Assembly (NCBI RefSeq): GCF_011397635.1
Contig: NC_064770.1
Coordinates: 5,909,826 to 5,973,825, forward strand
Direction of reading: 5' to 3'
From: Epinephelus fuscoguttatus
Lineage: Eukaryota; Chordata; Actinopteri; Perciformes; Serranidae
DNA: 64,000 bases
Shown: piece by piece, positions 1-64,000 of the stretch
Layout: each line of letters starts with the position of its first letter
Position numbering within the stretch: the stretch's first letter is position 1
Position numbers and translations under genes: made by a program
Notes under the pieces: model-generated
Database searches by the model: none
Seen by the model: the letters and a program-made list of their open reading frames with translations, nothing else
Told to the model about the DNA's origin: nothing

Positions 1-71
1 AGTTTTCCAGCAGCAGTCACTTAGTCCGTGTCAGCACCAGTCCAACAGGGAGACGCACAGATAGGCTTTAG
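1..71 (+). other. possible non-coding first exon of the PIRT-like gene
   Basis: The first 71 bases end in TTTAG followed by GTAAGATGG, a good splice donor, and hold no convincing reading frame. Human PIRT has an untranslated first exon followed by one coding exon, so this may be the 5' UTR exon of the gene whose coding exon starts near 3642. This is inferred from the donor and position only. Confidence 0.25.
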
Positions 72-2620
72 GTAAGATGGAGATTCGATCTTTTATCATT
101 TAATAATTCTGAGCGCTCACATTAATCCACACTAGATCCGTACCAAAATCTGTTTTCTCTGTCAGACAGATGATATTGCAGCTGTTGATCTTGATGTGAT
201 CGTTTCTATGATAGAGTTCAAGTTTTTTGCACATTCTCTATTTCATTAATCAGGTTATGCAGACAGTTTTCCGGAAAAGTTTTTTTCTCATTAAACTACA
301 ATAGAGATCTTTATTTATACAGATTATTGAAAATACAGTGTATGTTTTAGTGCTCTTAATCATAATGTGTGTCATTATACTTTATTTTTCTTACTGTCAA
401 CAAATCTAATGAAAAGACTAAAACCAATGATGTATCTTATTACTAGGTTTTGTGTGTGTCTGACATATGTTATTCTTCTGTGCCATTTAATTCACCTTGT
501 TTTTCCCCAGCAGACATTTTGACTTACCATAGTAGGAAAAGTATTACTAATAACAATAACAATGGCTTTGTTCAATTTGTATTTCAGACATTTCTGACTT
601 TGTAATGGACCAAGATTTTGTATTCTGTTGAAAATGTTTAAACGTAATTGCTCTGGGTCCTTTGGTTGGTGGTGTACTGATACAGTGTACTCGATGAAAG
701 GCTCTGTTGTTTACAGTGGCTTATGTTTGTCTGAGAATTGTCAGGCATAGTTTGAGAAATGCCACATCCTTCAAGTTTGCAGGTTCAAGATGTTTTCTTA
801 CATGATTTGTTTTTTCTTGTGATGTTTTTAATTTTCTCAATAAGAGTTGTGACTGATAACTGTACTGAGTTTTACTTTTTAAATAGTTGTAATGTAATGG
901 GCAAATTCCAAACTTGACTCCTTCCTTTTTTGTGAATAGATACAAACAATTCAAGTTTCTAGTTAATGCTGGACAGGACACTAACCTCCATTCTGGCACC
1001 TATTACACTTACTGTTCAAGGCAGGAATATCGTGCCATTATACTGCCTCGCCGTTCTGTATAAAAAGTACAGTCATGGAAGGGGGGGTGGGGGGGGGGGG
1101 GGGGCAGAGTTGTCTCGCCTCCAAGCCAGCAGCTGAGGTAGCAATGGTGCAGAATTGTGTCTGTGTAAAGGGAACAGGATGGGACCATGCACAGGACAGG
1201 TGTGATGTTTTGACAATGTGTTATGCTCGCGGTACTGTGGGAGATTCTCCCACTATGAGAGATTTAAAAAGTAGCTGGAGGCAGTTAGCAGCAAACTCAA
1301 AGAAGAACAGCAGACAGTCCAGGTCCAGGTGCTTCTTTTCCTCTGAACAGAGGACGAGATCAGCTGCCACGTAACAGGGACAGTGAATGATTGTTATTGC
1401 CATGTTATGCCTTTGTTATTATTTAAAAAATGCTGCCACCATGTTGTAAGTCACACTGGAGGCTGATGCTGCTGTGTTACACATCACACCCATCACAGCT
1501 TCCATGATGCTGGCACGCTATCTGAAATCACACACGGGAACAGCATTCTCTTGGTTCTGTGTAATGTTGTGTTCACACAAAATGCAGTGCGAATTTTCGA
1601 GTCTGAACGCTGAAATATTTTTTGTTGATTCGCTTCATACATGTGTGAAATCAATGAATCAATGAATGGACTTTCGCTGTTACATCCTTGGCATCATACA
1701 TCTCTGGAGGATCTCAGTGCTGATTGGCTATCACGATGCAAATGTTCACTAAAGTTCAGATTTTTCAACTCTCCCGAATTAGTGTATGACATAAAATCGT
1801 GCTATTCACTTAATTTGTGATGCTTAATTCATGTATTTCGCATCTATCATGCCACCTGGCAGGAATTTATGTTTAATTGTGTTTTTACATTAACTTAACA
1901 TGTAATTCACTTGTGCGAATTGTTTCATTCACGCCCGATGTGAAGACAAAATAAAAATGCAAAGGCAGCATAAAGAATTGACTTCGTAGTGGCCCTATAG
2001 TGCGATCTCAGTGTAAAAGGCTTCCTTTGTCTGTAGGTCTGTGGATGAATATGATTTGTTTTCTTTCCAAAGATTTGGTGGATGTGCAGCTGCCAGTGTT
2101 AGAGTGTATGTTGTCTTGTTGATAGCAGTAGTGACTGATAAAGGTTTCCAAGCCTGATAAATCTGCCACTGTAAGGGTAATCATCTGCATAAACAGCAGG
2201 GGATAAGCAAAAAAAAAAAGTAGGGCCAATGGGGAAACGCTGACACTTGACTGACCAAGGGTGTGACATCATCACCCACTCAGTCAATGACAAACCTCCA
2301 AGGTTCTACGGCTGGTCCGGCTTTCCCACAGTCCAGCAAAGAACCCATCAGTGAGCCACTCTGTTGTCCTGGGTGACATGTTCTTTCATTACAATGAATG
2401 CACACTCTGCACTGTATTTTAACTCAGTCCCACGTACATCGTCCTGCCTCCACAAATACTAATTAGAGCACCAAATGTGGATTAATCCCCCACTAAAAAT
2501 AGTTCCCAACAAATGCACTGTATCCTCCTGTTTTTGTAACATTTGCTAAAAACTGCAATTACCAGCTGTTTTAGGAAATTTCTGGGCCTTTTTAACAAGT
2601 CTCCAGACATGCTAGCAGCT
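72..2620. other. non-coding stretch, probable intron of the PIRT-like gene
   Basis: AT-rich sequence with only short chance frames. A G-run broken by a single T lies at 1081-1104. I see no exon, RNA gene or recognisable transposon here. Confidence 0.5.
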
Positions 2621-2629
2621 CTGCGAGAC

Positions 2630-3410
2630 TTGTGAGCCAAATGCTAACATTAGCATGCTAATATGCTCACACTGACAATGTCAACATGCTGATGTTTACA
2701 AGTTTTGTTGTTTATCAAGTTTGATTGTCATCTTAGTTTCATGTGCTGATATGCCAACATTTGCTAACACTAGTAGACACAACGTACAGCTGAGGCCGAT
2801 GGGCAAGTCATTAGTTTTGTGGGTACAGAGTGCCCAGGGATGATGTTTTTTTATGTTGGCCAATGCGTAAGTTCTCTTCGCCCTTGTTCCCTCAACAAAA
2901 AGCTAGTGGGATTCATCCATTGGAATTTGGATTTTATTAGAAAATAAGCTCTGTGGGTAACAAATGATTATTATACTTATATGTTTCAGCAAGATAATCT
3001 TCACAAATGAACACCCCTTTTATGATTTTTGAAGCATAAATGCAATCACCAGAAGTTTTAATGTCGTATGTATTTTTTGTGTGGAAGAACAAAACTTTAA
3101 AGTCTCTTAAGCTTGTGTTCACCACAGACCTTATTTCAGGCATCTAAACAAAAACCTGGTCAAAAAATCCACTGACTTCAAGACAAGGGAACCAGGAGTG
3201 CTAAATTGTTGACTCATTTCTGAGTTTTAGTAGTCATTCCTCCACCACACTATTTGGTTGTAAACCACTGGACAGATTAGAGTCTTGCCCTGATAATGGC
3301 GGTAGATGGAAAGTCAGGATCACCAAAGTTATTAAAATTCACACTGAAAACAACATGAATGTGTTTCCCACATTAAAAAGACATTTATCCAAATGTTATT
3401 TCAGCGTGAA
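2630..3410. repeat. dispersed fish repeat with 'gctaacat' motifs, interrupted
   Basis: The part at 2630-2830 carries repeated gctaacat/gcatgctaa motifs and then cagctgaggccgatgggca. The part at 3260-3360 reads gataatggcggtagatgg and gatcaccaaagttatt. Both pieces resemble a very common non-coding repeat in fish introns. Related sequence in the opposite orientation occurs at about 57.9-58.6 kb, including the complement of the 'gatcaccaaagt' block. The middle (about 2840-3240) is unrelated. Confidence 0.55.
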
Positions 3411-3661
3411 CCAAAGTGGTGAACCTCCTGTCAAACTTTTAGCATGGCTAAAAATGAAACAATATAAAGTGTAAAGATTTACATTTTCAGTAGGAACCAG
3501 TAGGCTTTGGATTGAGAGTCACAAACGGGGTAGGGTTGCTCTTCATGGGATTTGTGGACAGTAAGGAAAATGTAGAATAATGCCAGAATTGTCTGTACAC
3601 ATCAGACTTTGTGATCTGTGATGTGGTGTATCTAATTCCAGCAGTGCCCTCCAGTGTGGCC

Positions 3662-4069
3662 ATGCTCAACACAACAGTCACCATATCAACCATGGATCCT
3701 TCTTCTCAGGATGGGGAGGACACTGACGCCACCACACCACTCAACCCTCTCCAGGACATGGAGTCACCAGGCTGTCAGGGCAGTCTGGCTCCATCCAGCT
3801 GGCTCCTCTACTTTAAGCCTATTATGGCCATTGGTGTTGGCACACTGCTGTTTGGATCAGGCACAGCACTGTCCCTGCTCTACTTCACGCATATGGGCAA
3901 CTTCCCCTATCTGCTGGGGCCACTGTTTCTCTCTGTGGGTCTGATGTTCCTGGTCACTGGCCTGGTCTGGATCCCTGTGCTCAAACAGAGCCTTGATGAG
4001 CAAAATATGCTCATCAAGATCAACCATGGCAGGGGCCTCCAAGTGGAGCACAAACTGATGGGAAACTAA
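3662..4069 (+). CDS. pirt: PIRT-like phosphoinositide-interacting two-pass membrane protein
   Basis: A 135-residue protein from the ATG at 3662; a splice acceptor (tctaattccag) lies about 20 bases upstream. Another in-frame ATG at 3692, in a better context (accATGg), is an alternative start. Residues 1-48 are polar and acidic. Two membrane segments lie at about 53-74 and 84-106. The stretch FKPI...GPLFLSVGLM.LVTGLVWIP matches the conserved core of mammalian PIRT (KPI, GPGFLSLGLM, GLVWVP), and the length is close to the 137 residues of human PIRT. PIRT is a plasma-membrane regulator of TRPV1 and TRPM8 that binds PIP2 through a basic C-terminal tail. Here that tail is not polybasic (KQSLDEQNMLIKI...), so lipid binding may differ. 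The neighbour TMEM238L supports orthology with the 17p12 gene. A PIRT-family paralogue is the alternative. Confidence 0.72.
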   Translation: MLNTTVTISTMDPSSQDGEDTDATTPLNPLQDMESPGCQGSLAPSSWLLYFKPIMAIGVGTLLFGSGTALSLLYFTHMGNFPYLLGPLFLSVGLMFLVTGLVWIPVLKQSLDEQNMLIKINHGRGLQVEHKLMGN

Positions 4070-4339
4070 TGAACCATCTGCTTTGAAAGCAGTGTGTGGT
4101 CACACTTTTGGAGAGAGTTGACTTGCATTGTGGGAGTGTGGGATCCAGTGTTTTTGGAACTTGACCCATACTGTACCAGGGGACTAACAGTCAGGATATC
4201 TCAGCCTCTGCTGCTGCCTCCATTTTGAACATTCTTAATTTGAATTACCATTATGTCTCACTTCATTATGCGGTCTGATATTGTTCTCATGTCAGGCTGT
4301 TCTCTGTTTGATGTGTGATTCAGTCGATACAATTTTCAT

Positions 4340-4530
4340 TCAGGGCCGTAGCCAGGACTTTAGAAATACTGAGGTCATCCGGTCCCCCAAGTCTAAAACT
4401 CTGACCGGACACCAAAGAAAAGTAGTTGTTGTTTTTTGTTTTTTTGTTTTTTGGTTTTTTTTGCTGACAGTTGTATTTTATTGTCTGAACACTTTATCAT
4501 GAAGGTCTATGTTCTGTAAAATCCTTGTGT
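4340..4530. repeat. dispersed repeat ('gtagccaggact..aatactgaggtca' family), copy 1
   Basis: The segment ggccgtagccaggactttagaaatactgaggtca recurs in slightly diverged form at 13345-13390 (gctgtagccaggatttaaacaatactgaggtca), and its end again near 20085. Copies at separate sites show it is a dispersed element. The family is not identified; a T-rich tract follows at 4425-4465. Confidence 0.45.
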
Positions 4531-5309
4531 CTCCTAAATGTCAACTTTTAATGTGCAAAGACATACAGTCCTATTCAGATTTGTGACAGTGTGTTTTTTT
4601 AGAGAAATGATTTATTAGAATAAGCTCATCCCAATAACAAACACTTAATCCTTACCTTTATCTGAAAAAATGTTGTTGTTTTTTTTATTAACATTAACTC
4701 TGTGAAGTGCTAAGAATAAAACTCTGGATAATAATGAATTGATTTATCTATTGGCCTAAAAATAGTCAAAATGGAATATATTAGACAAAAGAAAATGTAG
4801 AGTAAGCCTTTAAAGTATATGTTAATGGATAACATAAACTGCCACCAGGCTGTTTAAACCCCCTCATTTCCAGAAAAACCAAGGACATGATCTCAGTTGT
4901 AGCTACAGCTTTATTTGCGGCTGACCTGGGAGATATAATAGCAGGTTGGTATCACAAGCTAGTTGGCTAAAAACATGTAGCTTCTTGTGGCTGTTAGAGA
5001 GTAAGATCTTTCTGTCTTTACATGATAAATGATTGCTTCTTAACAGGTTAACCATTTTTCTTGTGATTCATGAGGAGGCAGATGTGGCAAGACTTCTGTT
5101 TTACATTGTTGTACTACTATGCAATATCATTGTTTTGTGATACGGCCCTCCACTTCCTGCGTCTTGCTCTGTTCAACCAAATATTAAATAAACAATTTTC
5201 CTACCACTTCAAACTACTTATTATGCCACTGCGACAACGCTAGCCTTAGCCAGACTCATTATGTTTTGGGGTTGTCTGTCCATCCCATTTCCATGAACAC
5301 AATATCTAA

Positions 5310-5700
5310 AGAATGTCTTGAGGGAATTGTTTATTTATTTATTTATTTTATTTTATTTTATTTATTTATTTATTTTTTTTTCAAATTTGGCATAACTGTC
5401 CACTTGGACTCCAGGACAAACTGATTAGATTTTGGTGGTCAAAGTTCAAGATCACAATGACCTTGTAACCTTGGGACCTTTTTGTGGATGCAGTATCTCA
5501 AGAAGGCCTTCAGGGAATTTCCCCAAATTTGGCTCAAACATCCACTTAGACTCAATTATGAACTTATTGGAATTTGGTGGTTGAAGGGCAAAGGTGACTG
5601 TGACCTCACAGTTGGCCATAACTCAAGAATTCATACACTAGTTATAACAAAATTTTACATGAATGTGACATTTTACATCCAAATGTCAAAAGTCTTGACT
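5310..5700. repeat. dispersed repeat with internal duplication ('gaccttg..tggtcaa' family), copy 1
   Basis: Two imperfect units (about 5310-5470 and 5500-5640) share 'gaggGAATT', 'ccacttggactc', 'ctgattagattttggtggt' and 'gtgaccttg'-like blocks. The reverse complement of the same sequence lies at about 61.2-61.4 kb. An ATTT-rich microsatellite (5330-5381) sits inside the first unit. The units are non-coding and probably part of a degraded LINE or other transposon. Confidence 0.55.
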
Positions 5701-5954
5701 ATTTAGTGGTTAGTTAGTTAGTTAGTAGATAAGTAGGAACTTATATTATTCATCATTTAAGTGTTGAAATACATACCAAAGTCTATTAGCTGTAGATTCA
5801 TCAGCTTTCAGTGGTGACATGGACCCATTACAGCAAGATGTCCCAACTGGGTAATAGTCATGTGAGGGGGGGGGGGGTGCCGGAACCTGAACAGATTCAA
5901 GAGCCAGGTAAGAGGTCATATGAGCACATATGACAACAGTGTAGGCATGGGTCA

Positions 5955-6420
5955 ATCCCATAGACTGTAAAAATAATGGACGTCATCCATCATAATGTCA
6001 CCTATTGGTTTACAGACTCCTGTTTTGAAGCCTTGAGTTTTGGCTGTCGCCATATCAGATTATGAGTCAGAAGTGACCATATTTGGATGAGAGGGTGGAT
6101 CTGTTTTTCATTTAAGCAGGCCTACCCTTAAATATGCATAAATTTAAGCCTTAATAACATTTAAACAAGTGAGTTAATATTCAGCCCCTGTATAGTTGTC
6201 ATGAATGTTAAAATTAGCTATAGAGACCAAAACCATTTTTTTGTACCAGGCTGTAAACATGTTTATTTCTGCTGTAAAGTTGGGCATTTTACCATGGGGG
6301 TCTATGGGGACTGACTTGCTCTTGGAACCAGCCCCAAGTGGCCATTAGAGGAACTGCAGTTTTTGGCACTTCAGCATTGGCTTCATTTTTCAGCCCCAGA
6401 GGTTACCACTGGGTCAGTCC
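5955..6420. repeat. miniature element, 'atagactgtaaaaataatgg' family, copy 1
   Basis: The element begins with catagactgtaaaaataatg and contains gccatatcagattatgag, ctgctgtaaagttgggcat, tctatggggactgac and ccaagtggccattagagg. The same blocks occur in reverse complement at 42595-42760, 47755-47860 and 50335-51510, so this is a multi-copy non-autonomous element. A G-run at 5866-5877 lies just outside it. Confidence 0.6.
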
Positions 6421-8598
6421 TTGCATTTAAAAAGGGTGGGCATCACAGGGCTAGCCAATGGCATGGAAGCATCTGTCACATCAGTTTTCATAATGCTTTT
6501 ATTAGGATGACAGATATTAAAAGTTAAGACTTTGCATGTGAAGATGTAAATATCTTGGATGATAAATGAAACATGTCTTTGGCTAGCAGGCTAGCTAAAT
6601 GTTATGTTGATATAAGAATCATTTCTGTAATTCAGCTCACAACAAGTGGACAGCTAGGTCCACCTTATTCACTCTTGTCACAGTTTTTGTGGCCAATCTT
6701 CCAGCTCTGACTCAAGAGCATGACATGTAGGCAGTATCAACAACACTCCCCACAAAGCTCTACTTGGCCAATTGTGTGTCCAACCAGGGACACAGCCACC
6801 AATGAGCACAACAGTAGACCTAACTTTAAAGGTATATTATGCATGTATTTCCCCTTGCTATATTTTTTCTTTTTTTCAGCACTGTGTCTCCTGGATGCCT
6901 GCTGCTTACAGTCTGGCACCTGGTTGCTACCTTTTTATAATCTGCTGACCTCACCTGATCCCTGTGGGGGTGCACATCCATAAATGTTCTGAGCACAGAA
7001 AATAAGAAGAAAATTAGAAAATCCAGGCAGAGGGCAGGGTCTCTGCAGTTAACTACATCAGCTGAGTGGGTTGTAAATGATGATAGAGAGAGATTACTTC
7101 TGTATGAGTCTGTACATTATGTTACAGGGAAATCATGCATTGTATGTCTTTAATTACTCAAAAAGGACAGTGTTGCCTGTGATTCAGAGGTCTGGGACCA
7201 GGATTCTGTGGGTCTCCAAATTTTATGCAAGTGCAATAGCTTGTTTGCAATTATGTGACTCTTATGATGCACAAAATTCAGAGGGAGGGCAGGAAGTGCT
7301 AAATCCTTACACTGCATAAATTGGATATAGATGAAAGTGACTATATGAAAGGTTTGAATGAACCTGCAGCCAACAGGTATCGTCAGGAAACTGAAAATGA
7401 TGTTAGATGCGGTACATACAGAATTAAGAAAAGTGATTTCTCTTGCAACTTGACTGATTAACCCAGTGTGGACGTGATCATTGTTACAAATTACCTCATC
7501 CTCCATCCCTAACGTTACGTGGTAGGGTGATGAAAGTGTACAGGTAGTCTAGGAGACTATAGCTGTTCTGTGTTGGGTCTGTGACTGGAATTGCTGCTGT
7601 CTTGTTTTGGGCAGTTTAATCAAATGTGCTTAAGTATAACGGTGTTCTGTATATCAACTCTGTACATGGATGCACCACTGTCAGGCTAATTTTACTAACT
7701 AATGTTAGCTAATTTAAGCTACTATTTTCTACCTACTGGGTCAACCAGTCGTAGAGGTCTGGTGAAACACTATTAACAATCTGGGTCTTGGCCAAAAACA
7801 CGGAGATACAGCACAATTTAAGTACATTCAACTCAAGTAAACAACAGCTTAGTTGACTTCACCCATCTAGACTGACGATGGAGGTTTTGATCCACATCTT
7901 CCGCTGTTTCTCAGTGAGGTTTTTTTGTGATTTCTCCCCTATCTGTCCTATTATTTTCAGGACTTAAAGTGGTGCTTGTTTTTCCACAATTTATTTGATT
8001 GGTTCAGCCGTAAACAGCACAAATCCTAGGCATCTGTGCAGTGTTCTCCGCCTCTTGTTGCCTGCCCTCCATCTGGACAGTGCACTGATGTATGATGTTA
8101 TATGCATGTTATATGTGATTTATATACTAAATCACTGGAGTAACCCTCCAGGTAAATGCTTGTAGCCAAACAAGCTAAAACATACAATAACCATCTTTCA
8201 AAAGGAGCATATGTTGTCATTACTTTATATCTTTTAAACACTAATTACAGCTGTGCAGGGCAGTGCTCCCCTGTGGGACACGGCATGAATGAATCCCTCT
8301 ACATACTGGGGAAAAGTTAATTTCTTTTTTGACGAATATGTTACACAGGCCATCCTACATGAGTCATTTTCTGCTGCCCATCTGTCTCATTGTATCCCTG
8401 TTGGTTGTTGTTGTCTGTTATTTATTTATTTGTCATCTTCTCCATAAGCCTTTCTGCTCATTGTGGGCTGTTTAAATCCTTTAGAACAGGATTACTGAGG
8501 CAGAGAAATGCAACTGGACATATCCATCTCTGATTGTTTTCAGATCAACATGGCTGCCGGTTGCCGACCTCCCAGACTCCACCCCTAAACCCACCCAT

Positions 8599-8650
<52 letters not shown>

Positions 8651-11530
8651 GCTTTGTATAGTGGCTCCAGGCCAAAGACCAGCACATGAACTGGTCTGAC
8701 CTAGTGTAACCTGCAGCACAGCCATCTGTCTGTATGCCTTATGCAAATACAAGAGGAAATGTCCTGTAGGATGACAGCTTTGTCATTAAAAAACACTAAT
8801 GCAAACATGCAAACAATGTTCATGCTACATAAGAAAGCTATAAGAATTGTGAACTAATCAAATTACTATGAACCAACCAATGCTCTATTTATTAACCTAC
8901 ATGAGAGTTTATGTATTATTGTGAAATAATATATGTAGTTGTATGTCAGTATAATAATAATGTAACAAGGGGTGACTCTATGCAAATATTATTCAAAAAA
9001 TGTATGTCTCTATTTGATACTGACAGTAGAGATAGAGACAGGAAGTGAAGGGAGACAGACAGGGAGAGGATGCATCAAAAGTCCCCAGCTGGATTCAAAT
9101 AAGGAACATTGTTGTTCTGTGGTATTATACAGGATGGCCCATCTTTGCAACTATCTGTGGTATTTTACTGGTTTAAATCACCTAACTAGGTTGTTGTTAA
9201 GAGGAGGGGACGTCTGTGGATATTTCAGCTTGCGGTAAAAACCTCTTGAACGTGAGGATCAGAAATAAGTGAGCACACGTAACAGGTGCTGGACAAACAG
9301 GCCGTCTGTGATGTGCCAAAAAGTGTAGAGGAAAGACTACTTTGTACCATGAAACTGCTTAATTCAGTGTTTTTACTGATTTCAACAACACGTTCTCATC
9401 CCACCTTATCAAATATCACCACTTTATCTGTGGCCTTTCACATGGCTTTACGTGCTAGGTATCCTCCTGCGTCTGTTGCTGACATTCCAGGATGGCGTGT
9501 CAGTTTATACCTGTTACATTATGTGTCTTTTCAAAATACACTTTTGTTTTCACAGGAATTGTACACTTTCTGTTCCTTAGATGCATACAGTCTTCTTCAA
9601 AATAAACTTATGTTTTCGCTCAACATTCAAGCAGGAAGTGAACACTGGGTTCCTGGCTGAAAGTCCAGGGTTTGATGGACCCATCCACCTCCTCTCACGC
9701 CCACCTCTAGGGACTTTCCAGCACCTTTTATAGCATTGTTACCGGCAGCAGAGTTTCCTCACCCTGTGAAAGGTGAAACAGCAGCATTTCAAACTAAGTC
9801 TGTCTGTCCAGTGGTGTAGCTATGAAAGGTGCCTTTTTGCGTCTGTGTCTGGCACCGAACTCATCGACAAAGTGCCAACATATGACGAGTTTGACGATGG
9901 AGAATGGGCTGATTTCAATCTCCTGATCAGTTTGCTTTAGAGCGGAAGAGACCTGAACAATGAACACTGAGGGAATTTTAACCAGCAGGCATGTGCACAG
10001 ATAGACCGGTGGTGCTCAAGCACCTGCCCTTTTGACCTCTGTCTAGATACAGTAAGTGCCCTTTTCTCAAGACATGTTTTTTTTTCCTTTCAATTTCTTT
10101 TTTTTAGAGTTGGTCCATGGCATCAGTTCCCAATTAAAAGTGAGTTGTATGCCTGACAACTGTATTGTAGTCGAGCCTCTGCCCCTCCCTCTTCAACTTC
10201 ACTTTTGGCAGCCACACAAAACACAGCGCCTTGCAGAGCAGCATCACGTCTCTCTGACCTGCCATCATGGACAGCCAGGTAACAAGTGTGTTTGCCCTCA
10301 GCCTCAGCATTGTTTGTCACTGTTGTTTAAATAAACCACTATTAAAACATCTCAATACAGCCAGTCTAATTAAGGCAATAACCCACTGTTACTGTAAGAA
10401 AAACTGTAACAACAAGTAAACTAGTCTAGTGTCTCCCTCCAACTCCCTGGCTGATTCAGGTTCACCAACTGCCCAGTGCGAACATAGACAAATGGCAAGT
10501 TACTTTGTTCTAACTGGTGTCTTTTAAAAGCAAAACTCAACTTGAAATAAAGTTTATATCTCCCACGTTACATCTCTGATAATTTATGTAAACAAAAATG
10601 ACATGCAGTTTGGGGCTGCACTGCGTAAAGAGCACAGAGGAGAAGAGGAGGAGCTGTACGTTTGTTCTCTAGGTTTCTTAAAGCTTCTTTAGAAGATAAT
10701 TGTAAGAATTAGCACATTACTATTTAAAAAATGAGGGTAAGTGAATGGGGAAAGAAATTGTGAAGAGGAGAGCAAAGGAAAAGAATAGAGGATAGGAGAG
10801 GAGACTGCACTTAGCTTGATTGTTGCAACTGAACACAGGCCTACTTTGTAATTTGGAGGTCATATTGGTTGGTTTATTATTTTAGTTATTCAGAAAATGT
10901 TTCAAACACCTCCTGAGTAAGCTAGACAAAAATTTCCCCGCTCATTAACTGTGCACAAATGTTCTTTGTGTATTCAGGCCTCAAGCTCTAAAAGATAGGA
11001 ATCTCCCAGCAGAGTGCACATTGCATGCACACAATTTTTTGTGCATGCACAAAAAAAAAAAAAAAAAAAGAGGGAAGGATGCCCTTTTTTTCCACTTGTG
11101 CACCTGTCCTGCAAAATGCCTGTGCACGGTAGGCTACTGCTAACCAGGAGAAGTTTGAATTGGTTGCAATCTGCAATCCTCACTGCAAGGCACCACTAAA
11201 TCCCCCTGAATCTCACACAATGGACCTTTACCACTCTGAAAGGGACTGTGTTTGACAATGAGTACTTTTACCTTCACAGTGTATTTAGTATTTTCTAAGC
11301 TTTCCCTGCCAGTGTCATTTGTTTCAGACATTTTATTTGTTAAAGCAAATTAACATCTGATAAATAACTTATTTTAGTTCATCCTTAATGTGTGTTTCTC
11401 TTATTTGCAGTGATCTCAAAATAACAGATGCCCCTGTAATTGTATGCATCAGTGTATATTACAGCTGAAGACAGTCCACACATTGACTTCTTGAAGTAAA
11501 ATGGACGGTAACCCCTTTTTTCTTCCACAG
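6421..11530. other. intergenic stretch without a recognised gene
   Basis: Only short chance frames are present. A (CA)n microsatellite is at 8600-8646. The block at about 9400-9800, starting aacaacacgttctcatccc, has the look of another dispersed fish repeat but has no second copy in the window. A poly(A) run is at 11050-11069. No RNA genes were seen. Confidence 0.45.
8600..8646. repeat. (CA)n microsatellite
   Basis: An uninterrupted CA dinucleotide run of about 47 bases. Confidence 0.97.
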
Positions 11531-11878
11531 AAATACCTGCAATCAAGTCAGTGACTCAGAATAATGGCAGTCCCAACACAAGCACGACAGATATTCCAGG
11601 TGACACTCATACCTGTAAAAACTGCAGCTGAATCAAATGGAAAACAGAAACACCTTGCACCTAGGGGCGGGCAGGTGGTGCTGCCAGCTCCTCCTCCAGT
11701 GGGCTCCACGCCCCTCCTATCTGAGGCAGCGACCTGAGCGGGGTAGAGCACCTCACCTGACTCACCTTACAGCCGCTCTGTAACTCAATGCCAGCGGACA
11801 GAGGCACCTGGAAATAAGTTGTTTCTGTCAGAGACCTGTGCGTCTCTTCGGAGTCCTACAGCCCAGCTGTATGCTGAC

Positions 11879-12412
11879 ATGGAGCCAGCGTACCGGGGTC
11901 TGGGCCGCTGTGTGTGCTGCTTCTGGCTCGCAGTAGCCTTTGACATTGTGGGACTGGTTGTGCTGCTCATCGGGGTGTTTGTGAACATATTTTTCTATGA
12001 CCTGCTCATCTATGCGGGAGCCATCGTCATCTTCCTCAGCCTCATCTGGTGGGTGTTCTGGTACTCTGGGAACATCGAGGTGCCCCCGGCGGAGCTCGAG
12101 GATGATGTCGGGTTACTGAAGAAGGACAAGGGCGCTCTGGGCGGCATCAGCGGCGCGGTGAGGCGCCTCTCCAGCCGAGTGTCCAGCGGCATCAGGAACT
12201 CGTTCCGGAGGAACGGAGGACCGTCTAGCAGCCACACGGACCATACGCACAGGTCAGCCGGAGAGCCTCCGCGGGCCCCGCAAGCGGAGCAGGTGGCTGT
12301 TGCCATGGCAACGTTGACCCCACGGGAGGATACCCCGCACACGGCTGTCTCTTCAGTGGCGGGCTGTGACGTAGAAATGCCGCACACAACAACAGAGACT
12401 TCACCTACATAG
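11879..12412 (+). CDS. tmem238l: TMEM238-family two-pass membrane protein, probably TMEM238L
   Basis: A 177-residue protein. The start is the ATG at 11879 (gacATGg), where similarity to TMEM238 begins; the frame is open further upstream but without similarity. The N-terminus [19 protein letters not shown] leads into a membrane helix at about 15-36. A second helix is at about 43-62, containing the family signature [18 protein letters not shown], then [13 protein letters not shown]. Human TMEM238 has the same block (DLLIYSGALLVFLSL...WYTGNIE). The C-terminal half is basic and rich in Ser, Arg and Gly, and probably cytosolic and disordered. Function is unknown for the family. TMEM238L is the neighbour of PIRT on human 17p12, which is why I prefer it to TMEM238. 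The coding region is GC-rich compared with its AT-rich surroundings. Confidence 0.8.
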
Positions 12413-12586
12413 TGTAGGCCGACAGGTGAGGCCGTAACGCTACCTGTACCTGTATTTTGAATGTCAAATTAGTTATTACTCTGTGGTGTTATATTATATT
12501 ATATTCCTTAAGTGCAGCACTATTTTATGTCTTTGATTAATTAGACTTTGTTCCACTTTCAAAGTTTTTTTTTCTTTATAGGTCTA

Positions 12587-12960
12587 TTTAGTCTGCCTCA
12601 GGGGTGTAGGCTAAATCTAGACAGTGCAGGCAGTGCGGTTGCACAAAGGCCCGTGAGGTGGAGGGGCCAATAGAGAGTGGGCCCTCCAACAATGTGTTGG
12701 GTGGAGAATGGGCCCTTATGAGTAACTGCCACCTTGAAAATATGCCTGTGTTCAAAATGGCTAAAAACTCATTAAATATCACAATATCACACACAATAGC
12801 GTATACCATCTGGCCCATCATAACAGCGTGCACTAGGGCCTGTCGTACCTACCGCACACTACTGGTCTGTCTGTAAGACCACTGTTGGAGCCTGAGACCT
12901 TAATTTCATTGCTTTACTGTAATTGTGCAAATTACAATAAAGACCCTGAAACTTGACACT
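12587..12960. repeat. probable dispersed fish repeat
   Basis: The block around 'ctagacagtgcaggcagtgcggttgcaca' and 'gaggtggaggggccaatagagagtgggccc' resembles a repeat common in fish genomic DNA. It lies in the proposed 3' UTR intron. The family is not identified, and there is no second copy in the window. Confidence 0.35.
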
Positions 12961-13344
12961 TAAATTTGACACTTTTAAAATCTACTTTTAAAATGATGAT
13001 TGTGAAAAGTGGTGAGGTTTCAATAAAGAACACATTTTTTTTTACAATTTTAAATACCACAGGGAGAAATTGACATTTAGGGCATACAATTTATTTTTTT
13101 ATTAGAGGATAAATATAACCAGGCTATCATGTTACGATGACCACATTTCTTTTCTTGGTTAGTAGCAGAGCACTGCAGAATAACTGTATTAAACACTAAC
13201 AATAAGAGAGAAAAAACACTGCAGGCACCGATGTATGGATGCTGCAGAAAATAAGTAATGATACCATTTCAAATATTCATTAATTATATGTAAGGAGTCA
13301 TGGGTATTTTTGACAACACTTATGTGCACATATAGGCTAGCAAT

Positions 13345-13470
13345 AGCCTGGGCTGTAGCCAGGATTTAAACAATACTGAGGTCAATTCCCTGTGTAGTTA
13401 TACTGTGACCCCATCCAACTAAGAAACCTTTACTAACCACAAAACAATGAACATTAAAAAAATGTATTTT
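13345..13470. repeat. dispersed repeat ('gtagccaggact..aatactgaggtca' family), copy 2
   Basis: This copy matches the one at 4340-4380 over the gtagccagga...aatactgaggtca block. It is non-coding. Confidence 0.45.
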
Positions 13471-13889
13471 CAAATCTGTTTGGGGTTTTTTTCTGCACTT
13501 TAGCTTTGCAGGTATATTTTCTGTAAATGTATGTCCCTTATTTATGCTTAAAAGGTTCTTTCAAAGATCCCTTCAAACTAACAGGAAAATAATTCTGAAG
13601 AAAATATATATATTTTTGTATTTTTTAACCCGAAAACTGAGAGAAGATTGTAAAAACATCTTGTGTTATTTATATGTGTTTGCAGAATAGAATGTTTAGA
13701 ACAGTCTCTTTAGTTCTGGTAAATCTAAGATGATATCTAGTCTTATATCACAAAATCAGTATAATATTGATGTGTTGCCCAGCCCTGATTACCTGAAATA
13801 ATACAATGTCCTCAGTGGTAGCAGTGGTCCCCCTAACATTACATATTTTTTCCATTGGCAACACATGGTTTCAACACAATATACGATAT

Positions 13890-14110
13890 GATGTGATACT
13901 ATATACTTTATTGTCACCATAGGGAAATCCGTCTTTGACTCAGGAGCTGGACAAGTGTTGCTGTCTTACAATAATAATCTAGAAGAAATGAAAAGCATAC
14001 ACCACAAAAACATAAAAACACATACTACACATAACAGTATTGCACATCAGCCATTCATGTGTTGCACATAACACCTGCACACAGCAGAGCACCATAAGCA
14101 AAGCACAACA
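13890..14110 (-). repeat. LINE-like 3' tail, reverse orientation
   Basis: The sequence atactatatactttattgtcaccatagggaaatccgtctttga is the complement of the 3' tail seen on many fish LINEs (TTTCCCT..GGG..CAATAAAGT). The following 150 bases are rich in acacataa motifs. No coding sequence remains. Confidence 0.4.
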
Positions 14111-14885
14111 CAACTCCTAAAGCATCAAGCAACATTATTTAAATTAATTGATATTATTGATATTAATATTATAATAATACAGCTGAATTTGTTCCAACAA
14201 AAGCTTTTGTATTGTTATTATTAGTATTATTAGTATTATTTGCTATACTAGTGAAAAGGACTATCCAGACATTAATGAAATAAAGTTTATAGTGCTGTAT
14301 TTGTGTGTTTGATGTTGGATTAAAGCATAGAAGTATCTGGGTATGAGGGTATGGACACAAAAGAAATCATAGGCCTTGTTAAATGGGTCTTAACTGTGTA
14401 AATGATCTTTATATCTCTGAGAAATAGATCTTGTTTTTGTGAGGACGTTCTTCTAGCTGAGTGTGACTTTATATTGTTTGAGTTTAATGTGGTTTAAATG
14501 CGGAACTAAAAGCACTACCTGTGGCTTTGGCAGTTAAAATTGTTATCACTGGTTGAATCATTAACCACAGTTCACTGCTCACCTAAAGACAAGCCCTTAG
14601 TTTAAACAATAGCAGGCTTACTTCACTGAAAACATCATCATCCACAGACTGACTATCTGATTGTAGATTTAAACACAAAACTCATCTTCATGGTGTGTTC
14701 ATGCTTTATTAATAACGATGCATCATTTTGTTTCCTCCCCACAGAGACGGGAGAGAGCCTGTCCTACAGTGTCTTCAGCTGATGCTCAACTTTTTTGTAC
14801 TGTTTGTGTTTATGAGAAATTCTTCATAACTGATGATATTTGGAAGATGTGTTGTTGAGTCTTTAATAAATGTCTTATTACATGT

Positions 14886-15660
14886 ATATTTTCCTGATAA
14901 ATGTTATGTTGTTAATCAGTATGGCTACATTGATTCAGTCTGTTTAAAATCACTTAGTCAAAATTTTAAGACAAACTTACAGGAATTCATTACGATGTTA
15001 GCTGCTCAAATGAGCCACAGAAAGTTTATAGTTATCTCCAGTGTATGAAACATGATACTGATTAGAGATGAGTATAATAATAAATAGTAAACAATGATAG
15101 AGCTATCATTATTTGTAGGTGAAAGCTTGGACTGGAACTTTAAAGTTGTAGTCACATTTCAGACAATTTTGATAATATTTGTGGTTTTAAATAGTGTCTA
15201 TATGGGTGTATGTGATGACTGATTGAGTGACTAAACTGTCTTGTAATGTTGTTTACGTCAGGTCTCTTTTATAATAAGTCATTGATCTCAATGAGACTTT
15301 CTGATTTAAAAATAATTACAACTAACTAATAATGCATCACTTGATCACTACTTGAAACATTCAGTCTCTATGGAGTTAAAAGATATTTTTATACATTTTT
15401 TGCACTACATATGGTTTGTCTTGTACCTCTCTAACAAGATGATTTCTTCACTGCAACTATTCCTCTTCTCTCCACCCAGTGTCTTGTAGTGTTCCTCACA
15501 ATCCAGACACCAGAATAAATGTTTGCATTGTACATTTTGGCAGACCACAGATTAGTTACATTTGTACGTCGTATTCAATGTTTTCACTCTTGCTTGTCAA
15601 TTACACACAGGTCCGAAGTATACACACACACACACAAACAAACAGGACCTATACGTGCAC
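14886..15660. other. intergenic, nothing recognised
   Basis: AT-rich sequence between the TMEM238L 3' end and the SINE. A short imperfect acac run is at 15620-15645. Confidence 0.5.
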
Positions 15661-15664
15661 AAAG

Positions 15665-15885
15665 TGGAGAGATGTCAGAGTGAGGGGGCTGCCCTTGATG
15701 AGGCACCCCAAGCAGTTGGGGGGTTCGGTGCTCAAGGGCACCTCGGCAGTGCCCAGGAGGTGAACTGGCACCTCTCCAGCCCCCAGTCCACGCTCCATAT
15801 TTTTGGTCTGGACGGGGACTCGAACAGGCGACCCTCCGGTTCCCAACCCAAGTCCCTATGGACTGAGCTACTTCCGCCCCCTTAC
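15665..15885 (-). mobile_element. tRNA-derived SINE
   Basis: On the minus strand the head reads as a tRNA-like promoter. An A-box-like GTAGCTCAGTCCATAGGG is followed about 30 bases later by a B-box TGTTCGAGTCCC, then a body (AGGTGCCAGTTCACCTCC, TGAGCACCGAACCCC). It is one of the common SINE families of teleosts. No RNA polymerase III terminator or poly(A) was checked at its end. The frames seen here in both orientations are chance. Confidence 0.65.
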
Positions 15886-16321
15886 AGTGGTGTAATGACC
15901 AAAGAATTTGAAGAATCAATGAACCAACTTCCAATATCTGCATGACAGTAGTGGATAGAAAAGCATGGATATTTGCTTTTTTTTTTAGCTCATTTTCTGA
16001 AAATTTGGCTGAAATTTGTGCCACATTTGGATAGAAACCCAACTAATGTTAAAGGAGTTACTTGTAATAATAAACCTACAGATAATTATCATCTTAATCT
16101 GGAGCTCCCCTTGGCTGTACAGAACCTTGTAATGACTTTCAGCTCCTTGGTCAGAGGTCCAGCTCAAAACTTGACTGTTTTGTATCACTCCCACCACTCT
16201 TATAGAGTCTTTTTGACTGAAGCAGTTTTCAGCAAAAAGCTCTGAAAACTGATTGTACAGCAAACAACACAACTAAAAGAGGGAATATTGGGCTTAGATT
16301 CATCAAGTGGATGCAAATATA

Positions 16322-17949
16322 CAGTACAGGCCAAAAGTTTGGACACACCTTCTCATTCAATGCGTTTTCTTTATTTTCATGACTATTTACATTGTAGATT
16401 CTCACTGAAGGCATCAAAACTATGAATGAACACATGTGGAGTTATGTACTTAACAAAAAAAGGTGGAATAACTGAAAACATGTTTTATATTCTAGTTTCT
16501 TCAAAATAGCCACCCTTTGCTCTGATTACTGCTTTGCACACTCTTGGCATTCTCTCCATGAGCTTCAAGAGGTAGTCACCTAAAATGGTTTCCACTTCAC
16601 AGGTGTGCCTTATCAGGGTTAATTAGTGGAATTTCTTGCTTTATCAATGGGGTTGGGACCATCAGTTGTGTTGTGCAGAAGTCAGGTTAATACACAGCCG
16701 ACAGCCCTATTGGACAACTGTTAAAATTCATATTATGGCAAGAACCAATCAGCTAACTAAAGAAAAACCAGTGGCCATCATTACTTTAAGAAATGAAGGT
16801 CAGTCAGTCCGGAAAATTGCAAAAACTTTAAATGTGTCCCCAAGTGGAGTCGCAAAAACCATCAAGCGCTACAACGAAACTGGCACACATGAGGACCGAC
16901 CCAGGAAAGGAAGACCAAGAGTCACCTCTGCTTCTGAGGATAAGTTCATCCGAGTCACCAGCCTCAGAAATGGCAAGTTAACAGCAGCTCAGATCAGAGA
17001 CCAGATGAATGCCACACAGAGTTCTAGCAGCAGACCCATCTCTAGAACAACTGTTAAGAGGAGACTGCGCGAATCAGGCCTTCATGGTCAAATAGCTGCT
17101 AGGAAACCACTGCTAAGGAGAGGCAACAAGCAGAAGAGATTTGTTTGGGCCAAGAAACACAAGGAATGGACATTAGACCAGTGGAAATCTGTGCTTTGGT
17201 CTGATGAGTCCAAATTTGAGATCTTTGGTTCCAACCGCCGTGTCTTTGTGAGACGCAGAAAAGGTGAACGGATGGATTCCACATGCCTGGTTCCCACTGT
17301 GAAGCATGGAGGAGGAGGTGTGATGGTGTGGGGTGTTTTGCTGGTGACACTGTTGGGGATTTATTCAAAATTGAAGGCACACTGAACCAGCATGGCTACC
17401 ACAGCATCCTGCAGCGACATGCCATCCCATCCGGTTTGCGTTTAGTTGGACGATCATTTATTTTTCAACAGGACAATGACCCCAAACACACCTCCAGGCT
17501 GTGTAAGGGCTATTTGACCAAGAAGGAGAGTGATGGAGTGCTGCGGCAGATGACCTGGCCTCCACAGTCACCGAACCTGAACCCAATGGAGATGGTTTGG
17601 GGTGAGCTGGACCGCAGAGTGAAGGCAAAGGGGCCAACAAGTGCTAAACACCTCTGGGAACTCCTTCAAGACTGTTGGAAAACCATTTCAGGTGACTACC
17701 TCTTGAAGCTCATGGAGAGAATGCCAAGAGTGTGCAAAGCAGTAATCAGAGCAAAGGGTGGCTATTTTGAAGAAACTAGAATATAAAACATGTTTTCAGT
17801 TATTTCACCTTTTTTTGTTAAGTACATAACTCCACATGTGTTCATTCATAGTTTTGATGCCTTCAGTGAGAATCTACAATGTAAATAGTCATGAAAATAA
17901 AGAAAACGCATTGAATGAGAAGGTGTGTCCAAACTTTTGGCCTGTACTG
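16322..17949 (+). mobile_element. Tc1/mariner transposon, almost complete
   Basis: A 1628-bp element bounded by the TA target duplication (16320-16321 and 17950-17951). Both ends carry the inverted sequence CAGTACAGGCCAAAAG. The inverted repeats run for about 270 bp on each side (16322-16591 and 17680-17949), unusually long, and the right repeat includes the last ~105 bases of the transposase gene. The single transposase gene lies on the plus strand. High similarity of the two arms and only one visible lesion suggest a recent insertion. Confidence 0.93.
16735..17786 (+). pseudogene. Tc1-type transposase, one frameshift
   Basis: The ATG at 16735 begins MARTNQLTKEK. An N-terminal paired-like helix-turn-helix DNA-binding region follows (NEGQSVRKIAKTLNVSPSGV), then the GRPR linker (RKGRPRVTS). 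The catalytic DD34E residues are all present: Asp in WSDESKFEIF, Asp in FQQDNDPKHT, and Glu in NPMEMVWGEL. Around 17330-17340 one base is missing in the conserved GGGGVMVWG motif. The frame shifts there; the N-terminal part ends in a short false tail at 17385, while the C-terminal part continues in another frame to the stop at 17784-17786. The enzyme would cut and paste the element at TA dinucleotides; this copy cannot make a full protein without frame restoration. Confidence 0.92.
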
Positions 17950-17951
17950 TA

Positions 17952-20234
17952 TTTCTAAATTAATGACGATGTTGCTTATGTCACTGAATGAATAATTAAA
18001 CAAAAAACACCCTTCACAAAAATCAGTAGGCTAATTGAAGGTTTAAGTAATCAAATCAGGCTGTTAACTTGCTTAGTCGCACAAATTCCCACAGGTGTTG
18101 TGTCAGCATTGTCAGTCATAGCTGGTAATGACAGCTACACAGGGAGTCTATGCACCTGAAGCACTGTGGATACTAAAATCATACACCACCTTACAAAACA
18201 TATAGGATTATTTTTAATAGCTTAAAATGAAAATCCATTCAGTCAAACTTTATTAACTTTGAGTATAGTTAGAAGCTAAATAAAAACATCAGAAAAAAAC
18301 ACACCCAGCAGGTAGTTCATAAAGCAGGAGCAGCTTCTGCTGTGATAACAGCAGGAAATGTGTTTGGATCAGACTAACAGCTCATCCAGGTTCATGCTGT
18401 GACCCTTACCCCCACAAACACCATGTTTATGATTCTATGTTATGTTACTGATAAGGTGGGGGAAAACTGAATATGAATATATAATATCAATAAATGTGTA
18501 CTGGTGAAAGACTGCTGTGTAAAAAGAGGTGTGGCTGGTAGCAGGCTTCACTGTTCCCACCCATGTAGATAACAAGCGTCGGTGTGTAACCTTTGGAACC
18601 AGTTGGTTTTATTATATTGCTGCTTCCTCTGACTGTGGCTCTGCTCTAACTCAGTCATGTCTGCCTGCACTGTTAATTCTGCAAGTACACTGTAAAGAAG
18701 CCCATTCAACCACTTTCAATGCTGAAGTGGGATTCACAAATTTACTATGACAACGTATGTCATTAGTGACAAGGGTGGGAAAAAGTAAACTAATCAAGCC
18801 CAGGCCTGGAGGCAGGCTAAAGCAGGCAGGAACAAAAACACAAGGAAGAGAAGGGGAAGTGAGAGAAAAAATAAAAATCAGGGGGGAGACAGATAAAAGA
18901 AAATTAAATAAATAAGTAAAAATAATTGAATAAATAAAAAGAATGAATAAATATTATAAAACTTCAATTAAAAGCCTAGTCCTTTTTACTAGCCCGGTGT
19001 GGATACACATTTTGATAAATAAATACCTGTTTCAATAAGATGCCTAGTCTGGTTATCAAGGAGTTCATTTTTTTATTTTTATTTATTTTTTTTTTAATAG
19101 AAGCTCTTCCAATGTTTAAAACTGGGTTCTTGGCTACTTCAGATTATGTGTCCATTCTTCAATTCCCCTGTGAAATATTCAGATTCGTCTGGTCTGTAAA
19201 GGCCCTCAGATCAAAAGAATCAAAAGGGTTTCGGGTGCCGTAATCCTCAAGTGCCCTAACTCTCTCCCTCTCTGATGTGCTGCCTGTTTGAGCTAGATCA
19301 AATGAATGATTCATAATTAATATGTTGTCTGAAGCTTAATTTTTATACAAGTAGTTATACAGGTTTAAATAAACAATTTGACTGCATTTCCCAATCTTTG
19401 CTGAGCAACAGTTTGGTGCAAAAGGAATTAAAGGCCTGTCCCATATAGATGCCTGTCCCAATAATAAGCCATTGGATTTCAGTGATTTAAGCAAATAATA
19501 GCCTGGGCTATTGATTGAAGTGTTACAGTAAAATTCTGCCCTGGCTGTCCTGACCCACCCTAGATCAACTCCTGCGCCTCTTTGACCTCTGGAACCTACC
19601 AGAGACACCCTCCAATGAGCGTAGGCTCTTTCACATGAAAAACCACCCACCCACCCACACCCACACCCACACCCACACACACACACACACACACACACGC
19701 CTTGACACATGAGAACTAAAATAAAAAAAATAATAAACTATTTAAAAAATATATCATTATTAATAATCTATTTATTTTTTATTTTGATATTCATATATTT
19801 TTTGTTTTCCCCTGCTTGTCTCATGCTGTGTCACATGTTTTCTTTGTTTCCATGTTGTTCATTTGTAGAAATGGAAAAGAAATAATATAAAATAACGCTA
19901 CATGTAATGCAAAAAAGTAGCTGTCTACATAATGCTATATCATTGAATCTCAGATGACTAACGGGAGTTTAAAAGGATGAAGCACACTGAATCCCACCCC
20001 CTACTACTCTCAGTGACATCAGATCATTGACAGAGAATGATATAACAGGCAGGGGAATACAACCAGTATTAGCTCTTTATTTTGGAAATACTGAGGTCAT
20101 GAGCCACCACTTGGTACATGGTACTTGATAGATAAATCGGTGATTGCACATCTTACTAGAAACTTCATTTTAAAAAAAGGAAAGAAATAAAATTTGATTT
20201 ATTTTCCGTTAGTATTCCCCGTTGTCTGGTTCCC
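17952..20234. other. intergenic stretch, no gene recognised
   Basis: AT-rich sequence with chance frames only. It holds a (CCCACA)n/(CA)n microsatellite at 19642-19698 and several A- and T-rich runs. Confidence 0.5.
19642..19698. repeat. (CCCACA)n-(CA)n compound microsatellite
   Basis: Units of cccaca merge into a pure CA run ending at 19698. Confidence 0.95.
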
Positions 20235-20239
20235 AGTAG

Positions 20240-20536
20240 GGCATCAAGGTGGTGTAGTGGTTCGATCCCAGCGTGGGTTTTCTCCAGGTAATCCGGCTTC
20301 CTCCCACAGTCCAAAGACATGCAGATTGGGGACTAGGTTAATTGATAACTCTAAATTGTCCGTAGGTGTGAATGTGAGTGTGAATGGTTGTTTGTCTCTA
20401 TGTGTCAGTCCTGCGATAGTCTGGCGACCTGTCCAGGGTGTACCCTGCCTCTCGCCCGATGTCAGCTGGGATAGGCTCCAGCCCCCCCGCGACCCTCAAG
20501 AGGATGAAGCGGTTAGAAAATGGATAGATGGATGGT
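20240..20536 (+). mobile_element. V-SINE-like element, internally shortened head
   Basis: The head 'ggtggtgtagtggttcgatccc' joins an A-box-like and a B-box-like piece with the usual spacer deleted. The core 'gtgggttttctccaggtaatccggcttcctcccacagtccaaagacatgc' resembles the conserved central domain of V-SINEs such as zebrafish DANA. The tail runs through 'gtccagggtgtaccctgcct' and 'agctgggataggctccagcc' to a gatggatgg end. No function for the host is implied. Confidence 0.65.
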
Positions 20537-21299
20537 TCCCAGTATTCAGGTGGAGTTTTTTTTGTTTTTTTGTTTTTTGTTTTTTTTTTTTTTTTAACTT
20601 TTTTTGACTATTATTATTTACTTTTCTGACCAGGATCATTATTAAAACTCAGCATGTTTAATATTTACATAATCATTGGAGGTTAATCCCCATCAATGTC
20701 AGTAAACCCACCAAATCCATGCATGTTATCAGTACGCTATGGCTGGTCTAAGTTGGACTGCCCTACTCAGCAAGATAACAGAATGAGAAATCCACTTTAA
20801 CCACAGCACCTTCTCTCTCTCTGATAGATCCTACAGAAAAGTCTACAGAGACTCTGTGACCCATCATTAGCGGTCATGTTCACCTGGTGTCAGCTGAAGT
20901 TCTGGAACAGCCTCTCAAAGGCCAGGATTGACTATGTGTGTGGTTAAAATTTGGATATCCAAAATGATGACAAATCTTTTTGAAAGAAAATGTCATTTTG
21001 GATTTTACCATCGTGCCATTGTAACAGACTGGTATGGACGAGCATGGGTCTCACAGTATCTCCTCCAACTGCTTAGTCTCAAGCTGCTGTGTGTTGGATC
21101 TGAAAATATCACTTTGGCGACTCCTAGTGGGAGTATAAAAAAGAAAAACAGTGCACTCTGGTACACACTGGCACCAATTACTGCAATTGGTACAAACAGC
21201 AAGTAGATTAGACCTTACATTTTACCCTGATATGTATTTTATGTGGTTCAGCAACCTCATTTTCAGAAAATGTCAAAACGTCATATCTGAGGTTTGTTT

Positions 21300-21303
21300 A
21301 AAA

Positions 21304-21335
<32 letters not shown>

Positions 21336-21384
21336 GTTTGGCCTCTACCATTTAGATGATTGATTGCAAACAAAGAGAGAGTCT

Positions 21385-21417
<33 letters not shown>
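21300..21417. repeat. A-run, (TA)n and T-run
   Basis: Low-complexity tracts: A12 followed by (TA)n at 21301-21335, and a 32-base T-run at 21386-21417. Confidence 0.95.
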
Positions 21418-21422
<5 letters not shown>

Positions 21423-21834
21423 TCATCAAAGCAGTATGTTTGATGATTAAGCAGCCCTATACTTATTTTGGAGTTGTTATTATTGGAATAATTTCTCCAG
21501 ATTTGGGCTATTCATTTCCACATTCAGGCCTATGTAAATTATTTATAGTCCATTCATTAGATACTTTTTGTTTTTATGATGTCTGCCATTCAAAATAAAA
21601 ACAATATTGCCACATATATCTTTTATCATCTTTGTCATCATCACTTTTATATCTATGTAATGTAAGTTTTATAACATAAGTTCAACAGCACAGCCAAACC
21701 ATTCAGTACTCGAATCTTTGCCCATTATCAGACAGTATCCTGAGTGCAGGGCTAGAGGAGGAGTTTACTGAATTATTCAGAATGACCTAAAGTTGAATCC
21801 TCATGCAACCAAATTGAATTGATCCAAATATCAT

Positions 21835-22880
21835 TGCAGTAGCAGTTGCTCTCCATAATCAATAGCTCACTGGTTTCTGGTCGTGTCCCGTCCCATTTCA
21901 AGCAAACGGTTGTTCAGCCGCTTCTCAAAAAGCCCAATCTGGACCCCGATGTTCTTAGTCACTACCGGCCCATTTCCAAGCTGCCCTTTGTATCTAAGAT
22001 TCTAGAAAAAGCAGTTGCAAACCAGTTAGTGACAGCGTTGAACAGTTACAATATCTTAGATAAATTTCAGTCCGGTTATCGTCAGTTACATTCCACAGAC
22101 ACTGCTCTTCTCAGGGTCTCCAATGACATCATGATGGCCTCCGATACCGGTAAATCCACTATCCTGGTTCTGCTTGACCTCAGTGCAGCCTTTGACACTG
22201 TTGATCACCACATCCTTTTAGACAGGCTGAGGGACAGGGTAGGAATCTCAGGGACCGTCCTTCATTGGTTTGAATCCTATCTGTCTGATCGATCCTTTTC
22301 TGTGGCTGTTGGCCCTCATAAATCAGAGTTTGCCCCCCTTTCTTGTGGGGTGCCCCAAGGTTCAGTGCTTTCACATCACTCCAGTCCTGGCATCCCTGCA
22401 CTGGCTCCCTGTTAATTTCAGGATCCAGCACAAGATTCTAACCATCACTTACAGAGCCCTCCATGGTCAAGCACCTGCATACTTGATGGATCTGGTGTCC
22501 TTTCACTGTCCTGTCAGGTCACTGCGGTCCGCTGAAGGCCACCTACTTACTGTCCCTCACACAAGATTAAAGACGAAAGGTGATAGAGCCTTTAAGGCTG
22601 TTGCACCTAAATGGTGGAATGCACTACCTCATGAGCTGAGAGCGGCCTCTTCTGTGGACACTTTTAAAAAGCAGTTAAAAACTTAGCAGGCTTGCATTCC
22701 ATTAATTGTCCATTGTATCATCTCTGTATTTCGCTGCACTTTACTTTTTATTTGTTTTTGTGTATTTTGCATTGTTTCTGTTATTGTATTTTTTGTATTT
22801 TATCTTGTGAAGCACTTTGTGAGTCCTCTCTGTGAGAAGTGCTATATAAACAAATTTTACTTACTTACTTACTTATTTTG
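21835..22880 (+). mobile_element. L2-type LINE, 5'-truncated and internally deleted
   Basis: It contains part of a reverse transcriptase, then directly the C-terminal region and 3' UTR. The end 'gtgctatataaacaaattttacttacttactta' is a typical L2-type tail with tandem tta-c units. The piece between the GVPQGSVL motif and the C-terminal domain, which would hold the YADD-type catalytic motif, is gone. Confidence 0.85.
21846..22686 (+). pseudogene. L2 LINE reverse transcriptase remnant
   Basis: The N-terminal frame (21846-22370) has HYRPISKLPFVSKILEKAV, FQSGYR, TALLRVSNDI, the LLDLSAAFDTVDH motif with a catalytic Asp, and GVPQGSVL. About 22370 the sequence jumps to the C-terminal block (ITPVLASLHWLPV, ALHGQAPAYLMDLV, WWNALPHELR) that continues in a second frame to a stop at 22686. 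The catalytic YADD segment is missing, so no active enzyme can be made. Confidence 0.87.
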
Positions 22881-23926
22881 TAATAGGCATAAATTATAAA
22901 ACACAACACTTCAAAGAATAAAGCTGTGCTACTGTAAATTTTGTTCAGTATCATGAAATCAGTAGTTTACGATTTAAGGGTAACATAAACATTTTGTTTT
23001 GAATACATCTTTCTTTTGGGATTCTTCACCAAAAAAAAAAATAGTGCTTCTTAGGTTTTAAAGTGTAAAATGAATAAATTTTATTCATATGGCCTAAAAA
23101 AAAGTCTGGAACTGCACCAGCAGCCAGAGAATGTTCTGAGTATAGGGGTACACTTTCTGTTTCACAACTGAATACACTACAATAGAATAAAGCTGGTTTT
23201 GTTATATTGCTATATTGCTATAAAAAACACTCTGTTGATCTACAAAATCAGGGACCGGTTGCACAAAACATCTTAAGTTTTCTCCTTACGTGTGACACTT
23301 AGCCGATGGACTTACACAGTTGCACAGAATCCCTTAAAAGGATTCATTTGTTAAGGAAAAATGTTAACTCTTTTACTGTTATAGCAGTAAAACTTTTCAT
23401 GGAAATTGTTTGTTCGCTTGAACTCATGCTTGTGATGCCTGTTATCGTCTCACAAAGTTGCACAGTGAAAAAAATGGCCAAAGACAACAAATCCATATTA
23501 GTCAGAGGAGGAAAAGATTATACTTCTGGAGGAATACAATCATAGAAATTTGCTAATTTCCCTTTGTGTTACCTTTTTCAAAATAATAAATAAAAAAACA
23601 AAACAACAATGGCCAACCGGAACCTTGACCCTATGAGTCAAGCTTATGGGAAGACTTTGAATGTCGCACCGGTGTCCTGTATTCACTTCCGTAAACAAGC
23701 GGTTCTCTTCCTCTTGTGAGCACATGCGCCTGAATACGGCACATTTAGGGATATATTTTCAAAACAGTGCAGTAACTCTCAAAAATCCTTAACATTGTCC
23801 TTAAACTTTCGACTGCTGATGACCTTAACGATTTAAAATGTAACCAGCTTGTCTTTGTTCATCAGCCGGAACCTGTGTCGTGAGGAAAGCTAACGTTAGC
23901 GTAGCGAAAACAACCATTACTGAAGT
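22881..23926. other. upstream region of RRN3
   Basis: It is AT-rich up to about 23600. The last 250 bases are richer in CpG (tgtcgcaccggtg, acgttagcgtagcg) and contain the probable transcription start and 5' UTR of RRN3. I see no TATA box close to the start, which fits a housekeeping promoter. Confidence 0.45.
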
Positions 23927-26900
23927 ATGGAGATAGACGGTCGGGACTTTTTGAACACTCCTCCTGTGAAGACTGTCAGATTTGGAGGCAGTGTCGCCGA
24001 AACGTTAGCTAAACATAAGCAGGTGAGTAACTACGTCATCTCTGCCTGTATTTATTGATTTAACGTTAGTTAAATGAAAGTTGAGACTGTGTTGAAGTGC
24101 AGCCCGGTGATGTTAATCTTTTAACACTGACGTTTCCGGGTGCTGTTAATGATGAATGAAAGCTCTTTGTTGCTGAAGTTACATTTACAGTAAAACATGA
24201 ACTGTTAGCTTTCTGTGAATGATTTGCTGTTTCTGTCCTCGTTTGAAGGGAGACTCAAGTGACTATGAACTGCTGAAACATCAGCTGGCTGATCCTGAGA
24301 TAAAGGTAAAGCCTTGGTGTGTTTGAGCTGACCTGGGATCTGTGTAATAACTGTGAGCTTTGGCACGTGGGTTTGTTCCTTACTGAGCTCTCTCTCCTCT
24401 GACAGGATGCTCAGATCATCAACTGGCTACAAGAGTTTCGGAGTTGTGTGACCCAGCTAACCAAGGACCATGAACAGCTCATCTATACTATCTTGGTGAG
24501 TGTGGCAAGACAAGAGGCTGAAAGGATGAAGAATGCTTGTTGTAGCTCATCATATTCAGCTGTGGGGGTGGACACAGAACTGAAATAGGCATGCACGATA
24601 CAGGATTTTTGCTGATATCCCACATTCCGATATTTTCCAACTCAGTTTGGCCGATTGCCAACACTGATAGATGCACATATTAATTGCAGAGAACATTAAA
24701 GTCTCTCCTGTAGTGGAACTGACATATTTTGCTTACTCTTATCATGATGGGCCACTAGCAGATGTAGATGTAACATACAATGGTTTCTGAATGTACACAT
24801 TCACCAGGCAAAATAAGAAAACTACTTCAACCTGGCGTGGTGTCTGCAGTGATGCAGGAAGGCTGAACTGGAAGGCAAAGCTTCTGATTTACCAGTCCAT
24901 TTCCGTCTCTACTATAGTTATGAGCTATGGGTAATGACCGAAAGAATGAGGTCGCGGATTCAAGCGGCTGAAATTAATGTCCTCAGAAGAGTGCCTGGGC
25001 TCAGCCATAGAGATAGGGTAAGGAGCTTGTAGTAGAGCCGCTGCTCCATTGTGTCAGAAAGGGTCAGCTGAGGTGGTTTGGGCATCTAATCAGGATGCCT
25101 CCTGGGTGCCTCCTGTTAGGGGTATTGTGGGCACGGCCAACTTGTAGGAGGCCCTGGGCCAGACCCAACTTCCGGTAAGTGGTTGAAAATGATTGGATGG
25201 ATTTTCAAATTAAACTGTAAAATTCATCTCTACTTTAACAGACATGGATGATGCTATGCCTGAGATGATCCAGACAACAGCCACAACCAGGGCCAATTCC
25301 TAGAAAATAAATGAGCAACTGTTTAAAATATTGATTAATTGCTAAAACTTTTCTCTGGTTTCTTTTGTGTTTTTCTAGAGGCTTCCATGGGTTGGCCGGA
25401 GCCATGCTGTGGTGGAGGAGTACATGGCCTTCCTCAGTAATCTGGTCTCAGCACAGACTGTTTACCTGTGTGCCTGCCTCAAGATGGTGGTCTCCCACTT
25501 CACTCCCAGTAGGTCCCCCTGACTGGTGGTAAAACAATCCAAAGTTTATACACTAAAATATGGAATTTAAGCTCTCCCAGTGGTGTCAAAGAAGTTAAGG
25601 AACGTTGGTTATCTTAACACCACTAGTCTGCAGCCTGACTGTCATCATTTTATCTTTTCAGTTTGGTGTAAATTTTCATCTGAAGGCAAAGGGTGAAAAG
25701 AGGAGATTGAATGTATTTACTGTATTAACCATTAATCAATCAATCAGTCAATTTATTTGTCAAATAAATCATGTACGGTATAATTCCAGTGAAATGTGAT
25801 CCTATCATTTTCTTCAATTTTTACATTGTAGTTTAGTCTCCTAGTGTCCTTAGTTTAGTGTCCTTTACTGCTCCTCTTACATTGTGGGCTGCAGCCTTAT
25901 AATTGTTTATGTTTCCAGACGAGCTACCCTGAGGTTTTTATGCCATCCTAGATGGTTCTGGTAATCCATGGTTTCTGATTGGGGAATGATTTAACTGTAG
26001 TTATGGGTACTAATGTTTTTGTTGTGTTACAAATTAAATCTACAACAGACTCAGGGACGACAACAGCGATGGCCTTGAATGTGCTCCAGGTAGTCTGACC
26101 TTTTATGTGAGTGAGAGTGTGCACTGTAGATTTTTGACCACAATAAAACGGCTGCATGGATGCTTTTTCCGAACGCGGCTAGTAATTCCGCTTTGTGGAG
26201 TAAAGCAGTGATCACAGTGTGTATTCCCCTTTTGGCACAGTCACTATGTTGATGGAAGTCAGGCATAACCTTCCTGAGGTTAGCCTGATGGAAGTCTTCA
26301 CGAACATGAATGCAGTGTCAGGAATTACCGGTTTGTGAGCACTTCAGGTCTTTGCAAAGATACTACGGGGCAGCTTCTGTACTCGCCTGTGGCAAAATGC
26401 AGACTGCCATTACAGTGACTGATGTAAATTCCTGTGGTAGATAGTATAATCTGCATCTGACTGTTAACCACTCCAGATTGGGACAGCATTTCAGTATTCC
26501 TACCATCACACCAGCCCTTACTCCCCATAAAGCACACACCTCTCCATGTGGCTGGGACTGCAGCCGGTGTATAAGTCATCCATGGATAAGGAGATGGACG
26601 CAGAGATGGTCCTGCTTGTCCCTGTAGTCAGGATCATAGCTGGTGCCCATCATCTCCACCTTTCCTCAACGTTTACTCTGATGTTTACATTTGAAAACCC
26701 TATCAGGCTAGATAGCACATTTTGTAGGAGCAGAGTGGTGAGTTGACTTTCACATCCGAAAGAGTAACCCATAGCCATATGCCATCACTGTCCAACAACA
26801 GTAACAAAAAGCACAACCAGTACTTGTAAAATATAAGAGCATAAATGTAGCACAGATTTAGTGGAGCTGATGGGGAGGGGTGACTGGAAAGGTCTACGCC

Positions 26901-29900
26901 TTCTAGAAAAATATGAAGTGACTCATGGAAAAATATTTGTGTCCTTGTTTTCAGAGAGAGTGACCATCTGTGAAGGAGGGGTTGATATCTCTGATTCAGA
27001 TGACGAAGATGAAAGTAAGTGTCCTCCTCTTGTTTCAAGTGAAACTTCAATATGTTAAACATTTGTTTCAAACATCAGAAACCCACTGTGGTTCAGGACG
27101 TTGAGCATGTTTTATATCTGACCATTGTGCTCTGGTGGACTCAGGGAGGTGGGGAGAGGCAGGGGCCCTAGGTGTCCTCATGTTTGAAAAAAAGATGCAG
27201 CAAAATTGCCCTCTTTGATGCCCCTATGGAAGATAAAACATGATCAGTTACCCTCTAGGGTGCCCCTTTCAGTGAGGGGAAAAAATGATGTGATGCTCTA
27301 CAGTGCCCCTCTAATGGAGAAAACATGATGAAGTGTCTTCTAAGGGAGCCCTTAAATGGAGAAAACACAATAAAATGCTCTCTAGGGTGCCCTTCCAGTA
27401 GAGAAAGCATGATGAAGTGCTCTCTAGGGTGCACATAAAATTAAGAAACATGATGCCATACAGGATGCCCTACATGCCAGAAAAATTTCTGCGTGTCGGT
27501 ACCCAACCATACGCAGCTGGTGCCCCTTTTTTATGCCCCTGCCCCTTTGAATTGAATTGAATTGTTTATTGATCCACAATAAGCATCCTTTAACAGTGTG
27601 AGTTTCCACTGCCATGGCGGGTTTTGCTGCCTGCTAAGGTTTGGCAGGTGGCGAGGAAAGGGCAGGGAGAAGTGTGAATGGGAAGCAGGGCAGCGTTAGA
27701 AAATGACTTATGTCTTCATCTGCAAATTCTCTGGTTAAATACAAATGATTTAATGACGAATGTTAAATACAAACTCTCTGCTGTTGCTTTGATTTGTTAA
27801 GACCTCCCCAGAAACTTTGATCAGTGTCACCAGGCATTGCAGCTCATCACCAGATACGTTCCATCGTAAGTCTTTTAATATTCAACCTGTTTGTCTTCTT
27901 GTTCTAGTTTAAGTGTTTTTACCCACCAACAGTTAAGATTTGGTCTTATACTTTTCTACAGGCAGAAACTGAAATAAACTGGACTGAATTATCTATAACA
28001 GTTGATAAGTGGATTAACTGGCAGAAATGATGTTATGTGTGTGCATGTAAATGTTTAACTAACAGCTTTTTTAAAATATACTGGTGTGGCTTGACCGCAA
28101 AGTGCTTATATACTGTCTTTGGTGCTAACTCCATGGCAACAGTAAACAATTTGTCACAGCAAAATCAGAGTAAATCTCCATGTGCAGGGGCGCTGTTAAA
28201 TGACCACAATTTTAATTGTTAGCCAGTTATCTCCCCTAAGAATCAGTCTTCTCTCCTTAAGGAGGTTGTAAGGAGAATAAATTCATTCAGAATGCCATCA
28301 CGACTGCTGTCACCCCAAAAACAGTTGGTGCTGCAGCACCCTCAGCACCCCTACTTACACGGTGATGACTTCATGCAAATCAAATGAACTACGATCAGGC
28401 TCATTTACATCTGTAGTTGTAGTTAATACACCACTTATTTAGATATCGTAAAGACTGAAGGTAATTTGACTCTAGGGGTGTAAATCACCAGTTTCATCAT
28501 GATACGATATTATATTGATTCTTTGGACAACAATATTTGTCGATATTACAAAGTCGCGATCAATATAAGACGATATTATATCCCAATTTAACACAGTCTG
28601 TTACAGAAGACGCTGCCACTCCTTTCTTTTCAACTTTTGGCCATATAAGATAAAAACAACATATAAATAATGTAAATAATAGTAACTGCCTTAGTGCAGT
28701 TAAGTTTACTTTAAACTTACTTCACTAACACACATAACACAGCACATGGGAAAAGTTAACCTTCAGGGCTTTCCAAGCCATCATCTTTTTCCTAAAACTT
28801 CAGGTCTCTCTGGCTTAAAACCCTGAAGGCAAACTTCTCCCAACAGCCATAAAACATGGTTTAGCAACAATATCGTTTAACAAAATTATCAAATTAAGCT
28901 CAGTTATAACTGTGTTGCAAAAACAAAGCAAAACAAAAAAAAAACAAACAAAAAAAAACAATGGAGATGGATATTTCAAACTGCTGTGTACTTGTCCAAA
29001 TGCTATTGAAAGCCGACTAATATCAGCATATCTCACATGTCTTAATCGGAATATAATACATTTGGAATAAGGCTGAATTTGGAATATTTCAACAGAATAT
29101 TTAATCACGTAATTTATATCAAATTGAGAAGTTTGGCATATTTGGAGCAATAGTGAAATTTTAGTGTGCATGTAAATGTTCCCATTGTTTCTGAAAATAC
29201 TGTCAAACTATGCATATTTATAAATAAAGTACAAGCATACTTTATTATGCATAGACAGCATGATCTTCACAAACCTATTTTCCTCTTGGTCTGTATTGTA
29301 CTGGTTTGTCCTCTTCTTTCAGCACGAGTCGCTTTCTGATGCCCATTCTGCAAGAGAACTTCCCCTTTGTACAGAAATCCTCCAGAACACTGGTAAGAGA
29401 CAACTGAATGATGCATCATGTAATACAGGTCTGCCAAGCTTGACAGGGGCTGATTATGATTGGGTGTAATTTGTCAGCTGCCTCAAACAGTAACAATTAG
29501 TGAATGAATGTATACTGGTTCGGACACAGTTAGGATTTAGAATAAGATGTAAACAGTAAATTCTGATCTGTTACAGCTACACAGTAGTGTTTTGTTGAAT
29601 GATGGTTTGTTGCTCTCTACAGGAGTGTTACGTCCACAACCTCCTGAGGATCACCACGTACATACCATCAATCCAACGAGACATTCTGGAGGTGATCATT
29701 GGAAAGATGCTCAAATTGGATGTAAGTAGTTAAACTCCAAAATAACACAAGTGATCCAAAGAGTTTTACAGGGTACATTTCCCTGACTCGGTGGAAGGTG
29801 GATATGGTCTCTGAGGAGGCAGGACACCCGGTGACACTAGAATATAGAGATAGAAAAACAGGAAATGTTTGTCTGCATTGAGGTTGTCGCAGATCTTTAG

Positions 29901-30025
29901 GTTATTTGTAGCAAAAAGACATGTCAGAAGGATTTCCAGGATTAAAGATGTTTTCTGATGTGCCTGGCAATACAGCTGATTCTGACTGTGAAAATAGTGC
30001 TGTTAGTGTGTCTCCTACAGTCTGT

Positions 30026-30071
<46 letters not shown>

Positions 30072-33000
30072 TGTATTTTAGGTGAGTGCGTCGCGCTCAG
30101 ACATTGAGGAGGCAGAAGAGAACGGAGTGCAGAACCAGCAGACAGAGGAAGGACTCTTTGACATGGTAACATCCAGCAACTGTTTGATGGTGCTTTTGGG
30201 ATTTGGGGGAACTCAGTTTGAAATGCTCACTTTTAGAATAGAAAAATTGGTTGGTATAAAGCATTATGCATCTGGCAGTTTCACCCCAGGAAAGTGTTAA
30301 GCAGATGTAAAAGAATAAACTGAATGACAATAAATAAATGGATAATAATGGAAGTATGCTTATTGTTGAAAATGTTGAAACGTTTCTTATAAAGTGAGTA
30401 ATAACAAATTTGAGTTTTTGAAATGTCTTATGTATGGCAGTAACAACAAGAACAAAAACTGCATAACTTAAAAGTCAGATTTAAAGAACCAATAGATAAC
30501 CCTGCAAAAAGCCCCAAAAAACTGTCACGGAATGAAACATAAATCCTCACATTACAAGTGAATAAAAATGTGTCCAACATTTGGCAAATTTTTGGCAAAT
30601 CAAAGTTAACGCAATAGATCAGAAATCATTCACAAGAACAATTAGGGAAATCAGCAGGGAGACATATACCATCACCTCAAGCCGTAAATTAGCCTTTTTG
30701 CGTCTTTTAGTATAGTAATCTATATTCCCCTCCGAAAATAAGCTTCACCCAACAACTACTGAGTAGTTTCTGTGCTTTTACACTAATGCCTAACTATAAA
30801 GCACCTTGACCACACGTGATACTCCTTAAACACTTCTGACAGACACTGAGCCTGCTGTCCTTAGAGTGGTCGTGGAAATTAAAGGGATGCTCTGCAGATT
30901 TTTAACCAGCTTTGTGTCATAACAATGTGGGTAGTATCTTGAAGTGAATTGTGTTAAACTTCCCACTGTCTTTCCAGAGCCCTAATTTCCCTGCTCACTG
31001 GCCAGCAAAATGCTGTTGCCCATACTACAGATTGTACTTTCTTATTTTCTATGCCCACCACCATTGACACGGAGACACTACAGGCAGCATGAGAGAGAGA
31101 GAGAGCTGCAGCTGTAATACAGGAGTTTGTGAACAGGAAGTGGGCGCCATTCTGTTTCTTGTATTGTAAAAACAGAGGCTGAAAAAACTGAGATAAAGTG
31201 GTAAAACTAGGCAGTGCTGATCAAATATAAACCAAGATTCTGTTACTGCGTTGCCTGCTTTTCTCCTCAGATGTTTTCATAAACATTTTAGCTTACCGTT
31301 AACTGTAAAATGAGATCGTTTGTTTTTGAATAAGCAACTCGCATTACATCACCAGTGGGAATGTTAATGGGTCTAATGTAGCGCAGTGGATTCTGGTAGT
31401 TGTACGATTTCCAAAGTATTTGTGTCTTCTACTGCACAGACAGTCCAGTTTTATAAAAAGACCATCTTTCCATCAGTAAAAAACTTTTTTTTTAAGGACA
31501 AACAACAATCCCCCTTCAGACTAGCACTGCTGGAATAAAACTTCTGTAAAACCTTACAAGGACCCAACTCTTCTTCTAATTACAGTGTGCAAAGTGAGTC
31601 AATTCTGAAAAAAAAATCATCTCCAAGGCACTGGCATCCCGGGTAGAAACAATCCTTCCATCTTTAATTCACAGTGATCAAAACCAAACCACTGACATTA
31701 GAAGAATCTGAAATTTGATTAATTTACAATATAATAAAACATAGACAATTATTGTTTTATTAGACACAGATATGTCTCTTTTCCTCCCATATCCTTACAC
31801 ACACAACTCCCATACACACATGTAAACCTACTCATGCGCACAGTACAATATACAGTGGCATGCAAAGGTTTGGGCACCCCTGGTCAAAATTTTCTTCACT
31901 GGCTGCAACACAAGCCTAAAGTATGATTGAGCCACCCCCGTGTTTGACAGTTCAGACTCATGAGCAGACCTGCTGCTTCAAGTGCAAGAGCTCAAAAAAA
32001 ACAGTGTCTCTTAAAGTGTTTGCTGAGGTGTAGTGCTCAAAGGGGGTTAAAGTATCAGTGGAGATGAGTTTGGTAAAGAATTGTAAGGGTTGCTGTATCA
32101 AGCAGAATGATCTGGCAGTGACACCACTGAAAATGATTGTTGTTGAATTAGAATAAATTGTATGACAATAAATCAAATAACGAATTCTAGCATGTAAGCA
32201 GGGTGTTCAAAATAGATAAAATGTCTGCAGGAATGTCTGTAATTAATACCATTAGTGTATTACAGAAGTTAAAAAAAACTGACAACGTGAAAAAAGGTGA
32301 CTGACCAGTGTAGAAAGGCCTTGACAGCCTGTGTGTGTGTGTCTGTTTCAGGATGAGGACATGTCAGGAGATCAGCCCTCCAGGACGGCTGTGATGGCCC
32401 ACCCAGTGGCCGAAAGGCTGGACACTCTCATGGCTGTTCTGATGGCTTACATCAAGGACGTCTGCCATGTCAATGGTAGCTGAATTAACACAGCTTTAAC
32501 ACTGAAGACCAGAGTTGCGCCCATATTTCTCGTAACAAGAATGACCAGTAACCCCAAACACCCCCAACACACTAAGCAGCAGCAAAGTGCAGCTCGCCGC
32601 ATTACTTCCTTTTTTCAGCAGCTGGGAGGCATATTCATGTGTTTTAGGTGGGAAAGAATTCTTTGTAACATCGGTCAACATGTCACAGGAGTCACAGAAC
32701 AACTCTGTTTGCTGACTGGCTGCAGGTATTCTCTGGCTGTAATTTGAGGCTCAAAGTTTAACTGTCACTAACTTTTTAGTTTGGCCACACTTCACCATCA
32801 GTCGGCCACAGCAGCCTTCCATAGCCATTGTATGGCAGTTTGCCGCAGGCCCCACTTCCCCGCTGCCTGGTGTGTTTTGGCATAACCAGCAGAGTTTATA
32901 GAGGCTCTGACTGAGTGGAATAAGTTTGAAAGAATTTCACACAACACAGTTTTGAATCCAAGGAACTGTCAGATGCACTTTTTGTACTGAGCAGCCTATG

Positions 33001-33203
33001 TGTCCTTGTGTGGTGAATGTTTTTGTTATAGTGTCATCATCTGTTTTCTCTCTCTCAGACACTCTTCATGTGGAACGGACCAAGGATCTGTACAGAGATT
33101 TGTTGAGTGTGTTTGACAAGCTCATTCTGCCAACACATGCTTCCTGTCACGTCCAGTACACACTCTTTTACCTCTGCAGTTTCAGAGTGGTCAGTACTTT
33201 CCA

Positions 33204-33257
<54 letters not shown>

Positions 33258-36200
33258 GAAAGCAGAATGTAATATTAAGCCTTCGACCTTACCTCCAGCA
33301 GTGAGAGACATACTTAGTTATACTGATGTTAGGGGACAGACACAGTTAGTGACAAGCTGGTGAACATCATGGAGCATGTAGCAGCTGAAGAGACAGATAT
33401 TTCATTCAGGAGTTGGTGGAGACCAAATATAGAGCTAAAATCAATGTTGGATTTACATTCACAAGGTGGACACAAACTTAACCCTGAATGAATGTTGTTC
33501 TATTTTGCCAAACACAGTGGACGTGTGATAATGTTAATCCCATGTGAACTGGCACCACTGTGATTTGGGGTTGCATAGGCTGTGATGATAGTTATACATC
33601 AAAGTTTTGGCAGCATTTTGGCTGCAGAAGGCTCATCTTGCTATACAGCCTGGAAACCTGTGCACACAGAAAAAAAGCAAGCTCAGATTTTTCAGAATTG
33701 GACAGTGTATGGGACACTTGCTTTAATTTAACCCACATTTAAATAAACAATCATTTTATCAGTGTAAAACGCACTTCATTCAAAGTCAACAAAAACAAAA
33801 CAAATCTCACAAAAGCCACCTTGGTTTGTCTTTCCACTGTTCCAACAGTCACAACTCTGGAAATAAACCCTTAATTCACCCAGTTGGATGTGAAAATATG
33901 CTGGCTGTATACGCGCTCAAATTAATGTTTTAATGCCTCCACGCTGGCGATAGCCGTGGCGCTAATTCTAGTTTAAAATGGAGTCTGGTGGGATTGATGA
34001 TGGCGATTTCAGGTCTGTTTCTGGTTAAACATAAGGAATCTTAATCTTCAACAAAGACATCACCCTCTGTAGGGATCCTTTTGACAGTCCTCAGCCACTT
34101 AGAATAACAAGCCTGTCAGTGGCAAAAACGCACTTTATGTGGACATATATTGACAGTGCTCAACTGCCCTGAGGGATTACACTGCAGCCTGTTTTTTGGC
34201 ACTGCTGGCTGTGTCGCTCAAAACTGGACCAATTTCAAAAACTGTTGTTCCCATTAGTCACTTAGACACAAACACATGGAAAAATAGGGTCCAGATTGTT
34301 ACCCCGTAGTAGGGCTGGGTGATATAACATCTGTGCCATGTATCAATATATTATCAGGCAAGATTTAGATTTAGACAATACCGTTTATATCAATCCAGGG
34401 TCAAGTTGCATTATATAAGGCATACCAGTGTGCTTCTCTCCTCTCTCACACTCTCCGCAAAGCTCCGCCCAACTCACTCACTCGCAAACTCTCCAGCAAC
34501 ACAAAGAGAGACACAGTACTGCTACTGTTTATTCTGTCAGTTTAATCTGTCAGCTCTCAGTACTTTTGTAGCTTCTAACTGAATCTCTGTGGTTTGTTGT
34601 TTAGTTTCTCTCCCACGTCCTGTTTGTACTTTCTGTTTCATGTTCGCTGTCGGCTGTATTAGAAGTTGTGTGAAGTTGCAGCTCAGAAACCCAAGATATA
34701 TATCATGTATTGCCATTCAGCCTGAAAATACAGAGATATGAATTTTTGTCCATATCGCCCAGCCCTACCCTGTAGCAACTATGTAAGGTGATATTATGTC
34801 CAGTGTTGGTGACAGCTGGTTCTAGTGCCCCCTAGTGGCCAAAAAGAAAAGAATGCCTTGTTCAACTGAAATTGAATTCCATCTTTTTCTCCTACAGCAT
34901 GCATATCTGCTAAAAAAATGGCATTTTCTTTGCTCCAATTTGAGAAAAAAAATGTAATGATGACTGTGCTGTGTGATTGTTGGTTTTATGGTGGTGTGTA
35001 TGGCAGTCAGAATGCTTCACTCTTCATACAGCCAGTCACCTCACATCCAATTTCTTCATGAGTTCTACAATACAAAATGTACCACTATCCAAATAATCTC
35101 TGTATGTTTGACTTACCCAACATCAAGTGTAAACTGCCTTGTTCTAAATCATCTATGCTGCTTTGGATTTGTTGCTTTTTGAGGATAAGGTCTGATTTAG
35201 TTATCTCATTTTCTTTGGTGAATATGCTCCTTGTGAGATGAGGCCTGTCTTGAGTCCTGTATGTGTTGTATTCTCTGTGTCACAGGCCCTGGCTGAGGCC
35301 TTCCTGGATCACCTGTGGAAGATCCTGCAGAGTCCCTCTCAGCCCGCTGTCCTCCGCCAGGCTGCTGCTGGATACCTGGGGAGCTTCCTGGCCAGAGCCA
35401 AGTTCATCCCTGTGCTGTGAGTTCATTCTGCTGAAGAGAACGCAATACAAAGGCAGCCAAAGTGAGCAGTTTATTCCTCTGTGACCATGTTTATTCTGCT
35501 GTTCTAATCCCCTCTTTGGTCCTCCCTCCTGCAGCACCGTGCGGGCATGTCTGGACCTGCTGCTCTCCTGGATCCATCGCTACATCGACAGCCAGGACAG
35601 CAGTGGCAGACAGGCCTGCTGTGACATCAGCCTGCATGGGCCCTTCTACACTGCCTGCCAGGCCGTCTTCTACACAATTATCTTCAGACACAGAGCCATG
35701 CTGGAGGGCAACATGAAGAAAGGTACACGCCTCTGATCTGCAGCAACATCAACAGTCAGCATCACCTGACACTCAAACATGTTAATCTTTTTTTCAACTG
35801 CACAAACTTTCCCTAGGAACCTTTTGAGGAACTTGTTGCATTTTGACTGCAGAGATCAGGGCCTAAATTCAGTTGCAGGAACATTCTTTTACCACCCAAA
35901 AAGTCTCTGATTGGAGGGTTAGTACTTTCTGAAAGAACAGGAACTTCTGGGATGGAGTTTGCAGGGAGGCGTGTCACTGATTGGTCAAACACACAGTGAG
36001 CCTGCTTCAAGTCAAGTACCGCTTCATTTATAAAACAACGGAAGTACTCTAGTATCAATTTAGGATCACTTTAGGATGAGGGGAGAGTATGTCTCTTTTT
36101 TATGTAAAGACAGGCTCTGCTGTGGTTTTCCTGACTCATTTTAAAACTGAGAGCGAAAAACAGACATCACACCAGTGAGCTCAGAGAGGATGACAGTGCT

Positions 36201-39200
36201 GCAGTGCTGTGAGGAAGGTGGTTAATGAGAGAAATAAAAAAAAAATTCTGATTGTTTCACAGAGGATATAGTAGTAGTTTCACAGAGGTCTAAAGTAGAA
36301 ATAAATGACCATCAAACTCAACAGATGATCCACTGTGGAGACAGACGCTCAAAGTTTCAATGTCCTTCTCAGCATTTCATTCATTACGTCTAATTTTCAG
36401 CATTATATGCAGCAGTAAATGTTGTCGTTGTGTATTTTTCTTTTTTTTTTTAGATGAAGCAGGTGGGCAAACTGACTTTGAGGCTGCACTGAGCAAGTTC
36501 ACCTCTGCCCACCAGCAGCCCTTGTCTGTCATATTGCTTTCTCTTTCATCAGCAGACTAATTTGCCCAATCTTCACGGGTTTTTAGACCGTTGTGGAACT
36601 GCAGATAACAGTGGGCTGAAGAACCTTTCAGCTTCTTGAAATGTTGACTCTGGGACTACATGTCCTGGAAACTTTGAGTCAAAACGTAGCTTTATAGAAG
36701 TCATTATAGAGTCATTTTGTCATCCTGACAGGACCACATCTGAATACTTTCATGCCGTTTGACATCACTGGTTGTTATTAAAATGTGTCAAACTACACTG
36801 GGCAAACACAGCTCATCAGTGTATGAACCTGTTCCCGTTAACAACCAGGATTTAAATAAAACACAAACTGCTGAAAACCATTAACACCAGGGTTTAAGGA
36901 TTTAGTGCAAGTAATACATATCAGAGTGTTTATGGTTTATCAAGTCAATTGATTATACATCAAATCTGCTTACAGCTTTAAAATTCAAATGTTTTTTGTT
37001 CAGTTTGACAATTCAAATGAAACTCAATAAATTACACTTTCCAAAATAAAATCACAAGTTACTGCGAGTCATGTGATGTTTTAAAATTGCTGGGGTTTTT
37101 TCAACCAACAGCCCAAAATTGGCAGCAAATCCACACTGAACAATAATATCAGACCATCTAGTTTTGTAACAAGGAAAGAGTGGAATGAATACATAGTCAC
37201 TCTGTCTTTTTTTGTGTGTATGTGTGTGTTTGTTTCAGGTTTGGAGTATCTGCAGAGTCTGAACCTGGAGCGAGTGGTGATGTGTCAGCTGAATCCCCTC
37301 AAAGTTTGCCTGCCGTCAGTCACCAGCATGTTTGCTGCCATCACCAGGTGCACTCCCTGACCCTGCTCTCTCATTGGCTCTGCTCATCCATGCTGACAGT
37401 TGACAGTAACCGTGCTCTCTAACTTTGATTACCAGTTTCTGTCCTGGAAATGCGGCATAGATTAAGAACCAAACAGTTATTACAGCTGGGAATGTTGTAT
37501 TTTTCGGAACGTTCTCATGTGTCTCAGTTACAGTGGTAGGAGAAGAACCAACACCACAGAGTAAAACTACTTCACCACAAACATTATCAGCAAAATGTAC
37601 TTGAGGTATCAAAAGTAAAAGTATGTGTTCCACAGGAAAATGGCTCCTGTGACTGATAGATTATTATTTTATTATGTGAGCAGACATTATTAGATTGATG
37701 ATAATTCAATGTGTGAGCAGCGTTTTTGTAATCTTCTGATAATAGGGCGCATTTTGCAACCATGGAGCACCACTGTGACTTGCAAATATTATTAATATAG
37801 GAACTGGGGAGGTGTTTGTTTGTTTCCAGCTCACAGTGAATAAATTTTCATGTTTAAAGACGTAGCGGTAATGGTTTAAGTTAATGGCAGTTTGCTAACT
37901 GCTAACAGTTAACTGTTGGCAGAAAACATCAACTCTTCTGTCCTGAAACAAGCTGGGTGCTTCAAAAAACAAAACAAAAAAAAAAGCAGCAGTGGTTCCA
38001 CTTTGATTTATGTAATTTTAACAATACTTCATTATCACAGTATTTTATTTAACTTTATTAGAATAGTACATTATTAAGCTTTATTATTACAGTAGCCACT
38101 TTATTTAACTTTATTGTAACTGTAGTTCATTTAATAATTTTGTAATTTTGGAAAAGAAGTATAACGTAGCATATATTGGACATACTCCAAGTACAATTAC
38201 CTAAAAATTGTAATTAGATAAAGCACTTGACTTAAACTTAAATGTGTTTAGTTGCTTTTCACACTGCCAACTTGGTTTTAAATAATACACACAACGGCTA
38301 ATGTGGCTGCCTCAGTGTTTTTAGGTACCTAAATCCAAATGTAATGTTATTTGGAAATGGCACATAGTGTGGAATAAACCACAGCTCTGCATTAGCATGC
38401 CCCCACAGTCGATAGTTTAAATGGTGTTTGAAGTTTCCCTCCTGGTCATCACAGCAGCTCTTGTTGTTTGTTGCAGGACGTATCAGGTGGTGTTCTGCTA
38501 CACTATCATAGAGAGGAACAACCGCCACATGCTGCCGGTGGTCCGCAGTTCTGCAGGGGGGGACAGTGTGACCACCAACACCAACCCTCTGGACAGCTTC
38601 TTCCCCTTTGACCCCTACCTGCTCAAGAGGTACACTGGCTCATTATTCTCTGTAATGTAACCTTTTTGGGCAAGACAGTCAATCTATAACTCTTTTATGT
38701 CTTTTATGTCCTCTGACTTCCCCACAGCAATCTCTGTGTTGAAATTTTGCTGAAATTATATTTCTTAGGAGTCAGAAGTTGTGAGTGGATTCTGTAGAAG
38801 AGGTGTCATATTCCAAATTGTTCTAATATTTTCAGTGGGATGCTCAATAGGCTGGGATTTAGCCTTCAGCTGTAAAAACAACAACATTATGGAAATAATC
38901 TTTACTGATGTCGACCATTTTGTTCAAGCGTAAAATCCTTTTTGTTTAGTCAGGAACAGTCAGAAATCATCACTATTGTCAAACCCACCAGACTCCATTT
39001 AAAAAACAAACAAAGAGTAATTTAATCATCAAAAGAGACACTCCCGTCAAAGTAGACAGAAGCAAAATAAAACTCAAAAAGCCTGTCTTGGTTCATGTCT
39101 CCACTGTTACAACAATCACCAACTCCAGTTTGGTTGAAATAAACTGTTAATACACCCAGTAAGATGTGAAAATATGCTGGCTCTATATGGGCTTAAATTA

Positions 39201-40878
39201 ATGTTTATTTAAATGGAGCCTGGTTTGTTTGGTGATAGCCATTTTGTGGCTGTTTCTGGTTAAACAAAAAAGGATCGTACTCTTTATTAATAAGGTCGAC
39301 CTCTGTCGGGATCTTTTCCATAATGTTGTTCGACACTTAGAATAACAATCTGAGCCAATCAGTGGCAAAAACCAGCACATTTGTGGATGTAAATGAACAG
39401 TGTTCAGTTTGCCTGCAGGGACTTTTTTTTTCTCTTTTCTTTCAGTGGTAGGTCATCTGCACTGGTGCTTTGTTGTAATTAGCTTTGTACAGTAAAGCGA
39501 TCCATTGTCCCATTCATGGCTTTCTCCTTATAAATGTTATGATCCCTCACACTGGCTGCCAATCAGGGCTTTTGATGTGTCTCACACAGTAATAATTCCC
39601 ATGCGCAAACCATGAAGGTTTTTTAAATTAAATCAAATTATATTTTTTAGCCCCTTATCTTTTAGCTGTACTTCTTTTTAGGAGATGGGTGCACACAACA
39701 TACTGATACATTCAGTTAATAATTAATTAATTATTCTCCAGTGCACACCGGTGTGCCACCATTTCAGAGCCACTGTCCTAGAAGACTTTGTAAGTGTCTT
39801 TGGTGCACAGGAGGTGTGTGACTCTATGTTTGGTGATTGTGTGGAATTAACTGAAAAACAACATCATACGTCAGACAATGGAAACTGTGTAAACCAAAGG
39901 CAACAAACAGGGTCTTAAAGGTGTGTGTGTGTCTGTTTGTGTCTGTGTGGGTGTGCAGGTCTGGTAAGCTGATTGAGCCACTGTATCAGGTCTGGGAGGA
40001 ACTATCAGACGCAGAGCTGCTTCCCACCAAAACAGGACAGCAGGTGAGACGACAGAAGGATCAGCCTGTTTAAGGAGTTCTATAGCAATTTACTATGACA
40101 CTGCCATTAAGTTGGAGGACTTGGCAGTTTTTTTAAGAACTGGGTCTGCAACTATTCTATTTTATTATCAATTATTTCCTTGTTCGATGTCTTTGTCTGT
40201 AAAAACATCAGAAAATAGTCACAGTCACAGAAGAGTTTCACAGAGCCCAAGCAGACATATTTAGATGTCTTGCTTGTTTAATCAACAGTCCAAATCCATT
40301 TGGACATTTCCTCACCTAAACAATGATATAATGATATACCTGATATAAATCAGGGAAACAGCCACATTCACACAGTGGAGACTCTTTAACCAGAGGAACC
40401 AACGTAGGAATCGTAGTCACTGATGTCATTAGTGACTTTATTCAGACAAAGAGCAACAAAAGACATCAAACAGCTGTTTCCCCAGGCTGAGTCATCCTGC
40501 CTGTGACCTGTAGAATATATGCCAGTGGTTAAATGTCCCTTTAAGTCTCCTTCCTCTGTGCTAAAGTTAAATATATGTCATCAGAGAAATGAAAAATACA
40601 TAAAAATATGAAATGGAAATGTATGTGTTATGGGTAAAAATGAGAGAATATGGAAATTAGCCATCAAGTGTCACTGTATCCTGTGTATTCCTTGATATGG
40701 GTTTGGGTTTTATCTTCATGTTTCATTCTGTGTGTGTCAGGGCTCGAGGGAGGACGAGGATGACTTTCTGAGTGGGGAGACGCCCAAAGCGGAGGGCATC
40801 GTGGGAATGACACCGAGCTCCTACGGCTCAAACATCTGCAGCCCGAGCAGCGTGGGTTCACCCCCTATCGCCTTCTAG
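23927..40878 (+). CDS. rrn3: RRN3 (TIF-IA), RNA polymerase I-specific transcription initiation factor
   Basis: RRN3 binds RNA polymerase I and recruits it to promoter-bound SL1, linking rRNA synthesis to growth signals; it acts in the nucleolus. Seventeen coding exons with GT-AG borders and matching phases: 23927-24022, 24249-24305, 24406-24495, 25379-25508, 26955-27014, 27802-27865, 29323-29392, 29623-29721, 30082-30165, 32352-32475, 33059-33189, 35286-35416, 35535-35722, 37239-37347, 38477-38629, 39959-40043, 40741-40878. They sum to 1809 nt, 602 residues. Near-identical blocks to human RRN3 include TVRFGG, VDISDSDDED, LPTHASCHVQ, LARAKFIP, LHGPFY, CYTIIERNNR and TNPLD.FFPFDP. The protein starts 33 residues after the human start; several regulatory sites differ (see findings). 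The gene is convergent with the STXBP4-like gene. Confidence 0.97.
24830..25205 (+). mobile_element. degenerate LINE fragment in RRN3 intron 3
   Basis: The plus strand, allowing stops and shifts, reads VMTERMRSRIQAAEINVLRR, then PGLSHRDRV and a 'GHLIRMPPG'-like block, ending in 'gtggttgaaaatgattggatgga'. This is the C-terminal end of a LINE reverse transcriptase common in fish. It is clearly inactive. Confidence 0.75.
27245..27450. repeat. minisatellite of about 42 bp in RRN3 intron 5
   Basis: Imperfect tandem units begin near 27253, 27296, 27338, 27379 and 27420. Each has a variant of 'ctctagggtgcccttc.agtggagaaaacatgatg'. The spacing is 41-43 bases. Confidence 0.75.
30030..30070. repeat. 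(GT)n microsatellite at the 3' end of RRN3 intron 8
   Basis: A pure GT run ends 11 bases before the acceptor of exon 9 (gtgtattttag|GTGAGT), taking the place of a usual polypyrimidine tract. Confidence 0.95.
31853..31945 (+). mobile_element. Tc1-like terminal fragment in RRN3 intron 9
   Basis: TA followed by CAGTGGCATGCAAAGGTTTG and ggcacccctggtcaaaat is the typical end of a second Tc1-type family, different from the copy at 16.3 kb. The next ~50 bases (ctaaagtatgattgagccacc) resemble its interior. No opposite end was found nearby, so it is a remnant. Confidence 0.6.
33207..33254. repeat. (GT)n microsatellite just after RRN3 exon 11
   Basis: A GT run begins about 17 bases after the donor of exon 11 (gtcagtactttcc). 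Confidence 0.95.
33765..34255 (+). repeat. dispersed repeat, copy A (RRN3 intron 11)
   Basis: Shares with 39020-39430, in the same orientation, the blocks 'gatgtgaaaatatgctggct', 'ctgtttctggttaaaca', 'acacttagaataacaa' and 'cagtggcaaaaac'. The copies are diverged and contain no coding sequence; family unknown. Confidence 0.65.
34310..34767. mobile_element. hAT-type miniature element (MITE)
   Basis: A 458-bp element with ends TAGGGCTGGGTGATAT and ATATCGCCCAGCCCTA, inverted with one mismatch. It is flanked by an 8-bp target duplication with one difference (CCCCGTAG at 34302-34309, CCCTGTAG at 34768-34775), as expected of hAT transposition. It encodes nothing and lies in RRN3 intron 11. Confidence 0.88.
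36454..36560 (+). other. possible alternative terminal exon in RRN3 intron 13
   Basis: A strong acceptor (T-rich tract then ttttttttag) precedes 107 bases that are open in the phase left by exon 13 and end at a TAA stop. The frame starts DEAGGQTDFEAALSKF and adds 35 residues. No similarity to RRN3 is seen. If used, it would truncate RRN3 before its last four exons. It may equally be an exon-like chance segment or a fragment of another gene. Confidence 0.2.
39020..39430 (+). repeat. dispersed repeat, copy B (RRN3 intron 15)
   Basis: The direct-orientation relative of 33765-34255; see that entry for shared blocks. Confidence 0.65.
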
Positions 40879-41612
40879 AGACCCTGATAACGAGCATTAC
40901 ATTTAATTTATATTCAAACACGAACTGAGGAACACATGAGCCAGTCACGCTGCGGTGATGGGACTGAACTCTCATCTGTGTTGAAGAATCAGACTGTTCA
41001 ATGTTTCATTTTAGGGAATTACAGGTCTACACAGTCAGATTCAAACTTTATTATGTTATGATTAATCACAGTTCAGGCCATGTTGGCATGTGCAAAAACA
41101 GCGTGGAAACTGCAATGAAAGCAACCATATCAGTGAGAGAGCCTCAAACTCCTGATGATCAGAGTAAGTAAATATTCTGACGAGGTATCTGAAGTTTGAA
41201 ACAAACTGTTTTAGAGGGGCTCTCTGCTTTTGTCTGTTTTTTTGTGCGGCAGAAAAGGCAACTCAAATTAAACTGAGTTTGAGAAGTTAAATTGTAAAAT
41301 ATTGTTATGAGGCAATGTGTTTGTTTATGAAACTCACCAAACAACAACCCCAAAGACTCATCATGATGAGTCCTCTAGTTTAAGCAGTTCTGAAAGGAGT
41401 AACCAATGAAAGTGCCGCAGGAAACTGGAGGCAGCAGACGTGCACTGCCACTAATGATATTAATGCAATGGGACTCATTGAACAAGCTTCATGGGAAACA
41501 TAAAGAAGATGGAGTGACATAAGATGCATGGGTTACACTTTGTAATAACCATCATTAAAAATGGTAAATTAATAGTTAAACTTTAATTGATAGTTGTTTT
41601 ACTGTTAATAAA
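40879..41612 (+). other. rrn3: RRN3 3' UTR with AATAAA signal
   Basis: The first clear poly(A) signal after the stop is AATAAA at 41607-41612. This gives a 3' UTR of about 740 bases. Position inferred from the signal only. Confidence 0.4.
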
Positions 41613-41745
41613 CAATGAAATGATAATTAATGGTTACTGATTACTAATAATACTGTGTTTCTTTTGTTATTTTAAGAGTTTATACTTGCACACATTATAA
41701 GTTTTTTTTTTTTTTTTTTAAAACCTTCCTCTGAACGCCACAGTT

Positions 41746-42133
41746 TTTATTTGGCACATCAACTTTCCTCAGATACGTCTCAGATTTTCCACCATAGCAT
41801 GCACACACAGATGCAGCACTGAAAACACAAAACGTTTTTTTTATGTTTCTATACATTTCTGTGGTGTGCTCCCTCTGTCTGATGCCTTTAGGATTTCAGT
41901 AGATTGAAGTTAAGTCATGTTTCTTTTCTGCACCACAATCGTGTAAATACATCCCATGCTGTTTTAGGCCTGCTCTTCTGTTTGCCAGAGTCTAGGACAG
42001 AATGCACATGGAACACAGGCAATCTGCCCCTCAGTGACTTCTCAGTAATCTTGTTGTTAGTACACATTGTCTGGCATCAGCTGTACAGCACAGTAACATG
42101 AAATATGAAAGTCTTGTAGTCTGAGGAATTTAG
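41746..42133 (-). other. 3' UTR of the STXBP4-like gene with AATAAA signal
   Basis: TTTATT at 41746-41751 is AATAAA on the minus strand, about 385 bases after the stop codon at 42134-42136. A T-run at 41702-41719 separates it from the RRN3 signal. Confidence 0.4.
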
Positions 42134-42264
42134 TTACTTCTGCAGGAAACTGTAGGCCAGTAAACAGATCATGTTGACCAGCCGCCACAGCAGGGCCAGC
42201 GTTGTTTTCACCTTTTGAATCTTTGTGTGTGTGTCATCATCATAAAATGGGGTCTTGGAAACAC
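42134..42264 (-). CDS. last exon of the STXBP4-like gene: predicted tail anchor
   Basis: The acceptor is ttcctgctgcag. With the G carried from the previous exon this encodes 43 residues and TAA. The first half is polar ([18 protein letters not shown]). Residues 21-41 are hydrophobic with one central Arg, and only Gln-Lys follows, the layout of a C-terminal membrane anchor. No ATG begins the frame, so it is not visible as an independent ORF. It belongs to this gene because the phase fits and no other minus-strand exons lie nearby. Confidence 0.75.
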
Positions 42265-42479
42265 CTGCAGCAGGAACTACCAAAATAACTATTTGAGCAC
42301 ATTGCTCTGTGTTTAAATTTGACTGTGGACAGATTCTGTCACTGTGATAGACTCACAAAAGTAAAAGATGCAGTCACGAAACTTTACATGCGTAAGTTTT
42401 GATTAAAATCAAAGCAGAGTTCAAAGATTGGTGGGGTTTGAGCAAGGGTGCAAGAATGTGTGTGTGTGTGTGTGTGTGT

Positions 42480-42526
<47 letters not shown>

Positions 42527-45500
42527 ACTCACTCACTCACTCACTCACTCACTCTTGGGGAGTGGTGGGGTGGTAGGTCCATGGCCTAGTGGCAACCTCC
42601 AGGCTGAAAATTAAGCCAAAAACTGCAGTTCCTCTAGTGCCCACTTGAGGCTGGCTCCAAGAGTGAGTCAATCCCCATAGACTCCAGTGTTAAAATGCCC
42701 AACTTTACAGCAGAAATAAACACGTTTACCGAGTAAACAGTTTTAGTTAGTAGTGGAAATATGACGTTAGGAAATCGGAGTAAACACACCATCAGATCCA
42801 GTTAGCAGTTAGTCCTTTAATATAAAACAGTAACAGAAAGATATGAGGCCACACCAAAGATGCAATTTTGTTGAAGTACAGGACATGTCAGTATTTTTAA
42901 AAGTATTTGCAGCTGTTCATATAAATGAAATGAATGTTCCACGTGTAGCCTATGGCTGCCTAGACTCTGTGACTACCAAACACAGGTTTACACAGCAGGA
43001 GCTACAGCGACATCAAAGCCACTCCTGGATGCAGGAGACACATCAATATGAATCATGCAGTACAAAGCCACAGATGACAAACACTGCTCCACTCCAGTAT
43101 CTCTGAATACTTCATTCTTTGCCTTTCTTTAATGAATAAGGGCACGAGGAGAGGTATCAAGATGGACAAAGGGACACTGTTGGTTTGTTTTCTACTTTTG
43201 CTCAACAGTTCATAAGCCCTGTGGCAGAGCAAAGAAGCGACGTTGTGTGATGGAGGCAGATGGCAGCGAGTTATTATGACACAAAGGAAGACTCATTGAA
43301 CAGACCAGCTCTGGATTGTTCTTTCCAAGCTAACAAGTCCTCCTATACATGCAATCCAGGGAGTGAAACTGTGTGTGTGTGTGTGTGTGCGTGTGTGAGG
43401 GGTTAGAAAAGTGGTCAGGAAGGAGTATTAACAAGGTTTACAGCAGCATGTGTGTGTTGTGGACTTGGTCATGCAGCTCCTCCAACACCACCTGCTGTCT
43501 GAGTAACAAGAGAGAGAATTCCAGCAGACTTTTTATTTGGCAGAGCATTTCTCATAGAGACTTCTGTACATAGATTATGGGCGAATGATGAGAGGCCTTG
43601 GGTCACAGCTGACTGCAACACACCTTGCTGCTGCTGAACCCTCCAGAAAAACTTGTCGAATATTTCAAAAGAAGACACTAATTTGATGTGTGCGAGCAAA
43701 CTTTGGCATTAAAACATGTTATGTTTGATCTGTCTCTGTCAACTGAGGATTTGATTGGATTGAAGTGATATCATTATTTTGAGAAGGCGTGTTGGATGGT
43801 GTCCAGTCTGTTGACTATGATGTCTTCCATCATGGGTTCAGCTGCTGATTCAGCCTCTTCAGCATGCCCAGGTCCTCTCACAGTCCTCTCTGGCTCTTTG
43901 TTGCTCACATATGATGAGGGTTAACATCTGGGACTGATGCTGCCTCTGATGCACTCGGTGACTCTAAAGGTCAATCACAGTTGGACAGAAAAAGACAAAC
44001 AAACAAAATCAAATACTTTAACATGCTCGGTATCATCATCTGTATCTTGTGGTGTGCGACAAGGACAGTCGATGTGCCAGCAACTGATGAAGCAGCACTG
44101 GACACCATCCCACCAGTTCCATTCAGTATTAAGCTCAGTAATGGTGCTTTCATGCCAAACATGATTACATACAAAGTCAATGCAAAGATGCAAACAGGTG
44201 CGTGCCAGACAACGTGAATGATGCTAACGCATCTTCCTAACATACAGTGAGTGGGTGAACTCTTGGGGATGGAGCACGAAAAATTGCTAAAATATAATTA
44301 CTTATATTACTCATATTACTTTAATTACTTGTATTAGTAATTACTAAAAATACTAAGAGCGACAACAACATTCAGGGAGCCTATCAAGCCCTAATCGAGC
44401 CAGAGCAGCAACTTTCTGTTGCTCTGAAAATAGGTCGGAGGGTGCACAAAGTTTAACAAAAATAGAGCCAGGGCAAGTGGTTTTTAAAATAAGTGACACC
44501 TCCCTTGGCCCGTTTGCTATAGCATAAAGCAGTTCACGACATCCTCACTGGGAGAAACTGGAACAATCTGATGTTCCCTTGTTCGCGTCAAGTTAGGAAT
44601 CAGTCTAACACATGAAATTCACATAATCATGCCAGTTTAAATGTTTTCAACATGTGAAAAATTCATGTGATGTGAAGCCTATCAGTGTTGAGATCTAGTT
44701 GTGAATAACCTGAATTGACTGAGAATCAGAAATGATGGACAAACATATTGTCGCCATCTGCATGCACCTGGAGCTCTACAGCTCATCATCAGTACTGTAA
44801 CATTACAGAGACAGAGCAAACAGGAGGGCTCAGAGATTAGTGAGTGATGCCATAGGACTACATAATTAAGTTCTCAAAATATGTTATTTATTTGTGACTT
44901 GTTAAAGCTATTTTTCTTAGTTGCTTCTTAGAAAAAATGCTCTGAGTAATTTAAGTTAGTCTTTTATTGTGGAATGTAACCAATGAAAAGAGCGACTCAG
45001 TAATGTGCCTCTGTGGTCAAGATGAAAGATAAAGAGTGCTGCCATCTGGTTCATGTTGATTCAGAGCATGGAGCCTCCATGTTAACTGTGTTCACATCAC
45101 TTGATTCAAGTTAATGGTTATACTTTACAACAAATTAAGCTTGCGCGTAGCTGCCTTCCTCAACTGGCAAAACCATTAGCACCACTGTGAAGGGTGAATA
45201 TTCACCAAATGCAAAATAGTCCAAAAAGAAAAAACATTCCAGCAGTTGTATTTGTGTGAGTAATGCAAGACGAAAATTGGCTTTGCATTCAGTGTGACTG
45301 ACCAGCCAGTCAGGTTCATCCTTCACTTTTACACACACTATCAAAACTTAATGTACCAACTGCTGTGAAATTAGCCGAGGATGAAACATTTTTAACATGA
45401 TAATTGAAAAAAAAAATGTAAAACAGAAAGTGAAAATAAATAAAATCAATAATAGAGTAATTTGAGTTACAATGTAACCTGCAGCAGACTGAGCCTGTTT

Positions 45501-48500
45501 CTATCATCCTTGACCAAACCATATCAGAATGATTAAACATAAATATATATCAGTAAACATTAATTGACTATCAAATTTGATTTCACAATGAATCCATTAT
45601 TAAATCAATTAAAGAACTAATTATTTCAGCTCCAGTGTGTCATGTGTGTTGTGGAGTATTCCAGTGTAGTCTTTTTCAGCCTGCTCTGGTGAATTTCTAG
45701 TGTGTTCTCTGTACCTCTGTCATCAGCAGTGGGGGTGCAGACTCCTGCCACCAGCTCTTTGGCCTCCACAGCCAGTTGGAAGGCGGGATCAGGGAGTGGT
45801 GACGGGGTGTCAGGGCTGTCAGTGGCAGGAGATGACCTGTTGCTCCTGGTAAACAGAACACACAGAGGAAGAGTGGTTACAGCAGGACTCTTGCTGCAGA
45901 GCTGCCTGTGGGTGACTAAAGATGTGATGTAGAGCAGTAGCTGTTCAAAGCCTCTTACCCGCCTTCTCCTCCAAACAGGCTGGGTGTTGTCAGCACTTTG
46001 TGGACGTTCTGAGGACACAATAAGAATGTAAGAGTTATGTGAAGTTCTGAATTGATATTGATTTCTTAATAACACTGAACCAATTCAGATACCAAGTCTT
46101 CATGTGACACCGAAACAAGGACCTGAAGGTCCCAAAGACAGAGAAGGTGATAAAGTGTTTTCAGAGCCGATGGGGAGGTGTGATTTCAAAGCCAGTGTTC
46201 CAACAAATAGAGCTCCCACTCAGAATGACAGTGGACCACACATACAGTATGAAAATCATGGACAATCAATCATCACTCATGAAATATCTGCACATACCAA
46301 CTGTGAAGTATCTACAAATGATGCATGCAATAATGTAAACTCTGTCATTCACTCTCATTATTATATCTTGCTTTCATTTTTACTGCTTACAATCATCACT
46401 CAATATGAGTATATGCTAAACTGTGCAATATCTATACTTTCATCAGTCTATAATGTGAGATCAGCCCTTTAGTCTGTCTCTTTATTATATTTTGCTTCTT
46501 TTTGCTGCTTACTTATTATATTGCTTTGTGTTTTAATAGTTTATTTATTATATTGCTCTTTGTTTTGTACAGCTTGGTTATTATATACAGATCTGTGTGT
46601 TTCTTTTTACTGATTCGTACAAATACATTGTTTCGTTTTTTTTTCTATTGATGCTTCCTGTTTGCACTATCCCTTTGCTGCTGTAATGTTGCAAATTTCT
46701 CTGCTGTGGGAGGAATAAAGGATTAGCGTATCATATCATATGGTATCATATCGTGTGGTATCGGATCAAATCTCCTACCTGACTGAACAAATTTGCGGGT
46801 AGCTCATAAGAGGGAATTTTTAATTGCATTTAGGAGAGCCCCTAGTAGTAAGGTAAGATCCTTATGAATATGCTGTCTGATCTTTATCGAAGTGGTCTTT
46901 CATGTACAAATTTAGTGCCATAGTCTACAGCCTGACTGCCAGTAGAGTCGTGTTTGTCACTGAACTTAAGCCTTTCAGAAGCAAGAAAAGACAGACCAAT
47001 CCATATATATGACTCATGCATGTGGACCAATCCCACTACTTTGTTCTTTTGCTGATTAAGACTTGAAAACCTTCTTCAAAAAAGTGACTTTAAAAGAAAG
47101 GGTGAGACAAGTCTGTCTGGTTTATAAAATGTTGCAGGGAGCTGCAGTGTGTCTCTCGGCCACTGGGGGGTAGACTGGCTCCAGAACAGTTTAGGGAACT
47201 AGTACTGTAGGGCATGAGGATGTTAAAAACTGTCAGGTGTTTCTGAATAGCTCTGTGTGCTGTCTGTCTGTTGAATCCAGTGAATGAGACTGCATAAAGT
47301 GTCCCACTCTGCATGGATTATGAAATGGGACAGAACACATGCTGATTGTCGTGGAGTCTGTTTTCATCTATTGACAGTCTTAAAGGCCTGTTAGGTAATG
47401 AATTATTTTTATCAAACTCTACAGAAAACTAGAAATGACTACAAATAGAGCACTTATCTTTTAAACAAGCTACTGTCAAATATGTGCTATACTGATGTGC
47501 TCCGTCTTATAATTAAAAATGACAGCAAAGTTACAGAAATCATTTTAGAGATTTGTCTCTTCAGACGGGTGTTCTCCTCCACAGTCAGACATGCTTTCTG
47601 GGAAGGACAACAGAGTGGTAAATGTATTCATGTGTAGCATGTGATGCAACGCTATGCAGACTTCTAGAGTTGATACTTTTATTTTATATTTGTGAACAAA
47701 TCTAACTGGTTCCATCATCTAAATAGATGGGAAATAACAGCCATGCTACATGGAAGTGCCAAAAACTGCAGTTCCTCGAATGGCCACTTGAGGCTGGCTC
47801 CAAGAGCGAGTCATTCCTCATAGACCCCCGTGCTAAACAGCCTATTTAAATGTTAATAAGGCTTACTGTTATGCATAATGAAAGGCAAGGCTGCTGTGAG
47901 TGACAGGTGGGTGCCGTCCATTGACAAGTCACCACCACAGTGATAATGTTGGCGAGGTAACATAACCATGGTGTAACCCCAGATTCACAGAGTATAGACG
48001 TTGCCATAGCTGTCCCAATCTTAGTGTTTTTTCAGTGACATGCTTTACTGTAGAAAACTTCATTAAAACAAAATGGAAGGAGTGAATGAACAGAGAAAAT
48101 CAAATTCAGTGTGAGAGTGTCCAGTTAAAGCTGTACCTGTGCAAAGCCCAGCAGCTTCTTGTTGGAGATCTCCAGGTGTTTCCTGCTCAGCTCAGACTTC
48201 TTCAGCTGGCAATCGATAGTTGTCAGTCTCTTGTTCAGCTCCAGCACCTCATCCTGAGAAACACACATCACACACACAATCAATCATTTGTTTTGGTATG
48301 TCAACAATAAACAGAGAAAGAAAAGTAATAATAAATCTGCACAAAAATAATATGGTTTCAACCCAACGGACTTGAGCCCCTAAAAATGAAATAAGAAGGG
48401 GTAGGAGGAAGGTTCCACTAGATTAGACCACATATTTAAACTCATCTAACCACGTGACCATGTACTCAGCAGCTGTCATATTTATTTTGGTCTTCAGAGG

Positions 48501-51500
48501 AGAGTAGTGAAGAGGTTTCAGAAACTGCTGTCCTCATTTCTGTTATTCTCTCATCATATTTGCCACTGGATAATGCTCCGCCTCACAAGAATCCTGTAAG
48601 GCCGTATGCCAGTGTACAGCCAGAGGATTTACCACCTGAGATGAAAAGCCACAGGTAGTGAGGCAGTAAGCCTGAGAGCCAGAGGAAATAAATATAAAGC
48701 CTTCTTTTCATCAAAGCAGGCTGCTGTGGGTGAAAACAGAGGCAAAGCTCTGTGACTCTTTCAGCAGGGCTGTGCATCACAGAGAAAAGCTGGGGCACAC
48801 TGACGCTGCTGCAGGGCCTCCAGCCTGTGACAGAGGATGGAGATAGAACAGAGGAAAGGAAAAGCTTGGCTCAATGCTATTTAAATTCCATGCGATGTTA
48901 TCTGGAGGAGAGGGTTCATGTCTGCACAGTCAATTGTTGCCTCTCGGCTTGAGCTCATATAGCTGCAGAGGTTGTTCCACACACAGCTGCTCTATCTGTT
49001 TACCTCGTGTCTGTAGGTGTTACAGGTGCCATCCCACAGAAACAAGCCCCCGACGGATTTTAAACAAGTCTGTGCACAAGTCTCTGATGCTGGCAGAGAT
49101 TGTTGAGAGTGAATTCATATGTTTTGAATTAAACATAGACCCTTTAAAAGGCTGCATTACAGTGAAGTGATGTCATTTTCATAACTCACCAGACTGTTGT
49201 AGCTAAACTATTATTTATATCTCTATGTTAATATTTTATGGATTAGTCAACCCTATAAAATCATCACAATATTGATAGATGTATTCGGTAAATAATATTG
49301 TGATATTTGACTTTCTTCATATCACCTAGCCCTATTAGTTCAATGGTGTTCATTATGTCTTTAGTTTATGATAGTGACTTTAGGTTCTTTTATCCCAGTC
49401 CATAAGATGATTTTCTCTTTTGCAGTGATCTGTTATGGCTGATTTGTAGGTTTCTTGGACTATGCACTGAGGACAACAAATACCGGCGCTGGATCATGGA
49501 GGCTATTGAAATAAGGAGGCGGGGCCCAGGGACAATGAACAGGGATGAGGGGGCATACATGCTCTCCCACACCTGGAGCAGCATCCTGGAGAGGCGGCGG
49601 ACAGACAGCAGGTGGCTCCCTAGTGTTGATCAGATCAGCTGATAAAGACGCGTCACAACCACCACCAAGTGACACTTCTGAGGAAGGCTGAAGTTTCCGC
49701 CGAAACATGTCAAGGTATGTAATATCCTAACATATCTGAGATAAAAGAACCTAAAGTCACTACCTAGCCCTATTGTTGGGTATGCATTTTATTTGTTGAT
49801 TACATGTATTGTATGTAAAATCCAAATCTATGAAGTACATAGACATACACACACACACAACATACTTACACACTGAAATAAATGTGGAGTCAAAAGTACA
49901 CTGTTTCTGAAATGTAATAAGCATAAAAGTAAAAAATAACATACAACAGAAATTGTTAAATACCTGCTTGAGACTCACCTTGGAGGACTCCATTCCTCGT
50001 GTTTGCCTCTTGCTGGCCAGCTGGTTCTTCAGGTCTCTGATCTCAGCTTCCAACAGCTGTATAACCTCCTCGTAATCCTGCTCCGCACTGCTGGCCTGCC
50101 GCTGGCCTGCCTCAGCCTCCGCTGCCTGCAGACGACTCTTCAGACGGGTGTTCTCCTCCACAGTCAGACATGCTTTCTGGGAAGGACAACAGAGTGGTAA
50201 ATGTATTCATGTGTAGCATGTGATGCAATGCTATGCAGACTTCTATAGCTGATACTTTTATTTTATATTTGCGAACAAATCTAACTGGTTCCATCATCGA
50301 AACAGATGGAAAATAACAGCCATGCAACATGGAAGTGCCAAAAACTGCAGTTCCTTGAATGGCCACTTGAGGCTGGCTCCAAGAGCGAGTCATTCCTCAT
50401 AGACCCCCGTGCTAAACTGCCTATTTAAATGTTAATAAGGCTTAATGTTATGCATAATGTAAGGCAAGGCTGCTGGGAGTGACAGATGGGTACCGTCCAT
50501 TGACAAGTCACCACCACAATGATAATGTTGGTGAGGTAACGTAACCATGGTGTAACCCCAGATTCACAGAGTATAGACGTTGCCATAGCTGTCCTGATCT
50601 TAGTGTTTTTTCAGTTCATGAAAGTTTATTGTTACTTTCTGGTTGCCTAAAAACGTCTTGTTCAGCGTTTGGTTGTACTAAAAGAGACTCTAAGGAGTCG
50701 GATATTCAGTTTTTCTGTTAAGTACATGTTTTAAAGAAGTGGTCTTAAGCCTGTTTTTCACTAGTGAAAATTAGCATATCGTTGTGCAGAAATGAGTCCT
50801 AAAACCCAGAAATGAGTTAGTATTTTAGCACTCCTGGTTAGCTCCTCTTGAAGTCAGTGGGGTTTTTTGAATGAGTTTTTGGTTAGATGCCTGAAACAAG
50901 GTCTGTCACAGGCTGAAGAGACTTTCACGTTTTGTTCTATGACATCAAATGCCTCAGTAAATACCCCACTCATAAACTTTGAAGCCTTTACCTGTCTTAA
51001 AAAAGAAGGTTGCTGGCTAACTGAGACTATAGAACGTCATCATGTCCAACACGACTATACAGCCTTGTTGTGGTGGCAACAGTGAAGTCATGTGAACGTG
51101 GTGTAATTATTATTTTTTTGATTGCATTTATGCTTCAAAAATCATAAAACTGGTGTTCATTTGTGACGATTATCTTGTTGAACAAAATGTGTAATTATCA
51201 TAAAACTTTGTTCTTCACAGAGCTTATTTTCTGCAAGAAGTCAAAAGCCAGTGGGAAAATTCCATAGGCTATTTGCTGAGGAAACTGGTTATGTGAACTA
51301 AATAAATGTCATCCCTGCAGTACTCTATTAGTATTTCACAGCTAATAGCTGTAAATGCACAGTGCTAACTAAGCTAGCGGCTAGCATTAGGGTTATCTCC
51401 ACCCTCTTGTCCAAATATTGTCATTTCTGGCTCCAAAAATCCAAGATGGCAATAGCCAATATGCCAAATTTGAGTCTTCAAAACAGGAGTTCACAAACCA

Positions 51501-52223
51501 GTGGATAACATTCAATTACTTTATTGTCTGTTTCAAACTTGACAACATAAACATTCTATATGGGTGTATTTCCTCTTAGAACATTTGTTGATGCCTTAGC
51601 TAACAGGAAGTAAACAGGGATCAAAGATGTTGCCCTAGGAGCAGTATAGCAGTGACACGGTCTATACAGTTTATACTCCATATACTGTCTTGGCTCGAGT
51701 CTCACCTCTGACGTCTTCTGCAGCTCCTCCTCCAGGGTTTTCTTGCTATGCTCCATGTCCTTCAGCATCACCTGCCAAGAGAGGCAGCAGATGAAGCCTG
51801 GGAGGGTTTTGACAGCTGTATCCATCAGGTCAGAGGGTCTGTGCACTTCTGTGGCTCAGTGAAACCAGACTACATAACAGAGAAAATGCTTCCTTTTGCC
51901 CTCATTCATTTCATTTTATTTGGTTACCATACACAGGTGTCAGTTGTTTTCCAACTCAGCTTTGGCCACTGGCTCAAGGCCACCTTACGATTTTATCCCT
52001 AAGACTCAGTGGCTTCTTTGACTGAAAAACACTTTAGAATTGTAGTCCCTTATATTTTACTTTGCTAGAAGTTTTTCCACATTGTAAGAAAATGTCATGT
52101 ATGTAACTGTGTGTCTGTGTCTGAGTTCACCTTCAGCTGTTTCATCTGAGTTTGCAGCTGCTTCACCTCTGTCTGAAACTGTTCCATCTCCTCACTGCTG
52201 TAGCTGCATTCTGATTCATATGT

Positions 52224-52290
<67 letters not shown>

Positions 52291-55200
52291 TACACAGTCA
52301 TGTATTTTACAGGTTACCTTCATGACAATGAAGCAAATGAAGCTACACCTGTTGGGTATCTTGTAAATATACTCTGTGTGAGAGTGCTAGCATGTGAAAA
52401 GCTGTGTGAGGACTGCTTACGGGGGAGTGGAATGCGGACGTGTCCATCAAACTAGCTGCTTCATGATAGGAAAACATGAAGGGTCCCGTCCCTAAACCCA
52501 GCTCCTCCAGGTTCTCCTGGAAAATGTTCCGGGTGGCCTCCACGAAGTCTAACAGTCAACAGAAAAACATAGACAGAAATGTTTGCTATTGGTGACAAAG
52601 AGGCCAGGGTTACCATAGCTACCAAACCAAAGAATACTTATCTAAAGACAGGAGAGCTTGTTAGGGCTATGGCTTGCTCACAATCATCATTAGTAAAATG
52701 CCAGCTGATGCATATTTCAAAGCTTTATAAATATTCTGACTCCTGAAACCTTGTCCTAACAATCAGTAGCCATGGGCTCCTCTAAACAGCTGCCTAGCAC
52801 TCTGAAAACTAAAATAAGTGATGCCCACAAAGCAGAAAAAGGCTATAAGAAGATAGCAAAGTGTTTTAAGGTAGCTGCTGTCTTTATCAATGCAAAATAA
52901 AGAGAACTAGTGAACTTTGCCAAGATAATCATGACACCAAACCATCTGAGAAGTAATTTGTTGAGGGATTTGGGGTTTGACAAAATAGAATGAAACATTG
53001 TGGATCAAAGTGAGGTTGTTTGCCAACTTATACTCTGCAGGATAACCACTCACTGTTTGTAAACACGCTTGCCAGCAAAAGTGAGAGTAAAAACCAATCC
53101 CAGCTTGCCATTTTGCCTTGCTATATCTCTTACCTTTGCACTATGAGTCATGTTTGTTGCCATAGAATCCTACACCACATGACTTGGTTCCCGATTTTAT
53201 TTGCATCTAATCGAAACACCCAAATAATCCTGATGTTTTGATTTAAGAGTGACAAAAATGCTTCACCATGTATACATATACTATAGGTCTGGAAGACATT
53301 AGTACCGATAATTAATTGCAGCCCTGAAGAAATGAAATTCTAACTTAATTTTCTCGTACCTAAAAGTGTTTATGATATGTTATTTAACTTAATATTTTAG
53401 CATACATTTGAAGATTTATTTTATGACACCTTAATTAGTTGATAGAATTCGTACTGATTAGTAATTAGTAGCAATAAACAAATATCATTTTATAATATCA
53501 TAGCAATTTATGACCCAGCTCCTGCTGTGATAAGAGTTACAGGTATGGAGCATCATAGAAATGTCTGCCTGGCTACAAACAGACACAGAGCTGCTTCATG
53601 GTTACTCAATGTGACACTGCACCCAAGTGACACAGCCACTCACTGACACTTGCTGACATGCAGCCATCACATGGAGCCTGTGATATGACAGGATTTCAAC
53701 GCAGATATTTCACCTTGCTGTTGACACAACTGGAAGTGTGAGTGTGTTTGTGAGTGTGTTTCTGTGTGTGTGCTTCACCTCCATAGGCCACAGTGCCTTG
53801 TGGGTCTGTGGTCAGACTCTGTCTCAACTTCTTCCTCTTCTCCTCTGTGACATCCAACCCGAGAAAGGACAGAGCCTGAGAGACAGAGACAGAGACAGAA
53901 GGTAAACAGGGATATAAAGACAGTATCTTTACCATAGTTCCTTTGCAGCATCACTTAACCCTTAAAGGGCCAGTGTGTAATATTTGGCATGGTTTATTGT
54001 CAAATCTGAATCTGAATCTGAGTATTCTACCCATTAATATGTTTATATGAGTGTATAATTGCTATAAAATAAAATTCATTTGGTTTTCGTAGCCTTATAA
54101 TTATGCTTTGATATATATGTATATAGCAAGGGCCTTGCTTTAGAGAGGTCGCCATGTTGCGCCGCCATGTATGTAAGGCAGCCCGAGCAGACAATCCAGC
54201 CAGCCAGAGAACGCGTTTCGCGTGTATAAATAAACCAACGAAGACAGCGGAAGGAAGGAAGGAGGAGGAAACAGCAGAGAGTGTTAGTAGTTCGTCGATA
54301 GAGAGTAGTGAAAAGTTTTTTTAGTTATAAAGTTTGCGAATGGACCACACTTACCACGCAACAGAAGAGAATGAACCCAAACTGTCATCTGCGAGGAAAA
54401 GAAGACGCAACTTCACTCCTTATGATGCACTCTCTGCGGCGCTTTTCCTCCTGGTGATATATCTCCCCAGCGATGGTAGCAGTAGCACCGAATCCCATTC
54501 TGTGCATTCAGCCTCTCTTCTCACCCGCTCAGTGTACTCCAGCTCTCATCTGTGTACTCCGGCTCAAACAGGTATGGCTCTGGATCTGTGTCCGCTACAA
54601 GAAACTCTTCAAAATCGCGTTCAGCTGAGCTCTGTTTACAGGCTACGCTGTCAGTGTGCGGGCTGGAGATTGGTGGAGCAGAGAGGGGAAGAGGTCCCCG
54701 CTAGGTATTGTAAACGAGTATGTGTGTATGAAGTGTGTGTGTTACGCTAGAAGAGTTGGAGGGACGGAGTCTTTTACCCCCTGGAGTGTTACCAGAGTTT
54801 TTGGAGTGCTTTTTCCCGAACGCTACTCTGGTCTCCTGCTCGTGAGTGACTCATTACAATATCATAACATGGTTTAGATTTCTAAATAAACATTTACCTT
54901 GTCGCTAGATAGACCTACTCCTGAAAAACTCGTGTCTGCGCAAGGCTTTTTGTCCCTATGAGGCCACCGTCATTGGTGGGGTGAACGAGTGAGCCCTGCA
55001 ATCTAGAATTTGACCACTGATGTCACTGTTTTCAACCCATTTTACACACTGGCCCTTTAAATGGGCAAGCACATATAAAAATTTTGGAAAAATAATTAAT
55101 TGCTATTTTTTAATGTTTCTAGGCTAAAATAACACAATTTCATGATTTTTTTCAAAATATGACCTTTATTTTTCATTTTACAGTTTGTATCTCCCAGTAT

Positions 55201-58200
55201 ACATTGCCCGTTTCAGGTATAAATTTACCATTTTCAATTTTTTCAAATGTTTCATTTGTAAACTTTTAAAACATATTATAAGCAATTAATTAGTTACTTT
55301 TTTCATGTCTTGTAAACAAAGTTTAAAAAAAGTGAGGGAAAAACTGAACACAAGTCACTGGAAACAAATCTAGCTTTGAATAAACAACGAGCTACTAACA
55401 TTACACAGAACGTCTTATTCCTGTTCTTATGCAAACATCTCCCCTGTGGAGCTCCTACACTAGAAATAGCCTCCTGGCAGTGAAAGCTGTGGAAACAGCC
55501 TTTCACTGACACGATAGGGAAGTGGTCAATCCCGTCATATCCCATATCATCCACAGGCCTGGGGACTTTTGGCTGTTTGATTACTCTTGGTGGTGTGTTG
55601 TCTTCATTTCCTTTGGAGGGGCGACCCTTTTTGTGCTTTTCAGGGTAGATGAGTCCTTTGGCAACATCCAACCTAAAGTCCTTCAGGCAATGATGTTTCT
55701 GACCCAGTGGGGCTGCATCACGATGATGGAGAAGCCAGGCATTATTGACAGCAATGTCAACCATCTGCCAAAATATGGCCAGGTACCATCGATGTGACTT
55801 GGCTGGAGTGCGATAGAGGGCACTCATCATATCAGCCAAATCTAAATCTACCTCCCATGTGAGTGTTGTACTCAGATACAATCTTCGGGCATGGCACACT
55901 TATCTTCTTCTTTTCCTCTTTGGAGTAGCGTCTCACTTGGCCAACAGGGTTGACAGAAGCACATGAGCTAACCAAGGTGACAGTTTTGTTGTCTGCCCAT
56001 TTGACCACAGCAAGCTTTGCATCGTTGTCTACACGAAAGTCAATGCTGCCTCTTCCTCTTCGTAGGAGGACTCGATCTTCTTCCAATGTACAACCCATCA
56101 AGCGGTTCTTTCGAATGGTACCCAAACTTCTGAGGCCCAATTCATCTTCCTCATCTTCACTGGTTTCCTCATCTTCATCTGAATCAGATGAACCATCAGG
56201 TGGCAACACAACAGATGCCACCTCTCTCTTTCTTGTACCATAGAAAGTACTGGTAGAAATTCCCTGAAATCATATGTACACTGGTAAATTAATCAGTAAT
56301 ACACATTTAAGAGTAAAATGAAGTGTAATCAACATTTAACACCTTTATATTATTGATTATCTGTAGAGTATAGGCTTCAAAACATAAGTATATCTGAGAA
56401 TGATTATGCCTGTTTATATACCCCTATCTGGACAACGTATCCCTCAGGATACAGACATTCAATGCCTGTTTATCAAAGTTGTGTAAATGTAATTCGTTAT
56501 TTTTCAACAAGAATACATAAAATTATCCTTAAAGAACAATATTTTCAAAAACAAATCCCCTCAAAACATAATTAACAAGAAAAATAACAACACTTACCTC
56601 ATGGCCAGTGTCTCTGTCCACGTAGGCAGCCATTTTGGAGTGTGACATAAATGTATCAATTTAGATTTGAATGCTGCCATAAAGTCACATGACCTGGGTA
56701 CTTGACCCATCCCCCCTTAAGACTTTCTCATGATATTTAGTGCAGATACTTAATGCCCCTCCCCCTACAGCCTGCCAAATGTCTGTATCTCCCAGGATAC
56801 AGAAACCATTTGTGTGGGATTTAGGAGTGTCTATTGGCAGAAATGGAATATCATATTCATATTTAACTATGTTTTTTTTTAGTGTATAATCATTGTGTTT
56901 TCATTACTGTAGAATGAGCCATTAATATATACATAAAGAGTAGGTGCTCTTCCATAGAGTCTGCCATGTTGTTCTACATTAGGCTTGGGCGGTATTTAAT
57001 TTTTCATACCTTTATACCTACTGTAATATATCTGCATATACCACAACCATCCTCTCTATAAGTACTGTAATTAATTGCTATTGGACTTTATGAATAAAAT
57101 TGAAATTGAAGTCATTGTACTTGGCTCATCCTTCTGTTCTTCTTTCACTGACTTTTTGTGCTTTATGACAGTTGCTCATCTTTTACAGTAGGTCTCAAAG
57201 CTAAAAATACCCCTAATCCATCTCACTCTCTCTCTTTTGCAAAGGAGCCAACAGATCAAGAGAGAATTGTGCCTGTTTTCAACATTTAAACTCTCTGTCT
57301 CTGTCTCTCTAATCCCATTAATGAATTGGTAGATTAGGATCAACGTACTGCTAGCTAAATTAAAATCAAAGCTGAAAAACAGTAACAAATCTGTACAGGA
57401 GGAAGAGACAGTAAGACAGAGAAAGAGGCAAAGGAAAATAAAGACCATCAGCACAGAAATAGAAAGCTGGAGGGCAGGGGTGAGAGGGGGAGCAAGGAGA
57501 CAATGTGCTGAGAGGGTAAAAATAATGTACAGATGAAGAGCGCAAGTGTGATAAAGCAAGCAGAGAGAGACTGCGAGCAGAGAGATCAATAATTAGAAGA
57601 AGAGAGAGCTTGGGGGTGGAAAAGTTGCAAGCCAGTTAATCAGAATGAGAAGAATCTTCAGTGTGAATTCGCTTCATGGAGCTTCTTTCAAAACTTAAAT
57701 AAATGAGCAGAGAGACGTACTGAATGCAAAGTCCTCCATACAGCTTACAGGACCCTCTGGATGTTCTGATGAGTATGAAAATGCTGTGGATCATATACTA
57801 TGTCCTTCACAGTCACCAGTGTTCTCCACCACCATCATCACAACTAATTAACCTACTGCATGTTGGGTATACAAGTATTAGCCAGGCTGTGACGAAATGT
57901 TGGTGGGGGTATAATTACAGTCCCCAGAGGATTAATCATTTTGGCGACCTCATGACCTTTTCTTTTGTGCTACCATCAGGAAAAACTTTCTAATATGGAT
58001 TGATAATCTGTTTGGGCAGGCTGCCATTAAATGTATTACATCTAAATCTACATCTAATGGCCCTATTACCTTTACAATATTTATCAAAATGACTAGTAAG
58101 GCTCTGATAATAATTATCAGCATACTGCTCTTTCCATCTGTCATTTCAGCCTCCATGAAATGTTGGCATGGATATTCATGGTCCCCACAGGATTGATTCT

Positions 58201-60117
58201 TTAGGCGGCCTCATGACCTTTCATCTTGTGCTACCTTATTCACTGTGAGGGTCCAAGGACAGAGGGATGTTGTATGCTGTTATGCCCTCTGTGGCTAATT
58301 GTTATTTGTAACATTGGACTTTATAGATTAAATTGATACTGAAACTCAGTGGAAATTACTATTTGTACAGCCCTTTGAGGCATGCTTTGTGATTGGGCTC
58401 CAATGACTTGACTAATCTGTACAGTGCTTTAGCTTGCTTTTGGGTATGAAATGTGCTATATAAATAAATTTGCCTTGACTCACCTTGCCTACAATGCTGA
58501 GCATGTTGCTGCTCCCCAGAGGAAGCATCTTTTTACATCTAATGACCCCATTACCTCTGCATTTGTTAGCGCCACAACTGCTAAGGCTCTGATAATTGTC
58601 ATCAGCATATTGTTCTTTCCATCATTTCAAGCTCACACTGCACACTGCAGCTATTCAGCTATTGACAGGCATTATTATGGATCCAATCCTAGAGCCAATC
58701 TCAGAAACGGTTTGAGCTTAAAGTTGTAACTTCATGAGAAAAACTCACATATATACTGCCAGAAAGTCAGGTCATGGGGTATAAAGAGTGACACAGTCTG
58801 TGGAGGTACGATGAATGGGTTGAGCACAGAACTTTCACACGTGAGCATAGGGTTCCAGTCCCGTTTGAGTCAATACTGGCTGGTTATTTTTAAACTTAGT
58901 TGACTTATTAGTTTCATTTTCTAGGATGTACAAAGATGCTAAATGCACACTGTGTACATAAACTTTAGCAGAATACCTCCAGAAACTTTTCACTGGGGTG
59001 GCCAGATGTGGCCACTGAAAATCTTGGGGTGGCACACCAAAACCAAAAGCCAAAACTAAATTTCAGGCATTCGATTATGCTATTGAAGTATATAGGCTAG
59101 TTGAACAAGAGGACAGGGGGGTAGGACTAGAAAAGTTTCTTATAACTTCTTTCTATCCCTTTTGGACATGATGTTTGGGTGATAAATTGAATATAGACAG
59201 ATGTACTGTCTTCCAAAGTGTTAAGGCCTTGTTGCCTGTTGATTACAGGTTTATTTGTTTTTTTGGTTGTTGTTGTTGTTTTTATTTGTGTGTAGGCTTT
59301 ATTCCTTACTCTGCCTTGACTTTGATTTTGTTTTTATTTTGTTTTAACATGTTCATAAAAATTGATTGATTGATTGATTGATTGATTGAAAACTATGTCA
59401 ATATGAGAGTTAAGGTATCACGTGGTTTCTTAGTTTTGGTTTCTTATTTTACTAATTATCTGATGCACATAGACTAATACAGGTACAGTTAACATTTTAA
59501 ACTCCATAACAGTCCTGTTTTAATATGTTATATATCTGTATATACATGTTAGGTGATTGATTGTTCTTCAAACAGGCAGGTTGCCCTTTTTCTTGAAAAG
59601 ACAAATATACAGCTTAAATTTGAAGGAATAAATTGATTGTAAGGAACCAAATACTTACTGGAAACAACCATAGTGAGTATCCATAGAACCCATTTTCATT
59701 TAGATATATTGAGGTGAGAGTTCAAGGGACTACAAGGGGGGCTACAATTGGATCAAGGTGGCCACGGTCTCCCTGCACCCAGCCTTTGGGGGCACCAACG
59801 CAATAGTGCAATGAAAAGGTTAAGAAAATCACAGGGAGAGACAGAGCAAAGTGGATGAGCAGATTCATGCACGTACCAGAGCAAATAAACCTAAGGCAAA
59901 GAGTGCCCATCCCACAGCTTGAGTAAACGACTCCAAACATACTTTGCGTCACACGCCAGGAAAAATATATTTAGCAGCATGGCTTTAAAATAACATCCTT
60001 GCCCATCTGACCAGAGGACACAACTCACCAAGTCTAACTTGTCTGATTTGAGGCGTATGTAAGGGTCCAGTGTTATCTTCGGTTTGGAGCCTGTTGGCGA
60101 CCTCTGGCTGGTTGAAC
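42134..60117 (-). CDS. STXBP4 (Synip)-related coiled-coil protein with a C-terminal hydrophobic tail, 3' part
   Basis: Ten exons on the minus strand, in transcript order: 60117-60029, 53875-53779, 52548-52421, 52223-52131, 51771-51706, 50176-49979, 48253-48137, 46008-45959, 45845-45715, 42264-42134. All have GT-AG borders and matching phases; they give 365 complete residues and a TAA stop. The order matches human STXBP4: a [20 protein letters not shown] block, a helical [16 protein letters not shown] block, a long coiled coil ([36 protein letters not shown]), then a Pro/Ser linker to [14 protein letters not shown]4 binds syntaxin-4 and controls GLUT4 vesicle fusion; it has a PDZ domain and a C-terminal WW domain. 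Here the PDZ exons must lie beyond 60.1 kb or outside the window. The WW region is replaced by a hydrophobic end ([20 protein letters not shown]). It may be a paralogue rather than STXBP4 itself. Confidence 0.85.
42457..42553. repeat. (GT)n-(CT)n-(CACT)n compound microsatellite
   Basis: Three adjacent simple tracts: gt, ct, then cact. It lies in the last intron of the STXBP4-like gene. Confidence 0.95.
42595..42765. repeat. miniature element, 'atagactgtaaaaataatgg' family, partial copy 2
   Basis: Contains gccaaaaactgcagttcctc, ccacttgaggctggctccaa and aactttacagcagaaataaa, the reverse complement of blocks in the copy at 5955-6420. Confidence 0.6.
42766..45714. other. last intron of the STXBP4-like gene, nothing else recognised
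   Basis: Searched by eye on both strands for a WW-domain exon (WEE..., YFINH) without success. A GT run lies at 43372-43395. A plus-strand frame at 44023-44217 starts [11 protein letters not shown] and looks a little like a secreted-peptide start, but it has no splice context or recognised relative. Confidence 0.45.
46460..46760 (+). repeat. LINE-like 3' tail with (TATCA)n end
   Basis: T-rich sequence with repeated ttattatattgc motifs, then 'gcaaatttctctgctgtggga' and 'ggaataaaggattagcgtatcatatcatatgg'. This matches the style of fish LINE ends (caatttcccc..gggat.aataaag). No coding part is left. Confidence 0.5.
47557..48036. repeat. 480-bp duplication, copy 1
   Basis: About 480 bp closely matching 50136-50615 in the same orientation. 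It carries the first 41 bases of the coiled-coil exon 50176-49979 together with its splice acceptor, plus part of a miniature element. It sits in the intron after exon 48253-48137 in transcript order. Confidence 0.93.
49337..49761 (+). mobile_element. Penelope-like element, 3' fragment
   Basis: The frame reads [20 protein letters not shown], then [13 protein letters not shown], and stops at a TGA near 49642. The following 'gaggaaggctgaagtttccgccgaaacatgt' is a familiar end of Penelope-like retroelements. It is flanked by a 13-bp direct repeat (acctagccctatt at 49324-49336 and 49762-49774). Inside, agtgactttaggttc near 49374 and its complement near 49745 form an inverted repeat of about 22 bp. 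Only the end of the open reading frame, after the GIY-YIG nuclease region, remains. Confidence 0.75.
50136..50615. repeat. 480-bp duplication, copy 2 (contains the genuine exon start)
   Basis: The counterpart of 47557-48036. It overlaps the 5' end of the functional exon 50176-49979, so this is the original copy and the other the duplicate. Confidence 0.93.
50616..51510. repeat. miniature element continuation, 'atagactgtaaaaataatgg' family
   Basis: The element begins within the duplicated segment near 50338. Its far part, at 51405-51510, holds 'ccaccctcttgtccaaatatt', 'atggcaatagcc' and 'caaaacaggagttcacaaacc', the complement of the start of the copy at 5955. The middle (50640-51400) contains no coding sequence. 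Confidence 0.5.
52226..52287. repeat. (CA)n microsatellite abutting a splice acceptor
   Basis: On the minus strand this is (TG)n running directly into the acceptor tgcag|ACATAT of the exon 52223-52131 of the STXBP4-like gene. Confidence 0.96.
53966..55056. mobile_element. non-autonomous piggyBac-type element
   Basis: A 1091-bp element between two TTAA sites (53962-53965 and 55057-55060), the hallmark of piggyBac insertion. The inverted ends are AGGGCCAGTGTGTAA, identical over 15 bases. No transposase is present. A 138-codon plus-strand frame at 54334-54750 has an RKRRR motif and no recognised domain; it is probably chance sequence or a relic. A cgtgtataaataaac promoter-like motif lies near 54218. 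Confidence 0.87.
55061..56712 (-). mobile_element. piggyBac element with internally deleted transposase
   Basis: Proposed ends are the TTAA at 55057-55060, shared with the preceding element, and the TTAA at 56717-56720. The end sequences ATGGGCAAGCAC and ATGGGTCAAGTAC (minus strand, after a G-run) are similar but offset, so the exact borders are tentative. Palindromic tgtatctcccaggataca motifs occur at about 55183, 56437 and 56783. The last of these lies outside the proposed border, which adds doubt about that end. Confidence 0.6.
55395..56632 (-). pseudogene. piggyBac-type transposase, internally deleted and frameshifted
   Basis: The first exon reads [12 protein letters not shown] and ends at a good donor (gag|gtaagt, 56597). 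An acceptor at about 56264 (tgatttcag) continues [14 protein letters not shown] and an acidic stretch ([18 protein letters not shown]). Next comes directly GTIRKNRL, which in complete piggyBac proteins lies well past the first catalytic Asp. [14 protein letters not shown] (second Asp region) follows, then EYNTHMGG, a frameshift, VDL.LADMM (third Asp region) and a Cys-rich C-terminus ([11 protein letters not shown]). The first third of the catalytic domain is therefore missing. Confidence 0.8.
56721..57880. other. intron of the STXBP4-like gene, nothing recognised
   Basis: Low-information sequence. 'taggcttgggcggtatttaat' at about 56982 resembles the end of a hAT miniature element, but no partner end was found. 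Confidence 0.4.
57890..58730. repeat. dispersed fish repeats and L2-type tail
   Basis: Blocks 'gtccccagaggattaatcattttggcgacctcatgacctttt' (57920), 'gtccccacaggattgattctttaggcggcctcatgacctt' (58170) and 'gctccccagaggaagcatc' (58510) are related to each other and to the reverse complement of 3260-3360. Between them, 58330-58480 ends 'gtgctatataaataaatttgcctt', an L2-type 3' tail. Confidence 0.55.
59361..59388. repeat. (GATT)n microsatellite
   Basis: About seven gatt units follow 'cataaaa', in the style of a LINE tail. Confidence 0.9.
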
Positions 60118-61080
60118 CTAGAGAAAGGAGAGAAGAAAAAGAAAAGGAGGGTGGAAAAAAAGAAGGGTGGAAAAAAGGGGGATGAAAAGATAAATGAAAA
60201 AACATGGTTGAATTTGTTAAAGACAAATGGTAAAAGCACTGACCAGGGTCAGAAGTTGCATGAAAAAACATTCCAATGTAGAAAGTACATTATCTGTATG
60301 AGATATCAAAGCAGGGACTATTGGCCTTTAAACAGAATGAGGACAGAGTATGTGAGGCCACAGAACACTTAGTAAACAACAGGAGGAGAAATATCATTGG
60401 ATAATCTGTAATATCAGAGTGGATGGACAGATATTCTCTGTGGATTTGGTGGAAGTGGGTGGCTGTGGTGATAGGGGAGGTGTGTGTGAGTGTGTGTGTG
60501 GGTGTGGTTGGGTGGGGGGATGAAAAGCAGATGATTAAAAAGAGAGGAGCAGAGGAAAGGTGGATGATTATATAGATGAGAGTGAGGGAAAACAGTGAGA
60601 GAGGGGAGGGCACACAGCCAATGCCTAATATTAATTTGATGAGTTTGTCTGTCCCAGATTCGTGTGTCTGCTCGCTGTGGCAACAGGAACCTTTCCACTG
60701 AGTGTCTGTGTCTGCAAACCCCCTGTTGCTAGGGGTATGAACTCATTTCAGTGACTACCCTCCTCCTCATCCCACCCAAAGGATTTGCATCCACCCACCC
60801 CCGGCTGGTGGTGATGACTGACAGATCTGCCGTCATGACAACAGACGTGCTTTAAACTCTGGTTACTTCCAGGGTTCAGGGTATTCCACATCATACAATT
60901 TGTTGTCATTCTGGTATAATGAATTACTGCCTTGCGGTTGTATGCTCCCCGCAAACCCATCAAATTGCAGTTACAGTTTACATCCATGGCTGTAAAAACA
61001 TAGATGCTTCACACACATCATCCCCCCACAGCACAAAAAGTCTATACTATCAGCACAGTTTCAAGGCGGACAGCTAAGAT
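60118..61080. other. upstream intron of the STXBP4-like gene, no exon recognised
   Basis: Purine-rich aagaagaaa tracts (60120-60200) and an imperfect GT tract (60480-60515). I looked on the minus strand for PDZ-domain exons (GLG, GG...DGRL) and found none. Confidence 0.4.
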
Positions 61081-61199
61081 TAGAATCACCAATTCAGTAT
61101 CTGACCAAATGTCTCCCTTTCTGTTCATGAGTTATGGTGTTGAATAATGGCCACAAAAGTGTTTTTGCAAAATGTTATGATGTCATAGTAGACTTTGAC

Positions 61200-61470
61200 C
61201 TTTTGGATATAAAATGTCATTATCTGATCATCTGAAATTTTGTCAAAATTAATGTAAAATCATGAGTTATAACCAAAAATATCCGCTGTGAGGACATAGT
61301 GACCTTGACCTTCGACCATCAAATTCTAATCAGTTCATTTGTGAGTCCAATTGAACGATTGTGGCAAATCTGAGCAAAGTCCCTCAAGGCCTTCATTAAA
61401 TATCACATTCATGAGAATGACACAGACTATTTGTGACACACCCATCTGTTACGAATGTGGTATTTCTTTT
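61200..61470. repeat. dispersed repeat ('gaccttg..tggtcaa' family), copy 2, inverted
   Basis: 'gtgaccttgaccttcgaccatcaaattctaatcagttcat' and 'agtccctcaaggcc' are the reverse complement of blocks in 5310-5640. Confidence 0.6.
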
Positions 61471-64000
61471 GTTTATTTTGTACCCATCTTTGGCGACAAT
61501 TAAAGGCCTATAAGATTTTGACTTCTTAAAATGATCAGACATCATTTAGAAGGTTGGGTTGTATGCCTGTATTCCTTGAATGGTGGAATTTCCCACAAAT
61601 AAATGAATGTGTGGGAAACCCTGGACTGTCAAAATAAAAGTACAAATTTAGTCAACAGTCAGGTTAAACAAAGACACAGAAGGAGACAGTTAAAGAGGAT
61701 ACATTTTGGCCCTGCATTTGGGTATAAAAATGTGGCAAGTAAGTGTAACTGAAGGTTGCAGTTGTATCTGTGTGCATGTGTAACTTAAGTATCACACACA
61801 GTTTGTGGACTTTGGTTACACACAATTTTTTGCTTTAAATCTGTTCACAGATGATCACAGTTTTGGTTTGAATTGACCATTGATACTGTAAATCTTTATA
61901 AACACATTATATGAAGATATTGTTACATTGTTTCTACAACTTCAAATATTTTTTGCATATTAAGAAAGTTGCAATTTTCATTTTGATTTCATAGCTTTAC
62001 AAAGGTTTGTATACCACGACAGGCACTGAAATTATTTCTAAACATCAGAATGAACAACATCATGAACTGAAATTCTCACTGACCCTCAAGATAAAAGATA
62101 AATCTTGACCTTGAGCACAGCAGATTTTTTCATATTCAAATTACAGACATGTCATATTCACACAGATGACCTCTGCAATAATTTCAAAATATACAATCCA
62201 ATCAGCAGAAAAAAATGTTAAATTGTACATTTCTACAAACTACGATTCTGTTGCATTTGCACGTTATTATGTCGTGGATATATTGAAACTTTATGTTTCC
62301 ACAACACTGAAGTTAATGTGTGTTTCAGTTTAGGCACAAAAACACTCAGGTATGGTTAGTAAAAGACCATGTTTTGCCTTAAAATACACAGTTTTGGGGG
62401 CACAATCCCCCGCTGATATCTAACGATAAAAAACATGTTTGGTGCTTAAAAAGCTGCTAACCAGTTTTGCTGTTCATTGGTCTCCTACAGTGGTCTGCAG
62501 CTTGGCATGTGACTCGCTCATGATAAAGTCAGCTCATTTACAACCTCACTTTAGAAGCATTGATGATATCATAAGTGCAAATGTATAATAATAATAATGT
62601 AACATAACTCTGGACTGTAGAAACTTAGGATATGGACATTTTCTTCAGGCAACTGGGCTGAAGTATAGTAGGACCCCAGGTGATAATAGTTGCGTGCACA
62701 TAGGGTTTTACACATATTGACACAGTTTATCTCCCTAACAGGATTGAACGCCTCTGATGACCTGTCTCCATGCTGTGCTTTGGAACAGGTCAGACACTGC
62801 ATGGGAGATAAGAGATGAGAGGTAAGAGGAAGGTCAGGCTTTCGGAGGGGTCGGCTGTCTCAGGGAGACGAGCGTGCATACTGTATGTCTAAGTATACAT
62901 GTGTTATGACCCAACGTCATCAGTCGGCTGAAGAGGCTTAAATTAAAACACAGGCGCCCACCAGCAGCAGGAGAAATGAATTAAATGCAACTTAACTTAA
63001 ACTGGCAGTAAATTAACAAGGCTGCACATCTGTTTCCCGTTAATTAACAAGAATGAAATCATACAGAAATGATTATTGTCAGAAGTCAGTGTCAGTATTT
63101 TATGAAAATAATAAATGATATCCAGTCAGTATTTGTATCTGCTCACCTCAGCACAAACTGCTGACATCTGTCACGGCTAGCAACTGGCTTAACCAATAAG
63201 AGGCTGGAGGGGAGCTAAGTGGTCACAGCACCTAGGAAATAACCTTGACTGGGGTAATCCAGGCCAATAGGATTGGGACAGGCTGACAGGTGGCTCAGAG
63301 CTGGGACCCACGGACGACCCTTCACATTAGAGCTGCTGGTCTGCTTGTAATCTTTCCTTTTTATCATCAAGCACTTTCTCTTTCACTAAAAACTGACTGC
63401 TGTATATTGTTTTTAGTCTTTAAGTTCCCCAGCAAAAATATGTTGTCTGCATGTGCGCTGGTTGACCCGTTTTAAAATAAACTATTACACGTTATTAAAA
63501 TTCACATGTAGTTTAATCTACAGTAACAATACATTAACTGGTGTGATGTTTATGACCACACTGATCGTCTAATGGAAATCCCTGACCTGAACTGACACTA
63601 CCAGGACACTGGTGGATATATCTATATTGATATTGGTATCAATTATGGGTCAAATAAGCTGTCAAAAAATGCAATCCCTAGTTGATTTACTGATTGACTG
63701 TAACCTTACTATGCCACATGGGGCCAGGCCTGTCTGGGTCTACTAACACTAGACAGCAACAACAAGATGATCACATAACAAATCATAATTGACCGATGCA
63801 GAAATTGAAAGAAAACATTTTAATAAATACATTAATATAACTAAAATCGCCTGTTAAGAAGGAGACATAATACTGTTGTGATGGGGTCAGGACGTTTAGC
63901 TAACCTGTGTCTCTCCCCTGCCTGCAGCTGACTGATTGGCCTAATCTGGACCACCTGGGTCTGGTGTCCCTAGTTTACTTAAAGGGGCTCTACTTGAGAT
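61471..64000. other. window end, no gene recognised
   Basis: AT-rich sequence with chance frames only. It should be intron or 5' flank of the STXBP4-like gene; the missing N-terminal (PDZ) exons may lie to the right of the window. Confidence 0.4.

Follow-up and report, generated by a model that had tools for sequence, protein, structure and literature searches.

The window, i.e. the whole 64,000-nt stretch of DNA that was analysed, corresponds to C19:5909826-5973825 of the 1.05 Gb genome. Splice-site scoring with consensus tables joined nine exons of a gene on the minus strand, running from 60117 down to 45715 and consistent in order and phase. A convergent neighbour, RRN3, lies on the plus strand. 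These features are as follows.

60029..60117, minus strand: exon, 29 residues, the first of the gene in the window; aligns to residues 178-222 of the human STXBP4 query; acceptor 11.0, donor 4.8, phase consistent
53779..53875, minus strand: exon, 32 residues, EF-hand-like by eye; from human STXBP4 alignment and splice-site scoring
52421..52548, minus strand: exon, 43 residues; from human STXBP4 alignment and splice-site scoring
52131..52223, minus strand: exon, 31 residues, coiled coil by eye; from splice-site scoring
51706..51771, minus strand: exon, 22 residues, coiled coil by eye; from splice-site scoring
49979..50176, minus strand: exon, coiled coil, 58% identity to residues 337-389 of the human STXBP4 query; supported by splice-site scoring
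48137..48253, minus strand: exon, 39 residues; from human STXBP4 alignment and splice-site scoring
45959..46008, minus strand: exon, 16 residues; from splice-site scoring
45715..45845, minus strand: last secure coding exon, 44 residues; donor of phase 1, at the position of the intron before the WW domain of STXBP4
35283..40875, plus strand: convergent neighbouring gene RRN3, 3′ exons; those at 39960 and 40741, the final two, identified by eye only

The human STXBP4 query, whose WW letters match those of PDB 2ysg, aligned in order at five places (residues 178-222, 207-254, 255-284, 337-389 and 395-435). The coiled coil of the C19 gene is homologous to human residues ~337-435, with identities of 58% and 46% to the human query. 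Reading of the genome beyond the window located a PDZ domain in two upstream exons; when joined, these matched PDB 1wi4, the PDZ domain of STXBP4, at 94 bits, the top score of any single-PDZ chain, with the multi-PDZ chain 2xkx scoring higher (100.7 bits). The C19 gene therefore keeps its PDZ domain, outside the window. By sequence comparison, the minus-strand gene is a paralogue of STXBP4.

Several repeats and transposon remnants were observed in and around the gene. Two 300-nt copies, at 47557-47856 and 50136-50435, are 97% identical and lie 2579 bases apart; because the copied unit spans the start of the coiled-coil exon, with its acceptor and first codons, a decoy acceptor is present in a downstream intron. 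An 85-nt unit, probably an interspersed repeat, occurs three times in the introns or flank of the gene (42615-42699, 47758-47842 and 50337-50421; 87% identity to the reference copy). A piggyBac-like transposase (Pfam DDE_Tnp_1_7) is represented by fragments in an intron at 55306-56269 on the minus strand, and the plus strand carries a Tc1-like transposase at 16627-17382 and a reverse-transcriptase fragment at 21843-22412. PIRT (3662-4066) and a TMEM238-family gene (11879-12409) were also found on the plus strand.

Searching the genome with the gene model returned the C19 locus, another convincing one on C20, and five weaker hits with E values of 0.3 or more, 4 of which are copies of a repeat described below. 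The C20 gene encodes a PDZ domain, a coiled coil and a WW domain split over two exons. Its coiled-coil exon shows 74.5% identity to the human STXBP4 query, and its joined WW domain scored 59.8 bits against 2ysg, with two multi-WW chains ranking higher. Across 269 shared columns, identity was 62% between C20 and human, 48% between C19 and human, and 50% between C19 and C20 (human query sequence, C20 partial). PAR bZIP exons, read by eye as HLF, adjoin the C20 gene, and HLF appears as a neighbour of STXBP4 in a human 17q22 gene list (PMC5013272). The 3′ neighbour of the C19 gene is not HLF; the convergent RRN3, which occurs at one place in the genome, stands there instead. With PIRT, the TMEM238-family gene and RRN3, the C19 neighbourhood is unlike that of human STXBP4. 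Thus, the C19 gene shares with mammalian STXBP4 (Synip) and the C20 gene an STXBP4-type PDZ domain, the coiled coil, the exon order and a phase-1 intron after the LAxEAKEL exon, and differs from them in its neighbour, in its lower identity to the human protein and in having no detected WW domain. On these comparisons the C20 gene is likely the STXBP4 orthologue, in agreement with the original prediction that the gene in the window could be a distinct paralogue. Another pair of similar PDZ-encoding exons lies on the same strand upstream of both the C19 and C20 genes; it may belong to a neighbouring gene common to the two loci or be an additional PDZ domain of the genes themselves. No relative was found when one coiled-coil exon was compared with viral and genome contigs. 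In the literature search, no paper on an STXBP4-like paralogue, none with fish stxbp4 in its title among those listed, and none on a tail-anchored syntaxin-binding protein 4 was found.

Exon 45845-45715 had been predicted to end in phase 1 at the point where human STXBP4 continues to its WW domain. Both parts of this were borne out, the phase by reading and splice-site scoring, and the position within the same genome, since the intron preceding the WW exon of the C20 gene is also of phase 1, like the donor at 45715. A WW profile was built from eight domains; it gave 44.4 bits to the held-out STXBP4 WW domain, 29.3 and 25.3 bits to the halves of that domain, and 19.7 bits to a single exon, the first of the two that encode WW in the C20 gene. 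Among 2452 open reading frames of at least 18 codons in the window, no WW domain was found, the best score being 7.3 bits, and a Pfam scan of the intron in three frames showed none either. Pfam queries with long read-through frames also returned no WW or PDZ domain, but these missed the piggyBac fragment and were discounted; queries with shorter pieces recovered it and were used in their place. The absence of a WW domain from the window therefore supports its predicted loss from the C19 paralogue, as had been proposed. We considered whether a WW exon might be present beyond RRN3 or be too diverged to detect. The WW exon of the C20 gene lies 18.8 kb past the preceding exon, so long introns do occur; however, the window runs 42 kb past 42264 with no such exon, the split-domain controls were recovered, and the convergent RRN3 lies between. 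This explanation is regarded as very improbable.

The remaining question is where the C19 protein ends. Three features downstream of the last secure exon bear on it.

42134..42264, minus strand: proposed tail-anchor exon, 43 codons plus stop (TAA); unlikely to be a regular exon of this gene
42164..42448, minus strand: copy of an old interspersed repeat, by genomic matches; covers the proposed acceptor and, where the match is longest, tail codons 1-34
43905..43963, minus strand: rival last exon, phase-compatible, ending in TGA, with AATAAA at 43537; single-copy DNA

The original prediction had joined exon 42264-42134 to the gene, so that the protein would end in a hydrophobic tail anchor. Together, the nine exons and the proposed tail form 365 stop-free codons, of which the tail contributes 43. 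Taken alone, the signals of this exon were favourable. The acceptor at 42264 scored 5.3 bits, in the top 1.1% of 4160 minus-strand AGs and third among the 290 AGs tested in 45680-41001. The tail had a codon score of 0.224, a value that 7 of 350 noncoding pieces also attained. Its hydropathy was 1.85, close to that of the tails of BCL2 (1.83) and CYB5A (1.82) and far below that of VAMP2 and STX1A; 32 of 310 noncoding ORF ends were equally hydrophobic. AlphaFold2, run without an alignment, folded the conceptual tail as one helix over residues 7-42, with mean pLDDT of 93 over residues 21-30 and 92 over 31-40; Arg and Asn occur inside the hydrophobic segment. AATAAA follows at 383 bases beyond the stop (385 had been given), which says little because this motif is common here, about one per 753 bases per strand. 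Rfam gave no match on 41-46 kb. The acceptor, the 43-codon frame and the TAA stop were thus as described, but the exon is not the only phase-compatible one downstream: among the same 290 AGs, terminal ORFs at 43218 (5 codons) and 43498 (23 codons) have better acceptors, and a further one begins at 43963.

Genomic comparison showed that the proposed exon is in large part repeat. A protein search with the 43 tail residues hit 26 places, the window included. Twelve of the 25 other places were read, and all 12 matched at the DNA level (67-86% identity; E 3e-30 to 6e-14) over stretches reaching up to 42448-42164. Nine of the 12 crossed the acceptor by at least 10 bases, and five reached codon 29 or beyond, the longest ending at 42164, which is codon 34. 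This protein search favours copies with open frames, whereas a DNA search is neutral to them; in the latter, 40 of 320 candidates were scored and all 40 matched, the window being one, and 35 of the 39 others crossed the acceptor and 11 reached codon 27 or beyond. Nine of the 12 copies read were examined further; six of them have an AG at this position, and the conceptual peptides of the nine are similar (GVSRTxFxxDDTHTQTHKVKT...). The copies are spread over many chromosomes. The acceptor and at least codons 1-21 of the 43 (34 in the longest match) are therefore repeat DNA; codons 35-43 and the stop fall outside the matched repeat. Since an AG here and a peptide of this kind are also present in other copies, the coding-like codons of the tail need no selection. 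Coding statistics had been considered as evidence for the tail and were set aside after the stretch was recognised as largely repeat; the noncoding controls were not repeat copies. The conceptual tail of the C19 protein differs from those of tail-anchored proteins in that its DNA is largely repeat. This repeat nature cannot be recognised from a single window, and the case is a caution that a hydrophobic, coding-like and in-phase "last exon" read from one genome can be largely repeat-derived.

A repeat copy may nevertheless have been exonised as the terminal exon, in which case its hydrophobic helix would anchor the clamp permanently in a membrane, replacing the insulin- and PIP3-regulated attachment through WW. 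In favour of this are the fitting phase, the rank of the acceptor, the 43-codon frame, the hydropathy and the predicted helix. Among the ten copies compared, the window copy also ranked first in acceptor score (5.3 bits; at most 1.8 in the other nine) and in the hydropathy of its most hydrophobic 19-mer (1.85; at most 1.47 elsewhere), with a longer hydrophobic run, as would be expected of a recruited exon. Codons 35-43 do not derive from the matched repeat, and only the 11 of 39 places and five of 12 copies mentioned above reach into the hydrophobic run. In addition, among 3823 noncoding AGs there was no case of an acceptor this good and a 43-codon ORF together with a coding score or hydropathy as high, these controls not being repeat copies. 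Against it, the acceptor and first 21 codons belong to the repeat in most matches, other copies contain comparable open frames (these copies came from the protein search, which favours open ones), about one in ten noncoding ORF ends is as hydrophobic, and the segment contains Arg and Asn. We judge exonisation unlikely, and the predicted membrane-anchored protein is not upheld.

Two other endings would give a soluble protein. The gene may end in another short last exon, for instance 43963-43905, yielding a soluble WW-less product. That exon is phase-compatible and, in a genome search with 401 bases, single-copy; a T-rich tract lies upstream of it, AATAAA follows 368 bases after its stop, and its codon score is matched by 8% of noncoding 18-codon pieces. 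Its acceptor is weak (-2.3 bits), GC at third codon positions is low (0.28), and no resemblance to the C20 C-terminus was seen by eye; an ending of this kind is possible but doubtful. Alternatively, exon 45845 may itself be the last, extended by read-through past its donor to a stop just past 45629, which would add 29 codons. The donor at 45715 is weak (-0.3 bits), AATAAA is present at 44968, and intronic polyadenylation is a simple route to loss of a domain, but the codon score of the extension is -0.10. Read-through appears somewhat less probable than a separate short last exon, though less unlikely than exonisation.

We therefore favour, with good confidence, the reading that the C19 gene encodes a WW-less STXBP4 (Synip) paralogue with a PDZ domain and a coiled coil, whose normal C-terminus is most likely not the repeat-derived hydrophobic tail. 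The repeat copy holding that tail would sit in a 3′ intron or in the flank of the gene, and the normal C-terminus would probably be short and soluble, provided by another small last exon or by read-through of exon 45845.

If the tail were real, syntaphilin and syntabulin, mitochondria-attached syntaxin-binding proteins, would be the working analogue of the C19 protein. Both have a tail anchor, and syntaphilin is named a syntaxin-1 clamp in the title of a reference. A review describes the two proteins on mitochondria. The Pfam matches listed for the C19 model up to an E value of 10 comprise 21 families, none of them syntaphilin. Permanent anchoring of the C19 protein by the proposed tail is not supported.

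In mammalian Synip, according to one report, syntaxin 4 is bound by the coiled coil and PIP3 by the WW domain, which holds Synip at the plasma membrane after insulin has freed it from syntaxin 4 (PMC3411842). In the same paper, Synip without WW retained syntaxin 4 binding but its amount at the plasma membrane dropped after insulin, and when overexpressed it still inhibited insulin-stimulated Glut4 translocation (PMC3411842); for this last reason, WW loss may matter little for clamping. A review attributes to STXBP4, acting through its WW domain together with PY-motif proteins, the retention of YAP in the cytoplasm (PMC11312123). By analogy, the coiled coil of the C19 paralogue would still bind a syntaxin and block its pairing with the vesicle SNARE, and the protein would lack the PIP3 and PY-motif binding of mammalian STXBP4. 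Having no WW domain, such a clamp would come off the membrane after its release. By inference, then, the C19 paralogue would be a syntaxin clamp without the WW functions. As a natural paralogue with the PDZ domain and coiled coil but without WW, it would make it possible to study how such a clamp acts in the absence of PIP3/WW control.
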